Source of the DNA: Candidatus Nitrospira allomarina
GTDB lineage: Bacteria; Nitrospirota; Nitrospiria; Nitrospirales; UBA8639
DNA: 64,000 bases
Assembly (NCBI RefSeq): GCF_032050975.1
Contig: NZ_CP116967.1
Span: 3,965,001-4,029,000 of the forward strand
Direction: 5' to 3'
Shown: piece after piece, positions 1 through 64,000 of the stretch
Layout: each line of letters opens with the position of its first letter
Numbering within the stretch: the stretch's first letter is position 1
Program-made: the position numbers and the translations under genes
The notes under the pieces: generated by a model
The model's database searches: none
The model's input: only the letters and a program-made list of their open reading frames with translations
What the model was told of the DNA's origin: nothing

Positions 1-654
1 CCTAACTGCGATGGGAAAAAGCTCTGTCAGGCCGAACATACCATCCAAGGGGTCAAGTGGTTGGAATTAGGTGTGTATGCCAAAATCGGTCAATACCATC
101 TGTACCAGGCCTGGTATCTGAGCGAAGACGGTCGCCTGTATCCAAGCGTTCAGAGCTGGAATCTCTCCTGTAATACCGACCATGAACACCATGCCTACTG
201 GCGGCTGGACTTTGATATCGGCGGATCCGATCAGGATCAGGTCTTTGTCCTGGACCGGAATTCTGTAAAAGACAACGGTTGGGGACCCGGGTGGGAAAAA
301 TATTTGGTAGAGGAGGATGACAAGAAGCCCGGCACCAACAGTCAGGATCGCGTTTGGTTTGTACGCGATTACCCCACCGGGCAGGGTGTCTGGGTTATTC
401 CAGGTCCATTTGATGGAGAATCGAAGAAGTTTTCAGATCGTGATGTCTCGATTCGAAAATTTTACCGGGATGAAGATGCCGGCTGGCCATTCGGCGCACG
501 TGGAGATTTGGAATTTAAAAGTGATGAAAGCGTCCAAGAGACCAATGTGGTCTTTTGGTATGTGGCCCATCTTCCTCATAAGGCAGCGGAAGGGGATCGA
601 CCGATGCGTTACTGGATGGGGCCACTTCTCCAGGTTCATCAAGAAACTCCCTGA
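1..654 (+). CDS. Copper amine oxidase-like protein, C-terminal part (partial)
   Basis: The frame is open to the left window edge, so this is the C-terminal part (about 217 residues) of a longer protein. A TTG at 61 is available but is unlikely to be the true start, because the coding pattern runs upstream through it. The segment has HEHHAYWRLDFDI near the middle, then W/G-rich stretches, a PGPFDG motif and a late VVFWYVAHLPH motif. This order of His-rich strand, PG.xDG and WY.AHLxH resembles the C-terminal beta-sandwich of copper amine oxidases and of related secreted proteins. Copper binding is inferred from that resemblance; the catalytic Tyr region would lie outside the window. Other secreted beta-sandwich families remain possible. 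Confidence 0.5.
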   Translation, partial: PNCDGKKLCQAEHTIQGVKWLELGVYAKIGQYHLYQAWYLSEDGRLYPSVQSWNLSCNTDHEHHAYWRLDFDIGGSDQDQVFVLDRNSVKDNGWGPGWEKYLVEEDDKKPGTNSQDRVWFVRDYPTGQGVWVIPGPFDGESKKFSDRDVSIRKFYRDEDAGWPFGARGDLEFKSDESVQETNVVFWYVAHLPHKAAEGDRPMRYWMGPLLQVHQETP

Positions 655-1125
655 CACAACTTGTGGCAGTCTTCAGCAAGTCCCTGTCAGTGTGTTCTCT
701 CCCCTGTGGCTTCAGTGGGAATAGGCTTCCTGGCGGGTAGGACTATCGTTTACTCAGCCTTAACCAGCTGATCCGGCCTGAGCCTTCCGGATACCGGAAA
801 GAGGAAAGCATGAGAAGTGCCAAACTCTCGGCAAGAAGTTTTCCCTGCACCGTCAATTGAGAGAACCTATTCAAGAAGGCCCCAATGCTCCAAATGAATT
901 CGATACCCGTCACATTTCCAAATTGCTTCCACAGTCCCTCTCAACAATTTCTTTTCTGAGTATCCAAACTTCTGGTATGGCCTCAATGGTTAGGTTTCCT
1001 GCAGTGCCTCATCGCCTTTTTCAGGAAAGGTTTGCTATGGTGATTGACTCATGCAGAACAGTTGACATCACATGGATAGTTCTTTTTTCTTCATTTTTCT
1101 AGCTTCACAAGTAAGGAATCATGTC
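655..1125. other. Intergenic, no gene seen
   Basis: About 470 bases between two plus-strand genes. Short overlapping frames exist but none has a ribosome binding site together with protein-like composition. I see no hairpin followed by a T tract. The last bases carry the Shine-Dalgarno sequence (AAGGA at 1113-1117) of the next gene. Confidence 0.5.
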
Positions 1126-1686
1126 ATGAATTTACTTTTCGGCATTCTAAGCATACGAACCTGGGCACTCCTCACCAGCGCTTCAATTGTCCTATCGGGT
1201 GGGCTGGGTTTGGCAGAGACCGGAATTGATGGCTTCCGGGATTTAAAATTTGGCATGACGGAACAAGAGGTAGCCGCCCTACCAGCCTGCAACAACTCTA
1301 AGGAATGTCTCTATGAACTTACCGATAAAAATCGATATGTTGAACTGACCTATTTACCCGACGAGGTCTCAGATACGACGGAACCAACCGGGAAACTGGC
1401 AAACATTTCCATTGATATGGGGCTATATACAGATGATTGGTACCAGCAATTACAGATCATTCTTGGAGCGAGTTATGACCTCACGCAGGATCTTACTGAA
1501 GCGAACAAGCAATCGTTTCTTTCTGGACAACTCGACGAGCTGAATTCAGGATTTGAAAATGGACAGGTGTTACTGAAGGTCGTGCGCCGCCCGTTCGGCA
1601 ATCTGGAATTAAAGGTCGTGTATCAAAATGCTGTCCTTGCGAAAGCATTTATTCAAGAGAGACAAGCGACCATTTCCTCCAAATAA
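1126..1686 (+). CDS. Secreted hypothetical protein with FGMT motif
   Basis: A 186-residue protein of unknown function. The ATG at 1126 is chosen over an upstream in-frame ATG at 1072 because AAGGA lies 8 bases before it, and because the protein then begins with a normal signal peptide: a short polar start, a hydrophobic core and a small-residue end near LGLAETG. After cleavage the mature part starts with GFRDLKFGMTEQEV. The short 'G..dLkFGMt..eV' opening is common in small periplasmic proteins and lipoproteins of many bacteria, but I cannot assign a family. The gene stands alone, with no obvious operon partner. Periplasmic location is inferred from the signal peptide. Confidence 0.65.
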   Translation: MNLLFGILSIRTWALLTSASIVLSGGLGLAETGIDGFRDLKFGMTEQEVAALPACNNSKECLYELTDKNRYVELTYLPDEVSDTTEPTGKLANISIDMGLYTDDWYQQLQIILGASYDLTQDLTEANKQSFLSGQLDELNSGFENGQVLLKVVRRPFGNLELKVVYQNAVLAKAFIQERQATISSK

Positions 1687-1765
1687 ATTTTCACGGATAG
1701 ACCTTATACGACCTAGATGGTTGAGCCATTTGCCCCTATTTCTCAACCTCTCTTTATGGCGGGGG

Positions 1766-2158
1766 TTAGGACGCTTGCTTGGGAAGGGAAGCCATTTTGG
1801 GTATCAACAGGCGAGGTCGGAGATTTTTCTCTTTCGCAAAGAAGGAAATGGGCAGGGTCACCACCCCCGTCTTCCGTTGTTCATGCATCAACTTCCGCCA
1901 ACACCGCCGGCACAGGTCATGATCTTTCAACGAGACTGCCCGGCCTAATTTACTGGAATGGGGATTTCGTCTAGGAGAAACAAAGACCTTCACCTCACTA
2001 CCACATTTGGCACAACAGATCGCCCCGGCCGCACTGCTTCTTGACGCCCGCTGGGTCTCCAGACCAATGCTTTCAGCCATATGTTTTCGTTTTGGATTCC
2101 ACGCGTGTTCATATGACGTGACGGATTCGGGAATATCCCATGTCAGCATTCGTCTCAT
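1766..2158 (-). CDS. Small zinc-ribbon protein
   Basis: About 130 residues, unknown function. The ATG at 2158 is preceded on the minus strand by an AAGGAGGGGG ribosome binding site, which decides the start over a longer frame. Two CxxC knuckles are visible, CCAKCG and CRRCW, about 30 residues apart, as expected for a zinc ribbon that binds one zinc ion. The intervening stretch is basic (SPRRNPHSSKLGR), so nucleic-acid or protein binding is possible but not shown. It lies downstream of the histidine kinase/response regulator pair on the same strand, separated by 379 bases, so co-transcription is uncertain. Confidence 0.6.
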   Translation of the reverse strand: MRRMLTWDIPESVTSYEHAWNPKRKHMAESIGLETQRASRSSAAGAICCAKCGSEVKVFVSPRRNPHSSKLGRAVSLKDHDLCRRCWRKLMHEQRKTGVVTLPISFFAKEKNLRPRLLIPKMASLPKQAS

Positions 2159-2537
2159 GGCCCCCTCCTTGAAAAGAATGGTCGGTGGATCGGTACCTCC
2201 AATACAGAGCAAGGGATATGCCTGGCACCACACCGGATTTGACAGAGAAGAGAAAAGCGTGTGGAAACAAAAGATAGGAGATTAAAGGACCAGAAGACGG
2301 GGCTCAGGAAGATAGGCAGGATATGCGGTGGACGGGCATATCTTTCCTGTTTGAAGTCATTGGAATATTGACACCTGTGGGAACCTTTGACAGAGAGAAA
2401 GAGGGCGGAAATATTCAACACCCATGAGGAGATTGATCAATAAAAAAGACCAGGGAAAGCCGGAACATTCCACGGATCTACCCATGGCAGACACATCCCC
2501 CCTAATCGGGATGGGTAATCATTTTTACCTGACCGAA
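2159..2537. other. Intergenic with small hairpin
   Basis: No gene supported in about 380 bases. CATCCC at 2494-2499 pairs with GGGATG at 2508-2513, about 25 bases after the response-regulator stop codon on the minus strand. It is not followed by a T tract, so a terminator role is only possible. Confidence 0.35.
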
Positions 2538-2984
2538 TCACACCCTTTCCGGTGCCGATTCATTTAAAATGAGCCAATAAAGCCCAAGGTTTTGAACCGC
2601 TTGAGAAAACTCTTGAAAGTCCACTGGCTTGCGAACATAACTATTGGCTCCAAGTTGATAGCTTTTCACAATGTCCTGTTCTTCCTTGGACGACGTGAGC
2701 ACAACCACCGGGAGATACTTCGTCCGTTCATCAGCTCGTAACCGTCGAAGCACTTCCAGCCCATCAATTTTGGGGAGCTTGAGGTCCAACAAGATAATTT
2801 GAGGCATCTGGCTTAAATCACGACCGGCATGCGCTCCGGTTCCAAATAAATATTCCAACGCTTCCACGCCATCCCGGGCCACCACAACTTCATTTTTTAT
2901 GTTGTTTTTCTTGAGGGCCCGCATCGTCAACTCTTCATCATCAGGATGATCTTCCACTAACAGAATGACTTTGTTGGTCATCAT
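2538..2984 (-). CDS. Response regulator, Rcp1-like single receiver
   Basis: A 148-residue protein consisting of one CheY-like receiver domain. It has the acidic pair at the start (VEDHPDDEE), the phospho-acceptor Asp in [12 protein letters not shown], the T/S of VVVLTSS and the conserved Lys in VRKPVD. The inserted loop between strands 2 and 3 ([15 protein letters not shown]) is typical of Rcp1-type regulators that pair with phytochrome-like kinases. The start at 2984 is set by GGAGGAGGAG just upstream; the next codon is also ATG. The histidine kinase gene ends only 20 bases upstream on the same strand, so the two are very likely co-transcribed partners. With no output domain it probably acts by protein interaction or as a phosphorelay intermediate. 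Confidence 0.85.
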
Positions 2985-3004
2985 CTTCTCCTCCTCCGGT
3001 TGCC

Positions 3005-4747
3005 TTACAACGTAAAATGAAAAGTTGCCCCTTTGCCCACCACTCCTTCTGCCCAAATTTGACCGCCATGCCGTTGAATAATACGATGCACTGTGGCCAG
3101 CCCAACGCCCACTCCAGGAAATTCTGTATAGGCATGAAGCCGTTGGAAGGCGCCAAAGAGTTTATGCGCATAGGTCATATCAAAACCCGCCCCATTGTCG
3201 GAAACAAAGTAGGCTGCCTGCCCTTTGTATTGGCCATAACCGAATTCGATACGGGGATGGGCTTGTTGCTGGGTAAATTTCCACGCGTTGCCGATCAAAT
3301 TTTCTAAAACGGCCCGAAGCAATTGCGGGTCAGCGGTGGCGAATACATTATTGGCCACAATACATTCGACCTGCCGGTCCGGTTCCATTTTTTGAAAATC
3401 TTCAAGAACAGCCAGGGCTACAGCACTCAGATCAAAGGTTTGGGTATGGATTTCGGCTCGGGTCAACCGGGCCAGATTGAGCATGGCATCGATAAGCTTG
3501 GACATCCGTTGACTGGCCGTCCGCACCCTCCGCAAATAATTTCGTCCTAACTCATCAAGTTTTTCATCATAATCTTCCAATACAGCCTGGCTAAACCCAT
3601 CGATCCCCCGCAACGGCGCGCGTAAATCATGGGAGACCGAATAACTAAACGCCTCAAGCTCCTTATTACTCGCCTCGAGTTGGGCCGAGCGCTGGACCAA
3701 CTGGGAATTGAGTTTGCGTATGTCCTCCTCAGCCCGCTTCCGCTCCGCCACTTCCCGAATGAGTTCGGCATTTGAGGCAGCCAACTTCCCCGTTCGCTCC
3801 TGGACTCGCTTTTCCAGATTATCTTTCGCCTTCCGAAGGGTATCTTCGGCCAATAATCGATCATGAATTTCCAATTCCAAATGTTTGTTGGCACTTTGCA
3901 GTGCGCCGGTTCGATCGCGAACCTGCTCTTCCAATTCACTTGCCACCCGGCCAAGCTTTAACACCACTAATCCGAATCCGCCCATCCAAATGACGACCAA
4001 CATCCCCATCAACCCATAAGTCCCTTGCCAACTCATACCCATGATCGTCTCCAGCGAATCAACGGGATACACGACCTCCAACAAGCCGCCCACTTGCCCG
4101 ATCTGCCAATCACGCTTTGGACTGTCAGGATGACTGTTATGACACTCCACGCATTCCTTCTGCATCCAATCGGCCTTCACAAAACGGAGGGATTCACGCC
4201 CCTCGACCTGCTCAAACCGATAAAATGGCTCATCCGTATCAGGATGTTGCGTGAAAAATTCCCACGCCTCTTCCTGAAAGCCATCAATGAGTCCTCCTGA
4301 CTTCTTTTCAGGGTAAAACGGATAGGGGCTTAGTAATGCCAATCGTTCGCCTCTTCGCCCGGCAACCAATCGCTTACCAAGGTCCCGACTGAGTGTCACA
4401 GGGAGAGGAATTTCGCCTTGATGGTCCCGATACTCTGTCGAGGCTTCAATTCCCTGGGCATGAAGGCGTCGAACAATCTCGACGGTGTACCATATCCGCA
4501 TCTCCTTCAGCGCTCTGGTATAGATCTCGGATCCTCGAAAGGCCATGGCTGTTACCATTTGGGTTTTCAATTGGGAAATGTGCAGATAAATCACGATGAG
4601 ACAAAGCCCAAAAAGCACGGTTAACACCAAAATCGTATGCCGATGTAGAAGCTCCATGGCTCCCAGAATTCTGTTCAGACAGGTTCGCCATAGTCCCGAA
4701 CCTGACAACGGCAATTTTTTACGAAGCGTCAACTCAGATACCGACAA
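3005..4747 (-). CDS. Membrane histidine kinase with haem-type CxxCH sensor domain
   Basis: A 580-residue sensor kinase. In order: transmembrane helix about 38-55; a periplasmic domain about 60-240 resembling DUF3365 (Tll0287-like) with C199-V-E-C202-H203, a c-type haem attachment motif; second helix about 243-264; a long coiled coil about 270-365; HisKA with the phospho-acceptor H373 in [10 protein letters not shown]; and a HATPase_c domain ([26 protein letters not shown]). The C-terminal half is of the phytochrome/Rcp1-partner type. Covalent haem suggests redox or gas sensing; that is inference from the motif. The start is TTG at 4747 with AGGA 7-8 bases upstream; an ATG at 4657 would give a shorter N terminus. 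It is followed 20 bases later by its likely partner regulator. Confidence 0.85.
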
Positions 4748-5110
4748 TGATCTTTCCTATTCTCAACGCAGGCTTTTCAATCCCCTCTTCCAGGGCGGTC
4801 CTCTGACTTACGCTATCGGATCCTTAGCAACAAAATTGAGCATTCCTCCCATGGGAGGCCTCCCTCATCCCCATGGCCCGAAAGATTTTGGTATGCGATT
4901 TTTCTCGAAGGGATTCCGCCTAAATCCGACTCTTAATGGGCTCCCACTATTCAGAAGATGATGGGTACCCAGCCGGTCAAATATATTGGCGGACCCTCAA
5001 GAAGAGAAAGGAGGGGAGCACAGCAGAGACTAACATGAAAGCCCTTGATTCCTCGGCAGGAGGGTGGCCTTTGCGCAATACGACCAATTCCTCCCACCTG
5101 GTAGGCTCAC
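4748..5110. other. Intergenic between kinase and ATPase gene, no gene seen
   Basis: About 360 bases separating the first ATPase gene from the histidine kinase, both on the minus strand. Short frames here look like chance. I found no convincing promoter or terminator, so whether the kinase pair is read through from the ATPase genes cannot be decided from the sequence. Confidence 0.4.
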
Positions 5111-7435
5111 TCACACTGGAGCTTGATTTTGTAAGGCGACAGCCATCAAACTTTCTTCCGGCTCTGCTATCTTTTCAGAATCCATATCATCCGCCAGTGT
5201 GGGTTCCAGCTCCTGATCCTCGTCATACGTTTGCCGAACATCCAGAATTTCAATGTCTAATTGAGCTTCAGGGTACAATCGTCGCAAGTCCCATTCCGTA
5301 ATCCATCCACGTACATACTCACGCATCCGGGTACTGGATAATTTTTCTACAGCAGAAACGGGTGGCGGTGTCCAACTATACGCCGATCCATGCAGGGACC
5401 GAAGCCGCTCATATAAGGCATCCACCATTGATTCATAGGGACGAATTAATGGTTCCCCCTCCTGTTCGATAAGCCGGATACCCTGGATCGCCTGTAATGC
5501 TTGCATATGAGTTTCATCCGTCGATTCCTCCTGACACATCTGCTCGATTTTCTGGGAATCCTGTTTTTCTTCCAAGATCACGCTTTGGAAATCATCAGTC
5601 AGAGCGACAATGGCCCCAATAGCCGGACAGGTATCCTCGGCTAATACCCCCATCCACCGTGCCACCTCCTTATAGGACTTGGTCCGTTGTTTAAAAGAAT
5701 ATCGTCCGATGATTTCCGCCTCATCAATAAGCAAGATCCACCCTTTATAGCCAGCCGCCACCATCAAGCGTGAGACAAATCGAAACCGTTGTAAGGCCAA
5801 ATTCTGACTGGAAATTTTATTGAACACATAGGGGTTTTCCGGTGGACACCCCTGAAGATATTTATTGAGTTGGCTATTACTCAACGGGTCTCCCGCCCAA
5901 TACCGGATCATGCGATGACTCAGTTCAGGATCATTAATCATCCGCTCATAGAGATACAGGCTGGCAGCAAACCGGGAATCGCATCCTTGGTCCTTCCGAT
6001 GCACCCAATCAAACAAATCGGCAAAGTGCGGGCTTTGGAAATTCAGTTCACCGGCTATTTCGGTGAGAGCATCACCATGTTTACCGGGAACAATGGCATT
6101 GTTGATGGCTGCACGAAAGAGGGGTACACCATTATACAAGGGTGTCTCCTTACTGATCACAATAGGACTGCAGACAAAATTCTTCTCTAGCGCCATCTGT
6201 TGCAACGCATGAAGAAGATGGGACTTCCCACTCCCAAACCCTCCTTCAATGACGATACCCTTGGTAGGCGAGTCATGAGGAACGTTCGCCTCCATCTGTT
6301 GAAGCAGCCGTCTGAATTTTCCTTCCAGGTCCGTTTGGTGACTTCCCAGTACCTGCACCACATCACGGTTCGGCACTCCGGATCGCAACGCCTCCATGGC
6401 GCGTTGATGTCCAACATCACCATTGGCCATCGCCGGCCGATCAGTGTATTCCTTCTTTCCGGAATCGTGGGCATCTCCGGCCTGTTGAGATCCAAGACGA
6501 ATCAAAGCCCCTAGCGGGTTTTGGTATTGGCGGTCACGGACTTCGTCCCAAATACGTAATTTTAATGCCTCATACCGGTTGAGTCCTCTCCGCTCATCTG
6601 TCAAAAATTCTTGCGGTACCTGGACCACCAACAAGAAACTTTCCAATTCATCTGTCCCATCAATAAACTGACGAAGCATTTCGTAGGCATCTAACGTCGT
6701 TGAAACGCCATAATACAAGCCTTCAGGAGAATCGGGCTTCTTATTGAGCAAACATCGACTTAAGTCCAGGGACACGACTAACCCTGTTTTCCCAACTAAG
6801 CGTAACCAACGGCATAACGAAACAAACATATACCGGGCATTGGTCCGATTAATTTTCTGAAAGATAAGGGCTTCTTTGAGAGCCGAAATCTGACGAATCT
6901 CTCCACCCAGCCATGCCTTGACCGGTTCGGTCATAAAGGGAGCTTCTGAGCCAGAGTCCAATTGCCCCAAACACAATCGGATCATGGCCATACGAAATTC
7001 CTGGCACATCTGCGTATCTCGATAGATGGCCCGCTCTAACCAACTATTTAAATCTCGTCGCAGTAACGGTTCCGCCCGTTCATTCATCCTGGCGACTCCA
7101 GACATGCAGAACTCTTCCTTGTTGTCCGGGATCTGGTACCCATTTTCTTGAAGGAGTCGACGAACAAACTGTGAGGCCAGATCATCCCATGGGATGCGAC
7201 AAGCAATTTGATGGAAAAACTTATCCATCATATGAATTTTGGTGTCTTTGGCATCAACTGAGATGCACGCATAACCCTCCTGCTGAGCCAAGGTAGCCAG
7301 GTGGTTTTGGATGTCGACTCGATCCGAGTCAGAATCGGTTACCACGAACTTGACCGATGAGCCTCCTTGCCCAATAAATCGTTGAAGGTATTCTTGGCGA
7401 AGCGTATGAAACCATTCTTGAGGTCGTAACTCCAT
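5111..7435 (-). CDS. BrxC/BrxD-like (DUF2791-type) tandem P-loop ATPase, paralog 1
   Basis: A 774-residue predicted AAA-like ATPase. The C-terminal module (about 340-630) has the marks of the BrxC/BrxD (DUF2791) family: EALRSGVPNRDV lead-in, Walker A GGFGSGKS at 398-405, VISKETPLY, and Walker B with D571-E572 in WILLIDEAEIIGRYS. The N-terminal module (about 6-310) repeats the layout without Walker A. GGSSVKFVV (24-32) sits where a P-loop would be, LVVSLDL (D224) sits at the Walker B position, and LRQFIDGTDELE..FLLVV..PQEFL matches the sensor strand region of BrxD-like proteins. A conserved SSTRMREYVRGWITEWDL block and an acidic tail end the protein. The start ATG has GAAGGA 8 bases upstream. 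It lies 180 bases downstream of paralog 2. The cellular role is unknown; a DNA-related or defence function is inference from the family. Confidence 0.75.
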   Translation of the reverse strand: MELRPQEWFHTLRQEYLQRFIGQGGSSVKFVVTDSDSDRVDIQNHLATLAQQEGYACISVDAKDTKIHMMDKFFHQIACRIPWDDLASQFVRRLLQENGYQIPDNKEEFCMSGVARMNERAEPLLRRDLNSWLERAIYRDTQMCQEFRMAMIRLCLGQLDSGSEAPFMTEPVKAWLGGEIRQISALKEALIFQKINRTNARYMFVSLCRWLRLVGKTGLVVSLDLSRCLLNKKPDSPEGLYYGVSTTLDAYEMLRQFIDGTDELESFLLVVQVPQEFLTDERRGLNRYEALKLRIWDEVRDRQYQNPLGALIRLGSQQAGDAHDSGKKEYTDRPAMANGDVGHQRAMEALRSGVPNRDVVQVLGSHQTDLEGKFRRLLQQMEANVPHDSPTKGIVIEGGFGSGKSHLLHALQQMALEKNFVCSPIVISKETPLYNGVPLFRAAINNAIVPGKHGDALTEIAGELNFQSPHFADLFDWVHRKDQGCDSRFAASLYLYERMINDPELSHRMIRYWAGDPLSNSQLNKYLQGCPPENPYVFNKISSQNLALQRFRFVSRLMVAAGYKGWILLIDEAEIIGRYSFKQRTKSYKEVARWMGVLAEDTCPAIGAIVALTDDFQSVILEEKQDSQKIEQMCQEESTDETHMQALQAIQGIRLIEQEGEPLIRPYESMVDALYERLRSLHGSAYSWTPPPVSAVEKLSSTRMREYVRGWITEWDLRRLYPEAQLDIEILDVRQTYDEDQELEPTLADDMDSEKIAEPEESLMAVALQNQAPV

Positions 7436-7615
7436 TGCTCGTATCCTTCACAGGTTAGAAAGTCACATTCATACACAGAAAGGTTTTACAGACTACCGAA
7501 AAGGCAGAGACCTATGCTGAAAAAAAATGTTGCCCCGTCTTTGAAAGATTCATTCGAATCTGGCGGTTATATTGTGCAAATTTTCTGATGACAGCCATTT
7601 TGGTCAAGACATAAA

Positions 7616-9892
7616 CTAGTTCGACTCGGAGAGTGCCGGGTGAAGCAGGTCTTCCTCATCCCCTTCTAATTCAGAATCTTCCGAGTAATCTTGTCGAATT
7701 TCTGTTAATTCAATGTCGACTTTTTGTGTTGGATCAAGACGCGTCAAATCCCATTCGGTAATCCAGCCTTTGACATATTCACGCATCCGGGTGCTGGATA
7801 ACCGCTCAATCGTTGGGACCTGAGGGGGTTCCCAGCCATACGCAGCACCATGAATGGCACGAATTTTATGGTAGATTTCTTCTACAAGCTGGTCATAGGG
7901 ACCGACCAATGGTATGCGTTCGCATTCGATGAGCCGCATTCCCTGTTCTGCTTGGCGGGACAGCACCAAATCGGTTTCCGATCCTGATTCTCGCAGTTTT
8001 TCTGGCACTTTTTCCCGATCACCCTTTTCATCCAAAATCGCACTTTGAAAATCATCCGTGAGCGCCATCACGGCCGCCAATCCGGATTTATAGCCGAGAT
8101 CGGCAAAGCTGGAGGCTTCCAGTCGGCCCAGCCACCTGGCTAATTCCGCATAGGACTGGGCTCGTTGCTTAAAGGAATACCTACCAATAATTTCTGCCTC
8201 ATCGATCAGTAAAATCCAACCAGAATATCCCGCCGCAATCATCAGTCGTGAAACAAATTTAAATCGTTGCAACGCCATCTCCATGGGGGAGACTCGTTCA
8301 AATCGATAGGAAATACTCGCATCACAGGCTTTGAGTAATCGCTTGATTTCAGCATCGGTCAACGGATCCCCTGCCCAAAATCGAATGATCCGGTGACGTA
8401 ACTCCGGGTCATTCCCCATGCGTTCGTACAGAAAGACCGAGGCCGCAAAGCGCCCATCAATTTCTCCACCCTGACGATGTACCCATTCATAAAAATTCGC
8501 GTATTGGGGACTCTTAAAATTTAAATCCGCTGCCACCTCGGCCAAGACATCTCCTCGTTTTTCAGGGATATCAGCAGACTCAATGGCAGATCGAAACATC
8601 AATGCGGGACTATACAGAGGCGTTTCCTTACTTATTACGACCTTGCTACACACAAATCTGGATTCCAATGCCATACGCCTTAAGGATTCCAGCAAATGTG
8701 ATTTCCCCGTACCAAATCCTCCTTCAATCAACATGCCTTTTGTTGTCCAACCCTTATGAATGCTGGCTTGAGCGTCCTGCAACATCTGTTGGAATTTGGA
8801 TTTGACCATCGGCTGTGGACATCCCAGCGATTGAACCACTCCCGGGCTCGGGACACCTGCCCTCAAGGATTCAATAACCCGTTGATGCTGCACATCTTCT
8901 TTTCGGTTTCCCACTCTGGCCAGAAGACTGCTCTCGGCAAAGACTGCGGTCTGATTGGTCAGCCTGACCATCGGTGCAAATGGATTTTGACGGGTTTTAT
9001 CCCGGACATCGTCCCAAATTCGAAGCTTTAGGGCTTCATAGCGATTCAGACCCAACCGTTGATCCGAGAGAAAGGCTTGCGAGGTAACGATCACGACCAA
9101 TAGCCCTTCAATTTCATCGCTGCCATCAATGAATTGTCTCAGCATCTCATAGGCATCCATAACCGCAGAGGGCGAATAATTCAGGCAGGTCGCACCGGCT
9201 TCTTTGCCGCCTGTAAAGGCGGAAATATCGATGGTCAAGACCATACCGGGTTTCCCCAACAGGCGGGTCCAATGGGCTAAGGAGACTATGAGGTCACGCG
9301 CATTACTGCGGGTGACCTTTTCAAAAATCAATATTTTTTTGAGGGTAGCCATTTGTTTCAGCTCACCCCGAAGCCACGCCTTAATTGCTGCCGACTCTTT
9401 AGAGGGACTATCCGGCAATTCCAACTGAGCCAAACACAACTGGATCATGGCCAGTCGAAATTCCCGACTCATGTGAAAATCCTGAAACAAGCTCCCTTCC
9501 AACCATGCGTTCACTTCTCGGTGCATCGTGGGTTCATCGCAACCGTTGAGGGAGGCCAGAGAAGACCAACAACACTCCTCCCGCCTTTCAGGGATTTTCC
9601 ATTGATGCTCTCGAAAGAGTTTTTTGACATACTCGAACGCCCAGGCGTCCCATTCAATTTGCCTGGCCATTTCCTTAAACAAGAGATCAATCAGTTGGAC
9701 CTTCGTACAATGAGAATCCGCGTGAATCGTGACAAAGCCTTCCTCCCGTGACAGCGCCTCCACCCCCACGCTCACAGCTTTTGCGTTCTGAGCCTCCTCC
9801 ACAACCGCAAATTTGACGGCCGATCCTCCACGACGGATAAACCCCTGAAGATAGGCAGATTTGAGAACGTTCAACCATTCCTGTGGAGACAT
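7616..9892 (-). CDS. BrxC/BrxD-like (DUF2791-type) tandem P-loop ATPase, paralog 2
   Basis: A 758-residue paralog of the next gene downstream, with the same two-module plan. N-terminal module about 4-310: GGSAVKFAVV at 22-31 in place of a P-loop, and MVLTIDIS as the degenerate Walker B strand. C-terminal module: ESLRAGVPSPGV, Walker A GGFGTGKS at 391-398, VISKETPLYS, and Walker B with D564-E565 in WILLIDEAEIIGRYS. It has the same SSTRMREYVKGWITEWDL block and an acidic C terminus. By eye its N-terminal half differs more from the other two copies than they do from each other (for example NGCDEPTMHREVNAW where both others have NER.EP.LRRD-like text). The start ATG has GAGG at a fitting distance. 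It follows the unrecognised partner gene by about 80 bases, so these are probably one operon. Function unknown. Confidence 0.75.
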   Translation of the reverse strand: MSPQEWLNVLKSAYLQGFIRRGGSAVKFAVVEEAQNAKAVSVGVEALSREEGFVTIHADSHCTKVQLIDLLFKEMARQIEWDAWAFEYVKKLFREHQWKIPERREECCWSSLASLNGCDEPTMHREVNAWLEGSLFQDFHMSREFRLAMIQLCLAQLELPDSPSKESAAIKAWLRGELKQMATLKKILIFEKVTRSNARDLIVSLAHWTRLLGKPGMVLTIDISAFTGGKEAGATCLNYSPSAVMDAYEMLRQFIDGSDEIEGLLVVIVTSQAFLSDQRLGLNRYEALKLRIWDDVRDKTRQNPFAPMVRLTNQTAVFAESSLLARVGNRKEDVQHQRVIESLRAGVPSPGVVQSLGCPQPMVKSKFQQMLQDAQASIHKGWTTKGMLIEGGFGTGKSHLLESLRRMALESRFVCSKVVISKETPLYSPALMFRSAIESADIPEKRGDVLAEVAADLNFKSPQYANFYEWVHRQGGEIDGRFAASVFLYERMGNDPELRHRIIRFWAGDPLTDAEIKRLLKACDASISYRFERVSPMEMALQRFKFVSRLMIAAGYSGWILLIDEAEIIGRYSFKQRAQSYAELARWLGRLEASSFADLGYKSGLAAVMALTDDFQSAILDEKGDREKVPEKLRESGSETDLVLSRQAEQGMRLIECERIPLVGPYDQLVEEIYHKIRAIHGAAYGWEPPQVPTIERLSSTRMREYVKGWITEWDLTRLDPTQKVDIELTEIRQDYSEDSELEGDEEDLLHPALSESN

Positions 9893-9972
9893 AATTTTTC
9901 CCTCAATATCCTGTTAATCTCATTCGTCTTCTCGGTTCACCCTAGGGAAACTTAAATACGGTACCGACCGGT

Positions 9973-10866
9973 TTATCCCGACTGGACAAAGGAAATTCCA
10001 TAATAGGTTTTCTCCCGTCCCCCTTGCGCAATCACGGTTAACGTTTTGTTGGCGTCCCGCACGCCGGTACTCGCATGAAAGTTTGCCCGATGATTGTTTT
10101 TGGTGGAAATGGTTCCACTTTTATCCAATAAATAGACATCCCGGCCAAATTCCTGTCTGGTATATTCATTGGCCTGCCACGGAAGGAGCGTCAAGAGTTG
10201 ATACAGTTCCAAGAGTGGAATCACCGTTCCTTTGCCAATGAGGTGCTTCCCCCGACCCGCCACCACAATGGAATAGGCCGTAAAGACCATCTCCAAAAAC
10301 GTTTGCGGTTTAAATCGAAGGGGTTTATTTTGAACTTCCTTTAATCGTTTGACCAAGACCGAAGGACGAAGCCGGTTTTCCCGCATTCGATCAATGGCAA
10401 CCGCACGTTCTTTATGAAGAATTCGTAATAAGACTGGATAGGAAAATAAATAGCCATCGTGCTCATAGAGGTTGACACCCATCTGCTGGGCAGTGGTAAG
10501 AAGTTCCTGGCGAAACGCTTTGCCCTCCAAATATCCAGCCTCATCAAAATTCAGACGTTCCTGGGTTTTCACAAAATCACATCCCAGGCTCAGCGTCACC
10601 TCTTTGCCTTCCTCCAGCAATTTTCGCAGATTAACCAGATCACCCACTTTCGCTGCATCTTTAATTTTTTTAAATGACGCCATCACCTGCTTCGTGGTTT
10701 TCACTAATCCCCCGGCTTGCTCTTCAATATCAGCCAAGGCCTGCTCCAAATTGACGTTCTTCGTGACAGCCTTTGAAGGTGGGGAAGAATCCGGCAACTC
10801 AAGCACACCCGTTGCCGACCTCGACCCACAGGCTTGTAACGTATTATCAATTCCTTCGGCACTCAT
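9973..10866 (-). CDS. Unrecognised partner of the ATPase pair
   Basis: About 297 residues from the ATG at 10866, which has AGAGGA 13 bases upstream. A longer frame begins at a TTG at 11019 and there is an ATG at 10938, so the start is uncertain. I do not recognise the family. The N-terminal third is helical with coiled-coil character (NLEQALADIEEQAGGLVKTT onward) around a 'VNLRKLLEEGKEV' stretch. The middle has a distinctive SYPVLLRI...AIDRMRENRLRPSVLVKRL segment. The end is strand-rich (RANFHASTGVRD, KTYYGISFV). No signal peptide or membrane helix, so cytoplasmic. It is the first gene of the minus-strand group that continues into the two ATPases, so it is probably a functional partner, for example an adaptor or DNA-binding subunit; that is inference from position only. 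Confidence 0.6.
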   Translation of the reverse strand: MSAEGIDNTLQACGSRSATGVLELPDSSPPSKAVTKNVNLEQALADIEEQAGGLVKTTKQVMASFKKIKDAAKVGDLVNLRKLLEEGKEVTLSLGCDFVKTQERLNFDEAGYLEGKAFRQELLTTAQQMGVNLYEHDGYLFSYPVLLRILHKERAVAIDRMRENRLRPSVLVKRLKEVQNKPLRFKPQTFLEMVFTAYSIVVAGRGKHLIGKGTVIPLLELYQLLTLLPWQANEYTRQEFGRDVYLLDKSGTISTKNNHRANFHASTGVRDANKTLTVIAQGGREKTYYGISFVQSG

Positions 10867-10989
10867 GTCGGTTATCGAGTCCTCTGGTTTGTGGTGAATT
10901 CGGGCAATCGGCTTTAAAGAACCGATTGATCGGCGCATACCTGTTTCATTCGGCACATCCCTGATAATTCTTAATATTTTCGGGCTTCT

Positions 10990-11003
10990 TTCATGATCAT
11001 GAA
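10990..11003. promoter_or_regulatory. 14-bp perfect palindrome in divergent region
   Basis: TTCATGATCATGAA reads the same on both strands. If the partner gene starts at 10866, this site lies in the gap between it and the divergent SDR gene at 11113, a typical place for an operator shared by two promoters. If the partner gene starts at 11019 it would be coding. No promoter boxes are clear beside it, so the operator role is a guess. Confidence 0.3.
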
Positions 11004-11112
11004 TTATTAAATTCCACAACTTCTTGCTCGTGCTCAGCGCTTCTTGGTCAACCCGCAGTTGACCCGTAGGAAGAAAGCCTTTTATGGTTGAACGTTTCGT
11101 CAGACCCTATTC

Positions 11113-11904
11113 ATGGAAAACATAGCGCCATTCGCGGTTATTACAGGAGCTTCACGAGGGATTGGGGCCGAATATGCCAGAGCCTTAGCGGCTCAAGGCT
11201 ATCATCTCTTGTTGATCGCCCGGGACCAAAACCGCCTGAAGGAATTATCCAAGGAAATTCAACAGACCACCCCTGTTCAAATCTGGACTGAACCGCTGGA
11301 TTTGGCCAGGCCTAACGCGGCTGGAACCCTTTACCAATTAGCTCAATCATATCGGCCGGACGTGTCGTTACTTATCAATAATGCCGGTTTTGGGCTGTAT
11401 GGCCAATTTACAGACATGCCACTTTCAACGATCCAAGACATGTTACAGGTCCATATCCATGCGACCACAGAAAGCACAAGACTATTCCTACCTGGTATGA
11501 TGAATCGACGGCAGGGTGCAATTATCAATGTGGCTTCCGTGGCAGGATTTTTTCCAATTCCCTATATGGCGGAATACGCGGCCACTAAAGCCTTTATCAT
11601 ATCTTTCTCTGAAGCGGTGGCGATGGAGGCCAAAGAAACTGAGGTCACCATTCAGGTATGCTGTCCAGGTTACACAGAAACCGATTTCCATAGGACGGCA
11701 GGGCACTGCCCACGCCACATTTCTTCTGCTCACACTCCCCACGACGTCGTAAAAAAATCATTAAAGGCTTTGATATCCCGGAAAAACCTCGTGACTATTG
11801 GATGGCAGGGACTGGCAACCCAATGGATAACTCCATTTTTTCCGAAAAAATGGCTCATGCGTCTTGCCAGCCGATTTGTTCGACCAAATTCTTCCTCCCA
11901 TTGA
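11113..11904 (+). CDS. Short-chain dehydrogenase/reductase
   Basis: A 263-residue classical SDR oxidoreductase, likely NADP(H)-dependent and cytoplasmic. It shows the cofactor motif TGASRGIG near the N terminus, an Arg after strand 2 (LLIARDQNRL) as often seen in NADP-preferring members, the NNAG motif (LLINNAGFGLYG), the catalytic Ser in NVASVAGF, and the YAATK catalytic Tyr/Lys. It resembles the DltE/YdfG-type 'SDR family NAD(P)-dependent oxidoreductase' group, but the substrate cannot be told. The stop is 31 bases before the start of a lipoprotein gene on the same strand, so the two may be co-transcribed. The gene is divergent from the ATPase group. Confidence 0.85.
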   Translation: MENIAPFAVITGASRGIGAEYARALAAQGYHLLLIARDQNRLKELSKEIQQTTPVQIWTEPLDLARPNAAGTLYQLAQSYRPDVSLLINNAGFGLYGQFTDMPLSTIQDMLQVHIHATTESTRLFLPGMMNRRQGAIINVASVAGFFPIPYMAEYAATKAFIISFSEAVAMEAKETEVTIQVCCPGYTETDFHRTAGHCPRHISSAHTPHDVVKKSLKALISRKNLVTIGWQGLATQWITPFFPKKWLMRLASRFVRPNSSSH

Positions 11905-11935
11905 ACACACGGCCTCCATATTAAAGGAGCACAGC

Positions 11936-12367
11936 ATGTCCCATTCCTATTTCCATTCATTTATTGTCCCTCTTAGCATCTGTAGTGTCTGTATCCTAGC
12001 TTTAGGGTGCTCTGGCCCTCGCCCAATCCTTTATCCCAACGACCATCTTCAACAAGTTGGCCCCGATCGAGCTGAACAGGACATTGAGGAATGCCAACAG
12101 CTTGCAGAAGATTATGTCCCCGAACACGAGGCCTCGACTGTGGCCGGGAATACTGCCGTTGGGGCGGGAGCAGGGGGTGCCGTCGGTGCAGTCAGTGGGG
12201 CCATTCGAGGAGGGGCGGGTATTGGAGCAGCCATAGGTGCCGCAACAGGTGCGACCGTTGGCTTTATTCGTGGATTATTCCAGGCCTCGCAACCCACACC
12301 CGCACACAAATCCTTCGTTAACCGATGTCTTTCGGAACGAGGGTACGATTCGATTGGTTGGGAATAG
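11936..12367 (+). CDS. Glycine-zipper lipoprotein
   Basis: A 143-residue predicted lipoprotein. The ATG at 11936 has AAAGGAGC at ideal distance. The N terminus is a signal sequence ending in a lipobox-like LALGC, so the Cys is likely lipidated and the protein membrane-anchored. The middle is a glycine-zipper segment (GNTAVGAGAGGAVGAVSG and GAGIGAAIGAATGATVG), a pattern found in small outer-membrane or envelope proteins that pack helices. It ends with a short CLSERGYDSIGW segment like other glycine-zipper lipoproteins. Exact function is unknown; an envelope structural or stress role is inferred. It follows the SDR gene closely. Confidence 0.75.
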   Translation: MSHSYFHSFIVPLSICSVCILALGCSGPRPILYPNDHLQQVGPDRAEQDIEECQQLAEDYVPEHEASTVAGNTAVGAGAGGAVGAVSGAIRGGAGIGAAIGAATGATVGFIRGLFQASQPTPAHKSFVNRCLSERGYDSIGWE

Positions 12368-12484
12368 ATCAGAAAAACACATCGAAACCATGAGGCAAGC
12401 ACACAGCGAGACGCCGTTCGTGGTCGTTCCCCTTTTGAGCCAATTTAGTATCGAAACTTGGCTCACATGAGAAGTAAGGAAAGC

Positions 12485-13342
12485 TTACAATGAGGAGCTT
12501 TCTGCACGACGAAGGGCTCGCATCAAAACTGGATCTTGATAAGCCACTTCACTTAAGGCGTCCAATATATGAAGATCTTTTTCCTTAGCGAGAGCTTTAG
12601 CTTTACTAAATTGTCGTGAGTTAAAGCGGGCCACGGATGGCTGGCCATTGATGATCTGACAGGCAAGACCTCCACCATCTTTCAGTGCAAGAGTGCCCCC
12701 ATGATCAAACAAGCTACGAGTCTCATCCACGCTGATCCCATGCAGTTCTGCAAAATCATGGAGCCCACTGGTTTCAATCAATCGTCCATCTGGCATAACA
12801 CATTTTCGCTTAAAATGGGGAGACCAATCTTTTCGGAAATCAATATATTGAATGTCTCCACTACACGCGTTCCCTGATTCAATTTTTGTCAAATCGATCC
12901 CTAAGTTTTTTTGCCGCAACCGATCCTGCAATTCCTGAGGAAGGCCTCGATAAAAAACCCGCTCCATGCCTTCTTCCAACGTCACACCATAACTTTGACG
13001 CATGCGCTCGGCTGCCGCATATTGCTCAAGATCCATGACCCACGTGTGTTTCGGGTCTTTGCCAAGAGGATCAACACGACAGACGAATGCGCCCTTTGTG
13101 ACAAGCGTACCTTCATGCGGATAGAGATATATTCCCCCGTGTTGAAGCACGCCAGTTATAGATTCAAGAGGAATATCATAACTTTCAGACAGGACTCGTG
13201 CATGCATCTCAAAATCTTCCGGTTCCGTCATTCCGCACACCATTACATTTCCAGGGGGATCATAATCCGTATAGTTCTCTAGAATATTATAGAGAACCGG
13301 GGGTTTTTCTTTTTTTAATGGACGTTTTTTCACTCTAAACAT
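12485..13342 (-). CDS. Hypothetical cytoplasmic protein, 285 residues
   Basis: A well-supported gene of unknown function. The ATG at 13342 has AAGGAG about 9 bases upstream on the minus strand. The protein begins with a basic stretch (RVKKRPLKKEK) and has no signal peptide or membrane helix. It seems to contain two similar halves: TEPEDFEMHARVLSESYDIP followed by ITGVLQHGGIYLYPHEGTLV near the start, and LIETSGLHDFAELHGISVD followed by RSLFDHGGTLALKDGGGL near the end. Both halves show 'h.fa....gI....t...l.hGG.l.l..gg', which suggests an internal duplication of a small alpha/beta unit. I do not recognise the family. It is divergent from pyrE. Confidence 0.65.
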   Translation of the reverse strand: MFRVKKRPLKKEKPPVLYNILENYTDYDPPGNVMVCGMTEPEDFEMHARVLSESYDIPLESITGVLQHGGIYLYPHEGTLVTKGAFVCRVDPLGKDPKHTWVMDLEQYAAAERMRQSYGVTLEEGMERVFYRGLPQELQDRLRQKNLGIDLTKIESGNACSGDIQYIDFRKDWSPHFKRKCVMPDGRLIETSGLHDFAELHGISVDETRSLFDHGGTLALKDGGGLACQIINGQPSVARFNSRQFSKAKALAKEKDLHILDALSEVAYQDPVLMRALRRAESSSL

Positions 13343-13558
13343 TCAATACGCTCCTTCACGCTGAGTTTCCTTTTGGCTTTGGACTTCTCCACCCTCAAGG
13401 GAACGACTAGATATTCACGATACCGGTGCTTTCCGATTCACACGAACATTTTCATTTTCAACATCATAATTTTTTCCGCGTCTTGTTGCAGATCTCGAAG
13501 TCGTAATGGTAGAAGGAAATCGCTTATGACTCAACCGTAACACTTTCTTAAATTTCCT

Positions 13559-14134
13559 ATGCCAAAAAATGCCCTCATTCAGGCTTTTCATCAGCTGGAA
13601 GCCTTCAAATGGAATCCGCAAGAGGGCTTCCGCCTCGCCTCAGGAAAAAACAGCCCCTATTATGTTGACTGTCGTATTGTATTGGCTCATCCGCACTCAC
13701 GTCACCTTGTGGCTCAATTAGCCTATCACCTGCTTAAATCCTTAGATTTTACACTCATTGGCGGATTGGAAATCGGAGCAATTCCCCTGGCCACCGGTAT
13801 TTCAGACTATGGGTATAGGGCCGATCCACAGCGGGAATGGCGCACGTTTGTCGTGCGCAAACAACCTAAGGATCATGGATTAGGCAAATTGATTGAAGGC
13901 ACTATTCATCCCGGGGAAACAGCTTTAGTGGTCGACGATGTTTTAACAACAGGCGGATCCTTGATAAAGGCCGCCGAAGCAGCCAGGGCCCAGGGCTTAA
14001 TTGTGACGCATGGATTAGTGGTGGTGGATCGATCTGAAGATGAAGGAAAAAGCAATCTGGCTCAGATGGACATTCAATTGCTGCCTCTTCTCACCCTGGA
14101 AGAATTAAGACAAACGCCTCCCTTCGTCCGGTAA
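13559..14134 (+). CDS. pyrE: Orotate phosphoribosyltransferase
   Basis: A 191-residue enzyme of pyrimidine synthesis that joins orotate to PRPP to give orotidine 5'-phosphate. The PRPP-binding loop VVDDVLTTGGS is clear. The N-terminal FRLASGKNSPYYVDCR matches the 'LxSGxxSpyYvD' segment of bacterial OPRTase, and GGLEIGAIPLA is the substrate-side GG..GA.P loop. The catalytic-loop Lys is likely in the RKQPKDHGLGKLIEG region, the usual 'RKe.K.HG....i.G' motif. Length is typical. It stands alone, not next to other pyr genes, and is cytoplasmic. Confidence 0.93.
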   Translation: MPKNALIQAFHQLEAFKWNPQEGFRLASGKNSPYYVDCRIVLAHPHSRHLVAQLAYHLLKSLDFTLIGGLEIGAIPLATGISDYGYRADPQREWRTFVVRKQPKDHGLGKLIEGTIHPGETALVVDDVLTTGGSLIKAAEAARAQGLIVTHGLVVVDRSEDEGKSNLAQMDIQLLPLLTLEELRQTPPFVR

Positions 14135-14444
14135 GTCCTCGGAATATTTCCCGCCACGATTCAAAACCTTAATCGGTTCTTACAGCCACAACGGATAGGC
14201 ATCCTATTTTAAAAAATTATCCAGTCCAAATTGATCTTTGATGACCATTTCAACTTCTTCACAACCTCAGTCGGTACTTTCCCTATTCCGGATGACTCAC
14301 TTGACCGTCCCTTCTGACCAACCATACAATTTTAAAACAATTATTCAACGATTGTCTGGGCTATCCCTATTCAGAGAGGACAATGCCATCTGCCTTAACT
14401 TTCTCAAGCAAAAAAAGCCATTTCCAATACTACGGAGGACAACC
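14135..14444. other. Intergenic before rhodanese gene
   Basis: About 310 bases. The frame of the rhodanese gene stays open upstream to 14238, but that part lacks a ribosome binding site and protein-like composition, and the true gene starts at a GGAGGACAACC-ATG. No clear promoter boxes. Confidence 0.4.
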
Positions 14445-14864
14445 ATGAAACGCTTATCTTTTTCCTTAACAATCGCTCTTCTTTTTCTTGGATGGGGGAA
14501 CCCCACCATCGTTACTGCTGAGCCCTACCTTTTAACGGTTCAGCAACTCAAAGCAGGACTGGAGAAAGCCTCCCAGCCCAAACAAAAAGGATTTGTGCTC
14601 GTCGATGTTCGGAGTCCAGACGAGCATATGAGTGGCTTCATTCCCGGAACGGATTTCAATATTGATTTTCGGGAAATGCAAGGACGCCACCAAGAGCTCA
14701 ATGCACAACTGGATCAGCACATCGTGGTGTACTGCCAATCTGGACACCGCAGCAATATTGCTGCTGAAACCTTAATGGGATTAGGGTATCAGCATGTTTA
14801 TAATGTGGAAGGAAGTATGAATGCCTGGACCGAAGCGGGGTACCCTATCGAACACCCCAAATAA
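14445..14864 (+). CDS. Periplasmic single-domain rhodanese
   Basis: A 139-residue secreted rhodanese (sulfurtransferase-like). The ATG at 14445 follows GGAGGA and begins a clear signal peptide cleaved near IVTA-EPYLL. The mature part is one rhodanese domain with VLVDVRSPDEHMSGFIPG and the active-site loop VVYCQSGHRSN, where the Cys would carry the persulfide. The loop has the usual length for a sulfurtransferase rather than a phosphatase-type rhodanese. It ends with the usual GYQHVYNVEGSMNAW..AGYP. The in vivo substrate is unknown; a periplasmic sulfur-transfer or redox role is likely. Convergent with the HD-GYP gene. Confidence 0.88.
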   Translation: MKRLSFSLTIALLFLGWGNPTIVTAEPYLLTVQQLKAGLEKASQPKQKGFVLVDVRSPDEHMSGFIPGTDFNIDFREMQGRHQELNAQLDQHIVVYCQSGHRSNIAAETLMGLGYQHVYNVEGSMNAWTEAGYPIEHPK

Positions 14865-14890
14865 TCGAGAACAGCCTGCGGCAAAGATTG

Positions 14891-15769
14891 TTAGATTTCG
14901 GCTACAGTGGAATAGATACCGTTAAAGTCCTGATGCATTTCCCGGAAAGCCTCCAAAAGGTGTGGATCAAAATGTGTCGGTTTTGTTCTGTCACTCCCGT
15001 TTAAAATGATGTCGCATGTTTTCTCATGGGTAAAGGCTGGTTTGTATGGCCTTTGGCTTCGTAAGGCATCGTAAAGGTCGCACAGCATCACAATTCGGCC
15101 TGTGATGGGAATCTGTGTTCCCTTCAGCCCTCGAGGATATCCACTTCCGTCCCAACGTTCATGGTGAGTCAGCGCGACTTCCTTGGCCATCTCTAGCAAG
15201 GGAGACGTCGAGCCATCCAATAAACTCGCTCCCAAAAGGGGATGCTGTTTAATCGATTGCCATTCTTCTTCCGTCAACGGGCCATGCTTTCCAAGAACGG
15301 CATCTGGAACCCCGATTTTCCCCACATCATGCATTGGCGCAACGGCGAATAAACAACGAGCCCGTGGCTGATCCCAGCCAATAGCCAGAGCAAGCGATTG
15401 CGAGTAATGGCTTAACCGTTCAATATGTGCCCCTGTTTCCTCGTCTTTATAGCGTGACGCACGGGCTAAGCGTAGAATAGTATCGGCATAAGCCTGCTCC
15501 AATTCACAATTTTTCCGTTGCTCTGCCTCCAAGGAGAGCTTAAGGTCCCGGGCGTAGACAAGCATTTGGGCATGAGCTTTTTTAAGCAGTTGAGTTTTCT
15601 GGCCTTCCTGCTCCAACATCTGCTTGAGATCTTTGGCATAGGCCATGAGTTGCGAGCGGGCCGCCTGGATTTCCCCTGTGGCAGCTGCTTGGGAAGCTTC
15701 GGCCTTTGAATACGGCATAAATGATGAAAGAGAAATCCCATCTTCCTCCTTGGGTTTATCCTCATGCAT
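14891..15769 (-). CDS. HD-GYP domain protein, likely c-di-GMP phosphodiesterase
   Basis: A 292-residue protein with an N-terminal coiled coil (about 25-95) and a C-terminal HD-GYP domain. The metal-binding H147-D148 sits in MHDVGKIGVPD, and the second motif HHERWDGSGYP at 202-212 holds the GYP residues. HD-GYP proteins hydrolyse cyclic di-GMP and so lower biofilm-promoting signal; activity here is inferred. Its ATG overlaps the stop of the upstream receiver gene by one base (TAATG), so the two are translated together. That pair acts like a split version of the common RpfG-type receiver/HD-GYP fusion. No membrane segment, so cytoplasmic. Confidence 0.88.
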   Translation of the reverse strand: MHEDKPKEEDGISLSSFMPYSKAEASQAAATGEIQAARSQLMAYAKDLKQMLEQEGQKTQLLKKAHAQMLVYARDLKLSLEAEQRKNCELEQAYADTILRLARASRYKDEETGAHIERLSHYSQSLALAIGWDQPRARCLFAVAPMHDVGKIGVPDAVLGKHGPLTEEEWQSIKQHPLLGASLLDGSTSPLLEMAKEVALTHHERWDGSGYPRGLKGTQIPITGRIVMLCDLYDALRSQRPYKPAFTHEKTCDIILNGSDRTKPTHFDPHLLEAFREMHQDFNGIYSTVAEI

Positions 15770-16143
15770 TAGGCAAGTACTTCCCGAACTTTATGAATCA
15801 ACTCTAATGGGCTAAATGGTTTGACCAAATACCCCGCAAGATCAAGAGAAGCTATCTGCTTACGTGCATCAAGCCCGTCTTTGGCGGTTAACATGACAAT
15901 TGGAATTTTAGCCGTATCGGAGTATAGGCGAAGCTTTCGTACCACCTCACACCCATTTAAACCCGGCATCATCCAATCAAGAATCAATAGGTCGGGAATG
16001 TGGGTGCAAACGGCCTCCATCGCCGCGCAACCATCTATAGCAGTGAGAATCCGATACGAGGGATGTTCGAGAGTAACCTGGACCAGGAGCCTAAGATCTT
16101 CCTCATCATCGGCAATGAGGATCGTTTTCACAGGACCCACCAT
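15769..16143 (-). CDS. Response regulator, single receiver coupled to HD-GYP gene
   Basis: A 124-residue CheY-like receiver. It has DDEED for metal binding, the phospho-acceptor Asp in LILDWMMPGLNG, the Thr of IVMLTAKD and the Lys in LVKPFSP. The ATG at 16143 is preferred over one at 16152 because AGGAA lies 9 bases upstream of the former and too close to the latter. The stop codon overlaps the HD-GYP start, so it probably controls that enzyme by direct contact after phosphorylation. The cognate kinase is not adjacent: the gene upstream is trmI. Confidence 0.85.
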   Translation of the reverse strand: MVGPVKTILIADDEEDLRLLVQVTLEHPSYRILTAIDGCAAMEAVCTHIPDLLILDWMMPGLNGCEVVRKLRLYSDTAKIPIVMLTAKDGLDARKQIASLDLAGYLVKPFSPLELIHKVREVLA

Positions 16144-16177
16144 GGTGAACATTTCCTGCTGGTTGGCCCGAAAGGGC

Positions 16178-17077
16178 TCAGGGAATATCTAATCCATCAC
16201 CGACATATTCATCCTCCTTGATGACATGATCGTCTTGCTGAGACGCAGGTTCAATAGCGTTGTATTGCTCAGAATTCCAATTATGATTTTCGACTTTTCT
16301 GGCCACGGTAATAAAACCGGAATGGGCAACCATTCGGTGATCGGGTCGAACGCTCCGGCCTTTAATATTCCACGTCCGCAACAACGTTTCAAAATTTTGA
16401 ACCATGGTAAAAACTCGGCTCTGCTCCAAAGCCTGTACCGTTTGCATCACCTGCGGCACCGTCGGGACATAACTCAAATACAGACCCCCGGACCGTAATG
16501 CCCGTGCCGCATGCGGAACGACTCGCCAGGGCTCTGGAATATCCAATACCACCCGATCAAACATCCAGGAAGACGCCCCTTCCCCAATCTCGATACCTTC
16601 GTATGCATTTCGAATCTGAAGGAAATGGTTAGGTACCTTTCCCATGAACCGTTCAATGTTTTTCGTGGCCGTGGCCGCAAAATCCTCTCGCATTTCATAG
16701 CTCACCACACACCCACGATCCCCCACTGCACGCAAAAGAGCCATCGTTAATGCCCCAGAGCCCACCCCGGCCTCAAAGACCCTGGCTCCTGGATAAATAT
16801 CCGCCCACATTGGAATGACGGCTAAATCTTTGGGATAAATCACCTGAGCTCCTCGAGGCATTTTCAAGGTATACTCAGCTAGCGTTGGATGAACGGCTAC
16901 CATTAACTTTCCATTGGAAAACTGCACCACTGTCCCATCCGGTTTTCCAATAATGTCATCATGACTAATCCGGTCTCCACTATGCTGAAAGATTTCTCCG
17001 GCTTTAAGAGTGACCGCATAAGGCCGTTCTTTCTTGTCGATTAAATGAACTCGTTCTCCCGATTGAAATGTTTTCAT
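16178..17077 (-). CDS. trmI: tRNA (adenine-N1)-methyltransferase, TrmI/GCD14 family
   Basis: A 299-residue SAM-dependent enzyme expected to methylate N1 of adenine 58 in the T loop of tRNAs. An N-terminal beta domain (about 1-65) is followed by the conserved PRGAQVIYPKDLA link. Then comes the SAM-binding motif FEAGVGSGALTMALL, the acidic strand end VVSYEMREDF, and the catalytic VLDIPEPW motif. The tail after about 270 is acidic and Gln/Asp-rich, longer than in many homologues and probably disordered. Family members in bacteria work as tetramers. It lies upstream of the receiver/HD-GYP pair on the same strand, 34 bases away, so they may share a transcript. Confidence 0.9.
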   Translation of the reverse strand: MKTFQSGERVHLIDKKERPYAVTLKAGEIFQHSGDRISHDDIIGKPDGTVVQFSNGKLMVAVHPTLAEYTLKMPRGAQVIYPKDLAVIPMWADIYPGARVFEAGVGSGALTMALLRAVGDRGCVVSYEMREDFAATATKNIERFMGKVPNHFLQIRNAYEGIEIGEGASSWMFDRVVLDIPEPWRVVPHAARALRSGGLYLSYVPTVPQVMQTVQALEQSRVFTMVQNFETLLRTWNIKGRSVRPDHRMVAHSGFITVARKVENHNWNSEQYNAIEPASQQDDHVIKEDEYVGDGLDIP

Positions 17078-17436
17078 AAGGCACGCATTCTAGCAAGGCT
17101 TTTCTCCGCTTTGATACCCACCATAATGGTGGAGACTTCTTAAGTGAACCAACTCGACAACTAATCGACATTTCAATGGGATCATTCTTGACACCCTCCC
17201 CATTCAGACGTATGATTAACCAACTTCAGTCTTTACATACCTATCGCCACCAAATTCTCCAAATTTTTTAGATCCTTTAATTTTGCAAGTGGCACTTGTG
17301 CGAAAGTTCTCAATATACAGAAACCGAACACCGGCTCTGGAACGGATCAGAAGAGTTTCCTTAACCCCAGCAACCTCGGCTACTCTTGATGCAGGAATAG
17401 TCGCATGATGAAAATAAGGGTCGTTGCCAATTTACC
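17078..17436. other. Intergenic: promoter and long leader before KtrA/TrkA-like gene
   Basis: About 360 bases between divergent genes. It holds the promoter listed next and then a leader of about 215 bases. Within the leader is a perfect inverted repeat CAAGTG-G-CACTTG at 17286-17298. On the opposite strand a frame of about 65 codons runs stop-to-stop from about 17422 down to a TAA at 17218-17216 with protein-like composition, but it has no ATG or ribosome binding site and could be chance or a gene remnant. Confidence 0.4.
17188..17216 (+). promoter_or_regulatory. Sigma-70-type promoter
   Basis: TTGACA at 17188-17193, a 17-base spacer, then TATGAT at 17211-17216. The -35 box is a perfect consensus match, the -10 box differs from TATAAT at one position, and the spacing is optimal. 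Transcription would begin near 17223 and reach the KtrA/TrkA-like gene at 17437, giving a long untranslated leader. Confidence 0.6.
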
Positions 17437-18126
17437 ATGAAACGCCTTTTTACAGTTATAGGGCTTGGGCGCTTCGGCTATAGCGTGGCGCAAGGATTGG
17501 TTACCAAAGGATGCGAAGTACTTGCCATCGATAAGGATGAGGAAAAAATCCAGGCGATCAGTGACATTGCGACATTTGCCGTCCAATGCGATGCGACTGA
17601 TGAACGCGCGTTAAAAGCAGTCAGTGCTCAAAACGTCGATGTGGCAGTCGTCAGTATCGGCGAAAACATTGAAGCCAGTATTCTTATTGTGCAAACACTC
17701 AAAGAAATGGGGGTAAAATCCATTGTGGCGAAGGCCGTGGCTCCAATCCAGGGAAAAATATTAATGAACCTAGGGGTCGATGAGGTCATCTACCCTGAAC
17801 GAGATGCGGCTATCCGTCTCGCACACAGGCTGGTCTCACCGAGCGTACTTGAATATTTAGAATTGGCTCCAGGCTTTAGTGTGGAAGAGGTGTCCGTTTC
17901 AGAGAGCTTATCCGGATTAAGTCTTGAGGACGTTAAGATACGCGGAAAGCATAACTTGAATGTGATTGGGATAAAAAAACAAGTTACCAGAATGGTCAAG
18001 GGGCGTATGATGAAAGAAGAAATATTTAATTTCACACCAAAACCCGATGACGTCATTGAGAAAGGTGATGTCTTGGTCATGATTGGTCGCGAAGAAGATT
18101 TGGACCGTTTTTGCAATAACGTGTAA
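17437..18126 (+). CDS. KtrA/TrkA-like potassium channel regulatory subunit
   Basis: A 229-residue cytoplasmic protein with an N-terminal RCK (TrkA-N) Rossmann domain and a C-terminal RCK_C (TrkA-C) domain. The nucleotide-binding motif GLGRFGYSVA starts at residue 9, followed by the acidic strand end VLAIDKDEEK, CDATD and the usual YPERDAAIRLA. Such subunits form octameric rings that gate KtrB/TrkH-type potassium channels in response to NAD(H) or ATP/ADP; the C domain of some homologues binds c-di-AMP. No channel gene is next to it in this window, so the partner must lie elsewhere. A good promoter lies 220 bases upstream. Confidence 0.85.
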   Translation: MKRLFTVIGLGRFGYSVAQGLVTKGCEVLAIDKDEEKIQAISDIATFAVQCDATDERALKAVSAQNVDVAVVSIGENIEASILIVQTLKEMGVKSIVAKAVAPIQGKILMNLGVDEVIYPERDAAIRLAHRLVSPSVLEYLELAPGFSVEEVSVSESLSGLSLEDVKIRGKHNLNVIGIKKQVTRMVKGRMMKEEIFNFTPKPDDVIEKGDVLVMIGREEDLDRFCNNV

Positions 18127-18543
18127 GAAATATAACAGTTCCGTCAATTACCTCTGCACTTTTTAACCCCTCACCGCCTCTCTCCTAAAAATTGTACGTT
18201 TTTCCCCTTTTGCACTATCCAGGGAATGCGACGGGCTACCGATTTCTTCAATAGCAATCCTATCATTTATAAATGATAGGAGAAATAGCACAGAGAGCAG
18301 TTTTATCGTTTGTTTTCATACTGTTATCCCTTGATGAAATGAAAGCTCCACTTCATACCAACGTAATTGAAGAAATTCATCCTTTCAAAAAAATGGCATA
18401 AAGAGCATTAAAATCCCTTTCCATTGATGAATAAGGACTGAAATATATCATTGGCTTGGTTTTTGCTTTTAGAGCATAATTTAAGATTCAAATTGATGTT
18501 GAACTATCGGCAAACGGAACCTGAACCCACAGGGGAAACTATC
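18127..18543. other. Intergenic before sigma factor gene
   Basis: About 420 bases, AT-rich toward the sigma gene. The only clear structure is the 24-bp palindrome at 18258-18281. The sigma frame stays open to a TTG at 18451 and an ATG at 18496, but the ATG at 18544 has the best ribosome binding site. Confidence 0.4.
18258..18281. promoter_or_regulatory. 24-bp perfect palindrome upstream of sigma factor gene
   Basis: The half TCCTATCATTTA is followed directly by its exact reverse complement TAAATGATAGGA with no gap. It lies about 260 bases upstream of the sigma-factor start and 130 bases after the KtrA/TrkA-like stop. No T tract follows on either strand, so a protein-binding operator seems more likely than a terminator. 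A chance perfect 24-mer palindrome is improbable. Confidence 0.5.
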
Positions 18544-19689
18544 ATGGAATACCAAACTGTTTTGGATGAGCCCACAGAAACCGAACTCGCAACCATAAAG
18601 ACTGAGGGAGTCAAACCTTCTATCAGAGGATTCGGGCCAGCTCTCGAATCATTATATTTCCGATCATTTGGAAGCCGCCCTCTTCTCAGTAAAGATTCCG
18701 AGATTGAATTGGCGAAGGAGATTGACCAAGCGTCCAGAACAATCAGGGTCATTATCAAACAAAGCCTTCACCTCACACAGCCATTAAAAAAGGGACCAGA
18801 GAGAGAAGAAACAATTGCTTTACTCAAGGAAACATTTGCCTTAAGTGGTTTTTCGACTCCCGCCATTGAAAAATTGAAATCCGTTCTGTTGACCTTAGGC
18901 AAAACGTATCCCTCCATATCCTCATCCATTCAGGAGCTCTGCCAACAACTTCAAAAAGCGAAATTTCAACTAGAAAAAGCGAAATCTGAACTCGTTCAGC
19001 GAAATCTTCGCCTGGTTGTAGACATCGCGAAACGATATACGGGGCATGGATTGGCCTTTTTGGACTTAGTCCAAGAGGGGAATATCGGGCTTATGAAGGC
19101 GGCAGAACGATTTCAATATCGCAAAGGGTTTAAGTTCAGCACCTATGCCACATGGTGGATTCGACAAGGGATTACGCGATCACTTGCCGACCAATCTAGA
19201 ACCATTCGTGTCCCCGTCCATTTAAATGAAATCTCCAATAAGATTGTTCGTGCCTCCAAACGGTTGACACAACAGTATGCCCGCCCAGTTCAGTTGGATG
19301 ACATTGGAGAGGCGCTCAAATTGAGTGTGGAAAAAATTCATGACACCATTCAAGCCTTTCAAGATCCTATATCGTTAGAAACTCCGGTTGGAGATGGAGA
19401 AACCTTTCTCACAGACTTTATTCCCGATATGGGAACTTTGACGCCCGATGGACCTGTCTCACGCCAGGAGACGAACCAACAAGTCGAACGGATTTTGGAT
19501 GCGCTGACTCCAAGGGAACAAATGGTGATCCGCCTGCGTTTTGGAATTGGCCAAAACGAGCCATGGACCCTTGAAGAAGTCGGACAAAGTATGTCGGTTA
19601 CTCGAGAACGTGTTCGCCAAATTGAAGCCAAAGCCCTTCAAAAATTAAAGGAGCCTGCTATGAAGGATATGTTATATTCCATTAAGTAA
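18544..19689 (+). CDS. Sigma-70 family RNA polymerase sigma factor (RpoD/RpoS-like)
   Basis: About 381 residues from the ATG at 18544, which follows AGGGGAAA; longer starts at 18451 (TTG) or 18496 are possible. Region 1.2 is at PLLSKDSEIELAKEI. It is followed by a short non-conserved insert, then region 2 (LVQRNLRLVVDIAKRY, FLDLVQEGNIGL, KFSTYATWWIRQGI), region 3 (VPVHLNEISNKI) and region 4 with the helix-turn-helix (LTPREQMVIRLRFG, TLEEVGQSMSVTRERVRQIE). The large acidic region 1.1 of the primary sigma factor is missing, so this is probably an alternative group 2 factor of RpoS-like type used in stress or stationary phase; that assignment is inference. A perfect palindrome lies upstream. Confidence 0.85.
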   Translation: MEYQTVLDEPTETELATIKTEGVKPSIRGFGPALESLYFRSFGSRPLLSKDSEIELAKEIDQASRTIRVIIKQSLHLTQPLKKGPEREETIALLKETFALSGFSTPAIEKLKSVLLTLGKTYPSISSSIQELCQQLQKAKFQLEKAKSELVQRNLRLVVDIAKRYTGHGLAFLDLVQEGNIGLMKAAERFQYRKGFKFSTYATWWIRQGITRSLADQSRTIRVPVHLNEISNKIVRASKRLTQQYARPVQLDDIGEALKLSVEKIHDTIQAFQDPISLETPVGDGETFLTDFIPDMGTLTPDGPVSRQETNQQVERILDALTPREQMVIRLRFGIGQNEPWTLEEVGQSMSVTRERVRQIEAKALQKLKEPAMKDMLYSIK

Positions 19690-19842
19690 AAGTTGTGTTC
19701 ATTCCCTCATCACCCTTTGCATTCAACCATTTCTTTTAGGTGAACTTGCCTTTTCTGACCGAGGACTTGTCAACCAGCCAATCACCGCCTTACCATAGGG
19801 CTATTCGGTGCTTGTTTCATTCATGAACAAAGACCAGCGCAC

Positions 19843-20229
19843 TTGTTGCCATCAGACCCTATTTACAGACTTCGACAAGAATTCAGAGGCCACCTTCAAG
19901 AATTCTACACCCATCTGAATCTGGCCCCGCCATACCATAGTATTGAAAAAGCGGTTCAACATTTTTCCAATACGCTCAGAACAAGACCTGAAGAATTCTC
20001 CCGTGGACTGCTACAAGATGCGTCAAAAAAATGGACTGTTTTTCAGGAAATTTTCTTAGCCTCTGGCTTACATAAAAAGCATCGAGGAATCATTCAACAA
20101 TTAGCTCATTCTCATTATACGACTTTAGTTGATGCACCTGAATCGTGTCGCTTCCTTCAAAATTTTCAAACAAACTCGCAAAAATCCACAGTAAATCAAC
20201 CACCGCCGCAGCCAATCCTTCCCCACTGA
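19843..20229 (+). CDS. Hypothetical small protein
   Basis: About 128 residues, beginning at tandem TTG codons (19843, 19846); no in-frame ATG and no strong ribosome binding site are visible, so the start is doubtful. The composition is protein-like and mostly helical (IYRLRQEFRGHLQEFYTHL, EEFSRGLLQDASKKW, HKKHRGIIQQLAHSH), with a Pro/Gln-rich tail. No signal peptide or recognised domain. It lies between the sigma factor and lpxC genes on the same strand, 150 bases after the former. Unknown function; could be a real lineage-specific gene. Confidence 0.45.
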   Translation: MLPSDPIYRLRQEFRGHLQEFYTHLNLAPPYHSIEKAVQHFSNTLRTRPEEFSRGLLQDASKKWTVFQEIFLASGLHKKHRGIIQQLAHSHYTTLVDAPESCRFLQNFQTNSQKSTVNQPPPQPILPH

Positions 20230-20391
20230 CCAATTCTTAGTTACCATTTAGTGAAAAAAGTATACATTTGGGTGGTTTCTGCAACACCCAGAAACAAAAA
20301 GGCCTAATTTCAACTAAAAACTCGCCCTTTCTCTAAGTTATTACGTAGTACAAATTTTGCATGGTTTAATACTAAAGATTCACAGGAACTT

Positions 20392-21339
20392 ATGCGTCAT
20401 CAACAAACACTTGAAACATCATCATTTTTTTCTGGCATTGGTCTCCATTCTGGTAACCCAGCCTCAATTGCCATTCATCCAGCTCCGGTTAACACCGGGG
20501 TGGTCTTTGTGAAACATGTAGCTGATCAAATCCAGTCATGCCCAGCCAGCATCGCCTTTTTAGGACAAACCGATCATTGCACCACACTTCAAGTGGGTGA
20601 TTTTGACATACAGACGGTTGAACATGTGTTAAGTGCACTAGCTGGCCTGGAAATCGATAATGCGTACGTGGAATTGCTTGGCAGTGAAATCCCTGCAGCA
20701 GACGGCAGTGCCACTCCATTCGTCGATTTGGTTTACCAAAGCGGGATTCTCACCCAGGAAGAACCACGCAAATACCTTAAAATTATTCAACCCATTACCG
20801 TGGAAGACGGGCACCGCTCAATCAGTGTTCTTCCCTCCGCACTCCCACAAATAACCTATTTCATTGATTTTCCTCATCCCCTTATACAACAACAGGAATA
20901 TCACCATTTTTGCACGCCCCAAGATTATGGCAAAAATATTGCCGGAGCCCGTACATTCGCCTTTCAAAAAGAGGTGGAATTTTTATGGTCGCGAGGACTG
21001 GGGCTTGGTGGTTCACTACACAATACGGTCGTCTTTGCTGATACGAGATTGGTTAATGATGATGCCCTACGCTTCCCGGACGAATGTGTTCGACATAAAG
21101 TGCTCGACCTTATTGGCGATTTGTCATTATTAGGAATCCCCGTTATTGGTCATTTCTTCGCAAAATGCGCCGGGCACGCACTCCATACTCAATTGGTCCA
21201 AGCCATCATGCATAATCCTGACAAGTGGATCATGTTAAACGCGGGAGAATCCGGAAAGGATGGCATCTTGAACGGACAGTCCTCCTCCAATCCAACGATT
21301 CACCTACCTGAACTCCAACCTGCTTTTCACGCATTCTAA
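20392..21339 (+). CDS. lpxC: UDP-3-O-acyl-N-acetylglucosamine deacetylase
   Basis: A 315-residue zinc hydrolase that removes the acetyl group from UDP-3-O-acyl-GlcNAc, the first committed step of lipid A synthesis, acting in the cytoplasm. The zinc ligand H78 is in TVEHVLSAL; the other two are in the HKVLDLIGDL motif; the general-base Glu is in the 'PAADGSATPF' neighbourhood; and the late His is in CAGHALH. The opening QTLETSSFFSGIGLHSG is the family's TL.......G.GLH.G. Length is slightly above the E. coli enzyme (305). Its presence shows an LPS-bearing outer membrane. Confidence 0.95.
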   Translation: MRHQQTLETSSFFSGIGLHSGNPASIAIHPAPVNTGVVFVKHVADQIQSCPASIAFLGQTDHCTTLQVGDFDIQTVEHVLSALAGLEIDNAYVELLGSEIPAADGSATPFVDLVYQSGILTQEEPRKYLKIIQPITVEDGHRSISVLPSALPQITYFIDFPHPLIQQQEYHHFCTPQDYGKNIAGARTFAFQKEVEFLWSRGLGLGGSLHNTVVFADTRLVNDDALRFPDECVRHKVLDLIGDLSLLGIPVIGHFFAKCAGHALHTQLVQAIMHNPDKWIMLNAGESGKDGILNGQSSSNPTIHLPELQPAFHAF

Positions 21340-21470
21340 CGCCTCTCTCTCTTTCTCCGCTGTGTGCCCTCAACTAATAATGCGTTTGCTATCTGCCTAT
21401 CTAATAACAAAGAAGAAATCCTTTTCTCCATTGTCTTCATCCCCTACGCGTGGTAGCGTCTGGCATAACC

Positions 21471-22016
21471 ATGAAACTCCAATCATTTGTCCGCCCTTAC
21501 AGAACAAGCAGGCTTAAATTACTTTTCATTATTTGCGCCTGCCTTTTCCCGTGGACCCCCGTCTTAAGCGCTACACCAATAGAAAATGATCCCAAAGGAT
21601 TCTTCGGCAGCCTCTGGGGCCATTCTCTTCAAGATCGCTCAGACCTAAAAAAAATCGATTCCATAGATTCATTGCATATCTATACGATGAAGCGCGGGGC
21701 ACCCCGGCTTGGATCCACTGAGTTGGAATCCGTCAAACTTTATACCTTGGATGGAAAGTATGCTCGGGCCCTCTTTCATTACCAGGGGGAAGCTACCCAC
21801 AAAGCCATCCTTCAGTACCTGAGAAATGAGTTTGGAAAAACAAACGACCCGTATGGATCCACTATCCGAGGGTTAAACCAACAGTACAATTGGCGCGGAC
21901 CAGAAACCGAAATCACCCTTACCTACCATGGATTTCGAGAGCGGGGAACTTTAACTGTCGAGGGTCGGATCTATGCCCCATTGTTTCTTGACACACTTTC
22001 TGAGAATTCCTATTAA
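21471..22016 (+). CDS. Secreted hypothetical protein
   Basis: About 181 residues. I take the ATG at 21471 (MKLQSF) because it begins a normal signal peptide with a basic n-region, a hydrophobic core (LLFIICACLFPW) and a VLSA cleavage end; the longer frame from 21450 has no ribosome binding site. The mature start, DPKGFFGSLWGHSLQDRSDL, resembles the 'GF.gi.WG....d......' opening seen in many small periplasmic proteins of Gram-negative bacteria. The gene at 1126 in this window has a loosely similar opening. Function unknown; periplasmic location inferred. Confidence 0.65.
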   Translation: MKLQSFVRPYRTSRLKLLFIICACLFPWTPVLSATPIENDPKGFFGSLWGHSLQDRSDLKKIDSIDSLHIYTMKRGAPRLGSTELESVKLYTLDGKYARALFHYQGEATHKAILQYLRNEFGKTNDPYGSTIRGLNQQYNWRGPETEITLTYHGFRERGTLTVEGRIYAPLFLDTLSENSY

Positions 22017-23012
22017 TAGTTGAGTTTCCTTCGCGATCACTAACAATAAAACATCAGACCTTGTGATAATTCTCCGCAGACCTCGCATGGAGGCAATCAT
22101 GTGTTTCTTTTCGGTTTACCTCTTCTCTCAATTAGGACGAGGGCCAAAGATTAAATGATTTCAAGGCGATAATTGGCTCTCCATACTCCAGGTGGCAACA
22201 ACAATCGGTTTTAAAAAGTATTACTTCACCCCCGGTCATAACTTCCTGATACAAAAAATTAGAGAATTTCCCAATTGAAAGCATTGCGTTTTAACAGAAT
22301 GTCACGGAATGCTAACTCATGCATTTCGGTTTCCTTAATCTGAAAAAGTGTCCACTCCTTCGGGATACATCCAAAGAAAAATGCCCGGGCCAAAGTTAAC
22401 CCAGATTACCACCGTCTACTTGGTTGTGATCTTAGCCTCATAATTGAGGCATCGCGCCGACCACTTCCAGCTCGGCCAAGCCGACCCCATGACTAAATTC
22501 ACCCCACACTAAACTCGGGTCATAGAGTGGAGCGAGCAAGGCACCATTAAGAAAAGCGATCGCAACGGGGGGAACAACACTTTTTGCATTTCCGGGTATG
22601 CCCCATTACAGTGAGCCCTGAACGATACTGAACTAATTCCGGGATGACAGCCTCCTCACTCCTGTCCTCTCCAACCTACCTTCTAGGCTTAGCCGTGTGT
22701 AACCCAATTCACCACACTCAAAGAGCACTCTTCATGGCATCCATGACTTCAATCGACCTCAACATGCTAGGGGTAAAAGAGGAGTCATGGACTCGGTCTG
22801 ATAATGGAGGAAAGGCCATTCAAATCTGCTTTCATACTGTTCCAAATATAGCTCCGATGCCTCCGGACTCCCCTCAATGCATTGCTGGCCTCGTATGTAA
22901 TCTTTCCTCTCTCCAGCAAAATTTCATGTAAAGCCCTTGACTCATCCTAAAACAAGGTTCACTATAGGTCCGTTTTTTAACGTTATCCTAGCCGAATACC
23001 AATAGGGACTCC
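22017..23012. other. Long intergenic region, possible decayed coding sequence
   Basis: Nearly 1 kb with no convincing gene. On the minus strand two stop-to-stop frames have protein-like composition: one ending with a TGA at 22440-22438 and extending to about 22610 (includes PLYDPSLVWGEFSHGVGLAE), and one between about 22770 and 22925. Neither has a start codon with a ribosome binding site. A 95-codon plus-strand frame at 22644 looks like chance. The region may be a worn-out gene, but random frames of this size are common. Confidence 0.35.
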
Positions 23013-23786
23013 ATGTCCAATCACATTCGCTCGGATCTTCTCGCCCTCAATCCCCATCAAACGGTTTCAATTCAGCGCGTTGGAATGGGCCATCATCAGG
23101 TCGTAATTGTAGATAATTTCTATCAATTCCCCGATGAAATTCTGAAGGTCGCGTTGAGCCTCCCCTATACCGACCGCTTCGAAATCGTGGGAAATTTTCC
23201 GGGAGTCCGAGCCCGCCTCAATTATGAGCACCGGGAACTTGTGGAATCTCTCAGTGCACTTTGGGGATGCCCTCTCTTCACATTTTTTTCTCCCCAACCA
23301 GTCGTCTTTCAAGGTATTAAAACTGACAACTACGCGCTAAACGTTGGGCAACGGCAACCTCACATCGATCAGGATATTACCGCCATGGTCTATTTGAATC
23401 CTGCAGATTCATGTACGGGTGGAACCGGCTTATATCTCCACCGACCGACAGGACTCGAACGTGTACCACCTATACCCGACGGGACAATCCAACAACTTGC
23501 GAATCGACTGGAACTCAGCGACGAGTTTTTTACCAGCCCGGAAGGATATGAAAACTTCCAAAATAGCATGATTTTTAATCCACTCTTCGCTTGTCGTGAC
23601 AATAGGTATATCAACGATGGCAATGAATATTGGGAATTACTGAAACTTATCGAGATGCGGCCAAACAGATTGATGATGTTTGATGGACGATGTTTTCATT
23701 CTCAGTACATCCAATCCGGCCACTACAACCAGGCCTTTCGGGTGAACCAAATCCTGTACCTCAGTCAAAAGGAAAAAATGCTCTGA
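23013..23786 (+). CDS. DUF6445 family protein, 2-oxoglutarate/Fe(II)-like fold
   Basis: A 257-residue cytoplasmic protein. It follows the DUF6445 plan: VVIVDNFYQFPDEI, a FPGVRAR segment, QPHIDQD, AMVYLNPADSCTGGTGLYLH, and MMFDGRCFHSQY. The HxD in PHIDQD and the later His in CFHSQY fit the two-His-one-carboxylate iron site of 2-oxoglutarate-dependent oxygenases, and GGT.LY.H is the strand after it. Enzymatic activity is inferred; the substrate is unknown. Related proteins are sometimes found near tryptophan halogenases and TonB receptors. Here a TonB-dependent receptor and a peptide transporter follow within 2.5 kb, but no halogenase is seen. Confidence 0.7.
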   Translation: MSNHIRSDLLALNPHQTVSIQRVGMGHHQVVIVDNFYQFPDEILKVALSLPYTDRFEIVGNFPGVRARLNYEHRELVESLSALWGCPLFTFFSPQPVVFQGIKTDNYALNVGQRQPHIDQDITAMVYLNPADSCTGGTGLYLHRPTGLERVPPIPDGTIQQLANRLELSDEFFTSPEGYENFQNSMIFNPLFACRDNRYINDGNEYWELLKLIEMRPNRLMMFDGRCFHSQYIQSGHYNQAFRVNQILYLSQKEKML

Positions 23787-24016
23787 TTCTTTAATACCTC
23801 CGCCCCGCCTCCCCGCCCAACAAATCTTCTTTTGTTTTTATGAGATTTCCTACTCCTCCTTGTCCAAGCTTGAACAAATATCAAAACTTCCTAAGGGTTC
23901 TTTGTCTACATCTGGCTTACAGAATAGGAAAGAATATTCATCTCAACCACCGGTGAAAAAAGAAAAAGGCGATCTCCGAACGCATATAGATCCAGGCCAT
24001 TGATGCTCTGCTCAGA

Positions 24017-25363
24017 TCATCCCGGTCCAGTTCCCTGCAAGTACGCTTTTTCCTCGTAACCTTTCATCACCAGAAGAAACAGGCAGGCAACAAGAAACAT
24101 GATGCCTGCAAAAAACCAATAGTAGTCTGGGCCGATCAACGCAACAGTCCCATCTGAATTCTGAATCCAATAATTTACAAAGGCGGTAAATCCGTTCCCT
24201 AAAGACACGGAAAGCAAAAATAAGCCCATCAGGAGCGATTTGAGTTTGAGTGGAGCCTGTGTATAGGAAAATTCGAGACAGGTAATCGACACCATGACCT
24301 CCGCCGCCGTAATCACCACGAAGGCCAATAACTGCCAGGCAATCGCCGGTTCCATCCCCGACTCAATTTGTTGCTCAATATAGGCTGAGATCAGAAACGC
24401 CCCAACCGCCATAAAAAAGCCCATAGCAATTTTTCGCAAAGATGTGAGGCGAACCATTTTATTCAAAACCGGATAGACCACATAGGTAAACAAAGGAATA
24501 AACACCATGATCAAGACCGGATTCACTGCTTGAATTTGCGAAGGCAACCATTCAACACCCATCCAGACCCGATCCATATGTTGCGCTTGAAGAACCCACG
24601 CTGAAGAGGTTTGGTCATAGAGGGACCAAAAAAATGCGACAAACACATAAATACCGGCCAACTTCCCAATCGCCCGCCAGGTCTGTGGACGAGAAAGCGC
24701 TTGAAATACACCTGAACGGTCAGGAGGAATATGTGCATAGTGGGTCCGGCCAGACCAAAAAATGATGGTCGCCACAAACATCAAGATGCCAGGCACCCCA
24801 AATGCCAGGCCAGGACCAAAATGTTCCAATAGCCAAGGGGTGAGCATCACAGACCCAAATGCCCCCACGTTAATGGCAAAGTAAAACCAGGCAAAGGCCT
24901 TGGTTAAAAGATGTCCATTGGCCAAACCAAACTGGTCACCTAAATTAGCTGAGACACAGGGTTTAATTCCCCCGGAGCCTATTGCGATTAAAGTCAATCC
25001 AACCAGCAGGCCGAATCGGGTGTGATCTAAAGCCAAAACGACATGGCCGCCACAATACACCAGAGAAAGGAGAATGATGGTTTTATATTTTCCCCAAAAG
25101 GCATCGGCCAAGATCGCCCCCAAAAAAGGGAAAAAATACACTCCCGAGGCAAACAGATGGAAATAACTTTTCGCTTCTGCCTCCCCCATAGGGTTCAAGC
25201 TTCCCTGTGTATTCAGCAACATCCCCGTCATAAACACCACCAGAATCGAACGCATCCCATAGTAACTAAATCGCTCAGCGCCTTCATTGACAACCAAATG
25301 CAGGACTCCCGATGGCATGGAAGCCGTGGTCATAGGTTCTGTTCGATATTCATGTTTTTTCAT
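24017..25363 (-). CDS. POT family proton-dependent oligopeptide transporter
   Basis: A 448-residue inner-membrane protein with about 12 hydrophobic segments, of the PTR2/POT branch of the major facilitator superfamily. The family signature appears as NEGAERFSYYGMRSIL in helix 1, where E..ERF.YYG couples protons to peptide uptake. It is followed by DAFWGKYKTI after helix 2, the usual 'aD...Gr..tI' loop, and GSGGIKPCVSAN in helix 4-5. Likely imports di- and tripeptides. Slightly shorter than E. coli DtpA (500) because it lacks the two extra helices of some members. It is divergent from the TonB receptor gene with 122 bases between. Confidence 0.88.
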   Translation of the reverse strand: MKKHEYRTEPMTTASMPSGVLHLVVNEGAERFSYYGMRSILVVFMTGMLLNTQGSLNPMGEAEAKSYFHLFASGVYFFPFLGAILADAFWGKYKTIILLSLVYCGGHVVLALDHTRFGLLVGLTLIAIGSGGIKPCVSANLGDQFGLANGHLLTKAFAWFYFAINVGAFGSVMLTPWLLEHFGPGLAFGVPGILMFVATIIFWSGRTHYAHIPPDRSGVFQALSRPQTWRAIGKLAGIYVFVAFFWSLYDQTSSAWVLQAQHMDRVWMGVEWLPSQIQAVNPVLIMVFIPLFTYVVYPVLNKMVRLTSLRKIAMGFFMAVGAFLISAYIEQQIESGMEPAIAWQLLAFVVITAAEVMVSITCLEFSYTQAPLKLKSLLMGLFLLSVSLGNGFTAFVNYWIQNSDGTVALIGPDYYWFFAGIMFLVACLFLLVMKGYEEKAYLQGTGPG

Positions 25364-25485
25364 GAAACAACTTTCATCTGTAAGAAGTGGACAACCGTTG
25401 AAAATTCGTATAGATCCTATCCGGTGAGAACGGCTGTGTCAGTCCGACAAGCAAACCTCCGTCCCCACCGGAATGTCATTGTATA

Positions 25486-27444
25486 ATGCCGACCCCATTC
25501 CTGCCATTCCCAGGCATAATCCTCTTGGTCAGTCTTTCAATTATAAGAATATGGCTTCCCCCGCCGGTACAGTCCAAGGAATCATCGGTTCCGACTCTTG
25601 ATACGATGATTGTCACAGGTTCCGCCCAACCCACCCAACCCCACCAATCAACTCAAAGCATTACGACCCTCAATGCTGAACAGATTGCCCCCCTTCAGCC
25701 CAATCGGGTGACCACCATCCTCCAGCAAATCCCAGGACTCCATACCGATGAGATGAGCGGGAGAAGTGGAATCAGCTCAGTGTATCTCCGAGGTGCCGAT
25801 CCCAACTTCACCTTAATTATGCTGGATGGGGTCCCCATGAATGACTCAACCAACCAGCGAGGCGGATCAGTTGATCTTTCCACTATTCCTATTGATCGGA
25901 TCGAGCGCGTAGAAATTGTTCGGGGACCCCTCTCGGCATTTTATGGTTCTGAAGCCATGGCGGGCGCAATCAATTTCATTACCAAATCAGCTACCACGGC
26001 TCCCTCCTTTCGCCTCCTGGGCGAAGGAGGCCGATACGATTATCTCAAAGGGCTTGCCCAAACCGGAGGATCACTGGGACCATTGTCCGCCAATCTGACG
26101 CTGTCCCATACCCAAAATGGAGAGCAAATCGAGAAAGATTCATTTTTGATGGACTCGGCTGGATGGAATTTTTCCATTCAGACAGATCCCAATTTCGACA
26201 TTCAACTAAACGGGCAATATACAGATTCAACGGTCCGGAGTTTTCCGGAAGGCAGTGGTGGGTCAAAACTGGCTTTACTCCGGGAAACCGAACGACGAAA
26301 GACCCAAGAATTTCTGACCGGTTTGTCAGCCTCATTTCACATTCCTTCGGGTTGGCAGCATCAGGTATTTCTGAGTGTGACCCGAAGACTTCAAGACGTG
26401 TCAAACCCGGGAATTCTTGCGACTCCAACCACCTATACCCTGCCTCCGGCTGACTTTGAAACTCTTTATACCCGTTTTCAAACACGCATGACGACAACAT
26501 GGACGATCAGCCCCCAATGGAAATTTTCACTTGGTGAACAGCTGACTCATGAACGCGGAAGACGGAACGGGACTCAAGACCTGAGTTCCTTCGGAGGCTC
26601 CTCTGACCAGCCAGATGACTTTGCCATCCGGCGGACACTCGGAGGAGCCTTTGCGGAACTAACGTCCGTCTGGTGGCAAAAACTGACCCTGAATTCGGGT
26701 GTTCGAGCCGATATCTCACAAGGGTTCCAGCCGAAGATTAGCCCCAGAATTGGAGCGAAATATCAGCTGTTAAACTCAATCCAGATTCGTGGTGGCTATG
26801 GAAGGGGATTTAAATTGCCCAGCTTATCCAGTTTAGGAGACCCCTTAATTGGGAACCCTTCCTTACAACCCGAAACCAGCGTCGGGTGGGATCTCGGCCT
26901 AGACTATCACACATTCGATGAAAGATTTACCGCAACGATAGAATACTTTCACAACCGGTTCAGGAACCTTATTGACCTCGATCCCGACCTTCTCAATCAA
27001 GGAATTATTCGCCTGGCCAATATTGATGAGGCAAAAACTCATGGTTGGAATATTTCCCTGTCCCTCACGCCAATCCCTGCTGTTTCTTTCCAGTCTAGTC
27101 TCACCCACCTCACCACTCGAGTGACGGAAACCGGAGCTCAACTAAGAAACCGCCCCAAATGGCGCGGATGGGTGGGGGTTACGATGAAGCTATCTTCGAC
27201 CCTCAATGTCAAAAGTCAAGTCACATGGGTCAGTTCCAGTTTTGATTTTCAAGTTCCAACCCAAACCACACGAGTAGGGGGATTTGCCAAGGCAGACATC
27301 ACGGTCAATTACCATCCCTTTACCGAGTGGAGTTGCTATGCAGCCCTCGAAAATGTCACCAACTCCTCATATGAACAGTTTGCCGGATTCCCGGCTCCGC
27401 CCTTGACCTTTCGTTTAGGATTGGAATACCGGCCAGAATTGTAA
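25486..27444 (+). CDS. TonB-dependent outer-membrane receptor, BtuB-like
   Basis: A 652-residue receptor. An N-terminal signal region is followed by a TonB box (DTMIVTGSA, about 38-46). The plug domain has TILQQIPGLHTDEMSGR, VYLRGADPNFTLIMLDGVPMND and the closing IERVEIVRGPLSAFYGSEAMAGAINFITK. A 22-strand barrel follows, ending in LTFRLGLEYRPEL. Sequence style is closest to BtuB/FepA-type importers of vitamin B12 or metal chelates; the ligand cannot be told, and no cobalamin riboswitch is visible in the short upstream gap. The ATG overlaps a TATAAT sequence at 25482-25487 and has no ribosome binding site, so either the message is nearly leaderless or translation begins further in. Confidence 0.9.
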   Translation: MPTPFLPFPGIILLVSLSIIRIWLPPPVQSKESSVPTLDTMIVTGSAQPTQPHQSTQSITTLNAEQIAPLQPNRVTTILQQIPGLHTDEMSGRSGISSVYLRGADPNFTLIMLDGVPMNDSTNQRGGSVDLSTIPIDRIERVEIVRGPLSAFYGSEAMAGAINFITKSATTAPSFRLLGEGGRYDYLKGLAQTGGSLGPLSANLTLSHTQNGEQIEKDSFLMDSAGWNFSIQTDPNFDIQLNGQYTDSTVRSFPEGSGGSKLALLRETERRKTQEFLTGLSASFHIPSGWQHQVFLSVTRRLQDVSNPGILATPTTYTLPPADFETLYTRFQTRMTTTWTISPQWKFSLGEQLTHERGRRNGTQDLSSFGGSSDQPDDFAIRRTLGGAFAELTSVWWQKLTLNSGVRADISQGFQPKISPRIGAKYQLLNSIQIRGGYGRGFKLPSLSSLGDPLIGNPSLQPETSVGWDLGLDYHTFDERFTATIEYFHNRFRNLIDLDPDLLNQGIIRLANIDEAKTHGWNISLSLTPIPAVSFQSSLTHLTTRVTETGAQLRNRPKWRGWVGVTMKLSSTLNVKSQVTWVSSSFDFQVPTQTTRVGGFAKADITVNYHPFTEWSCYAALENVTNSSYEQFAGFPAPPLTFRLGLEYRPEL

Positions 27445-27629
27445 GGTCAGAAAGTATTTCTCCAAAGGAGGCATGGGTGACATCATCAATCAAGTTTTCT
27501 CCATGAAGCTATCGCAGAAATCTGCTTAAGCCAGGTCGTGTTTTGACCGAAAAAGGAAAAGGCGTTGAAAAGAGGCAGGCGAAGATGTGAAACATCGCCT
27601 CCTACCTTACATTTCACTGGGAATCTTCC

Positions 27630-28616
27630 ATGCAACTCATACTTCCGTTAGATCCGGTTCAGGACGAAGAGCGTTCCACGATTTTTGCCAGAATTAAAAG
27701 CTGTAAATCTTTGCCTATTCTGTCTCCCTTGGCCTCGACCATTCTAAAGATGTGCCAAAATGAGGAAACCCATGCCTCCGAATTAGCCGAGATCATAAGC
27801 CAGGATCCAGGAATGGCGGCTCAAATTTTATTTATGGCGAATTCGGGGTATTACGGCGGGTCCCGGCACAAAGTAACCAGCATCGGACAGGCCGTGACAT
27901 TGCTTGGATTTTCAACGATCGCCAATCTGGCTCTATCTTTTTGTTTTTATCGTTTAATTAAAGACATGAAAGAGGTCTCAACATCCGGGATTGACCACGT
28001 AAAATTCTGGCGGCGATCCATTCTGGCCAGTGTCGCAGCTCGTGCCATTGGAACACACTTCGCCTTTTCTGATGTAGAGCTCATGTTTCTTGGTGCCCTG
28101 CTTCAGGACATCGGACTACTAGCATTAAACGAGGTGGCTTCAAGGGAAATTGCCTCACTCCAGGATTACAATCAGGACAATCATGCCAATTTACACCAGT
28201 ATGAACTTGAAAACTTGGGAGTTGATCATTCACAGGTAGGAGCCTGGTTGGCCCAACATTGGCAACTTCCTGAGGAGTTTCAGGTGGCCATCCTCTATAG
28301 TCATACTCCTGAATTATTTGAGACTCCGCCGGACTTTCAATCTCTGGTGGATACCGTTGCACTCTCCGGTATCATCGCGGACATCTGGATTAATCCCGAT
28401 ACCGAAGCGGCCATTGCCTCAGCCCGTAAAAATAGTCAGGGTCGCTTATCCGTGCAACCGGAAGATTGGGAACCGATCCTTGGGCACATGATGACGGGAA
28501 TTCCACAAATTGCCAGTTTTTTTCACAGCCGGATTGGGAACTTCGAAGACATCGCCCACATCCAGCAAGTAGCCTTACAACAGTTGAACTCCACTGATCC
28601 TCAATTATTCAACTAA
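27630..28616 (+). CDS. HDOD domain signalling protein
   Basis: A 328-residue cytoplasmic protein with an HDOD domain at about 25-225: KSLPILSPLASTILKMC, ISQDPGMAAQILFMANSGYYGG, SIGQAVTLLGFSTIANLAL and GALLQDIGLLALNE. HDOD is related to HD hydrolases but lacks the catalytic His-Asp and serves as a signalling or scaffold module. The C-terminal 100 residues are helical with no recognised domain. Such proteins often act with c-di-GMP or two-component systems; a diguanylate cyclase gene lies convergently just downstream. A second HDOD gene is at 53786. Start at the ATG 27630 is by position only; no strong ribosome binding site is seen. Confidence 0.85.
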   Translation: MQLILPLDPVQDEERSTIFARIKSCKSLPILSPLASTILKMCQNEETHASELAEIISQDPGMAAQILFMANSGYYGGSRHKVTSIGQAVTLLGFSTIANLALSFCFYRLIKDMKEVSTSGIDHVKFWRRSILASVAARAIGTHFAFSDVELMFLGALLQDIGLLALNEVASREIASLQDYNQDNHANLHQYELENLGVDHSQVGAWLAQHWQLPEEFQVAILYSHTPELFETPPDFQSLVDTVALSGIIADIWINPDTEAAIASARKNSQGRLSVQPEDWEPILGHMMTGIPQIASFFHSRIGNFEDIAHIQQVALQQLNSTDPQLFN

Positions 28617-28642
28617 CCAGAGCCAACTCCCGCCACTCTGAC

Positions 28643-29800
28643 TCAGCCGTTCTTCCCCACCCCGTCATTCTCAGTTGCCAGACACAGTTGGTTCCGACCA
28701 TTGTCTTTTGCCCGATACAACGCACGATCTGCACGTTCAAGCCAGGAAAGCACGGTTTCACCAGGAAGTAACTCCGCCAAACCGATCGATGCCGTGACCG
28801 GAATGGTGATATCTTGGCAAGAAAATCCCTCTCCTCTCACGGCATCCAGCAACCGCTCACCCAGTCGTTGACTCAGTTCCCCATCGGCTCCCTGAAGCAG
28901 GACACAAAATTCCTCCCCTCCATATCTGGCAATAAAATCAGTTTTTCTGGGAAAAGTCGATACCAGACGTTTCGCCACCTGCTGTAGCACCACATCCCCG
29001 GCCGGATGGCCATAGGTATCGTTCACAAGCTTAAAATGATCGATATCAACCATCAAAATGCAGGCCGATGTCCCAGAGAAAAAACTCATACTGGCCGTTC
29101 GTTCTAATTGAAGATCCAAGGCTCCACGATTATACAGCTGCGTCAGAGCATCCAGCGTCATTTGCTTTCGCGCGCCTCCCAGTTCCTCCTCAACAAGACG
29201 TAATTTTTCTCCAAGATTTTCCAATCGTTGTTGCTGGCGTTCTTTTCGTTCATCCACAAGAGCACTGATGCCTTCCACTACAGCCAATAAGGCCTGCTTC
29301 ACATCGTGAAAAGAACCGTCCTCGGTTGCCGTGCGCAATTGAACGAGATGATTGGTCACTTTTTGATCAGTTTCCTGATCCTCGACAAACGCGCGCCCCA
29401 TAATATTGGTAAATTCGCAAAGAACAGTTCGCATATCTTGGAGATTTCGGGTCACATAGGATTTTTCCTGTTGACGATGTCCATTAACAAATTGCGTGAG
29501 CGCCCCCCAATCACGGCGTGGGCTGGCCTCGGGTTTTTTGGAATCATCCGCATCAATCTGAGTGCCCACCAACACATGTCTCGCCCACCGTTCAAACTCT
29601 TTTTCTATATCCTCTTCCGACAATTGATCGAGTTCAAATGCATGACGGCCGAGACATCGCAAAACCCTGGCTAAGGCTTCAAAGGCCTTGTCGGACTCTT
29701 CGGAGATCTCTGTGGCCCGAGACCCGTTGGCGACCGGCTCTTTTTGGCCCCTATTCTCATTAGAGTGATCTTTTTTCCCAATGGACCAAGATCCTAACAT
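28643..29800 (-). CDS. Cytoplasmic diguanylate cyclase (GGDEF)
   Basis: A 385-residue protein with no membrane segment. Residues 1-215 are helical and highly charged, with coiled-coil character at about 175-215 that could drive dimerisation. The GGDEF domain covers about 215-375: DALTQLYNRGALD, VDIDHFKLVNDTYGHPAGD and the active site GGEEF at 294-298. An inhibitory I-site RxxD (R285-K-T-D288) sits exactly five residues before it, so the enzyme should make c-di-GMP and be inhibited by its product. The N-terminal input is not recognised, though it resembles the helical region of the 'diguanylate cyclase DgcP/YeaJ-like with N-terminal helical bundle' group. Convergent with the HDOD gene. Confidence 0.9.
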   Translation of the reverse strand: MLGSWSIGKKDHSNENRGQKEPVANGSRATEISEESDKAFEALARVLRCLGRHAFELDQLSEEDIEKEFERWARHVLVGTQIDADDSKKPEASPRRDWGALTQFVNGHRQQEKSYVTRNLQDMRTVLCEFTNIMGRAFVEDQETDQKVTNHLVQLRTATEDGSFHDVKQALLAVVEGISALVDERKERQQQRLENLGEKLRLVEEELGGARKQMTLDALTQLYNRGALDLQLERTASMSFFSGTSACILMVDIDHFKLVNDTYGHPAGDVVLQQVAKRLVSTFPRKTDFIARYGGEEFCVLLQGADGELSQRLGERLLDAVRGEGFSCQDITIPVTASIGLAELLPGETVLSWLERADRALYRAKDNGRNQLCLATENDGVGKNG

Positions 29801-29909
29801 TCCTTCCTCCTCTTCTATTCACTTCTGCCTCTGCCTGTGTCGGTGACCATCCAGCGAATGCATGGAGAGAGTGGGGTAACGGTTTGATTCCGTTATCGGC
29901 AATTCCTCT

Positions 29910-30791
29910 ATGTCTCTTGAGTCACTTTTTGTTATGCTCTTCGCCAAGAGTTACAAAACACCATGTGTAAATGACTACCTTGATATTCCATTTCATCGTT
30001 CACGCGCATTTTTCCCTACACCCGTGAATCAACGTTACGCGATCTCCAGCAGACAAAATTCCCATTTCAAACGATGGGTATCGTTACTTGACTCTCATGG
30101 GATTAAACGTCATCGCCTCTGTCTCGTTTCCGGGAATAAACTCCGGAAGGAAATCGGAACGCATTCTGGGGTAACTGTCCACGAAATCTTACTTCCGCCA
30201 TCTTGGACCTCCAGAGATGACCTTCCTTCTCAGGCCCTCCAGTATGATTTATCACATTCCCTGTTTCAGGAGTTGGACGTGTTTGGGACGAAAGAACCGC
30301 TCCTGGTCTGCGGTGTCCCCGAAATGTCGCGAAGAGATCTCAGCCAGGCCCCCAATGGATTGGAAGTCCTGTGCCCAATTGGAGACCCTGGGAACCTTGG
30401 AGCCTTACTTCGGTGCTGTCGAGCCTTTGACGTGCAAACGGTCGTGCTGCTTCAGGAAGCCGTACACCCCTTCCACCCGAAGGTCATTCGTGCCAGTAGC
30501 GGTGCGGTGTTTGTCCAGTCCTTGGAGTGGGCAGGCTCCATCACCGACCTGGATACCCCGGAAACCTTGCAATGGATTACCGCATTAGATTTACACGGCA
30601 CGAATTTGTCTACGGTACAATGGTCTAAACATGTTCGATTACTTATTGGCGAAGAAGGCGTAGGTCTTCCACCCTTTCAGTTTTTGGAACGCCTGTGTAT
30701 TCCTCAAATCCATCCATCGATTCCATTAAATGCGACAGTCGCAGGCAGCATCGCCCTCTATGCGTATCGCCAACACCACTCACCGCCCTAA
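29910..30791 (+). CDS. TrmH/SpoU family RNA 2'-O-methyltransferase
   Basis: A 293-residue SPOUT methyltransferase. The three SpoU motifs are present: DPGNLGALLRCCRAFD (motif 1, with the catalytic Arg), LLIGEEGVGL (motif 2) and IPLNATVAGSIALY (motif 3), which form the trefoil knot and SAM site. The N-terminal region with RYAISSRQNSHFKRW and RHRLCLVSGNKL is the usual RNA-binding lead of the RlmB/TsnR group. It is likely to 2'-O-methylate a ribose in rRNA or tRNA; the exact target cannot be inferred. The first about 30 residues may not be coding; alternative starts exist (ATG at 29934). Confidence 0.87.
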   Translation: MSLESLFVMLFAKSYKTPCVNDYLDIPFHRSRAFFPTPVNQRYAISSRQNSHFKRWVSLLDSHGIKRHRLCLVSGNKLRKEIGTHSGVTVHEILLPPSWTSRDDLPSQALQYDLSHSLFQELDVFGTKEPLLVCGVPEMSRRDLSQAPNGLEVLCPIGDPGNLGALLRCCRAFDVQTVVLLQEAVHPFHPKVIRASSGAVFVQSLEWAGSITDLDTPETLQWITALDLHGTNLSTVQWSKHVRLLIGEEGVGLPPFQFLERLCIPQIHPSIPLNATVAGSIALYAYRQHHSPP

Positions 30792-30910
30792 CCAATTGCG
30801 ATCCCACCAACTATGAGGCACTCCGTCCCTAGTGGTAGCACCATGCAAACAGAGCAACATCCACACATCTTACCCACACACCATAGCCGCTTCAGGATCA
30901 GGGTCTTACG

Positions 30911-31153
30911 ATGATTCAACCAGGCAGATATCGTCACTATAAAGGGAAAGAATACCAGGTTATTGGCGTCGCCAAACATTCCGAAACTGAAGAAGATCTC
31001 GTGGTCTATCGGGCACTCTATGGCGAATTCGGCCTTTGGGTCAGACCGGAAAAGATGTTTAGGGAAAAAATTGAAATAGGGGGAAAACTCGTCTTCAGAT
31101 TTGAATGGATCGACGGTGCCAACGCCGGTACAGACACCACGACCAAACCCTGA
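30911..31153 (+). CDS. DUF1653 family small protein
   Basis: An 80-residue protein that matches the compact DUF1653 pattern: GRYRHYKGKEYQVIGVAKHSET, VVYRALYGEFGLWVRP and MFREKIEIGG. The fold is predicted SH3-like and the function is unknown. It follows the SpoU methyltransferase by 120 bases on the same strand. The C-terminal DGANAGTDTTTKP tail is outside the conserved part. Confidence 0.85.
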   Translation: MIQPGRYRHYKGKEYQVIGVAKHSETEEDLVVYRALYGEFGLWVRPEKMFREKIEIGGKLVFRFEWIDGANAGTDTTTKP

Positions 31154-31330
31154 GAAGGGTAACCGGAATCCGTCTGATCTGACAGGCCGCCTTCCATTTT
31201 GCGTGCCAGCCCGGCCAGACACCTCATTTATGATTTGGCTTCGGGAGGCTCGTGTGAATTTCCCCAGTCAAAGACCGTGCCTGCCATGCACCTTGTTTGA
31301 AAAACAATCTATAGAATTCTCCATCGACTC

Positions 31331-31819
31331 TCACAACTGTTCTGCCAACACCGCACGCGTTTGTTCTTCTCGATAGGCATTCAACCGTTTGGAGAGAGAA
31401 ACATCTGCCAAGGCTAAAATCGCAGCAGCCAACAACGCCGCATTCACCGCTCCAGCACCCCCTATCGCCAAGGTTCCTACAGGTAAACCTTTGGGCATCT
31501 GCACAATGGACAAGAGGGAATCGAGGCCTTGCAGAGCCTTTGATTGCAGGGGGACACCCAACACCGGCAATTGAGTTTTGGCCGCAATTGCCCCGGCCAA
31601 ATGGGCCGCCCCTCCAGCCCCGGCAATATACACTTGCACTCCACCAGTTTCCGCCTCACGAATATAATCCCCCAAGGCATCTGGAGCCCAATGCGCAGAA
31701 AACACCCGATTCTCATGAGTTATATCCAGTTTAGTAAGCATTTCACCGGCTAACCGCATAGTATCCCAATCCGATTTGCTGCCCATGAGAATTGCAACCC
31801 GAAATGATGACTCAGCCAT
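31331..31819 (-). CDS. purE: N5-carboxyaminoimidazole ribonucleotide mutase (PurE)
   Basis: A 162-residue class I PurE, which converts N5-CAIR to CAIR in purine synthesis. The substrate loop GSKSDWDTM, the [18 protein letters not shown] core and the [19 protein letters not shown] block are all present and the length fits. The usual S-A-H-R-T-P active-site motif reads S41-A-H43-W44-A-P46 here. The catalytic His is kept, but the Arg after it, which in the E. coli enzyme contacts the substrate, is Trp. Purine genes are not clustered here, and no purK is next to it in the window. Cytoplasmic octamer in other species. Confidence 0.93.
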
Positions 31820-32069
31820 AACCTCTTGTACTCCTTCTTACCTTATCTATTCGTAGATGACGAGGGATGGGCGAAAGGTCCATGGTTTCTTAAACGGGCT
31901 TACGATACCGCATCATGACCCAAGTTGACCATATAACAGGAACTGTCTTACACTAAATTTCCTCTGTTTTTGTAAGATTTTTCTTTAGGAGCTAAAAAAA
32001 TTTTCTCGCGGGATTTTATATACCGGAGAGATGCATTATTCACCTCATTCATAATGGGAGAGAAAAATT

Positions 32070-32705
<636 letters not shown>

Positions 32706-33087
32706 AGCTTCTGAAAAAATTGAGGCAGCGCCATACACATGTGGCGCTGCCTGACACATCAACCTTTCCTCTCCCCATCCCCTCCCAATTGCTGAAGTCG
32801 TCAGGTTCTCACATGCCTTCTAGCCCTATACACCTTCATCACGACTATTTCACGGATTACAGGGGGGTACCTCAGAATCGCATGCGCCCAAGGACCACAC
32901 ATATTCGGAAGAACAAATGCACTCAAGTTCTGCACGGGGTAGACCGCGGACAGACAAGTGAAATATCCCCCTCAGGACTCGCTTCCGTTCAACTCTCCTC
33001 AGAAGACGCTTGAAAATCGAGAAACACCTGTAGGCATTCAAGAGAAAAGTTGAAAAAGGACAAGAACGAATGGCAGGAAAATATCAG
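32706..33087. other. Intergenic between convergent genes, one strong hairpin
   Basis: About 380 bases. Apart from the hairpin at 32723-32752 I see no supported gene; frames crossing here are shadows of the peroxiredoxin or chance. Confidence 0.45.
32723..32752. terminator. Likely bidirectional terminator hairpin
   Basis: AGGCAGCGCCA at 32723-32733 pairs perfectly over 11 bases with TGGCGCTGCCT at 32742-32752, with an 8-base loop. Read on the minus strand the stem is followed by CAATTTTTT, which makes a good factor-independent terminator for the convergent zinc-ribbon gene. On the plus strand it follows the peroxiredoxin stop by 18 bases but lacks a T tract. Confidence 0.7.
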
Positions 33088-33432
33088 TCAAGATTGATGG
33101 GTCTCAAACAGGGCTACCTCCAACTCATAGGTATGATGACAGGAGCCACATTTGAAGTCTACCGCAGACTGTTCGATATGGACCAAGCTGACCCGGACAT
33201 CCTGAGGATGATTCTGAACACATCTTTGAAGCCGAAGTAGTTCCTGACTCGCGATTTCGGTACCCGACTCCGTGGATACGAGGGCCTGCGGAAGGGTTAA
33301 GCGATGGCGCATCTGACAATTTGTACACAGCACCCCGACAATTTGCGGAGGAGAAACCAGCTTCACATTCAGACAAAGCGGATGTACTGAGAAACATTGC
33401 TGAAGAAACGCTCCGCTTTTATGCACGCTCAT
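33088..33432 (-). CDS. Hypothetical protein with two CxxC knuckles
   Basis: A 114-residue protein of unknown function. The knuckles are LCTNCQMRH and FKCGSCHHTYEL, about 55 residues apart, each followed by His, which suggests a zinc-ribbon or split zinc site. There is no signal peptide. The segment between them (RLQRCVQNHPQDVRVSLVHI) is of mixed helix and strand. The ATG at 33432 has no obvious strong ribosome binding site. Transcription probably ends at the hairpin near 32740. Confidence 0.55.
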   Translation of the reverse strand: MSVHKSGAFLQQCFSVHPLCLNVKLVSPPQIVGVLCTNCQMRHRLTLPQALVSTESGTEIASQELLRLQRCVQNHPQDVRVSLVHIEQSAVDFKCGSCHHTYELEVALFETHQS

Positions 33433-33517
33433 ACGGTTAATCCATCAATTCTCTGGTGTGAAAATTCCCATCACTACTGTGAGTATCTCTTGCTGACTTC
33501 TGTGAAATAAATCATGC

Positions 33518-33970
33518 CTAGCCGGAAAGTCCCCGTTGAAACGGATCGGGGGGTTGGGGAATTTGGCAGAGCTCCCGCTCCCAATGGCGAAGGATCTCTT
33601 CTTTGTCAAAGGTCAAAACATACATAAAACAATATACTTTTTCACGTGGACCTCCTTGAGCCCCACCCATCAGGCTTCCAGCCTGCTTACCCAAGGCTTT
33701 GACTCCGGACGGATCCAATTCACTTTCGGACACGGCAAACCTGTACGTCCAAGTGGTCTTGTCCGAAAGCAATGGATCTTTAACTATATGAGGTTTTCCT
33801 AGCTTCCCTTTGATATCCGACTGCGTTAACACCCCCACGCCATCGTCGAAATAGCTATCACGCCAATGAGAACAGGCTGCAAGTACGAGACAGAGCATAA
33901 GAACTACCCATGGATTCAATTGGTGCACAACAAGACGATGAGCCATCGCACTACCGGATGATTCAGTCAT
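33518..33970 (-). CDS. SmpA/OmlA-like lipoprotein
   Basis: About 150 residues. The lipobox VLAAC lies at the end of a hydrophobic segment (NPWVVLMLCLVLAAC), so it is a probable lipoprotein. After it, VGVLTQSDIKGKLGKP followed by TTWTYRF resembles the BamE/SmpA-like fold opening, where 'G.t....v...lG.P......W.Y' is common. Two starts are possible: the ATG at 33970, which overlaps the upstream membrane-protein gene by 8 bases and has AAGGGGG directly before it, or the ATG at 33946, which gives a more usual signal peptide. It is probably co-transcribed with the upstream gene. Function unknown. Confidence 0.65.
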   Translation of the reverse strand: MTESSGSAMAHRLVVHQLNPWVVLMLCLVLAACSHWRDSYFDDGVGVLTQSDIKGKLGKPHIVKDPLLSDKTTWTYRFAVSESELDPSGVKALGKQAGSLMGGAQGGPREKVYCFMYVLTFDKEEILRHWERELCQIPQPPDPFQRGLSG

Positions 33971-34235
33971 CCCCCTTGCCTTGTGAACCCGCAAAACAGG
34001 CTTTCACTAATGCAAACACTTGTGCGACTAAGCCCGTCGCAATCATCCCTAAAGCGGTCGGAAGCATGGGAGAGCCAGGATGTTCTAATCCATGAATACC
34101 CAGCATAAATCCTACCGCGACACACAGAATCCCAATGACTCTGGCAATCATAACGGAACGGCGTTTCCCGGTCGATGTTGAAACAGGAGGAGACTTCTCT
34201 GAGGAAGAAGGACTATTGACAGGTTCTCTTGCCAT
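33963..34235 (-). CDS. Small two-helix membrane protein
   Basis: A 90-residue protein with a Ser-rich cytoplasmic N terminus and two hydrophobic helices (IARVIGILCVAVGFMLGIHG and LPTALGMIATGLVAQVFALV). No recognised family. It sits 10 bases after the stop of ettA on the same strand and overlaps the next lipoprotein gene, so ettA, this gene and the lipoprotein probably form one operon. Inner-membrane location is inferred from the helices. Confidence 0.6.
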   Translation of the reverse strand: MAREPVNSPSSSEKSPPVSTSTGKRRSVMIARVIGILCVAVGFMLGIHGLEHPGSPMLPTALGMIATGLVAQVFALVKACFAGSQGKGDD

Positions 34236-34245
34236 CCTTATTCCA

Positions 34246-35931
34246 TTAGGATTTGGTCAGTTTTCTGTAACGAATTTGATGGGGACGTTCTGCAGCCTTC
34301 CCTAATCGCTTTTTGCGATTAGCCTCATATTCACTGTAATTGCCTTCATACCAACTCACCTGGCTGTTTCCTTCAAAGGCTAATATATGGGTGGCCACAC
34401 GATCCAGAAACCATCGGTCATGACTGCTGATCACCGCACATCCTCCGAAATGATTCAATCCCTCCTCTAAAGCCCGCAGAGTGTTGACATCCAGATCGTT
34501 CGTCGGCTCATCCAGTAATAACAGATTCGCACCCTCTTTCAGCGTGCGGGCTAAATGCACACGGTTGCGTTCTCCACCGGATAAATCCTTCACCATTTTT
34601 TGTTGATCAGACCCTGAAAAATTAAATCGGGACACATACCCACGCGAATTCACTTCCATCTTTCCTAATGTAACGGTTTCTTTTCCATCAGAAATACATT
34701 CCCAGACGTTCAAATTACCATCAATCTCGCGATTCTGATCAACATAGCCCAGTGTAACGGTTTCACCCAAAGTCAGAGTGCCGGTATCCGGCTTAACCAG
34801 CCCGGCAATAATTTTAAATAGAGTGGACTTTCCCGCCCCATTTGGCCCAACCACACCAACGATGCCACCTTTGGGCAAAGAAAACGAGAGAGTATCAAAC
34901 AGCAGGGAATCCCCATAGCTCTTCGAGAGATTGGTGGCTTCCACCACGACATCACCAAGACGCGGGCCGGAAGGGATATAAATCTCCAAATCGTCTGTTT
35001 GTTGGCTCTGCTCTTCACTCACTAATTGTTCATATTTCGTGACGCGGGCTTTCCCCTTAGCCTGGCGGCCTTTGGGAGACATGCGAATCCATTCCAGTTC
35101 CCGTTCCAACGTTTTTTGTCGTTTCGACTCGGATTTTTCTTCCTGCGCCAGTCTGGCCTGCTTCTGCTCCAACCAGGAAGAATAGTTGCCCTGGAAGGGA
35201 ATCCCTTGTCCACGGTCCAACTCCAGAATCCAACCAGCCACATTGTCTAAAAAATACCGGTCATGGGTCACCGCAATCACGGTGCCCTTATACTCCTGAA
35301 GGTGCTGCTCCAACCATCCCACCGTCTCCGCATCTAAATGGTTTGTGGGCTCGTCAAGCAACAAGATGTCGGGTTCCTGGATCAGCAACCGGCACAGAGC
35401 CACCCTACGACGTTCGCCCCCGGACAAGTGGTCAACTCTGGTATCCGGTGGTGGACAGCGGAGGGCATCCATGGCGATTTCCAACTGATGCTCCAATTCC
35501 CACCCGTTGACCGCTTCGATTTGCTCTTGCAGTCTGCCCTGCCGTTCGAGCAACTTTTCCATCTCTTCAGGACTCACATCTCCCGAAAAGGCCTGACTGA
35601 TCTCTTCGTAATCTCGAAGCAATTTGGCAACCTCGGCCCGCCCTTCTTCAACGACTTCTTTCACCGTTTTTCCAGGCTCCAAATACGGCTCCTGTTCAAA
35701 CAGTCCTATGGAATACCCCTTTGAGAAGGTAATTTTCCCGATATAGTTGGTATCCACGCCGGCAATAATTCTGAGAAGGGTACTCTTTCCCGATCCATTC
35801 AATCCCAAAACCCCGATTTTTGCCCCGTAAAAAAATGAGAGATAGATATCTTTCAAGACCTGCTTTTTCGGGGGATGGATGCGGCCCACACCCACCAGAG
35901 AAAATATAATTTGTCGATCATTCGTACTCAT
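34246..35931 (-). CDS. ettA: Energy-dependent translational throttle protein, ABC-F ATPase
   Basis: A 561-residue ABC-F protein, close to E. coli EttA (555) in length and style. Two ABC domains are joined by the P-site tRNA interaction motif linker. The first has Walker A GLNGSGKST, signature LSGGERRRVALCRLL and Walker B ILLLDEPTNHLD. The second has GPNGAGKST, LSGGERNRVHLARTL and LLLLDEPTNDLD. The opening SLVGVGRIHPPKKQVLKDI is the EttA start, and GLVRRN-like arm features are in the first domain. EttA binds the ribosomal E site and regulates entry into elongation according to the ADP/ATP ratio. It has no membrane domain, so it is not a transporter. Confidence 0.93.
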   Translation of the reverse strand: MSTNDRQIIFSLVGVGRIHPPKKQVLKDIYLSFFYGAKIGVLGLNGSGKSTLLRIIAGVDTNYIGKITFSKGYSIGLFEQEPYLEPGKTVKEVVEEGRAEVAKLLRDYEEISQAFSGDVSPEEMEKLLERQGRLQEQIEAVNGWELEHQLEIAMDALRCPPPDTRVDHLSGGERRRVALCRLLIQEPDILLLDEPTNHLDAETVGWLEQHLQEYKGTVIAVTHDRYFLDNVAGWILELDRGQGIPFQGNYSSWLEQKQARLAQEEKSESKRQKTLERELEWIRMSPKGRQAKGKARVTKYEQLVSEEQSQQTDDLEIYIPSGPRLGDVVVEATNLSKSYGDSLLFDTLSFSLPKGGIVGVVGPNGAGKSTLFKIIAGLVKPDTGTLTLGETVTLGYVDQNREIDGNLNVWECISDGKETVTLGKMEVNSRGYVSRFNFSGSDQQKMVKDLSGGERNRVHLARTLKEGANLLLLDEPTNDLDVNTLRALEEGLNHFGGCAVISSHDRWFLDRVATHILAFEGNSQVSWYEGNYSEYEANRKKRLGKAAERPHQIRYRKLTKS

Positions 35932-36165
35932 GCCGTTCGCTCCAATCAGTTCTCACACGATCCAAGATTTGTCAGGGTTGCAAGAAAGCACATGCAGATG
36001 TCAACCTTACCAAAGGAATACGAAGATTCACAATGCAGGGCGGCAAATGGGCCCTCTTTCCTTACAAAATGGGACTGGGATATGCTGCCCATAAAGGAAA
36101 GGATCCGTCATGGAAACACGCCATTGAATTACAGGCGAGACAGAGTATGATAAATAAAAGCCCTC

Positions 36166-36816
36166 ATGACCCAGGTCCTTCAGATTGTGAAACACGCTCA
36201 AATATCTCGCTCAACATCTTGTCCATCTACATGTAGATCTACCACCTTGCCCAACAACATCAAATACTGTGCTCAATGTGGAAGCGTCGTTGAAGAAAGA
36301 ATTCCTTCGGGTGAATCCCTTCTCAGAGCCGTCTGTCCATCTTGCCATACCATCCACTATGAAAACCCCAAGATCGTGGCGGGCAGTATTCCTGAATGGG
36401 AAGACAAAATTCTCCTATGCCGACGGGCCATCGAACCTCGTTTAGGCCTCTGGACCTTCCCGGCTGGATTTATGGAATTAGGCGAAAGCACCGAAGAGGC
36501 TGCAACCCGGGAAACCCTTGAAGAAGCACACGCGGAAATCACCATTCATAGATTATTCGGTATATTTAGCCTTCCACATGTCTCTCAAGTCTATGTGGTT
36601 TACCGGGCCCATCTACAAAACCTGAACTTTAAACCGGGTCCGGAAAGCCTGGATGTCCAACTGATTTCCCTGGCCGACATCCCCTGGAAACATCTGGCCT
36701 TCCCCGTCATCCATGAATCATTAACTCGATACGTCAAGGATATCCAGACCTCCACCTCTCAAACCCATTCTTCCGTCGTCCCCATCCAAAAGCCTCCGTC
36801 CTTTTATTCATCCTAA
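36166..36816 (+). CDS. Nudix hydrolase with N-terminal zinc ribbon
   Basis: Up to 216 residues. A zinc ribbon (YCAQCGSVVEE and VCPSCHTIHYENPKIV) precedes a Nudix domain whose box reads GFMELGESTEEAATRETLEEA, split here as GFMELGE and RETLEEA; the metal-binding Glu residues are kept. This arrangement is seen in small nucleotide pyrophosphatases of the NudC/ADP-ribose pyrophosphatase group. The substrate is unknown. The first 27 residues from the ATG are Ser/Cys-rich and unlike the family, so a TTG at 36247 directly before the zinc ribbon is an alternative start. The C-terminal Ser/Pro tail is likely disordered. Confidence 0.85.
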   Translation: MTQVLQIVKHAQISRSTSCPSTCRSTTLPNNIKYCAQCGSVVEERIPSGESLLRAVCPSCHTIHYENPKIVAGSIPEWEDKILLCRRAIEPRLGLWTFPAGFMELGESTEEAATRETLEEAHAEITIHRLFGIFSLPHVSQVYVVYRAHLQNLNFKPGPESLDVQLISLADIPWKHLAFPVIHESLTRYVKDIQTSTSQTHSSVVPIQKPPSFYSS

Positions 36817-37062
36817 CCGTCGAGCGACGATGAAGTTCTCAAATCAAAACGAATAGACGAAAAGGAAAGTGGCGGGAATTACTTTGCCCTGATTGAACGC
36901 CAGGAAGGTCGCACTGTCTTCCTGTAATGTCCGCTTTCACACCGGCATATCCAATAATTAATTGGACAAAATAGCCTGACAAAGGGTTTACATCAAGGCA
37001 AATTTTCTGCTCCAGGCTTGAGGTCAACGAGGGCAGAGGGGACGGGCGAAAAGCACAGGAGG

Positions 37063-37578
37063 TTAATGCCTCGACTGTTCCAATGCTAATAGGGCGGTTT
37101 TGATGGGTAGTCCACCTCCGTAGCCAACCAGTTTTCCATTGGATCCGATCACCCGATGGCACGGCACGATAATAGAGACAGGGTTTTGGCCATTAGCGGC
37201 TCCCACGGCTCGTGAGGCCTTCGGGTTGCCAACCTGTTGAGCAATTTCCCCATACGAAACCGTTCGGCCATAGGGAATACGTTGAAGAGCCTTCCAGACA
37301 TGACGTTGAAAGGGGGTCCCTTGAAGGTTCAATGCGACCTGAAACCGTGTCCGGGAGCCATCAAAGTATTCATCCAGTTGCTCAATCACCTCGTGAAACG
37401 GCTCACGTGACTGTTTCCATGTCGGCTGGATGTCCAGAGGGTGGGCTCCATCTTGAAACTGCAGGCCCTGCAACCCATCTGAGTTTCCCACCAAGAGAAG
37501 GCGGCCAACCGGACTTGGATTAATCCAGTAAAAAACCCCGGAATCCTTGGAGGCTTTTTTTGGCACTGGTGGCTTCAT
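37063..37578 (-). CDS. ogt: Methylated-DNA-protein-cysteine methyltransferase
   Basis: A 171-residue DNA repair protein that transfers alkyl groups from O6-alkylguanine in DNA to its own Cys in a suicide reaction. The active site PCHRVIGSNGKLVGYGGG is complete. The helix-turn-helix with RIPYGRTVSYGEIAQQVG, the Arg finger region, and NPKASRAVGAANGQNP are also present. The N-terminal domain is short, as in Ogt rather than Ada. It begins with a lysine-rich PPVPKKASK stretch. Stands alone. Confidence 0.93.
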   Translation of the reverse strand: MKPPVPKKASKDSGVFYWINPSPVGRLLLVGNSDGLQGLQFQDGAHPLDIQPTWKQSREPFHEVIEQLDEYFDGSRTRFQVALNLQGTPFQRHVWKALQRIPYGRTVSYGEIAQQVGNPKASRAVGAANGQNPVSIIVPCHRVIGSNGKLVGYGGGLPIKTALLALEQSRH

Positions 37579-37674
37579 TATCCTGACCTTCCAGATTATC
37601 GAAGGTGAAACCGTCTAGGGTGCGGCCGAAATTGGAGATGGACAGGCTGACGAACATTTCCCTATGATCAAACC

Positions 37675-38142
37675 ATGTCCATTCAGCAACATTTAAGTCA
37701 GTGGTGTCAAACCAGAGGACTCTCTCTGGCCGACCTTAGTCAACAAACGGGCGTGGCCCTGGCGAAACTTCAGGATTTCCAAAAGGGCAACTGGGACCCT
37801 CCGTTGTCCACGATGTCGTTAATTGCCGAATCTTTGAATGTGCCTGAATCCTGGCTCCATCATGATCCCCGAACCCTTCTACGATTGTGGAATGAATCTG
37901 ACGAGGACAATCCGGAACTTCCGAGCACCTCTTCTCCCGATCCCCTATTTCAACGAATTATCCAAACCAGCCGTGATTACCAAGATCTCTTCGTCTTGCT
38001 CACCAGCCTGCTGCACCACGGTGATCCAAAATTAATTCGCGCCGCTCAGGTTAACCTCCAAAGCCTTTTCAAGCAGGTGCGCCCCACCACTGTCCCCTGG
38101 GGGTCGAGACCTCCAGGACACTTCGAACCTCCCAACGATTAA
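37675..38142 (+). CDS. XRE-like helix-turn-helix protein
   Basis: A 155-residue protein whose first 65 residues form a lambda-repressor-type HTH: WCQTRGLSLADLSQQTGVALAKLQDFQKG followed by STMSLIAESLNVPESWL, given here as GLSLADLSQQTGVALAKL and the later helix. The rest is helical (DLFVLLTSLLHHGDPKLIRAA) with no known ligand domain; 'l...L.......iraa..nL..L' suggests a dimerising bundle. It probably regulates transcription; the target is unknown. It is divergent from ogt, so it could regulate that gap. Confidence 0.7.
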   Translation: MSIQQHLSQWCQTRGLSLADLSQQTGVALAKLQDFQKGNWDPPLSTMSLIAESLNVPESWLHHDPRTLLRLWNESDEDNPELPSTSSPDPLFQRIIQTSRDYQDLFVLLTSLLHHGDPKLIRAAQVNLQSLFKQVRPTTVPWGSRPPGHFEPPND

Positions 38143-38196
38143 CCACCCACACCTTCTCACTCAAAGGTTGAGTTGAACCAAAGAAAGAATTGGCTG

Positions 38197-38601
38197 TTAT
38201 GAAAATGGGACAGGAACGGGAGAAGAACTAGCGTAACCTACCAGAGCCCTTTGCACGGTTTGGAGAAGCTCATCAACAGTAAAGGGTTTTTGCAGGGTGC
38301 AGATCGGCTGGAATATTTGATGAGGGCCCTTCATCGGTCCACCAGATCTAGGAATATTTCCCGTCAGAGTGATCATCGGAATGCTAGAAGATTGTTTATT
38401 AACGGGTGGAGTGAATTCGGCTTCTCTCTCTTCCATCGCCAACACATCCATAATAATCAAGGACGCTTGGAAATTTTCATGATTTTGAAGCCCCTCCTGG
38501 CAGGACTTTGCGGCCATAACCATATACCCGGCTGTTTCCAAAGAAAGAGAAACGGACTCCCTCACCTGGATATCATTGTCTATCACCAAAATCCTATTCA
38601 T
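38197..38601 (-). CDS. Single-domain response regulator
   Basis: A 134-residue receiver-like protein. It has IDND near the start, the likely phospho-acceptor Asp in LIIMDVLAMEE, the Thr in MITLTGN and the Lys in LQKPFTVDEL. The segment after the phospho-acceptor is unusual: it lacks the normal 'MP..dG' and has a Glu-rich insertion (EEREAEFTPP), so the active-site surface may be altered. It carries no output domain. The kinase partner is not adjacent. Confidence 0.7.
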   Translation of the reverse strand: MNRILVIDNDIQVRESVSLSLETAGYMVMAAKSCQEGLQNHENFQASLIIMDVLAMEEREAEFTPPVNKQSSSIPMITLTGNIPRSGGPMKGPHQIFQPICTLQKPFTVDELLQTVQRALVGYASSSPVPVPFS

Positions 38602-38900
38602 GTGTTAACCAAAAGTTATTCACCAATAAAAATGCTGGTCGCTAGTGAAAAAGGCCCAATTTCTTCGCAAATTAAAAAAGCAATTTATGTTCCTTCCCAT
38701 TTAAAATCGTCTGTCAAAGAAATTTTCCCTTAAAAATCAAAACGTTACGTCCATTATCTCAAAAATGGTTAAGTGACCGACATGAAGGAGGAAACATGCA
38801 ATATGCAGGGATCATCATTCACCATTTTCCATAATCCCTAATGCACCTTACAAACCACCGGACTGGTCCTGGAGCAATCCGAACAACCCACGAACAATCC
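38602..38900. other. Intergenic, AT-rich, no gene seen
   Basis: About 300 bases between two minus-strand genes. A plus-strand frame crosses it from 38251 but is antisense to the receiver gene and has no start signal. It may hold the promoter of the receiver gene; no clear boxes were picked out. Confidence 0.35.
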
Positions 38901-40232
38901 TTAAAATTTGTGTAAGGGGACATCCAACCTGCGACTGTTTCTCCATAGCCAGAATAGTTGAAATCCTAAGCCGCTAAGCATCGCGGCCAAGCCCACATAT
39001 AATCCGGTCACTTCTCCATAAAGTACTCCCGCCAATAAAAAGATGGAACTTCCAAACAGATACAAACACACGGCTTGAGTAATAACAGAAGTCTTCCCAC
39101 GATGAACAAACTGGCCTTGAAAAAAACTCTCCCATGGACTCAAAGCGGGAAAAATTACCATGAGCCAGAGCGCTGTGGAGGCCAACACGGTCAGTTCAGG
39201 AGTCAGAGCCGCGCCCCATTCAAACCAGAGAGTGGAGAGAGGAGTGGCAGCAATCAGAAAAAGGATTCCGCTCGTACAGATTGAAACCATTGTCACAAAT
39301 TTCTTCAAAGGGCCGAGAAAATGCGGTCGGTCATACAGAGCGACAACCACCTCCTGCATCGCTAATCCTCCACTCCGAAACACAAATGAGAGGCCACCTA
39401 ACACCGGCCAGACAGCCAAGGACTCTATAGCGTTTGGCATCCGACTGATGGCCGCACTGACAATCGGTAAATTCCCAAGGGAAATGAGTGGAGTAAATGC
39501 AAGAGGCCAATAAAACACCCGTAATTGATTCAGTGTGAGAGGCGATGGATGCACAGGACTCATTTGAAGATTGGTGAGGATCGGACGCACGAAAAACAGA
39601 ATAAAGCCAGCCTCGACCATTGCCCCAGAAGACATCGCGACCGTTGCCACAACAATCCCCGGGAAACTCTGTAGAACTATTCCGCAAAATAAGACCGAAC
39701 TGCTTACAAATAAACGGACCAAGGTTCCAAGCCCAATCAGGCGCGTCTGTCCTGCCCGAATCACCACTCCCTGAAAAAACCTTCTCACCGCAATCGAGAG
39801 CGTCCATGGCGTCATGCATTGAAGACCGATTCTGGCCGGTTCCACAATAATATCTGGAACACCTAACACGTCTTGTACGATCATCCCGTACACCGGCGTA
39901 AAAGCCACGACGACATGAACGACGGTTAGAAGACTTCCCAAGACCACAATGAAATTTCGAATAAGCCGGTAGGCCAACCAATCCTTACATAAGGCGGTAG
40001 AGGCAACCAGAATCATTATGACGGGTGCCTCGATCAATAATGAGAGAGGAAAAACCACCCCACCATAGGCGGCTAAATGGACCTCAGGATCGGCCAAGCG
40101 GGAAACCGTGGCTGTGATCAGTGGAAACTCCAGACCCATGAGCATCCAACTCGCGGCCAAGGGCCACCACATGCGGAAAATCGTGAGGAACGGAGAAGGA
40201 GGGGCAGGTAGGGCCTGCGTGTTAGCAGTCAC
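38901..40232 (-). CDS. MOP-superfamily multi-helix transporter (ANKH/MATE-like)
   Basis: A 443-residue integral membrane protein with about 12 hydrophobic segments. The opening MWWPLAASWMLMGLEFPLIT and the SRLADPEVHLAAYGG loop resemble prokaryotic homologues of the progressive ankylosis protein within the MOP (MATE/flippase) superfamily. The twofold arrangement FWPLAF...PIVSAAISRM in the second half repeats the first. The substrate is unknown; export of small anions or lipids would be typical of the superfamily. It lies downstream of the third BrxC/BrxD-like ATPase gene on the same strand, separated by a hairpin, so they are probably separate units. Confidence 0.65.
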   Translation of the reverse strand: MTANTQALPAPPSPFLTIFRMWWPLAASWMLMGLEFPLITATVSRLADPEVHLAAYGGVVFPLSLLIEAPVIMILVASTALCKDWLAYRLIRNFIVVLGSLLTVVHVVVAFTPVYGMIVQDVLGVPDIIVEPARIGLQCMTPWTLSIAVRRFFQGVVIRAGQTRLIGLGTLVRLFVSSSVLFCGIVLQSFPGIVVATVAMSSGAMVEAGFILFFVRPILTNLQMSPVHPSPLTLNQLRVFYWPLAFTPLISLGNLPIVSAAISRMPNAIESLAVWPVLGGLSFVFRSGGLAMQEVVVALYDRPHFLGPLKKFVTMVSICTSGILFLIAATPLSTLWFEWGAALTPELTVLASTALWLMVIFPALSPWESFFQGQFVHRGKTSVITQAVCLYLFGSSIFLLAGVLYGEVTGLYVGLAAMLSGLGFQLFWLWRNSRRLDVPLHKF

Positions 40233-40375
40233 GAAACGACAAGCGGATCAAAAGGAACCCAAATGCACACTGTCCAAAATGGACAGGAAGCCTGAGAGGA
40301 GGCAAAAAGGAAAACAGGTTCATTGGCAAATGGATGCGGCTACATCATTAGGGGAAAGTAAAGTAGGGCGTCTTG

Positions 40376-40400
40376 CACGAAAGGGAACCGCCCTTTCGTG
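40376..40400. terminator. Strong hairpin after the third ATPase gene
   Basis: CACGAAAGGG at 40376-40385 pairs perfectly with CCCTTTCGTG at 40391-40400, a 10-base stem with a 5-base loop. It lies 55 bases after the ATPase stop on the minus strand. No T tract follows directly, so termination is likely but not certain. Confidence 0.5.
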
Positions 40401-40454
40401 ATGAGCCTACCTTATCATGAACGCGAGGTGTTCGCCAAAAGGTCAGAACCTGAG

Positions 40455-43040
40455 TTAGCAAGTCGTTTTAGGGCCATTCGTGAAGGAGCCAGAGGTGTGT
40501 GGAGTCCCGGGGGCAACAAATTCCTGGTTTTCAGATTTTCCCGCCATGGTCGAATCGGTTTCCACCGCAAAACGCCCCCCATGGCTTTTCTCCTGGTTAT
40601 CCCCTTTCGCGTTGGCTTCCTGCACCTCTTCCTGGTCCACACAAGACGGCTTCCATGTCGAAGCTTCTATTTCACACGCTTCCCCGGGATAGAAACGAAG
40701 TGAATCCCAATGTGTCACCCAACTTTTCACATATTTCCGCATACTGGTTCCTGGAATAATTTGGGCCGGATCATTTGCCGCATTTTCCCACATATGCCAC
40801 CCATGCCCCTTCAGATGAAGCGATCGAATCGTTTGATAGGATTCCTGAATAATATCGTTCGGTGGCTGTCCTAGGGGAATACGTTGGGTCTCCAATAAGC
40901 CCATACCTTTCTCCGCTTTGTCGGCGAGTATTCGTTCGGCTTCCGACTGCTTCGTTCGAAGTTTCTCCAACAGTTTGACCTTGTCACCTTTTTTCTCTAA
41001 GACTTCTTCCCGAAAATCATTGGTTAAGGCCAGCACAGCACCCAATCCTGGCAGAGTAGGACCGCCATCTAAATTCATGAGGCGTGCCACTTCGGCATAA
41101 GATTTCGCACGCTGGTTCACCGAATACCGGCCAATCAGTTCGGCTTCATCGATCAGCAAAATCCACCCGGCATATCCCGCGGCTTGCATCAGACGAGCAG
41201 CAAACTGAAAGCGCTGAAGCGCCAATTCTGCAGCCGATATTTTTCCAAACGCATACCGCTCTCCAAATCCGGCTTCTTGCAGGTACTTTTTTAAATCCCC
41301 GACTCCGATGGGGTCTCCCGTCCAAAATCGAGTCATCCGGTGGCCCAATTCCATATCGGAGCTCAATCGTTCATACAGCATCAACGTAGCGGCAAACCTG
41401 GCATCAATCTGACTTTCCGGATTATTCACCCACGTCACAAGATCCTTATAGCGCGGTGCCCAGACATCACATTGACCCGCAATTTCCGAAAACACTTCCC
41501 CTCGTTTGTCAGGAATCACTGCAGCTTCGATCGCAGAATAATACAAACGGACAGGATGATACAGAGGCGTTTCCTTACTGATCACAATCCTACTGCAGAT
41601 GAAATTGGCATCCAGCGCCAGGTTTTGAAGATACTCCAGGATATGCGATTTTCCACTGCCAAACGCGCCCTCGATCACCATACCACGTGGGCACGGACCC
41701 GTAGTAATATTTTGCTGTGTGGCTTCTAATAACCGCCGAAAACGTCCCTCCACCTCGGGCTGAAGACATCCAAGCGTCGTTACCACATGCCGGTTCGGAA
41801 CCCCCGCCCGAAGACCTTCAATAACACGACGGGCTTCTCCATCAGGCACCATTCTCCTCGGCGTGGCGGTGGAAGCAGTATGCTCTTCTTCAGAAACCTG
41901 CTGCTGATGATCCTGAATTCGGACCAACGAGGCCAATGGATTCTGACGGTGTTTCGGACGAACATCATCCCACACTCGCAATTTTAAAGCCTCGTACCGA
42001 TCCACACCACGGCGGGAGTCGGTCAGGAACTCCTGTGGAGCCATGACCACCATCAGCAAGCCTTCCATTTCATCAGCCGAATCAATAAATTGACGAAGCA
42101 ATTCATACAAATCTATGGTGGCTGAAGGCGAAAATGACAGAGAGCCGTCATTGGGCAAGCCATCCTTTTTCATAAGATACCGAGAGATATCGAGCGAAAG
42201 AATGAGGCCTCCCTGTCCCGTTAAACGAAGCCAGCGCGTTAAAGAAGACAGCATGTACCGTGCATTATGACGCGAAATTTTTTGATAGATCAGGGCCTTT
42301 TTAACTCCACCCACCAGTCGAAGGTCTCCACACAACCATTCTTTCACCGCTGAGGCCAAGACACGATCGGCATCGCCCGCATCCAACTGAGCCATACACA
42401 GCCGGATCATCGCCATGCGAAATTCACGGCACAGGCCCGAATCGCCTTCAATCGCTTTTTCCATCCATGTTTGAATATCCCGGCGGAGCATCGGCTCCTT
42501 CCGTTCATTCACCATTGCAACCTGCCGCAACGAGAATTCCTGTCGGTCTGAAGGAATTTGGTGCCCATGCTCTTCGAGTAACCTTTGGAGAAACCGATAA
42601 GCGAGTTCATCCCAATCTATTTGTTTGGCAATTTTCTGAAACAGTCGCTCGATCATGTGGGCTTTTGTGAATCGCGCGTCGACTTTTGCCAAGATATATC
42701 CTTCACGTTTGGCCAGTCCCTCTAATTCTTGTTGGCAGGTTTTTAATCCGTCTTCACCCGTGAACACGGCAAATTTGACTGCTCCACCCCCCTCACGAAC
42801 AAAACTCCCAAGATATTCATGGTGAAGAATTCCCAGCCATTCGCTTAGAGCCAGGTTAAATCGGGGCTCCTCCTCGGAGTGAATATTGTGCTTGGGCGAT
42901 GGTTTCATATCCGACCGATGTTGTTGCACAGATTCCGGCTTCTCTGGACAGGAGTCCGAGAGCAAAGAAAGGGAGGAGGGAAGACCTTCTTCTGTTCTCA
43001 CGGATTGTAAGCGATTTAAGGCCTCAATTAATTTGCTCAT
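40455..43040 (-). CDS. BrxC/BrxD-like (DUF2791-type) tandem P-loop ATPase, paralog 3
   Basis: An 861-residue third member of the family, about 30 kb from the other two. It has an extra N-terminal 60 residues beginning MSKLIEALNRLQ and then Ser/Pro-rich, probably disordered text. The N-terminal module (about 65-375) has GGGAVKFAVF instead of a P-loop and LILSLDISR at the Walker B strand. The C-terminal module has EGLRAGVPNRHV, Walker A GAFGSGKS at 458-465, VISKETPLYH and Walker B with D631-E632 in WILLIDEAELIGRYS. The end has SMRKYVKSWVTHWDS and a longer charged tail. By eye its N-terminal half is closer to paralog 1 than to paralog 2. The ATG has GAAGGAA upstream. It follows the DUF6499-like gene by 111 bases. 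Confidence 0.75.
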   Translation of the reverse strand: MSKLIEALNRLQSVRTEEGLPSSLSLLSDSCPEKPESVQQHRSDMKPSPKHNIHSEEEPRFNLALSEWLGILHHEYLGSFVREGGGAVKFAVFTGEDGLKTCQQELEGLAKREGYILAKVDARFTKAHMIERLFQKIAKQIDWDELAYRFLQRLLEEHGHQIPSDRQEFSLRQVAMVNERKEPMLRRDIQTWMEKAIEGDSGLCREFRMAMIRLCMAQLDAGDADRVLASAVKEWLCGDLRLVGGVKKALIYQKISRHNARYMLSSLTRWLRLTGQGGLILSLDISRYLMKKDGLPNDGSLSFSPSATIDLYELLRQFIDSADEMEGLLMVVMAPQEFLTDSRRGVDRYEALKLRVWDDVRPKHRQNPLASLVRIQDHQQQVSEEEHTASTATPRRMVPDGEARRVIEGLRAGVPNRHVVTTLGCLQPEVEGRFRRLLEATQQNITTGPCPRGMVIEGAFGSGKSHILEYLQNLALDANFICSRIVISKETPLYHPVRLYYSAIEAAVIPDKRGEVFSEIAGQCDVWAPRYKDLVTWVNNPESQIDARFAATLMLYERLSSDMELGHRMTRFWTGDPIGVGDLKKYLQEAGFGERYAFGKISAAELALQRFQFAARLMQAAGYAGWILLIDEAELIGRYSVNQRAKSYAEVARLMNLDGGPTLPGLGAVLALTNDFREEVLEKKGDKVKLLEKLRTKQSEAERILADKAEKGMGLLETQRIPLGQPPNDIIQESYQTIRSLHLKGHGWHMWENAANDPAQIIPGTSMRKYVKSWVTHWDSLRFYPGEACEIEASTWKPSCVDQEEVQEANAKGDNQEKSHGGRFAVETDSTMAGKSENQEFVAPGTPHTSGSFTNGPKTTC

Positions 43041-43151
43041 CGTACGGTTCCTTCCCCCATGTTCATTCTGAAATTTTCAGATTTCTCCCACTTCGCACCT
43101 GTTTCAATGACCATGCCCACACGCTGCCGGGCTCCCGTAACCTTGCACCTC

Positions 43152-43892
43152 TTACACAGGAAAATGCACACTGATTTGACAGGCACGTTTATACAATTGA
43201 TTGGCTCGCGCTTCGCATATGTCATCATCGTGTAAATGAAATAACGTTCGCCCGATTTCATAAAACGGCACGCCGAGATCCACGGCATCCAGCACGCGGA
43301 GATACATCGGCCATTCATCCCGACATTTTCGCCGTTCGAGATTTCGACCGACTTGATGTTTTTGCCATTCCAGAAGATCTGCCTTCACTTTTTCAATTTG
43401 CCCCGACAACGGCTTTTTCAGATCAAACACCGCCGCCATTCGCCATTCCGACAAACACAGGGTGACCTCTTCACCTCCCCCCAGCCAATCCGGTCCCTGT
43501 CCGAAATAGATCCGACCGTAATTCGAATCAAATGACAACATCCAGGGTTTGGCAATGGAGGGATTCGGAAGGCCACTGAGATGATATTTTTCTAATGAAT
43601 TCGGCATCCGGGCTTTAAATGCCGGATGATCCGGCGTAAAAACTTTTTTGCGATACCGAGTGGGATACTGAGGATCTTTGGCACAAGACAGATCAAAATC
43701 GTATGTTTGCAGATAGTGTTGTTCCCAATCCTTCCGGTAATCTGAACGACGCCGGAGAAACTCCCACCGCCAAAAGGTATCGTTTAAACTCTGGGCGCAG
43801 GGATAGGTCTCCTCACGTTGCCAGTTGGGAACGGGCCCTACTATTCGTGGATGCCGGTGTATTTCCTTGGGCGGTCGTTTACTGTTCGACAT
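43152..43892 (-). CDS. DUF6499-like protein upstream of ATPase paralog 3
   Basis: A 246-residue cytoplasmic protein. FWRWEFLRRRSDYRKDWEQ near residue 40 matches the 'a.eFLRRn..Yr.dw' opening of the DUF6499 (transcriptional-regulator-like) domain. The second half, with VTLCLSEWRMAAVFDLKKPL, a helical QIEKVKADLLEWQKHQ and YLRVLDAVDLGVPFYEIGRTLF, resembles the DUF2285-like C-terminal part common in these proteins, ending in a possible helix-turn-helix. DNA binding is inferred. It is just upstream of the third BrxC/BrxD-like ATPase on the same strand, so it is likely a partner or regulator of that gene. Confidence 0.6.
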   Translation of the reverse strand: MSNSKRPPKEIHRHPRIVGPVPNWQREETYPCAQSLNDTFWRWEFLRRRSDYRKDWEQHYLQTYDFDLSCAKDPQYPTRYRKKVFTPDHPAFKARMPNSLEKYHLSGLPNPSIAKPWMLSFDSNYGRIYFGQGPDWLGGGEEVTLCLSEWRMAAVFDLKKPLSGQIEKVKADLLEWQKHQVGRNLERRKCRDEWPMYLRVLDAVDLGVPFYEIGRTLFHLHDDDICEARANQLYKRACQISVHFPV

Positions 43893-44801
43893 ATCGCCGG
43901 ACCTCCTGTTCGGGAGTATTCAAAGTGGATCGCGGGATATGAGGTACGTGCCGGATCCGAAGAGAGCCAAAGACAGTCAATCCCGTCTTACGCGACATTC
44001 CAGCAACCAGCCTCAAAACCGCAAGGACTCAGGAATACTGATAGCACGGTCAAAAAAAGAATGGATTCGGTTCTCAAACTACCATACGAACAAACGAGGC
44101 AGGTGTCGGGAGATGAGCTGAGTAATCTTTACTCATGATGAGGAGAACAGGTTTTGCGCCTTGACCAAGACACTCCATGGACCCATCCAAACCAGGAGAG
44201 CACCGTCACACAACAAGCTAAAGCAACCATGGCCAAGACAAAACAAATTTTCCCTAACATGACGAAGACCCCCAGGATAGCGGTTCTTCATTCCTGCCTC
44301 TACTCTCTGTATCGGCAGGGTTTTTACAGGTCTTTACTCGATGCCTAAAAAAACATACCCTTTCTTTAAAGAAAATAACTCCAAAAATTCTACAAAACAA
44401 TGGGCAAGACTTTCTTCCCGGCAATTTGCCTCTTTTTTCTTTAAAAAACAATGAATTATAGAAAAATTTCTATTGGGAAACTCCTCAGGGGGCGTTTTCA
44501 AGTCCACAACACCTTTCAGAGTTCAGATTCCCGGTTCAGCCAAGGTTTTGAGCAAACCACTACTCCATTGAACCGGAGAGTAGAAAAAAACTTATAAATA
44601 CAGAGCCCGGTTGGTTGGCACACCCATCATCGGGACCAGTGGGATTGGATCAGGGTCCCAGAACCGATTAGTTGAGACATTTCTCTCAAAGAACCAGCCA
44701 TTTGGCAAAGAAGGAGCCAGAACTTGTGAGTGTCCTGCGACAAGAACCACCAGAGATCTTAAATTCTTCCGCCAGTGTCGATTCAACAAAAAAAAACAAC
44801 C
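43893..44801. other. Long intergenic region with AT-rich palindrome
   Basis: About 900 bases with no supported gene. TTTCTTTAAAGAAA at 44361-44374 is a perfect 14-base palindrome inside an AT-rich stretch that also holds a TTTTCTTTAAAAAA copy near 44430; these might be binding sites or chance. Two overlapping 65-70 codon frames near 44600-44820 on opposite strands have no start signals. Confidence 0.4.
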
Positions 44802-45428
44802 ATGCCTGACTTCAAGGGATTAGGCGCTGGAGCTGGACCTTCTCCTCTGGCGCAAACCAGCGTCATCCTGTTTCATAAGCCCAAAGGGTATCTGGTGACT
44901 CGAAAGGATGAGAGGGAGAGAAAAACAGTCTATCATATCCTACCGCCTTTCCTATTGCAGGAAGGCTGGGTACCAATCGGCCGATTGGACAAAGACTCCC
45001 GTGGCCTCCTCCTCTTCACTCAAGATGGAACAATAGTTGACCGACTCACCGCGCCAGGCGGATGCGAAAAAACCTATGATGTTGAGATCCGGGGAAGAAT
45101 TTCAGACGATGACTTATCCCTTGTATTACAGGGAGTTTCCACTTCCATCGGAATATTAAAAGTACACAGGGTTACAAAAAAAAGAGAAGTCGGACCCAAA
45201 ACACAGCTTGAGGTCGTCTTACGGGAGGGGAAAAACCGGCATCTCCGTCGAATCTTTCATGCCCTGAAAGATCCAAAATTTCAAACGCCGCTCAAAGTTC
45301 TCGATCTCAAACGCGTACAAATCGGCCCTTTGCCCTTGGATATCCCGGTAGGAACATGGAGATTTTCAACACCCGACGAGGAGACGCAATTGTTGGCTAT
45401 TTGCAAAATATCAATACCTCGGGGTTGA
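44802..45428 (+). CDS. RsuA/RluE-family 23S rRNA pseudouridine synthase
   Basis: About 208 residues from the ATG at 44802; a GTG at 44775 is an alternative, and neither has a clear ribosome binding site. The catalytic Asp lies in IGRLDKDSRGLLLFT. LFHKPKGYLVTRKD, the 'KtY.V' strand (CEKTYDVEIRG) and REGKNRHLRRIF are the other RsuA/RluE motifs. No N-terminal S4 domain is present, as in RluE. It isomerises a uridine in rRNA or, in other members, tRNA; the E. coli RluE site is U2457 of 23S rRNA, but the target here is inferred. Convergent with glnS. Confidence 0.85.
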   Translation: MPDFKGLGAGAGPSPLAQTSVILFHKPKGYLVTRKDERERKTVYHILPPFLLQEGWVPIGRLDKDSRGLLLFTQDGTIVDRLTAPGGCEKTYDVEIRGRISDDDLSLVLQGVSTSIGILKVHRVTKKREVGPKTQLEVVLREGKNRHLRRIFHALKDPKFQTPLKVLDLKRVQIGPLPLDIPVGTWRFSTPDEETQLLAICKISIPRG

Positions 45429-45447
45429 ATCTGTGGTGAAAGCGCCC

Positions 45448-47136
45448 TCATTTCTTATCAATTTTCGCCCAAGTATCTCGAAGAGGTACCGTCCGGTTAA
45501 AGACCAAATGGTCCTGAGTAGAATCCGGATCAAGACAAAAATATCCCTGCCGCTCAAACTGAAACCGACTACCTGATGACGCCCCTCTGAGACCGGGTTC
45601 GACCTGGCAATCAGATAACACGGTTAAGGAATGTGGATTGAGCAGATGGTGCAGGTCCTGAGTGTCACCCCCCGAACCGGGATTCGGTTGAGTCAACAAG
45701 GCCTCATACAATCTTACTTCGGCAGGAAGGGCATGCTGAGCAGAGACCCAGTGGAGAGTCCCTTTTACCTTTCGACTTGATTGACTTCCGCCACTTTTCG
45801 TCTCAGGATCGAAGGTACATCGTAGAGCCGCCACTTCTCCGGTTTCGGGATCCTTTTCAACACCGACACAGCGAATGATATAGGCATAGCGAAGACGTAC
45901 TTCCTGCCCTGGAGATAACCGAAAAAACTTTTTAGGTGGATCTTCCCGAAAATCATCCTGTTCAATATACAGCTCACGGGAGAAAGGGATTTCCCGTTTG
46001 CCCTGGGTGGGATCCTCAGGATTATTGATCGCCTGTAAGATCTCAACCTGCCCAACCGGATAATTTTCAATAATGACCTTCAGAGGATGCAATACCGCCA
46101 TCACCCGCGGCGCCGACCGGTTCAGATCTTCTCGAATAGCATGCTCCAACAAGGCCATTTCAATCACACTGTCACGTTTCGCCACCCCCACCCGCTCACA
46201 AAAATTTCGAATCGCTTCAGGCGTGTAACCCCGACGCCGAAGCCCTTTCAAGGTGGGCAACCGGGGATCCCCCCACCCGTCCACATGTTTCTCTTCCACC
46301 AACTGGTGAAGCTTGCGTTTACTCATCATGGTATGCCCGAGATTCAAACGGGCGAATTCAATTTGCTGGGGATAACACGAGACTTCACACACCCGGAGCA
46401 ACCAATCATATAAGGGACGGTGATCCTCAAACTCCAGCGTACACAACGAATGCGTAATGCCCTCCAACGAGTCGGAAAGAGGATGCGCAAAGTCATAGGT
46501 CGGATAGAGGCACCAGTCATCACCGGTCCGATAGTGCGTGGCATGTCGGATACGATACAAGGCAGGATCTCTCAGATTAATATTAGGCGAGGCCATGTCA
46601 ATTTTGGCACGCAACACATGGGCCCCGTCCTCAAATTCTCCGGACCGCATCCGGGCAAATAAGGCCAAATTTTCTTCAATAGTACGATTCCGGTACGGGC
46701 TATCCTTCCCTGGCTCAGTCAGCGTCCCTCGAAACACCCGGATCTCCTCGGCCGTTAAACTATCGACATAGGCATGGCCGGATTGAATCAGTCGCACCGC
46801 AAATTGATACAACTGCTCAAAATAGTCTGAGGCAAAAAAGAGGCGATCATCCCAATCAAAACCCAACCACCGGACATCTTCCTGAATGGAAGAGACATAT
46901 TCCATGTTCTCCTTGGTCGGATTCGTATCATCGAAACGAAGATTACACAGCCCACCGAATTCTCCGGCAATGCCAAAATTCAAACAGATGGATTTCGCAT
47001 GACCAATATGTAAATGCCCATTAGGTTCAGGGGGAAAACGGGTATGCACTCGTTTGCCAATAGGCTGGTTTTCCAGATCTGCAATAACTTTGGCTCTGAT
47101 AAAGTCGATGGGAACATGTTGGTCTGGTGATGACAT
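45448..47136 (-). CDS. glnS: Glutaminyl-tRNA synthetase
   Basis: A 562-residue class I aminoacyl-tRNA synthetase, close to E. coli GlnRS (554). HIGH-type motif HLHIGHAKS after FPPEPNG, KMSKS-type motif MMSKRKL, and the GlnRS-specific RFDDTNP and YPTYDFAHP are all present. The C-terminal anticodon-binding beta-barrels carry [11 protein letters not shown] and [17 protein letters not shown]. It charges tRNA-Gln directly, so a GatCAB route is not needed for Gln. I use the ATG at 47136; a TTG at 47145 extends it by three codons. In diderm bacteria this gene is thought to be acquired from eukaryotes. Confidence 0.96.
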
Positions 47137-47783
47137 AATGAACAAGCTTTCAGAAAATTAAATGCAAAAAGTTTCAGCGTCTCGCATCTTCCAAAAACAA
47201 GACTCGGGCCGTGTGATTCCCGTTCCTAGGCATAGAGAATGTCCGAAAAGGTCCGAGAACGGCCTTTCCAAACAACTTTTCCAAACGACCTGTGGGTTAT
47301 TCGCCAGGCTTGGAGAGTACAGTTGCCCCCACGCTACCATGAGTCGCGCCAACTCTCAACACGAGCAAGACAATATTCGATCCTTCAGGGTTACCAAAAC
47401 CCGTCAAACCGGATCCAGACAGAGAAGGCATGAGCGTCGCAAATCTTTAAATGAACAGGCATGACGGCTAGAGCGAAAATGAGGATTCCATTCTGAATCT
47501 GCCGTCTTCTTCTGGTTCGGATTTCAGAAAAGAATGAGGAATCCCTTGTTTTTGGCACGGGACAGATTTAATTCGGCTTCCGGAAATAGATCGGCAAGCC
47601 ACTCCCCGGGGCTTCATCGTTTCATATGGTGGATTCGGATCAAGAACCTTGGGTTAGGGTAGGGAAGGAATGCAAGGGAATGAAGAGTACTGCAACCCCC
47701 CTCAGAAGACCCATTGCCTATTACATGTATTGGAGATGAGGTGGATTACAAAACAACCAACAGCGAACGGACCGCACCGGATT
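47137..47783. other. Intergenic, no gene seen
   Basis: About 650 bases between two minus-strand genes. Several 60-100 codon frames occur on both strands but overlap each other and lack ribosome binding sites or family resemblance. No tRNA-like or hairpin-plus-T structure was found. Confidence 0.4.
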
Positions 47784-48461
47784 TTAGGAGAAGGTTTTGG
47801 TATACACAAAATTCTGACGGACGGAGACTCCATCTTTGCCCACGGCAGCGGATTTTCCCTGTGGAGCTGCGCCTTTCTCTTTTGGCCCTTTCGCGCCTTC
47901 TTCATGGTTCGCGTTCGATTCAGCGAACTCAGAACCCTTCGCAGCTTTCGATTCCCCACCCTCGTCCTGACCCTTTTTCAATTGCCTGGCCCACAGGTTG
48001 GGCTGGCAAACAAGGTGAAAGTTGGGAGCAGGGACGGAATCATCAATGCGCCATAACTCAAGTTCAGCGCCATAGAATGTCACTTCATCACGGGAAACGC
48101 CATTCAGCCAATCCAAGGTTTGGCGAATCTCCGCAGAAATACTCTGGGCCACACACACCACCGTTTTCGCATCGAGGCCCGCCGCATACATAATCAGTTT
48201 ACCCAGCGCGTCGGGATCAATGCCCTCCAAATGACCCAACACAATCACGTAACTCCCGGTCTTCACATCTTTGGCGAGAACGCCTCCGGCCAAAATACTG
48301 AGAGGAATGTCACTTCCAGCCGGCTTGAGGGGGCGCTCGATCGTCTCTCCTAATATGTCTAAGATTTCCTCCTGCTGAAGCCATGAAGCAAACCCGTCGG
48401 CCTCATTTCCCCACACTTCACTCAAATTTATTTTTCGAAGCTTTCCAACCGGTTTTGCCAT
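47784..48461 (-). CDS. DUF4268-type nuclease-like protein without its catalytic residues
   Basis: A 225-residue protein. Residues 1-155 follow the N-terminal PD-(D/E)xK-like domain of DUF4268 proteins: GKLRKINLSEVWGNEADGF, LGKLIMYAAGLDAKTVV, LDWLNGVSRDEVTFYGAEL and LWRIDDSVPAPNFHLVCQPN (parts). In typical members the active site reads like SLDILAKD...VIENQLE. Here the corresponding parts read LAGGVLAKD (57-65) and YVIVLGHLE (71-79), so the Asp and the Glu/Gln are missing. The C-terminal 65 residues are a Lys/Glu/Ala/Gly-rich tail. It is probably an inactive binding protein, perhaps of nucleic acid; that is inference. The gene is intact with ATG at 48461. Confidence 0.7.
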   Translation of the reverse strand: MAKPVGKLRKINLSEVWGNEADGFASWLQQEEILDILGETIERPLKPAGSDIPLSILAGGVLAKDVKTGSYVIVLGHLEGIDPDALGKLIMYAAGLDAKTVVCVAQSISAEIRQTLDWLNGVSRDEVTFYGAELELWRIDDSVPAPNFHLVCQPNLWARQLKKGQDEGGESKAAKGSEFAESNANHEEGAKGPKEKGAAPQGKSAAVGKDGVSVRQNFVYTKTFS

Positions 48462-48907
48462 AACAACCTCAACAAAAAAAATTGTTGTTTTCTACTTACT
48501 ACTTCAATGAGACGTACTAGTCTTATCGACAGGTATTCAAAAAAGTTAAGACACAAAATACATAAGACACCACCTCCTTATGAACCGTCCCCTACCCTGT
48601 CATAACCGACCGGCACCACAATAGCCAGATTCCCAGAAGAGCTTATCCAAAACGCCCGCGGCCCTGAGCCATCCGTGGATGTTCCGGGATCAGGGCAATG
48701 GTCAGGAAAGACATTCACGAGAAAAAAATTACCTACTTATCATTGATCTTTCTTCAAATTAGAGTACAATAGATTAAGTTCATTCACGCATAAATTGGTC
48801 CTCGAATCCCATTCAACCCTTTCTCCAAACTCGAAGACCCCTCTGGAACGAGGGACCAAAAGGATGGACAGCAAAGTGTTTCCCAACTTTAACAGGAGGT
48901 TTCTGCT
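48462..48907. other. Intergenic with promoter for the lipoprotein gene
   Basis: About 445 bases between divergent genes. No frame is convincing. It holds the promoter at 48743-48770 and ends with the AGGAGG ribosome binding site of the lipoprotein gene. Confidence 0.4.
48743..48770 (+). promoter_or_regulatory. Sigma-70-like promoter
   Basis: TTGATC at 48743-48748, a 16-base spacer and TACAAT at 48765-48770. Each box matches the consensus at four or five of six positions. Transcription would start near 48777, about 130 bases before the small lipoprotein gene. Confidence 0.45.
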
Positions 48908-49174
48908 ATGAATCGACTATCCCTATTAGGGCTGAGTCTCGTCTGTGCACTCGGACTGATGGCTTCTCTCTCAGGGTGCGGAGAAACGGAAGGGCCTGCC
49001 GAAAAAGCTGGGAAGACCCTTGATCAAGCGGCAGAAAATACAACCGAATCCGTCAATAATGCTATGGAAAGCACAGGGGAAACCATGGACAACGCAGCCG
49101 AACAAACAGGAGAAGCTCTCGAGGAGGCAATGGAAAGTACCGAGAAAATGGCAGAGGATACCGCGAAACATTAA
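48908..49174 (+). CDS. Small repetitive lipoprotein
   Basis: An 88-residue lipoprotein. The ATG follows ACAGGAGG at good distance. The signal sequence ends with lipobox LSGC, giving a lipidated Cys. The mature part is almost free of aromatic residues and is built of degenerate helical repeats rich in Ala, Glu, Thr and Met; NNAMESTGETMDNAAEQTG and EEAMESTEKMAEDTA show the recurring AMEST unit. The pattern resembles amphipathic helices of Lpp-like or LEA-like proteins. An envelope-stabilising role is a guess. A sigma-70-like promoter is 130 bases upstream. Confidence 0.75.
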   Translation: MNRLSLLGLSLVCALGLMASLSGCGETEGPAEKAGKTLDQAAENTTESVNNAMESTGETMDNAAEQTGEALEEAMESTEKMAEDTAKH

Positions 49175-49463
49175 AAAAAGTTTTCTGACCTCAGGTCTCT
49201 GAGGGGCAAAACACCCTCTCAAATGTTCTAATTCGTGATGGCAACCGCCGGGAGGAGATGGGCAATAAATCTCATCTTCCTTTTGTTCTCTGGCCTTCAG
49301 GGGGCCGAGGGCATACCACAGAACCAAGGGAAAAAGGGGGTTGTGAAAACAAGTTTAAGGTAAAACGGCAGGACCAGCCCAAAGAACAGTGAGTAATTCC
49401 GACATAAGGGAAGGGTAAGTCCCATCGCTCACACAACCTATTGAACCAAGAGGAAACCGAGAC

Positions 49464-49994
49464 ATGATGATCGATAAGTGGATAAAAACGATCTTGGCCG
49501 TCTTAGCCCTCCTTTTTGTGCTCTCAGTGGGCAATCCTTTCGCACGGGCAGACGACAAGTGGGCGTTTGGAACGGATATCGGTTTTTTGTCAGATACCAC
49601 CGACGACACCGTGTTCACACTCAGTTTCCAGGGAGACTATTTTCTCAACTCACAGGTCTCTGTTGGCCCGCAACTCTTGTTTTCTCCCGGTGGCGACCTC
49701 ACCCAAGTCACCTTCGCCGGAATCGGTCGGTATCACATTCCCGTCGGTGCTGTCACCATCATTCCTTTTGGCGGAATCGGCTTTGTCTATGCAGATTTGG
49801 AACACGGCCGTCGTGATGACAGCGATGTCAGTTATAGCTTTCCTTTTGGGGCTACCGCAGCCTTCAAGATCAATCGGACCGTTGATCTGTCAAGTACACT
49901 CATATTTACTTTCCAAGATATTGATCTGAATAATCGGAAAAGTAGCGACAATTTCAACATCGGTATGTTATTCGGCTTTCGGTTCCAACCCTAA
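49464..49994 (+). CDS. Small outer-membrane beta-barrel protein
   Basis: A 176-residue protein with a signal peptide cleaved near ARA-DDKWAFG. The mature part has alternating strands ending in aromatic residues (TDIGFLSD, VFTLSFQGDYFL, SVGPQLLFSPG, FAGIGRYHIP, IPFGGIGFVYADLE, YSFPFGATAAFKI, LSSTLIFTFQD) and closes with MLFGFRFQP, with the C-terminal aromatic pattern recognised by the BAM machinery. That gives about eight strands, like OmpW/OmpA-type small barrels. The ligand is unknown. The ribosome binding site is AAGAGGAAA. Confidence 0.75.
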   Translation: MMIDKWIKTILAVLALLFVLSVGNPFARADDKWAFGTDIGFLSDTTDDTVFTLSFQGDYFLNSQVSVGPQLLFSPGGDLTQVTFAGIGRYHIPVGAVTIIPFGGIGFVYADLEHGRRDDSDVSYSFPFGATAAFKINRTVDLSSTLIFTFQDIDLNNRKSSDNFNIGMLFGFRFQP

Positions 49995-50145
49995 TACCCT
50001 CACATCATCCTTCAAGATGGCAGGCGGTCGTACCATTGGATGACCATTACCATGGGAACGACGTGCTCACAGGGATTGGGAAAGCCCACCCCCAAAAAAA
50101 GATGAATGGATGCGTTCCCCATTGTGTGAAGCAGCCAAAGGGTAG

Positions 50146-50688
50146 TTACTCCTTCACGTTTTCTAAATACTCGGCCATTCGATCCAACGCCATCGCATTA
50201 AGTCGCTTCCCATACCATCGGGGCATCACCCGATCGGCGTATCCGGGCACCACGTAGGCGCCTGGATTCAAAATCGATTCCTGGACATATTCACGAACTG
50301 TGGTCGCCGTCCCCTGATATTGAGGGTCTGCCAATCGAAGGGGTCCATTCGTCCCTAGAACTAACCGAGGACCCTCACGCCCCAGAGCAGGAGCAATACC
50401 TGGAATGGTATGACACACTGCGCAGCCGGATTGCACAAACAACTTTTCCAGCGGCTCGGTCCCCGTGGCCAGTGGCACATCGGTCAGCTCCACAGACGGG
50501 ACTTTGGTGGAAGGGGAATCTGGTTGGTCCGGACTGGTGGATTCCCCCACGCGGGCTTCGCTAGGATCCGAAGGCGATTGATTGAACAGATTCACAGAAA
50601 GGGTCGCCATAATCCCGCAGGCCACCACAATAAAAATGAGAAAGGTTTCCCGGCTTCCTGAAAATTGTGAAGACTTCGGTTTTTTCAT
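50146..50688 (-). CDS. Membrane-anchored monohaem cytochrome c
   Basis: About 180 residues from the ATG at 50688; a longer frame starts at 50748 but lacks support. A basic N terminus precedes one membrane helix (TFLIFIVVACGIMATLSV) that anchors the protein. A long Ser/Pro/Asp-rich linker leads to a class I cytochrome c domain with the haem site CAVCH (SGCAVCHTIPG) and a probable axial Met in DRVMPRWY. GREGPRLVLGTNGPL in the middle is typical of cytochromes in respiratory chains. It should sit in the periplasm and shuttle electrons; its partner is not in this window. Confidence 0.83.
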   Translation of the reverse strand: MKKPKSSQFSGSRETFLIFIVVACGIMATLSVNLFNQSPSDPSEARVGESTSPDQPDSPSTKVPSVELTDVPLATGTEPLEKLFVQSGCAVCHTIPGIAPALGREGPRLVLGTNGPLRLADPQYQGTATTVREYVQESILNPGAYVVPGYADRVMPRWYGKRLNAMALDRMAEYLENVKE

Positions 50689-50954
50689 AGACGCTTTCAC
50701 GATCCTACGGTAAAGATTGACAGAGTACGGCCAAACACGATGAGCCAACGACGTATAAAAACCTGAGGTGGTCTACCGAAAGTTCCCCTGCCCTGTCAAA
50801 TAGTCATTCTCCGTGCAAGATGATCACACCCATCCGATCGGCCACTCCCTGTCTAATGCCCTTAACCTGACTTGTCTTCCGCACAGGAGTTTTGGTATCC
50901 CAAATATGAGAGACAAACGAAAAGCCGCCATCGTAAGGCTCACCCCGCGCACAC

Positions 50955-51962
50955 ATGGTTAATCATTGTTTGTGGCCGTCCCAACCATTTATTCCACACC
51001 CGTGGTTAGATGGCCCACACCGCATGACCCTTCTCCCCCGCTGGTGGCCCCGTGGTCGTTTCCTATCGTTACTGCCCCCACAAGACCGTATCTTTCAGGT
51101 CTCTCCCGAGGTGGGCTTACTCACAAAATGTCATTGGCAACCCTGCCCCTCACAGCACCCCACCATCCTGATGGTTCATGGCCTCGAAGGGTGCACCGAA
51201 TCCCACTATATGCGGGGTCTGGCCAGGAAATGTTGGGATGCGGGATGGAATTGCATTCGCATCAATCAACGCAATTGTGGCGGATCCGAACATCTCACAC
51301 CCACCCTGTATCACAATGGGCTCAGCCAGGATTACGCCAGGATTATTCAGGAAATTACCGAAGAGGATCGCTGCACCGCGGTGTGGCTCATCGGATATTC
51401 CATGGGAGGCAATCTCGCCCTCAAATTAGCTGGCGAGCATGGAACCACCCTCCCTTCTCTTCGTGGAGTCGCAGCCGTCTGTCCCAACATCCAGCCCGCA
51501 GCCTGCGTCCGCGCCCTGCAACATCCTTCCAATTGGCTTTATCATCGGTATTTCCTAAAAAGCTTAACAGGAAAATTACGCAACAAAGCCCGCCTCTTTC
51601 CAGGTCGGTGGGATCTCTCACACCTCTCTCATATACGGACCATGTGGGAATTTGATGAAATCTATACCGCTCCAGACGGAGGGTATCGAAATGCCAAAGA
51701 GTATTACGAACAAAGCGCCGCCAGAAACACGCTGTCCTCCATCACCATCCCGACCCTCGTCATCACGGCCCAAGATGACCCGTTTATCCCCTACCACATG
51801 TTTGCCGACCCTGCTCTCGACGCTAATCCCTTCATCCAACTTGAGGCGCCTGCTCATGGGGGCCATTGCGGATTTTTTCAACGGCACCATAAGTATGAGG
51901 ATCATTTTTGGGCCGAAAATCGTCTATGCGACTGGATTCATGCTCAACTCAACTCAGCATGA
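50955..51962 (+). CDS. YheT-family alpha/beta hydrolase
   Basis: A 335-residue serine hydrolase of the YheT/EMB8 type. The opening FIPHPWLDGPHRMTLLP matches the family's 'f.pp.wl...h.qTl.p' lead, which supports the ATG at 50955. The nucleophile Ser is in WLIGYSMGGNLAL, the oxyanion region in ILMVHGLEGCTESHY, the acid in VITAQDDPFIP, and the catalytic His in APAHGGHCGFF. The enzyme probably cleaves esters, but the substrate is unknown. Cytoplasmic, no signal peptide. The gene stands alone. Confidence 0.88.
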   Translation: MVNHCLWPSQPFIPHPWLDGPHRMTLLPRWWPRGRFLSLLPPQDRIFQVSPEVGLLTKCHWQPCPSQHPTILMVHGLEGCTESHYMRGLARKCWDAGWNCIRINQRNCGGSEHLTPTLYHNGLSQDYARIIQEITEEDRCTAVWLIGYSMGGNLALKLAGEHGTTLPSLRGVAAVCPNIQPAACVRALQHPSNWLYHRYFLKSLTGKLRNKARLFPGRWDLSHLSHIRTMWEFDEIYTAPDGGYRNAKEYYEQSAARNTLSSITIPTLVITAQDDPFIPYHMFADPALDANPFIQLEAPAHGGHCGFFQRHHKYEDHFWAENRLCDWIHAQLNSA

Positions 51963-52137
51963 CCCCGATCGGTTCCTGGACTCACACTCTTTGAACGCCA
52001 TTCAAACCCCCTTCAACACTCATCGCCTTCACGCCTATTCTCCACTTGCCTGAGACCTCTCAGGTGAGGTAGAACTCTGTTCAAATGCGTAGCCAATCCT
52101 TTCCGTCACGAGTCCCATCACACGTTTTCACACGTCC

Positions 52138-53535
52138 ATGAAATTAAAACCCGGATCCCCAGGAAAAGGCATTCTTCGCCAAATGCATAAGGCGCAAGAA
52201 AAATACTTGGAAGGCTGGTTGGATGTTCCCGCCCATGTGCATCACACAGCCTATCGTATGGCGAACCCGGCAGTTGAACGTCCCCAAAGTCGAAAAGAGT
52301 TTCAACAGCTTCTGGCCTGCTTAGAGATCGATTCCGCCCACGCCGTCATGGAAGACAAGGTTGGATTCGGCGTAAAGAAAGGCACGAATGGGGACAAACT
52401 CATTGTCATTTGGGAGGCTCATACTGAATATTACAGCTATCAGGTTTGGCATATCCCCTCTCACGCCTCCCAGCCATTGGGATTCGGACCGTTGGGATTT
52501 TCCGAATATGTGTTTCCCTTTTCGCCGTTGGGCATCCAAGTCAACGCGTTGGATCTCTTAGTCATCCCCGCGCGTACTTACGACCAGGAAGAATTAAGAA
52601 CCCTTCTCCCCGGACCACAATTGTATGCCAGCAAGGTTCTGGGGGAGGACATCTGCGTGGCCACCAGCTTTACTCCAGACGAACATGATCGGGAACGATA
52701 TCTCATTTGGGCTCCTGATCCTGTTTTGCTTCGGCAAAAACTAGCCAGACTCATGACGATTGTGACGACTCTAGAAAATTATACCCATCTGATTTTACTG
52801 CCCTATCCAGCCTTTTCCCGGTCGGTCGATCAGGTTCAAATCTTCGAACAGCGTCATCTCTATCAACGGACCCTAATCACGAAAGAACTGAACAGAGCCA
52901 CGCATAGCACGCTTCAACAATGGCTGGAAGGGTTAACCCATGATTTTCTTGAAGTGGGGCGGTTGACCGCTTCGCTGCGTTATCGCCTTTCGGCTTCGGT
53001 CCCCTATGATCGAATTGTGCACAGTAATACCCTGGCCCTCCAAGAGCAATCGCTGCCCTACGGTCGAACGCTCATCGATTATTTTCAATGGAAAATTACA
53101 GGTGTAGCCGATGGTTACCAGCAATTGCTCTCACGTGTGCAGGCCTTAGAGCAGGACTTTGAAGGCACCATTGCCGTCTTGCGCACCAAGGTGGAACTCC
53201 TTTTACAAGAGCAAAATTTGGCGCAACAAGATCAAAATGTGAGCCTCCTGGCCAGCTTGGATAAAACCACAAAAAGCCAAGTCGTCCTGCAACATACTGT
53301 GGAAGGCCTCTCTGTGATCGTGATTGCCTATTACGTGAGTGGCCTAGCCAACTACCTCTTTAAGGCCCTGCATGAACTCGGTTGGCTAGACAAGTATGAG
53401 TTGGCCTCTGGAATCTTCGTGCCCATCGCTCTGGGCCTCTCATTTGCCATTATCACATGGGGAAGAAACCGTATCCAAAAAAAAATTACAGCAATGCCTC
53501 CGGCCTCCGCCTCGCATCCTTCCAAACATGCCTGA
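52138..53535 (+). CDS. DUF3422 family membrane protein
   Basis: A 465-residue protein. The N-terminal 250 residues follow DUF3422 with the 'kWE.HTEf.sy' segment (VIWEAHTEYYSYQVWHIP) and YLIWAPDP. The central part is a long helical region (DHLxxAxxRYRLSASVPYDRIV-like, here LTASLRYRLSASVPYDRIV). Two C-terminal transmembrane helices (LSVIVIAYYVSGLANYLFK and GIFVPIALGLSFAIITWG) end the protein, which resembles the CorA-like layout of a long helix followed by two membrane helices. Function unknown; an inner-membrane location is clear. The Arg/Lys-rich tail after the last helix would be cytoplasmic. It stands alone. Confidence 0.82.
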   Translation: MKLKPGSPGKGILRQMHKAQEKYLEGWLDVPAHVHHTAYRMANPAVERPQSRKEFQQLLACLEIDSAHAVMEDKVGFGVKKGTNGDKLIVIWEAHTEYYSYQVWHIPSHASQPLGFGPLGFSEYVFPFSPLGIQVNALDLLVIPARTYDQEELRTLLPGPQLYASKVLGEDICVATSFTPDEHDRERYLIWAPDPVLLRQKLARLMTIVTTLENYTHLILLPYPAFSRSVDQVQIFEQRHLYQRTLITKELNRATHSTLQQWLEGLTHDFLEVGRLTASLRYRLSASVPYDRIVHSNTLALQEQSLPYGRTLIDYFQWKITGVADGYQQLLSRVQALEQDFEGTIAVLRTKVELLLQEQNLAQQDQNVSLLASLDKTTKSQVVLQHTVEGLSVIVIAYYVSGLANYLFKALHELGWLDKYELASGIFVPIALGLSFAIITWGRNRIQKKITAMPPASASHPSKHA

Positions 53536-53785
53536 TCATTCCTCCCACATTTCTCGTTCCTTCACAAACATGACCGCAGCCTGATCCGCCAAACCAGAAA
53601 CAGGCTCTCTCCGGCATTCTTCACAAACCAACAGGTTGGGAACCACCCCCGAGTTCCACGGTCCAACAGCCAACCCGTGACAAAAAAAGATTCATTTTAA
53701 GTACCCCAGGGAAATATCCGAGAAAGATAAGAAAAGGTCGACGTTTAGGCCATTCAACCCCAGAGCTGCACCAGAAGGGATCACC

Positions 53786-54652
53786 ATGCTAACAGCCGAG
53801 GAACTGGTAAAAAAATTCACACAACTCTTTACCCTTCCAGAGGTCTATCTACAAGTCAAAAAGGTCATTGATAATCCAGATTCCACCATGGCGGACCTGT
53901 CCAGGGCAATCAGCATTGATCCCGGCATGACCGTCGCCGTCCTTAAATTAGTGAATAGCGCATTTTATGCCATGCCTCGCAAAGTCGAGACCATTTCGCG
54001 GGCTGTCGGAATTCTCGGTATGCAACCGCTCCATGATTTGACGCTCGCCATCTCGGTCACCAAAACCTTCTCAGGCCTCAATCAACACGTGATGAGTATG
54101 AATGTCTATTGGTCCAACAGCTTCTTTAGTGGACTGGTGGCACGGGAATTGGCAAGAAAATGTTTTCTGGTGGATAGTGAACGAATGTTCGTAGAGGGCC
54201 TATTGAGAGATATTGGACATCTCCTCCTCTATGACCAACTTCCCGAACCGTCTGAGCAGGTGTTACGGGAGTCGGCCAAAGATGGCTCTCCCGTCCATAT
54301 ATTGGAACAACAATTGTTGGGCTTCGATTATACCGAAGTGGGTCAGACACTCATTGAGGAATGGCAACTGCCAAAAAATTTCGGGATTGCGATTCGATAT
54401 CAGAACAATCCATCCGGGACCAGCGAGCACGGATTTGAAGCGGCGCTCCTCAATATGGCCGGCGCCCTCACGGAAGGGTTCCAATCACCAAAGGGACATG
54501 CCCAATGGCAAAATCTCGTGGCTCCTGAATCGTGGAAATTAACAGGACTGGATGAGGAAGGCCTCCAAGAATGCATGCTGGAAGCAGGCAAACAGCTTTC
54601 CGGCATGTTAACCCTCATGGAAGAAGCACGCCAACCCGTTGGAGCCTCATAA
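53786..54652 (+). CDS. HDOD domain signalling protein
   Basis: A 288-residue cytoplasmic protein, nearly all HDOD domain: FTLPEVYLQVKKVIDNPDST, ISIDPGMTVAVLKLVNSAFY, ISRAVGILGMQPLHDLTLAI and FVEGLLRDIGHLLLYDQL. The catalytic His-Asp of HD hydrolases is replaced by R-D in LLRDIGHLL, so it is a signalling module without the usual metal site. The window's other HDOD protein (27630) keeps a similar LLQDIG. The TIGR04255 gene follows, with its likely start about 85 bases after this stop. Confidence 0.85.
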   Translation: MLTAEELVKKFTQLFTLPEVYLQVKKVIDNPDSTMADLSRAISIDPGMTVAVLKLVNSAFYAMPRKVETISRAVGILGMQPLHDLTLAISVTKTFSGLNQHVMSMNVYWSNSFFSGLVARELARKCFLVDSERMFVEGLLRDIGHLLLYDQLPEPSEQVLRESAKDGSPVHILEQQLLGFDYTEVGQTLIEEWQLPKNFGIAIRYQNNPSGTSEHGFEAALLNMAGALTEGFQSPKGHAQWQNLVAPESWKLTGLDEEGLQECMLEAGKQLSGMLTLMEEARQPVGAS

Positions 54653-54737
54653 AAACAAGAGAGACCTGATTGTCAACGGGTCAAACGGAAAATCCGGACA
54701 CGGGAACGCACCCTCAACTCAAAAAAGGCTGAGTCCT

Positions 54738-55457
54738 ATGACCACAAAAACGCACTCCTCCGTCATGTACCAAAAGACTCCCTTACTCGATGTCACCTTC
54801 CAAATGACCTTCCCACAAAATTTACAAATATCCTCTGCTCCGCCGGTCAATTTTCAAGGCAGAGTCAAAAATCTTTTTTCAAATTTCTCTTTGACGCAGG
54901 ATAAAGCATCGTATAATTTCCTCAGTGCCGATCAGCGCTGGCAACTGGTCTTAAGCCCGGGATCTCTTGCGGTGGTCGCCAGATATTATGAAGGCTGGGA
55001 CGCCTTTCAGACGCATATCCGGTTGGCGTCGAACGCAGTGGAGAACGAATATCCCCCACCCTATCTCTCCCGTATCGGGTTACGTTTCAGAAATATCATC
55101 CGGAGGTCCGCCCTCGGGCTTACGGGCAAAGATTGGAATCAACTGCTACAGAACAAATGGACAGGAGATCTCGCCTGGGCTGAGGTGGCCGGAGCCATGA
55201 AAGCCACGCACAGTGAGGTGGTGATGGGACTGAATAGTGGAGATGACCTGGTGTGCGTGCGACATGGACTCGTTCCGATCGCGCAACCTGTACAAGAAAT
55301 GGGCTATCTCATCGATCATGATTTCTTTGTGAATGGACAATTTGCCATGACAGAGATCGCAGGGAAACTGACAGAATATCATCAAGCCGCACAACGATTT
55401 TTCAAATTATGGATCACCGATATGTTGCATCAGGCCATGAAACCGCAGATCTCCTAA
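54738..55457 (+). CDS. TIGR04255 family protein
   Basis: About 239 residues from the ATG at 54738 (AAGG about 11 bases upstream); a TTG at 54639 overlaps the HDOD gene and is less likely. It shows the TIGR04255 plan: YQKTPLLDVTFQMTFPQN, VNFQGRVKNLF, FLSADQRWQLVLSPGSLAVV, YYEGWDAF and SRIGLRFRNII. This family is widespread, of unknown function, and often found in mobile or defence gene neighbourhoods. There is no signal peptide. Here it follows an HDOD gene on the same strand, perhaps in one transcript. No toxin- or nuclease-like partner is adjacent. Confidence 0.75.
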   Translation: MTTKTHSSVMYQKTPLLDVTFQMTFPQNLQISSAPPVNFQGRVKNLFSNFSLTQDKASYNFLSADQRWQLVLSPGSLAVVARYYEGWDAFQTHIRLASNAVENEYPPPYLSRIGLRFRNIIRRSALGLTGKDWNQLLQNKWTGDLAWAEVAGAMKATHSEVVMGLNSGDDLVCVRHGLVPIAQPVQEMGYLIDHDFFVNGQFAMTEIAGKLTEYHQAAQRFFKLWITDMLHQAMKPQIS

Positions 55458-55679
55458 AGGAAGACGCCCATCTGCTGAACACGCTCAAAAGAAAACAAAC
55501 CGCACGTCGCACCAACTGCTTTATTCCATCAGCACGCGATTTCACATAAGGGAGTGACCCCAAAAGCCTGGTCCAGCAAGGCCGTAGCTGCTTGGACTAA
55601 TGAAGCCTACGGAGGAGTATACGAGCACGACCAAGTGGCGAGACCGCCGCTGGTGGCGTTGCTCAACACTCCCTATTTG

Positions 55680-55704
55680 GGGAGCGACCTCCTCCTCCGC
55701 TCCC
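55680..55704. terminator. Hairpin just after the diguanylate cyclase stop
   Basis: GGGAGCG at 55680-55686 pairs with CGCTCCC at 55698-55704 across an 11-base loop. On the minus strand it begins two bases after the stop codon of the adhesin/cyclase pair, so it may end that transcript. No T tract follows, so this is uncertain. Confidence 0.4.
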
Positions 55705-55705
55705 G

Positions 55706-57220
55706 CTAGGATACTGAGTGACTCATTGATTTCTCATCTTGAGCTAACGCTACGACCGCTTCATCAACCGTCCACTGTTCCACCCGATTTCGCCCATTCT
55801 CTTTGGCCACATACAAGGCCTTGTCGGCTTGGGCCACCAATTCCAAATAATCAGAAGCTCCTAAGGTGGCGGCTGACACACCAAAACTCATCGTAATTTT
55901 CTGGCCGGACGTCGTGCGAATAGCGGTACTGGCAGAAAGTTCAATGGTTCCACGTAACCGTTCGGCCACCAACATGCCCTCGACGCAAGTCTGCCCAGGC
56001 AGGAGAATGCAAAATTCCTCTCCCCCATACCGGCCAATAATATCCAACGGACGCAAAGTTGTTGATAACAAATTTGCCACGATTTGAATCACTTGATCCC
56101 CCACCGCATGACCAAACCGATCGTTATACGATTTGAAATGGTCGATATCCGCCATAATACAGACCAAATCGCTCCCCTCATGGTGAGCTCTCTCCCATTG
56201 TTCTTCAAATGCCTCGAATAACGCTCTCCGGTTGCAACACCCCGTCAAGGGATCTCGGTGAGCCAATTTTTCCAGTTCGGTTTTTGACAATTCTAACTCC
56301 CGAATCGTGCCTTCCAGTACTGTCACATCATTGAAAGACACCAGAATGCCTCGCACCTGCTTGCGTTGACCCAAAATGGGAGTGCAATTGACTCGAAACT
56401 TCTTCACGGTTTTTCCCATTCTCTCCCAAACCAGGGGCACATCCAATTTCGTGCATTCTCCCTGTCGCGCCGTCTTCCAGGGGTAGAGGTTCAGCTGGTC
56501 AACAGTGTCGGGAGACGTCCATTCAAAACTATCCAGGGTTTTCCCGATCAGGTCGTGAGGAGCCACATCGACAATGAGGCTAAAGGCGCGATTGGCGAGC
56601 ACAATACGGTCCTCCCCATCCAGGAACACCACACCCTCTGCCAACACATCGAACGCGGCTTGCACTCGCATGGGCACCACTGAACTGGGATCGAGTTGCC
56701 GCAACGTTCGCTTCATATACAGAAAATAGCCCACAAACCCGTAGACCATGACCAGGGCAAGAAATCGCACCCAGGCATTATCGAAAACATGGGTCCAGGT
56801 TCCAGTATCCAGGGAAAGAAACCGGAGTTGTAATGTTCCCCAATGCTGTTCCCCGTTAAAAATAGGAATCTGAATATGATCAGCCGTAGAGTGGTCCCCT
56901 GATGGTGGCGTCCAGAGAGCATGATGGGGCCCGGCCATGGCCATAATCTCCCCACTTTCCAAGACCAAAGCCACTGACTGGATGTCCGCGTTCCGTTCAA
57001 CCAACAGATCCAATGCCTGCTGGATAGCCTGGTCATCCTCCCTCTGCGCCAGGATGGAATACTGGACGGCCATGGCTTCGCTATACTTTTGCCGGTAGGT
57101 AAAGATTTGAGCAGCTTGGTCCGGAATCAGGCCCACCATCAGGTCACTGATTAAGAGGATACTCAGGGTAAGGGATACCAGACCCAGGCTCATCCAGAAA
57201 ATGGGTGTCAGTCGTTTCAT
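55706..57220 (-). CDS. Membrane diguanylate cyclase with PAS domain, coupled to adhesin gene
   Basis: A 504-residue inner-membrane GGDEF protein. Helix 1 (about 8-29) and helix 2 (about 152-169) flank a periplasmic sensor of about 120 residues with no clear family. A PAS domain follows at about 185-300 (FDVLAEGVVFLDGEDRIVLAN), then GGDEF with DPLTGCCNRRALFEA, ADIDHFKSYNDRFGHAVGD and active site GGEEF at 399-403. The inhibitory I-site R390-P-L-D393 is five residues before it. The enzyme should make c-di-GMP in response to a periplasmic and a cytoplasmic cue. Its ATG overlaps the stop of the giant adhesin gene by four bases (ATGA), so the two are translationally coupled. Confidence 0.93.
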   Translation of the reverse strand: MKRLTPIFWMSLGLVSLTLSILLISDLMVGLIPDQAAQIFTYRQKYSEAMAVQYSILAQREDDQAIQQALDLLVERNADIQSVALVLESGEIMAMAGPHHALWTPPSGDHSTADHIQIPIFNGEQHWGTLQLRFLSLDTGTWTHVFDNAWVRFLALVMVYGFVGYFLYMKRTLRQLDPSSVVPMRVQAAFDVLAEGVVFLDGEDRIVLANRAFSLIVDVAPHDLIGKTLDSFEWTSPDTVDQLNLYPWKTARQGECTKLDVPLVWERMGKTVKKFRVNCTPILGQRKQVRGILVSFNDVTVLEGTIRELELSKTELEKLAHRDPLTGCCNRRALFEAFEEQWERAHHEGSDLVCIMADIDHFKSYNDRFGHAVGDQVIQIVANLLSTTLRPLDIIGRYGGEEFCILLPGQTCVEGMLVAERLRGTIELSASTAIRTTSGQKITMSFGVSAATLGASDYLELVAQADKALYVAKENGRNRVEQWTVDEAVVALAQDEKSMSHSVS

Positions 57221-60200
57221 GAGGATCCGGAGGAGTACGTGGAGGAAGGGCGAACCGATTGATCAATTTTCTTGTCCAACATCCGATCTAATCCCTGATG
57301 CTCTCGGGTCTCTTGCTCTGCGGCTTCCCGCATTTTCTTTGTCAAGATTTCCCGACTCTTTTGATCCATATCCAAAATTGCAATTGGGTCAAAGTTCCGC
57401 CAGGCGGGGAGCGTCGCTAACACGCTCGCCACGAGCGTGCCACTTCTCACCAGCCACGCCAGAAGAATTCCTGATACGCCCAGCCCCGTGTATTCCATCA
57501 TCTTGATGAAAAAGGACCGTTCATCAATGGTTTGTTGGGTGGTCTCCTTTAAATCATCGGCAAAAGAGTTAAGCTGCTGAAGGAAATCCCGGCTCAGCTC
57601 GATGCTGGAAAGCAGCACCGGGGCCGGAGCATACGCACGAATTTGGTCTGAGGTGGTTCCAAAAGCCCCTGGACGAAGAAATGGGGCGACCTCCAGGACC
57701 CTATTCCAGTTGGGAACTGACTGAGGTTCAGGATTACGGGTAAGATCCCGCCCCGCTGGAGGTTGACCACCGAATGAATCCGAAAACCCGATCGGGGGTG
57801 TTCCTGGGGACGGAGTATTGGTATCCTGCGGCGACTCCGGAGTTGGGCGAGGGCTTGGTGCCGGCGTGGGCGTGGGACCTGGCTGCGGCGTGGGCGGTTG
57901 GGGCATGCCTTCCTGGATATCTGTGACGGTCACCAGAACCAGTTGAGAATCCACTCCGCCGTTACCATCACTCACCTGTACCACGACCTCATAGATATTA
58001 TTCGCATCGGCATCGGTGGGCGTCTCAAAGTCCGGGGGCACAGTGAAGGTCAACACCCCGCTGGCGGGATCAATGCTGAATAACGCCGCATCCGCCCCGC
58101 CTAAAATCGTATAGGTCAACGTATTTGCCGGCATATCTACATCCGTGGCCGTCACGGTCGTCACGATCGTCTGGTTTTCTGCTACATTGACCGCCGCGGT
58201 CGGCCCTGCTCCATTACTGGTGATGACCGGCGCATCGTTGGCATCCGTCACCGTGACGGCAATCGCTTGCGTATCAACACCTCCGTTGCCGTCACTCACC
58301 TGTACCACCACGTCATAGACGTTGTTGGTGCCCGCATCGGTCGGCGCATCAAAGTCGGGGGCGACAAGAAACCTCAACACCCCGCTGTTGGGATCCAGGC
58401 TGAACAATGCTGCATCCGCCCCACCGATGATGCTATAGGTCAAGGTGTCCGCTGGAACATCCACATCGGTCGCCGTCACCGTCGTCACGGCCGTTTGATT
58501 TTCTGGTGCATTGACGGCTGCGGTCGGCCCTCCCCCATTACTGGTAATCACCGGCGCATCGTTGACCGGGCTGATATTAATCTGGATTGTGTCCACGTCT
58601 TGCTGAGCGCCTCCCGTACCGGTGTTGCCCCCATCATCCGTAGTCACGGTCAGGGTGTCCGCGGCCACGCCCGTGACATTGGTGTTACCGGTATAGAGGA
58701 GGGTTGACAATGTGGCGTTCACGTCTGCCACCGTACCGAGAATGGTCAAGTCGTTCGAGCTGTTCCCCCCGGCACTGATCGTAGCCGCGCCAAAAAGGGT
58801 GACATCTACCACGCCAGCGGTCACTTGTAACCGTGTGGTGATCGTACCCACCCCCGCATCGACGTCTACCACACTAATGCCGGCAATAGCCGTTTGGGTT
58901 TCTTCGTTCACGGTCTGCGTGCCCGGCACCGTGTTCACCGGCGCATCATTGACCGCCGCCATCGTCACCGTCGTGTCGTAGTTGGCACTCGTGCCCCCGT
59001 CCCCATCGGTCAAGACATAGCGCACCGTGCGGCTGCCCAAGGTCGGGTTAGCCGTGTCCGTGTTCTCATAGGTGATGTTCTGCACCAACGCACTCACCGC
59101 CGCGGCATCGGCGTTGGCATCGAGCGTGATGACCAGCGCGGCCCCGCCGCTGCCCCCCGTGAACGTGCCGATTTGCGTGCCCCCATAACTGACCGCACTG
59201 CCCGCCACGGTGATATTGCTGGGGCCCGCCCCCTGATCGCGGATCGCCAGCACATCCTCGGCCGCATCACTGCCCGCCGTAAAGCTCACCGTCAACGTCC
59301 CCGTGTCAAAGTCACTGCTGTCCACATCACTCACCGCCGCATTGCTGCTCTGGTCAATGACTTGCGCGCCGTCGCCTTCGGTGTAGGCCAGCGTGTCGCC
59401 CCCTAAGTTGCTAATGACCGGGATGTCATTGACCGCCGCCATCGTCACCGTCGTGTCGTAGTTGGCACTCGTGCCCCCGTCCCCATCGGTCAAGACATAG
59501 CGCACCGTGCGGCTGCCCAAGGTCGGGTTAGCCGTGTCCGTGTTCTCATAGGTGATGTTCTGCACCAACGCACTCACCGCCGCGGCATCGGCGTTGGCAT
59601 CGAGCGTGATGACCAGCGCGGCCCCGCCGCTGCCCCCCGTGAACGTGCCGATTTGCGTGCCCCCATAACTGACCGCACTGCCCGCCACGGTGATATTGCT
59701 GGGGCCCGCCCCCTGATCGCGGATCGCCAGCACATCCTCGGCCGCATCACTGCCCGCCGTAAAGCTCACCGTCAACGTCCCCGTGTCAAAGTCACTGCTG
59801 TCCACATCACTCACCGCCGCATTGCTGCTCTGGTCAATGACTTGCGCGCCGTCGCCTTCGGTGTAGGCCAGCGTGTCGCCCCCTAAGTTGCTAATGACCG
59901 GGATGTCATTGACCGCCGCCATCGTCACCGTCGTGTCGTAGTTGGCACTCGTGCCCCCGTCCCCATCGGTCAAGATATAGCGCACCGTGCGGCTGCCCAA
60001 GGTCGGGTTAGCCGTGTCCGTGTTCTCATAGGTGATGTTCTGCACCAACGCACTCACCGCCGCGGCATCGGCGTTGGCATCGAGCGTGATGACCAGCGCG
60101 GCCCCGCCGCTGCCCCCCGTGAACGTGCCGATTTGCGTGCCCCCATAACTGACCGCACTGCCCGCCACGGTGATATTGCTGGGGCCCGCCCCCTGATCGC

Positions 60201-63200
60201 GGATCGCCAGCACATCCTCGGCCGCATCACTGCCCGCCGTAAAGCTCACCGTCAACGTCCCCGTGTCAAAGTCACTGCTGTCCACATCACTCACCGCCGC
60301 ATTGCTGCTCTGGTCAATGACTTGCGCGCCGTCGCCTTCGGTGTAGGCCAGCGTGTCGCCCCCTAAGTTGCTAATGACCGGGATGTCATTGACCGCCGCC
60401 ATCGTCACCGTCGTGTCGTAGTTGGCACTCGTGCCCCCGTCCCCATCGGTCAAGACATAGCGCACCGTGCGGCTGCCCAAGGTCGGGTTAGCCGTGTCCG
60501 TGTTCTCATAGGTGATGTTCTGCACCAACGCACTCACCGCCGCGGCATCGGCGTTGGCATCGAGCGTGATGACCAGCGCGGCCCCGCCGCTGCCCCCCGT
60601 GAACGTGCCGATTTGCGTGCCCCCATAACTGACCGCACTGCCCGCCACGGTGATATTGCTGGGGCCCGCCCCCTGATCGCGGATCGCCAGCACATCCTCG
60701 GCCGCATCACTGCCCGCCGTAAAGCTCACCGTCAACGTCCCCGTGTCAAAGTCACTGCTGTCCACATCACTCACCGCCGCATTGCTGCTCTGGTCAATGA
60801 CTTGCGCGCCGTCGCCTTCGGTGTAGGCCAGCGTGTCGCCCCCTAAGTTGCTAATGACCGGGATGTCATTGACCGCCGCCATCGTCACCGTCGTGTCGTA
60901 GTTGGCACTCGTGCCCCCGTCCCCATCGGTCAAGACATAGCGCACCGTGCGGCTGCCCAAGGTCGGGTTAGCCGTGTCCGTGTTCTCATAGGTGATGTTC
61001 TGCACCAACGCACTCACCGCCGCGGCATCGGCGTTGGCATCGAGCGTGATGACCAGCGCGGCCCCGCCGCTGCCCCCCGTGAACGTGCCGATTTGCGTGC
61101 CCCCATAACTGACCGCACTGCCCGCCACGGTGATATTGCTGGGGCCCGCCCCCTGATCGCGGATCGCCAGCACATCCTCGGCCGCATCACTGCCCGCCGT
61201 AAAGCTCACCGTCAACGTCCCCGTGTCAAAGTCACTGCTGTCCACATCACTCACCGCCGCATTGCTGCTCTGGTCAATGACTTGCGCGCCGTCGCCTTCG
61301 GTGTAGGCCAGCGTGTCGCCCCCTAAGTTGCTAATGACCGGGATGTCATTGACCGCCGCCATCGTCACCGTCGTGTCGTAGTTGGCACTCGTGCCCCCGT
61401 CCCCATCGGTCAAGATATAGCGCACCGTGCGGCTGCCCAAGGTCGGGTTAGCCGTGTCCGTGTTCTCATAGGTGATGTTCTGCACCAACGCACTCACCGC
61501 CGCGGCATCGGCGTTGGCATCGAGCGTGATGACCAGCGCGGCCCCGCCGCTGCCCCCCGTGAACGTGCCGATTTGCGTGCCCCCATAACTGACCGCACTG
61601 CCCGCCACGGTGATATTGCTGGGGCCCGCCCCCTGATCGCGGATCGCCAGCACATCCTCGGCCGCATCACTGCCCGCCGTAAAGCTCACCGTCAACGTCC
61701 CCGTGTCAAAGTCACTGCTGTCCACATCACTCACCGCCGCATTGCTGCTCTGGTCAATGACTTGCGCGCCGTCGCCTTCGGTGTAGGCCAGCGTGTCGCC
61801 CCCTAAGTTGCTAATGACCGGGATGTCATTGACCGCCGCCATCGTCACCGTCGTGTCGTAGTTGGCACTCGTGCCCCCGTCCCCATCGGTCAAGACATAG
61901 CGCACCGTGCGGCTGCCCAAGGTCGGGTTAGCCGTGTCCGTGTTCTCATAGGTGATGTTCTGCACCAACGCACTCACCGCCGCGGCATCGGCGTTGGCAT
62001 CGAGCGTGATGACCAGCGCGGCCCCGCCGCTGCCCCCCGTGAACGTGCCGATTTGCGTGCCCCCATAACTGACCGCACTGCCCGCCACGGTGATATTGCT
62101 GGGGCCCGCCCCCTGATCGCGGATCGCCAGCACATCCTCGGCCGCATCACTGCCCGCCGTAAAGCTCACCGTCAACGTCCCCGTGTCAAAGTCACTGCTG
62201 TCCACATCACTCACCGCCGCATTGCTGCTCTGGTCAATGACTTGCGCGCCGTCGCCTTCGGTGTAGGCCAGCGTGTCGCCCCCTAAGTTGCTAATGACCG
62301 GGATGTCATTGACCGCCGCCATCGTCACCGTCGTGTCGTAGTTGGCACTCGTGCCCCCGTCCCCATCGGTCAAGACATAGCGCACCGTGCGGCTGCCCAA
62401 GGTCGGGTTAGCCGTGTCCGTGTTCTCATAGGTGATGTTCTGCACCAACGCACTCACCGCCGCGGCATCGGCGTTGGCATCGAGCGTGATGACCAGCGCG
62501 GCCCCGCCGCTGCCCCCCGTGAACGTGCCGATTTGCGTGCCCCCATAACTGACCGCACTGCCCGCCACGGTGATATTGCTGGGGCCCGCCCCCTGATCGC
62601 GGATCGCCAGCACATCCTCGGCCGCATCACTGCCCGCCGTAAAGCTCACCGTCAACGTCCCCGTGTCAAAGTCACTGCTGTCCACATCACTCACCGCCGC
62701 ATTGCTGCTCTGGTCAATGACTTGCGCGCCGTCGCCTTCGGTGTAGGCCAGCGTGTCGCCCCCTAAGTTGCTAATGACCGGGATGTCATTGACCGCCGCC
62801 ATCGTCACCGTCGTGTCGTAGTTGGCACTCGTGCCCCCGTCCCCATCGGTCAAGACATAGCGCACCGTGCGGCTGCCCAAGGTCGGGTTAGCCGTGTCCG
62901 TGTTCTCATAGGTGATGTTCTGCACCAACGCACTCACCGCCGCGGCATCGGCGTTGGCATCGAGCGTGATGACCAGCGCGGCCCCGCCGCTGCCCCCCGT
63001 GAACGTGCCGATTTGCGTGCCCCCATAACTGACCGCACTGCCCGCCACGGTGATATTGCTGGGGCCCGCCCCCTGATCGCGGATCGCCAGCACATCCTCG
63101 GCCGCATCACTGCCCGCCGTAAAGCTCACCGTCAACGTCCCCGTGTCAAAGTCACTGCTGTCCACATCACTCACCGCCGCATTGCTGCTCTGGTCAATGA

Positions 63201-64000
63201 CTTGCGCGCCGTCGCCTTCGGTGTAGGCCAGCGTGTCGCCCCCTAAGTTGCTAATGACCGGGATGTCATTGACCGCCGCCATCGTCACCGTCGTGTCGTA
63301 GTTGGCACTCGTGCCCCCGTCCCCATCGGTCAAGATATAGCGCACCGTGCGGCTGCCCAAGGTCGGGTTAGCCGTGTCCGTGTTCTCATAGGTGATGTTC
63401 TGCACCAACGCACTCACCGCCGCGGCATCGGCGTTGGCATCGAGCGTGATGACCAGCGCGGCCCCGCCGCTGCCCCCCGTGAACGTGCCGATTTGCGTGC
63501 CCCCATAACTGACCGCACTGCCCGCCACGGTGATATTGCTGGGGCCCGCCCCCTGATCGCGGATCGCCAGCACATCCTCGGCCGCATCACTGCCCGCCGT
63601 AAAGCTCACCGTCAACGTCCCCGTGTCAAAGTCACTGCTGTCCACATCACTCACCGCCGCATTGCTGCTCTGGTCAATGACTTGCGCGCCGTCGCCTTCG
63701 GTGTAGGCCAGCGTGTCGCCCCCTAAGTTGCTAATGACCGGGATGTCATTGACCGCCGCCATCGTCACCGTCGTGTCGTAGTTGGCACTCGTGCCCCCGT
63801 CCCCATCGGTCAAGACATAGCGCACCGTGCGGCTGCCCAAGGTCGGGTTAGCCGTGTCCGTGTTCTCATAGGTGATGTTCTGCACCAACGCACTCACCGC
63901 CGCGGCATCGGCGTTGGCATCGAGCGTGATGACCAGCGCGGCCCCGCCGCTGCCCCCCGTGAACGTGCCGATTTGCGTGCCCCCATAACTGACCGCACTG
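57217..64000 (-). CDS. Giant repetitive cadherin-like adhesin (partial, continues past right edge)
   Basis: The frame is open at the right window edge, so the N terminus lies outside; at least 2,260 residues are visible. From the edge inward come ten to eleven nearly identical 160-residue cadherin-like units, each ending in an AVNDIPVISNLGG-type link with TLAYTEGDG and DVDSSDFDTGTL. They are followed by one diverged unit starting AVNDAPVNTVPG and two classical cadherin repeats (AVNAPENQTAVTTVTATDVD and AVNVAENQTIVTTVTATDVD, quoted in part). Next come a Pro-rich linker, a C-terminal membrane helix (LGVSGILLAWLVRSGTLVAS) with WRNFDPIAIL, and a charged cytoplasmic tail. The acidic DxD motifs should bind calcium. 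This is typical of very large surface adhesins; the C-terminal helix suggests an inner-membrane anchor. It overlaps the cyclase gene by four bases. Confidence 0.88.
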   Translation of the reverse strand, partial: SAVSYGGTQIGTFTGGSGGAALVITLDANADAAAVSALVQNITYENTDTANPTLGSRTVRYVLTDGDGGTSANYDTTVTMAAVNDIPVISNLGGDTLAYTEGDGAQVIDQSSNAAVSDVDSSDFDTGTLTVSFTAGSDAAEDVLAIRDQGAGPSNITVAGSAVSYGGTQIGTFTGGSGGAALVITLDANADAAAVSALVQNITYENTDTANPTLGSRTVRYILTDGDGGTSANYDTTVTMAAVNDIPVISNLGGDTLAYTEGDGAQVIDQSSNAAVSDVDSSDFDTGTLTVSFTAGSDAAEDVLAIRDQGAGPSNITVAGSAVSYGGTQIGTFTGGSGGAALVITLDANADAAAVSALVQNITYENTDTANPTLGSRTVRYVLTDGDGGTSANYDTTVTMAAVNDIPVISNLGGDTLAYTEGDGAQVIDQSSNAAVSDVDSSDFDTGTLTVSFTAGSDAAEDVLAIRDQGAGPSNITVAGSAVSYGGTQIGTFTGGSGGAALVITLDANADAAAVSALVQNITYENTDTANPTLGSRTVRYVLTDGDGGTSANYDTTVTMAAVNDIPVISNLGGDTLAYTEGDGAQVIDQSSNAAVSDVDSSDFDTGTLTVSFTAGSDAAEDVLAIRDQGAGPSNITVAGSAVSYGGTQIGTFTGGSGGAALVITLDANADAAAVSALVQNITYENTDTANPTLGSRTVRYVLTDGDGGTSANYDTTVTMAAVNDIPVISNLGGDTLAYTEGDGAQVIDQSSNAAVSDVDSSDFDTGTLTVSFTAGSDAAEDVLAIRDQGAGPSNITVAGSAVSYGGTQIGTFTGGSGGAALVITLDANADAAAVSALVQNITYENTDTANPTLGSRTVRYILTDGDGGTSANYDTTVTMAAVNDIPVISNLGGDTLAYTEGDGAQVIDQSSNAAVSDVDSSDFDTGTLTVSFTAGSDAAEDVLAIRDQGAGPSNITVAGSAVSYGGTQIGTFTGGSGGAALVITLDANADAAAVSALVQNITYENTDTANPTLGSRTVRYVLTDGDGGTSANYDTTVTMAAVNDIPVISNLGGDTLAYTEGDGAQVIDQSSNAAVSDVDSSDFDTGTLTVSFTAGSDAAEDVLAIRDQGAGPSNITVAGSAVSYGGTQIGTFTGGSGGAALVITLDANADAAAVSALVQNITYENTDTANPTLGSRTVRYVLTDGDGGTSANYDTTVTMAAVNDIPVISNLGGDTLAYTEGDGAQVIDQSSNAAVSDVDSSDFDTGTLTVSFTAGSDAAEDVLAIRDQGAGPSNITVAGSAVSYGGTQIGTFTGGSGGAALVITLDANADAAAVSALVQNITYENTDTANPTLGSRTVRYILTDGDGGTSANYDTTVTMAAVNDIPVISNLGGDTLAYTEGDGAQVIDQSSNAAVSDVDSSDFDTGTLTVSFTAGSDAAEDVLAIRDQGAGPSNITVAGSAVSYGGTQIGTFTGGSGGAALVITLDANADAAAVSALVQNITYENTDTANPTLGSRTVRYVLTDGDGGTSANYDTTVTMAAVNDIPVISNLGGDTLAYTEGDGAQVIDQSSNAAVSDVDSSDFDTGTLTVSFTAGSDAAEDVLAIRDQGAGPSNITVAGSAVSYGGTQIGTFTGGSGGAALVITLDANADAAAVSALVQNITYENTDTANPTLGSRTVRYVLTDGDGGTSANYDTTVTMAAVNDAPVNTVPGTQTVNEETQTAIAGISVVDVDAGVGTITTRLQVTAGVVDVTLFGAATISAGGNSSNDLTILGTVADVNATLSTLLYTGNTNVTGVAADTLTVTTDDGGNTGTGGAQQDVDTIQINISPVNDAPVITSNGGGPTAAVNAPENQTAVTTVTATDVDVPADTLTYSIIGGADAALFSLDPNSGVLRFLVAPDFDAPTDAGTNNVYDVVVQVSDGNGGVDTQAIAVTVTDANDAPVITSNGAGPTAAVNVAENQTIVTTVTATDVDMPANTLTYTILGGADAALFSIDPASGVLTFTVPPDFETPTDADANNIYEVVVQVSDGNGGVDSQLVLVTVTDIQEGMPQPPTPQPGPTPTPAPSPRPTPESPQDTNTPSPGTPPIGFSDSFGGQPPAGRDLTRNPEPQSVPNWNRVLEVAPFLRPGAFGTTSDQIRAYAPAPVLLSSIELSRDFLQQLNSFADDLKETTQQTIDERSFFIKMMEYTGLGVSGILLAWLVRSGTLVASVLATLPAWRNFDPIAILDMDQKSREILTKKMREAAEQETREHQGLDRMLDKKIDQSVRPSSTYSSGSS
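58946..64000. repeat. 480-bp tandem repeat array, at least 10.5 units
   Basis: From 58946 to the window edge the sequence repeats every 480 bases (160 codons). Unit anchors at 58981, 59461, 59941 and so on to 63781 were followed by eye. The only difference I found is one base near offset 36 of each unit: C in most copies, T at 59976, 61416 and 63336, which changes Val to Ile. The units are otherwise identical even at silent positions, and visibly GC-richer than neighbouring genes. The array lies inside the adhesin gene. Confidence 0.97.

What the first reader, a model, noticed from the sequence alone, without database searches (positions are those of the whole stretch)
5111..9892. BrxC/BrxD-like ATPases built from two tandem P-loop modules, the first without a Walker A
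Seen: in both proteins the C-terminal module has intact Walker A (GGFGSGKS / GGFGTGKS) and Walker B (LLIDEAEIIG). The N-terminal module has the same order of elements (VKFVV or VKFAV strand, NAR..FVSL helix, hhhSLD or hhTID strand, LRQFIDG.DE, PQEFL or SQAFL strand) with no GxxxxGK and no DE pair. Known: DUF2791 (BrxC/BrxD) members carry one ATPase domain. Inference: an internal duplication made a pseudo-ATPase half that may be a structural or regulatory partner of the active half.
Basis: partly seen in the sequence, partly recalled or inferred. Interest (0 to 1): 0.72.

Follow-up and report, generated by a model that had tools for sequence, protein, structure and literature searches.

The report
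Fused AAA+ pair with split ATPase site
Two neighbouring proteins of a Nitrospirales bacterium (and a third, 30 kb away) each join a dead and a live copy of an ATPase known from phage-defence systems, and relatives show that the dead copy is a long-lived partner gene which probably supplies the one catalytic arginine the live copy has lost.

Summary
Both proteins (774 and 758 aa) have two BrxD-type AAA+ modules; only the second has Walker A and B. The first folds as an ORC/Cdc6-like AAA+ domain (pLDDT 90.5) and aligns with the second by profile. A third paralog lies at 40455-43040.

The inferred internal duplication is wrong. In Bacillota, Chloroflexota, Actinomycetota and some Nitrospirota the halves are two adjacent genes, and trees put the fused form inside the split ones as a single fusion, later multiplied.

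The main finding is complementary decay. The dead half (N) lacks Walker A, the Walker-B glutamate and the lid, but keeps the BrxD/SngB motif RG..Y.AL..R before strand 5, where BrxD's arginine finger is placed. The live half (C) keeps Walker A/B and sensor-2 arginine but has lost that motif (69/71 N versus 0/75 C). Intermediates show N with a P-loop but usually no Walker-B glutamate; the P-loop went at least twice, the arginine never. So N and C probably form one composite ATPase site, as shown for BrxB:BrxC.

Split operons (A-N-C, often with D and an SNF2 helicase) often neighbour defence genes. Nitrospirales keep A and N-C fusions, without D or E. Function and composite site are inferred, untested.

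The parts
5111..7435 (-). NC1: 774 aa fused pseudo-AAA+ (N, aa 1-~316) and active AAA+ (C, aa ~336-745) protein
6446..7435 (-). N half of NC1: AAA+ fold without Walker A, Walker-B Glu or lid
   Evidence: AlphaFold pLDDT 90.5; VIA Z 10.6 to ORC; motif columns
6551..6589 (-). RGLNRYEALKLRI motif of NC1 N half; R294 (codon 6554-6556) is the proposed trans arginine finger
   Evidence: 69 of 71 N, 0 of 75 C; same motif in 10 BrxD/SngB-type proteins
6221..6244 (-). Walker A GGFGSGKS of NC1 C half
5714..5734 (-). Walker B LLIDEAE of NC1 C half
5312..5332 (-). TRMREYV, sensor-2-like arginine in the lid of NC1 C half
   Evidence: Arg invariant in 32/32 C and in BrxD/SngB
7616..9892 (-). NC2: 758 aa, same architecture; Walker A at 8699-8722, Walker B at 8192-8212, proposed finger R291 at 9020-9022
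9973..11019 (-). A gene: 348 aa ORF as called (many homologues start near residue 52-90), helical N-terminal part plus conserved C-terminal domain without a named family; upstream partner of N-C in nearly all loci of this type
   Evidence: 46-49% identity to the A gene before split N and C in Bacillota; no Pfam, NCBIfam or PADLOC family
40455..43040 (-). NC3: third fused paralog, 861 aa; Walker A 41646-41669, Walker B 41139-41159, proposed finger R355 at 41976-41978

Best explanation
The proteins are single-chain fusions of two old neighbouring genes that encode the two unlike subunits of a heteromeric ORC/Cdc6-type AAA+ ATPase of the BrxD/SngB kin. Shown by sequence and trees: N has the same fold as C; N has lost ATP-binding and lid elements but keeps the RG..Y.AL..R motif; C keeps Walker A/B and the sensor-2 arginine but has lost that motif; N stays under purifying selection; the fusion is single and was followed by duplications. 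Inferred: N docks on the ATP-binding face of C and inserts its arginine (R294 in NC1) at the gamma-phosphate, so that N:C holds one composite ATPase site; because C has no finger of its own and N no ATP site, C cannot propagate into a working homo-ring and N caps it. ATP binding and hydrolysis at this site would switch a clamp or loader. In the split operons the client is probably the SNF2-type helicase (with an Mrr nuclease in one case examined) in anti-invader defence, with A as adaptor or sensor. Nitrospirales have lost D and E and keep A plus N-C fusions as chromosomal genes, so there the switch probably serves another client.
For: Homology of halves; both N and C profiles also find BrxD/SngB (N E down to 4e-13, C E down to 4e-11). 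Fold. Complementary motifs: over 32 diverse pairs, Walker A complete in 32/32 C and 0/32 N, Walker-B Glu 32/32 C and 0/32 N, finger arginine with its Gly, Tyr and Leu context 32/32 N and in no C, sensor-2 Arg 32/32 C with N ending before the lid; regex over all sequences 69/71 N versus 0/75 C, one of the two N misses having G>S with the Arg kept and the other a truncated contig. Graded intermediates: nine Bacillota/Chloroflexota loci in which N has a P-loop in 7/9, Walker-B Glu in 1/9, finger motif in 9/9, while C has Walker A and B in 9/9 and no finger motif; N lost the P-loop at least twice on the tree. Split gene pairs. Single fusion. Constraint: dN/dS about 0.06-0.09 for N and 0.03-0.09 for C where dS is not saturated. 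Precedent: in BREX, inactive BrxB gives an arginine (R182) to the ATP pocket of BrxC, excludes a further BrxC and raises its ATPase about 4-fold (PMC13326643). [quoted passage not shown] Helicase context; defence neighbours.
Against: No complex was modelled or measured; R294 as finger rests on motif position and homology to BrxD. C keeps scattered lysines and arginines in the region, so an unaligned finger in C is not excluded. A defence role is guilt by association; no phage, IMG/VR or close plasmid homologue of N was found, and the Nitrospirales loci are syntenic rather than island-like.
Confidence: 0.62

Rival explanations
1. Internal duplication inside one gene made a pseudo-ATPase half that serves only as a structural or regulatory domain.
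For: Both halves are homologous and in tandem.
Against: Separate adjacent N and C genes in several phyla; N and C are separate deep clades and the fused ones are nested within split ones.
Confidence: 0.04
2. N is a degenerate AAA+ scaffold kept to bind DNA, the helicase or protein A; its conserved RG..Y.AL..R motif is used for that contact and not as an arginine finger. C works as a homo-oligomer with a finger from elsewhere.
For: N has other invariant residues besides the motif (W175, G178, R197, R201, D259); inactive P-loop domains are proposed as sensors in PglZ and BrxB in PMC12839542.
Against: [quoted passage not shown] its loss is confined to the C partners (0/75) and it is kept in N through at least two independent P-loop losses.
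Confidence: 0.25
3. The fused proteins are decaying remnants of a lost defence system without function in Nitrospirales.
For: D is missing from G000 and the related fused genomes searched, and no close E was found there; one ortholog (L028) is frameshifted in N.
Against: dN well below dS in both halves of all three paralogs; three paralogs with conserved synteny across many genomes.
Confidence: 0.05

Closest known systems
BrxD (type 2 BREX ORC/Cdc6 AAA+ ATPase) and SngB (Shango ATPase), Pfam PF10923
   Same: Same domain family above the Pfam cut-off; same Walker, finger and sensor-2 motif columns; works next to a helicase
   Different: Those carry all motifs in one chain of about 440 aa; here they are divided over two domains; no BREX or TerB partner was found next to the Nitrospirales genes
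BrxB:BrxC of type 1 BREX (9zll, 9zn5; PMC13326643)
   Same: Inactive AAA+ partner without Walker motifs and without C-terminal bundle paired with an active ORC/Cdc6 AAA+; arginine in trans shown there, proposed here
   Different: BrxB is a different, fast-evolving iSTAND; here the dead partner is of the same BrxD kin, is conserved and is fused to the live one
Eukaryotic ORC/Cdc6 and other hetero-AAA+ machines
   Same: Division of ATP site and arginine finger between unlike subunits (general knowledge); fold match
   Different: Sequence unrelated at about 10% identity; here only two subunits in one chain

Membership tests
Pfam PF10923 BrxC_BrxD | Whole-protein score above the curated cut-off of 22.2 bits | tested here: met
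   113.4, 111.6 and 108.2 bits for the three paralogs
NCBIfam BrxD equivalog NF033438 | Score above 350 bits | tested here: not met
   98.2 and 71.8 bits: relatives of BrxD, not BrxD
Type 2 BREX | PglW, BrxC, PglX, PglZ and BrxHI next to BrxD | tested here: not met
   Flanking genes scanned are two-component, SDR, PRTase-like, rhodanese, HD and tRNA-modification genes; not searched genome-wide
Shango | TerB-domain protein, ATPase and DEAD/DEAH helicase in one operon | tested here: not met
   A has no TerB or SngA hit, no helicase in the locus, ATPase hits SngB only weakly, 48-52 bits
BrxB-type inactive AAA+ partner | No Walker A/B, no C-terminal helical bundle | tested here: met
   N half: motif columns and end after strand 5
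BrxB-type inactive AAA+ partner | Sequence membership in BrxB | tested here: inconclusive
   No BrxB model hit in PADLOC, but BrxB is said to evolve fast (PMC12839542)
BrxB-type inactive AAA+ partner | Arginine donated in trans to the partner's ATP | not testable with these tools

The most novel reading that the evidence does not exclude
A-N-C is an undescribed family of anti-invader systems built on a heteromeric BrxD-like ATPase whose one composite site has ATP motifs in C and the catalytic arginine in N; the dead subunit lost its ATP motifs stepwise and in parallel lineages, and Nitrospirales fused the pair, multiplied it and took it over for a chromosomal task without the helicase.
Probability: 0.45. 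Interest if true: 0.75.

Novelty: new variant of a known kind. Interest (0 to 1): 0.6.

Why it matters
It gives a visible series, in living genomes, from a tandem pair of ATPases to an obligate pair with divided catalysis and then to one fused chain, with a single arginine predicted to carry the partnership. It makes the question why BREX-like systems keep dead AAA+ partners directly testable with one point mutant, and it points to an unnamed A-N-C(-D-SNF2) gene set that sits among defence genes in several phyla.

Tried and rejected
N had no relative among phage records or IMG/VR contigs; plasmid hits were SngB-type at about 26% identity plus one Aulosira tandem pair. PDB sequence search with N found nothing credible; A matched only helical and designed proteins. 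Foldseek with N gave no hit under E 0.001; the fold assignment rests on VIA-align, the strand order and the profile link. BrxB did not appear as a named chain in the lists shown, which says nothing against it. P1/P2 pairs (L111, L112) were considered as ancestors of N and C; the trees place them on long branches, so that link stays open. Homology of their roughly 280 aa upstream gene to A is weak (hhalign E 0.0016, probability 16%). Foldseek on the viral library was not run.

Full report
What is there. They lie in a 4.55 Mb single-contig genome whose nearest relatives are Nitrospirales metagenome assemblies. A third gene of the same build, 861 aa at 40455-43040(-), is 47% identical to the first. 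Pfam PF10923 (BrxC_BrxD) is matched well above its cut-off by all three, in both halves.

The halves are homologous. A profile of 32 N halves aligned to one of 32 C halves gives E 1.6e-5 and lines up the former P-loop helix and the Walker-B strand. Each profile also finds BrxD/SngB-type proteins independently. The N half alone is predicted with mean pLDDT 90.5 with five core strands in P-loop order; VIA-align puts ORC/Cdc6 subunits first (Z 10.6, about 170-185 residues aligned) and BrxC at Z 9.7. The C half gives ORC2 at Z 15.8 and BrxC as first Foldseek hit.

Origin. 52 related loci from public assemblies show that outside the fused clade (mostly Nitrospirota; two fused hits, L031 and L040, are labelled Nitrospinota) the halves are two genes, N of about 320-340 aa followed at once by C of about 420-440 aa, in Bacillota, Chloroflexota, Actinomycetota, Arenicellales and some Nitrospirota. 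On a tree of N, C and BrxD/SngB the fused N halves form one clade (SH-aLRT 99) and the fused C halves form one clade (100), each nested among split ones. So one fusion of two neighbours happened, then copies were made. Internal duplication is rejected.

The system. In split loci the order is A (260-300 aa, unnamed), N, C, often D (160-195 aa, unnamed) and E, an SNF2 helicase with an Mrr nuclease domain in L054. The window's 348 aa ORF at 9973-11019 is A, 46-49% identical to A of Bacillota. D is absent from the window's genome and the fused relatives searched; the only long SNF2 match there is in a 1189 aa frame at 36% identity, elsewhere in the genome. N with a strong score (over 320 bits) occurs in about 13 of 301 Chloroflexota genomes, and in 3 of 299 in the phylum of L051, the three that were already in hand; about a dozen more of that second set carry a more distant N (135-183 bits). 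In the window's phylum 16 of 296 sampled genomes have a relative. Split loci have defence-type neighbours: a DUF1156 methylase with a PLD helicase (L051), a BrxC gene (L145), Cas3 (L137), ZacB (L054).

Complementary decay. In an alignment with ten BrxD/SngB-type proteins, Walker A and the Walker-B Glu are complete in 32/32 C and 0/32 N. The motif RG..Y.AL..R, which the ten single-chain relatives carry (one has L for Y and P for A), is kept with its arginine in 32/32 N and lost in C. The sensor-2 arginine is in 32/32 C, and N stops before the lid. Over all sequences the motif is found in 69 of 71 N and 0 of 75 C. More distant A-N-C sets show the steps: N still has a P-loop in 7 of 9 but the Walker-B Glu in only 1 of 9; all 9 keep the finger motif; their C partners all lack it. 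P-loop loss in N needs at least two events on the tree. In two tandem pairs with both P-loops (L111, L112) the first member already has the motif and the second does not. Both halves are under purifying selection in all three paralogs.

Mechanism. [quoted passage not shown] The 2026 BrxC paper shows an ATP pocket between BrxC and inactive BrxB with BrxB's R182 in the finger role, exclusion of further BrxC and about 4-fold stimulation by BrxB alone (PMC13326643). The same logic fits here and explains why each half lost exactly what the other kept. That N's R294 touches ATP in C, that the client is the helicase, and that split systems fight invaders are inferences.

Limits. The finger assignment is by homologous position. 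Tree support is SH-aLRT only. Loci called BrxD or SngB here were not separated into the two systems; they serve only as single-chain relatives. dS was saturated for the more distant pairs.

Noticed in passing
38197-43892: The third fused paralog has its own conserved neighbours in many Nitrospirales: a 246 aa protein with a weak PF20109 match upstream and a 443 aa hydrophobic protein downstream; a short response-regulator-like ORF lies further downstream in the window.
   Followed up: partly
47784-48461: 225 aa protein matches the PADLOC candidate defence family PDC-S11 (4e-47).
   Followed up: no
2538-4747: Histidine kinase with a Tll0287-like sensor domain and a response regulator next to NC1; genes of the same sizes follow NC1 in most Nitrospirales loci.
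   Followed up: partly
L028:8001-10315: Ortholog of NC1 is split by a frameshift within the N half; sequencing error or real loss not resolved.
   Followed up: no
L075:4539-5342 (same gene as in L067): The A gene is interrupted by a TAA stop in genome G125 although the N-C fusion after it is intact.
   Followed up: no
L111:966-9966: Aulosira plasmid carries a BrxD-like gene with helicase followed by a second set: 279 aa gene, two tandem BrxD-like ATPases and a DEAD/DEAH helicase.
   Followed up: partly
57217-63897: Giant 2226 aa protein with cadherin-like repeats.
   Followed up: no

Follow-up and report, generated by a model that had tools for sequence, protein, structure and literature searches.

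The three-gene cluster and its third ATPase paralogue

We analyzed a 64-kb stretch of DNA, here called the window, and found three open reading frames (ORFs) on the minus strand, P297, A1 and A2, separated by gaps of 80 and 180 bp, as the original prediction of three minus-strand genes with short gaps had it. The two ATPases had also been called paralogous, which is borne out by 50% identity between A1 and A2 over 744 residues (E 1e-249). The window holds a third tandem-module paralogue, A3, which the original prediction did not mention. A3 is 45% identical to A1 and lies 30 kb from the cluster; certain relatives (G031 and L108) have it close to P297, whereas in the window's genome it has moved away. 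The features are as follows.

9973..10866, minus strand: P297, partner protein (ORF, 297 aa from ATG)
10555..10749, minus strand: P297 residues 40-104, predicted two-helix hairpin (helices 40-74 and 77-104)
9976..10311, minus strand: P297 residues 186-297, predicted winged-helix-like domain (domain model pLDDT 88.8)
7616..9892, minus strand: A1, fused tandem ATPase, 758 aa (ORF, PF10923 match, alignment)
8906..9892, minus strand: A1 module 1, putative pseudo-ATPase (PF10923 match, alignment)
7619..8905, minus strand: A1 module 2, P-loop ATPase (alignment)
8699..8722, minus strand: A1 Walker A, GGFGTGKS (alignment)
8198..8215, minus strand: A1 Walker B, ILLIDE (alignment)
5111..7435, minus strand: A2, fused tandem ATPase, 774 aa (ORF, PF10923 match, alignment)
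6428-7435, minus strand: A2 module 1 (alignment)
5114-6427, minus strand: A2 module 2 (alignment)
6221..6244, minus strand: A2 Walker A, GGFGSGKS (alignment)
5720..5737, minus strand: A2 Walker B, ILLIDE (alignment)
40455..43040, minus strand: A3, tandem-module paralogue, 861 aa (paralogy to A1, Pfam, alignment)
41646-41669, minus strand: A3 Walker A (alignment)
3005..4747, minus strand: histidine kinase downstream of the cluster, Tll0287-like sensor, CxxCH motif at residue 199 (Pfam)
2538..3056, minus strand: response regulator paired with the histidine kinase (Pfam, synteny)
16178-17077: tRNA methyltransferase, the sole methyltransferase seen in the window

A1 and A2 match PF10923 (BrxC_BrxD) at 113 and 112 bits, far beyond chance (cut-off, 22.2), and the family is detected in both halves of the tandem ATPases. 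A1, A2 and A3 are each two fused BrxD-like modules. Module 1 is without its P-loop in all three; in that of A1, the alignment shows that Walker A is gone and that Walker B has kept its Asp and lost its Glu; module 2 of all three proteins retains both Walker motifs. Motif counts in the alignment found no Walker A in module 1 for 96 of 98 sequences; the 2 exceptions are the two deepest loci, for each of which a copy of its own was seen. For module 2, 90 of 92 sequences have a canonical Walker A and the other 2 a variant ending in GKS. These totals include near-identical sequences, with identical cores removed; the reduced sets hold 76 and 68. The tandem architecture comes from the joining of two genes, the leading one encoding a pseudo-ATPase that lacks the P-loop. 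We also considered an arginine finger as a sign of a composite active site, since module 1 keeps a G..Y.AL..R motif that module 2 does not. Because the alignment in that region is uncertain, we do not claim it.

The P297 frame has an alternative upstream TTG start that would give 348 aa. P297 had no family match above background in Pfam, NCBIfam, PADLOC or PHROGs, and a sequence-profile search of the PDB matched only coiled-coil designs and the like; phmmer with module 2 of the unfused locus L086 found nothing. The AlphaFold2 model has a mean pLDDT of 82.1. VIA-align rows for the whole model were helical hairpins, and the structure-search matches of residues 40-104 were generic hairpins as well. 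Residues 186-297, which contain a conserved Y-RQEF-RD-Y stretch, gave rows of both winged-helix and frataxin-like folds, with Z no higher than 6.0; the winged-helix chains included ORC/Cdc6, Cdt1, TFIIE and a PadR-type regulator (Z <6.1). Neither the whole model nor the domain had a significant Foldseek match in the PDB (E >1) or BFVD. Since no structure match of P297 is significant, a winged-helix-like fold for the C-terminal domain is suggestive only.

Pfam was run on 19 window proteins, and PADLOC was run on the three cluster proteins and 42 others. The Pfam matches of the 19 proteins included neither a TerB domain nor a helicase. Rfam and tRNA scans of the window returned nothing, and promoter and terminator scans were at chance level.

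Unfused relatives and the fused Nitrospiraceae lineage

P297 homologues occur in Nitrospirota, Thermodesulfobacteriota, Chloroflexota, Actinomycetota and Pseudomonadota; we call the family P260, as its members in other phyla have about 260 aa. P297 is 45% identical to the P260 of one such locus (L086). Of the P297 homologues available, 11 were used for A1 and 20 for A2. The P297 gene lies directly 5' of a tandem ATPase on the same strand in all 21 Nitrospirota loci. Of the 41 loci that lie outside the fused lineage, 39 have a separate module-1 gene next after P260 on the same strand, the two without module 1 being a decayed locus (L145) and one with a P260 fragment only (L182). A further locus, L147, represents the cluster's second half in the genome of L082 and has no P260. 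This co-occurrence, repeated across phyla and outside BREX, Pgl and TerB loci, supports the original prediction of a separate, undescribed ATPase system with P297 as its specific partner; only L088 has an adjoining TerB-type system (Shango).

Where the 3' sequence reaches 1.5 kb or more (29 loci), an SNF2 helicase follows in 18 and an XPB-like helicase in 3 more; 8 of the 29 have no recognised helicase 3' of module 2, so the helicase is not obligatory. By alignment extent, 12 of the 18 SNF2 helicases carry an Mrr-nuclease domain, which in the L086 protein matches PF04471 at E 2.7e-24. A gene for a protein of ~190 aa is present in 17 of the 18 loci with an SNF2 helicase. The resulting five-gene order is P260, module 1, module 2, ~190 aa and SNF2 helicase with or without Mrr (L083, L086, L087, L140 and others), a set with no counterpart in PADLOC 2023 or in the literature searched. 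We considered a relationship between the ~190-aa family and P260, and profile comparison shows them to be unrelated.

Of 27 distant loci, at least 6 have strong PADLOC defence matches beside the P260 cluster, a lower bound because 20 of the neighbouring ORFs were inspected individually. The scan took 108 of 175 non-core ORFs from the 27 loci (the nearest three on each side, <1100 aa), called mechanically and including shadow ORFs in GC-rich loci. In L088 (Actinoplanes), a complete Shango system and a TOTE-type primase gene adjoin the cluster. Other neighbours are ZacA/ZacB with a HEC-06-like match (L177), SoFic (L168), a Type II restriction enzyme (L107), an RmrA-like match (L142) and a DruE-like match (L144). 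The same scan of 42 window proteins gave 9 family matches, of one protein each and with gene positions unassigned, so the neighbourhood contrast with the distant loci is not clean.

In the module-2 tree, the fused Nitrospiraceae copies form a single clade (100/100) nested among the five-gene loci and sister (99/88) to unfused SNF2-type loci. A single-sequence query for the ~190-aa gene found it in 0 of 59 relatives, including the window's genome, and a profile query in controls detected it in 8 of 12 distant genomes; strongly diverged copies could escape the 59-genome search because the profile was used only in the controls. The SNF2(-Mrr) helicase 3' of module 2 is absent from the window locus, where the histidine kinase gene lies instead. 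The only SNF2 gene in the window's genome is a generic one, 36% identical over the helicase core (residues 163-587). The helicase motifs almost reach the end of its longest readable frame (961 aa), which leaves no room for a C-terminal nuclease domain. From these comparisons, the fused lineage seems to have lost the helicase and ~190-aa genes and to have taken the cluster into its permanent gene set.

Conservation and proposed role

P297 is present in 18 of 20 genomes of the genus, and the gene order pyrE, 285 aa, lipoprotein, SDR, P297, ATPase, histidine kinase, response regulator is conserved across genera. Where dS is unsaturated, dN/dS is 0.05-0.09 for P297, A1 and A2, similar to pyrE and GlnRS. 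P260 had no matches in plasmid, phage or viral-contig collections. Vertical inheritance and strong conservation argue against an ordinary mobile defence island. The parts and history of the cluster are well supported by what was observed: its gene composition, the loss of the module-1 P-loop, fusion, duplication, partner loss by search, vertical synteny and purifying selection.

Our best reading, to which we give roughly even chances, is a domesticated, DNA-bound ORC/Cdc6-like ATPase complex that was ancestrally a helicase-nuclease loader. P297, A1 and A2, with A3, would form the core of an ORC/Cdc6-type AAA+ complex, in which P297 would be an adaptor, probably binding DNA through a predicted winged-helix domain, and each ATPase an intramolecular pair of an inactive module, with a structural or regulatory part, and an active ATP-binding module. 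As for the marks of ORC/Cdc6-type ATPases, a PF10923 module with Walker A and B is present in module 2 of A1 to A3, and a winged-helix domain is suggested, by weak structural rows, only for the partner P297. In other phyla, where the modules are separate genes, the genes for the complex lie shortly upstream of one for an SNF2 helicase, in many cases fused to Mrr, and the complex would most likely recruit this helicase to DNA or load it there, in a restriction-like role. In the ancestor of the fused Nitrospiraceae copies, loss of the helicase-nuclease and ~190-aa genes would have been accompanied by fusion of the modules and two duplications of the gene. What remains may have been kept as a core chromosomal function that binds or remodels DNA at the expense of ATP, perhaps in connection with the neighbouring redox-type two-component system. 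We infer the DNA binding, the ancestral helicase loading and, for the window's genome, a role in housekeeping instead of phage defence.

The strongest of the alternatives, though unlikely, is an active anti-phage system in which the ATPases and P297 would be sensor and effector, or would work with an effector elsewhere, in a fixed chromosomal immune locus rather than a domesticated one. The defence genes that adjoin its relatives make an ancestral defence role likely, and the window's cluster could still play it through an effector acting in trans; the ancestral helicase-nuclease partner points the same way. However, near-universality in the genus, vertical synteny, low dN/dS and absence from the mobile collections are together unlike a mobile, fast-turnover defence locus.

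We regard as speculative and rather unlikely the proposal that Nitrospiraceae took over a heteromeric bacterial ORC-like machine, with a winged-helix subunit and fused pairs of inactive and active ATPases, from a defence system of the helicase-nuclease kind and domesticated it for chromosome maintenance, for example, cellular helicase loading or the marking of chromosomal sites.

The histidine kinase and response regulator follow the cluster in all 15 Nitrospirota P297 loci that extend far enough. This constancy, together with the winged-helix-like domain predicted in P297, would fit a regulatory unit in which the ATPase complex and the Tll0287-type kinase and regulator act in signalling or transcription control, comparable to STAND/ORC-type regulatory ATPases. 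We consider this improbable, as the gap from A2 to the kinase is 363 bp and the only kinases among the matches in unfused loci, those of L082 and L140, are unrelated. The kinase is associated with the cluster, and its membership in the system is putative.

Comparison with known systems

BREX type 2/Pgl shares the PF10923 ATPase family with the cluster, along with a proposed helicase-loader logic: PMC12839542 describes BrxD as an AAA+ ATPase of the ORC-Cdc6 type and a possible loader of the BrxHI helicase. In contrast to BREX, the complete window genome has no match to PglZ (PF08665; the model matches 2 of 14 controls) and no BrxC, since PF10923 is limited to A1, A2 and A3. The predicted lack of a BREX partner therefore holds genome-wide on these two markers. 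A1 and A2 score 98.2 and 71.8 bits with the BrxD equivalog, below its cut-off of 350, and a BREX/Pgl remnant was rejected on these scores and the absence of PglZ.

Shango consists of the TerB protein SngA, the ATPase SngB and the helicase SngC. It resembles the unfused relatives in pairing a BrxD-family ATPase with a helicase, and the two types stand side by side in L088. The cluster differs from it in having no TerB protein (P297 has no TerB match in Pfam or PADLOC), in its two ATPase modules, one apparently inactive, and in the SNF2-type rather than SngC-type helicase of its relatives. The SngB model gives A1 and A2 48.0 and 52.4 bits, versus 550.5 for the true SngB of L088. Descent of P297 from a Shango protein was rejected, as P260 and SngA align with an hhalign probability of 0.1%. 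A decaying BREX or Shango remnant with its partners lost, which common Pfam membership with BrxD and SngB might suggest, is very improbable and already contradicted by the sequences, given these low scores, the open frames, the strong purifying selection and the nearest relatives, whose loci have P260 and SNF2-Mrr in place of BREX or Shango genes.

In the unfused relatives, the SNF2(-Mrr) protein matches the models of both Zorya ZorD and Dpd DpdE, but this gene is absent from the window cluster; inspection by eye of L083 and L086 revealed no ZorA or ZorB. Mobile conflict loci described in PMC10853773 encode paired Orc/CDC6 ATPases, one intact and one degenerate, with a KAP NTPase. In those pairs it is Walker B that the second copy has lost, with Walker A retained, whereas here module 1 loses Walker A. 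P-loop loss from one module, set against deep relatives that still have the motif, offers a testable series for the specialisation of paired ATPases.

The closest likeness is to the five-gene cluster. P297 and the two modules of the window are homologous to P260 and the modules of that cluster and keep its order and strand; the window's modules are instead fused and duplicated, without the ~190-aa and SNF2-Mrr genes. This is probably an instance in which such a set lost its nuclease and turned into a conserved core locus, in an ecologically important group of nitrifying bacteria. With the five-gene cluster, an uncatalogued ATPase/helicase-nuclease gene set of several bacterial phyla joins the neighbourhood of BREX, Shango and Zorya.

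Gene cluster and paired ATPase modules

The window spans positions 3965001-4029000 of a complete, 4.55-Mb genome, from an organism whose nearest relatives are Nitrospirales/Nitrospira MAGs. The original prediction of three clustered minus-strand genes was borne out, with P297 (the 297-residue partner), A1 and A2 (paralogous tandem ATPases) separated by 80 and 180 bp. A third paralogue and a two-component pair lie in the same window:

2538-3056, response regulator beside the histidine kinase
3005-4747, histidine kinase with a Tll0287-like sensor and a CxxCH (c-heme type) motif
5111-7435, minus strand, A2 ORF
7616-9892, minus strand, A1 ORF
9973-10866, minus strand, P297 ORF
40455-43040, A3, third paralogue

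A1 and A2 are 50% identical, and each of the three ATPases matched PF10923 (BrxC_BrxD) twice, in successive parts. Module 1, the first half of each protein, no longer has Walker A, and of Walker B it keeps the aspartate but not the glutamate. Module 2, the second half, retains both motifs: an intact Walker A, which reads GGFGTGKS in A1, and ILLIDE as Walker B. Across all loci collected, Walker A occurred in 2 of 98 module-1 sequences and canonical Walker A in 90 of 92 module-2 sequences, with a variant ending in GKS in the remaining two. Both P-loop-bearing module-1 sequences belong to the deepest-branching pair of loci (G497 and G1266), a position that fits a history in which an active ATPase was duplicated and module 1 then lost its P-loop.

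P297 matched no family in Pfam, NCBIfam, PADLOC or PHROGs. In its AlphaFold2 model a hairpin of two helices accompanies a globular part. Over the final ~110 residues it aligns with winged-helix chains from an ORC/Cdc6 complex, Cdt1, TFIIE and a PadR-type regulator, but no Z is above 6.0, and the resemblance may reflect just a common arrangement. Because Z goes no higher, we offer DNA binding by P297 as a hypothesis.

Distribution and neighborhoods of the fused genes

One search covered 59 genomes from the same genus, family and order. It found A1-like genes in 31, all from the window's family (31/36), and in none of the 23 from three other families. P297 was found in 27 of the 59, including 18 of 20 within the genus; the two genus genomes lacking it are 82-83% complete. 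A search profile built from 11 P297 homologues matched 10/295 genomes of the phylum. Other wide samples gave 9/395 in the phylum containing the Syntrophobacterales MAG, 3/396 in Actinomycetota and 16/400 in Chloroflexota, with no matches in plasmid, phage and viral-contig collections.

P297 precedes the tandem ATPase on the same strand in all 21 Nitrospirota loci examined, and the same histidine kinase comes next in all 15 whose contig extends far enough. The Tll0287-like kinase and response regulator are downstream of the cluster in these 15. The other flank carries pyrE, a 285-aa gene, a lipoprotein gene and an SDR gene; the 285-aa protein (12485-13342) is without a family, is conserved in synteny and is under strong constraint (dN/dS 0.07). 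Single-copy relatives (loci L078-L080) are without A2. The A3 gene of a relative, G031, lies ~6 kb from A1, and A3 therefore moved away from the cluster in the window's lineage. A 246-aa gene 5' of A3 (43152-43892), with a weak, below-cutoff PF20109 match, is kept beside A3 in L114, L116 and L117; it was not observed next to the A3-like genes in L110-L112. Elsewhere in the window, a 2,226-aa cadherin-like repeat protein (57217-63897) adjoins a PAS-GGDEF protein.

Unfused loci and evolutionary history

We inspected 42 loci outside the fused lineage, 41 with P260 (the same family as P297, ~260 aa). A separate module-1 gene directly follows P260 on the same strand in 39 of the 41; one exception is decayed and the other a fragment. 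Where at least 1.5 kb was available 3' of module 2 (29 loci), an SNF2 helicase followed in 18, with a ~190-aa gene in between in 17 of them, and an XPB-like helicase in 3. Of the 8 without a recognized helicase 3' of module 2, two have a divergent upstream Ski2-like helicase and one has Shango alongside. An Mrr nuclease domain, judged by alignment extent, is present in 12 of the 18 SNF2 proteins, and 8 of 9 inspected SNF2-Mrr proteins keep the GG[IV]D...QCK catalytic pattern.

L088 in Actinoplanes (2185-16759) has, adjacent to one another, a complete Shango, an unfused P260 trio, a TOTE-type primase/helicase gene and a further ATPase gene, which also adjoins the trio in L089. In two genomes (L103, 445-3677; L104, 1252-4445), a Ski2-like helicase divergent from the unfused trio is broken at the same point into two ORFs. 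In the Chloroflexota locus L177 (1730-4702 and 11950-15115), HEC-06/Orf5-like and ZacA/ZacB genes flank the five-gene set.

In a tree of 67 module-2 sequences, all fused Nitrospiraceae copies form one clade (100/100), with sub-clades of single-copy, A3, A1 and A2 genes. Its sister group (99/88) comprises unfused loci, including those of the Syntrophobacterales MAG and L086; each of them has the SNF2 gene apart from L081, in which the ~190-aa gene is broken. G032, G238 and G267, three further Nitrospiraceae genomes, have unfused genes that group with a Chloroflexota genome, which suggests a separate transfer. The modules were thus fused, and the gene duplicated twice, within the Nitrospiraceae, where the ~190-aa and helicase genes were also lost. 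A single-sequence query, which may miss diverged copies, found the ~190-aa gene in 0 of the 59 relatives.

Proposed role and relation to known systems

BrxD has been described as a AAA+ ATPase of the ORC-Cdc6 type with a possible role in loading its helicase (PMC12839542). Applied to the unfused cluster, this view makes it most likely that P260 and the active/inactive ATPase pair deliver the SNF2 (-Mrr) protein to DNA. Strong PADLOC neighbors occur in at least 6 of 27 unfused loci, so defense is the likely ancestral role of the unfused cluster.

In the window the effector is missing. The sole SNF2 match in this genome is a generic one, with 36% identity across the helicase core. P297, A1 and A2 have dN/dS values of 0.050-0.086 against one congener and 0.060-0.091 against a second, the same range as pyrE and GlnRS. 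Vertical inheritance and this strong constraint point to a retained core function; the alternative, somewhat less likely, would be immunity with an effector acting in trans. The gene set was found neither in PADLOC nor in the open-licence literature searched. The kinds of parts are already known; what is apparently new is how they are combined, along with the pseudo-ATPase and the domesticated derivative.
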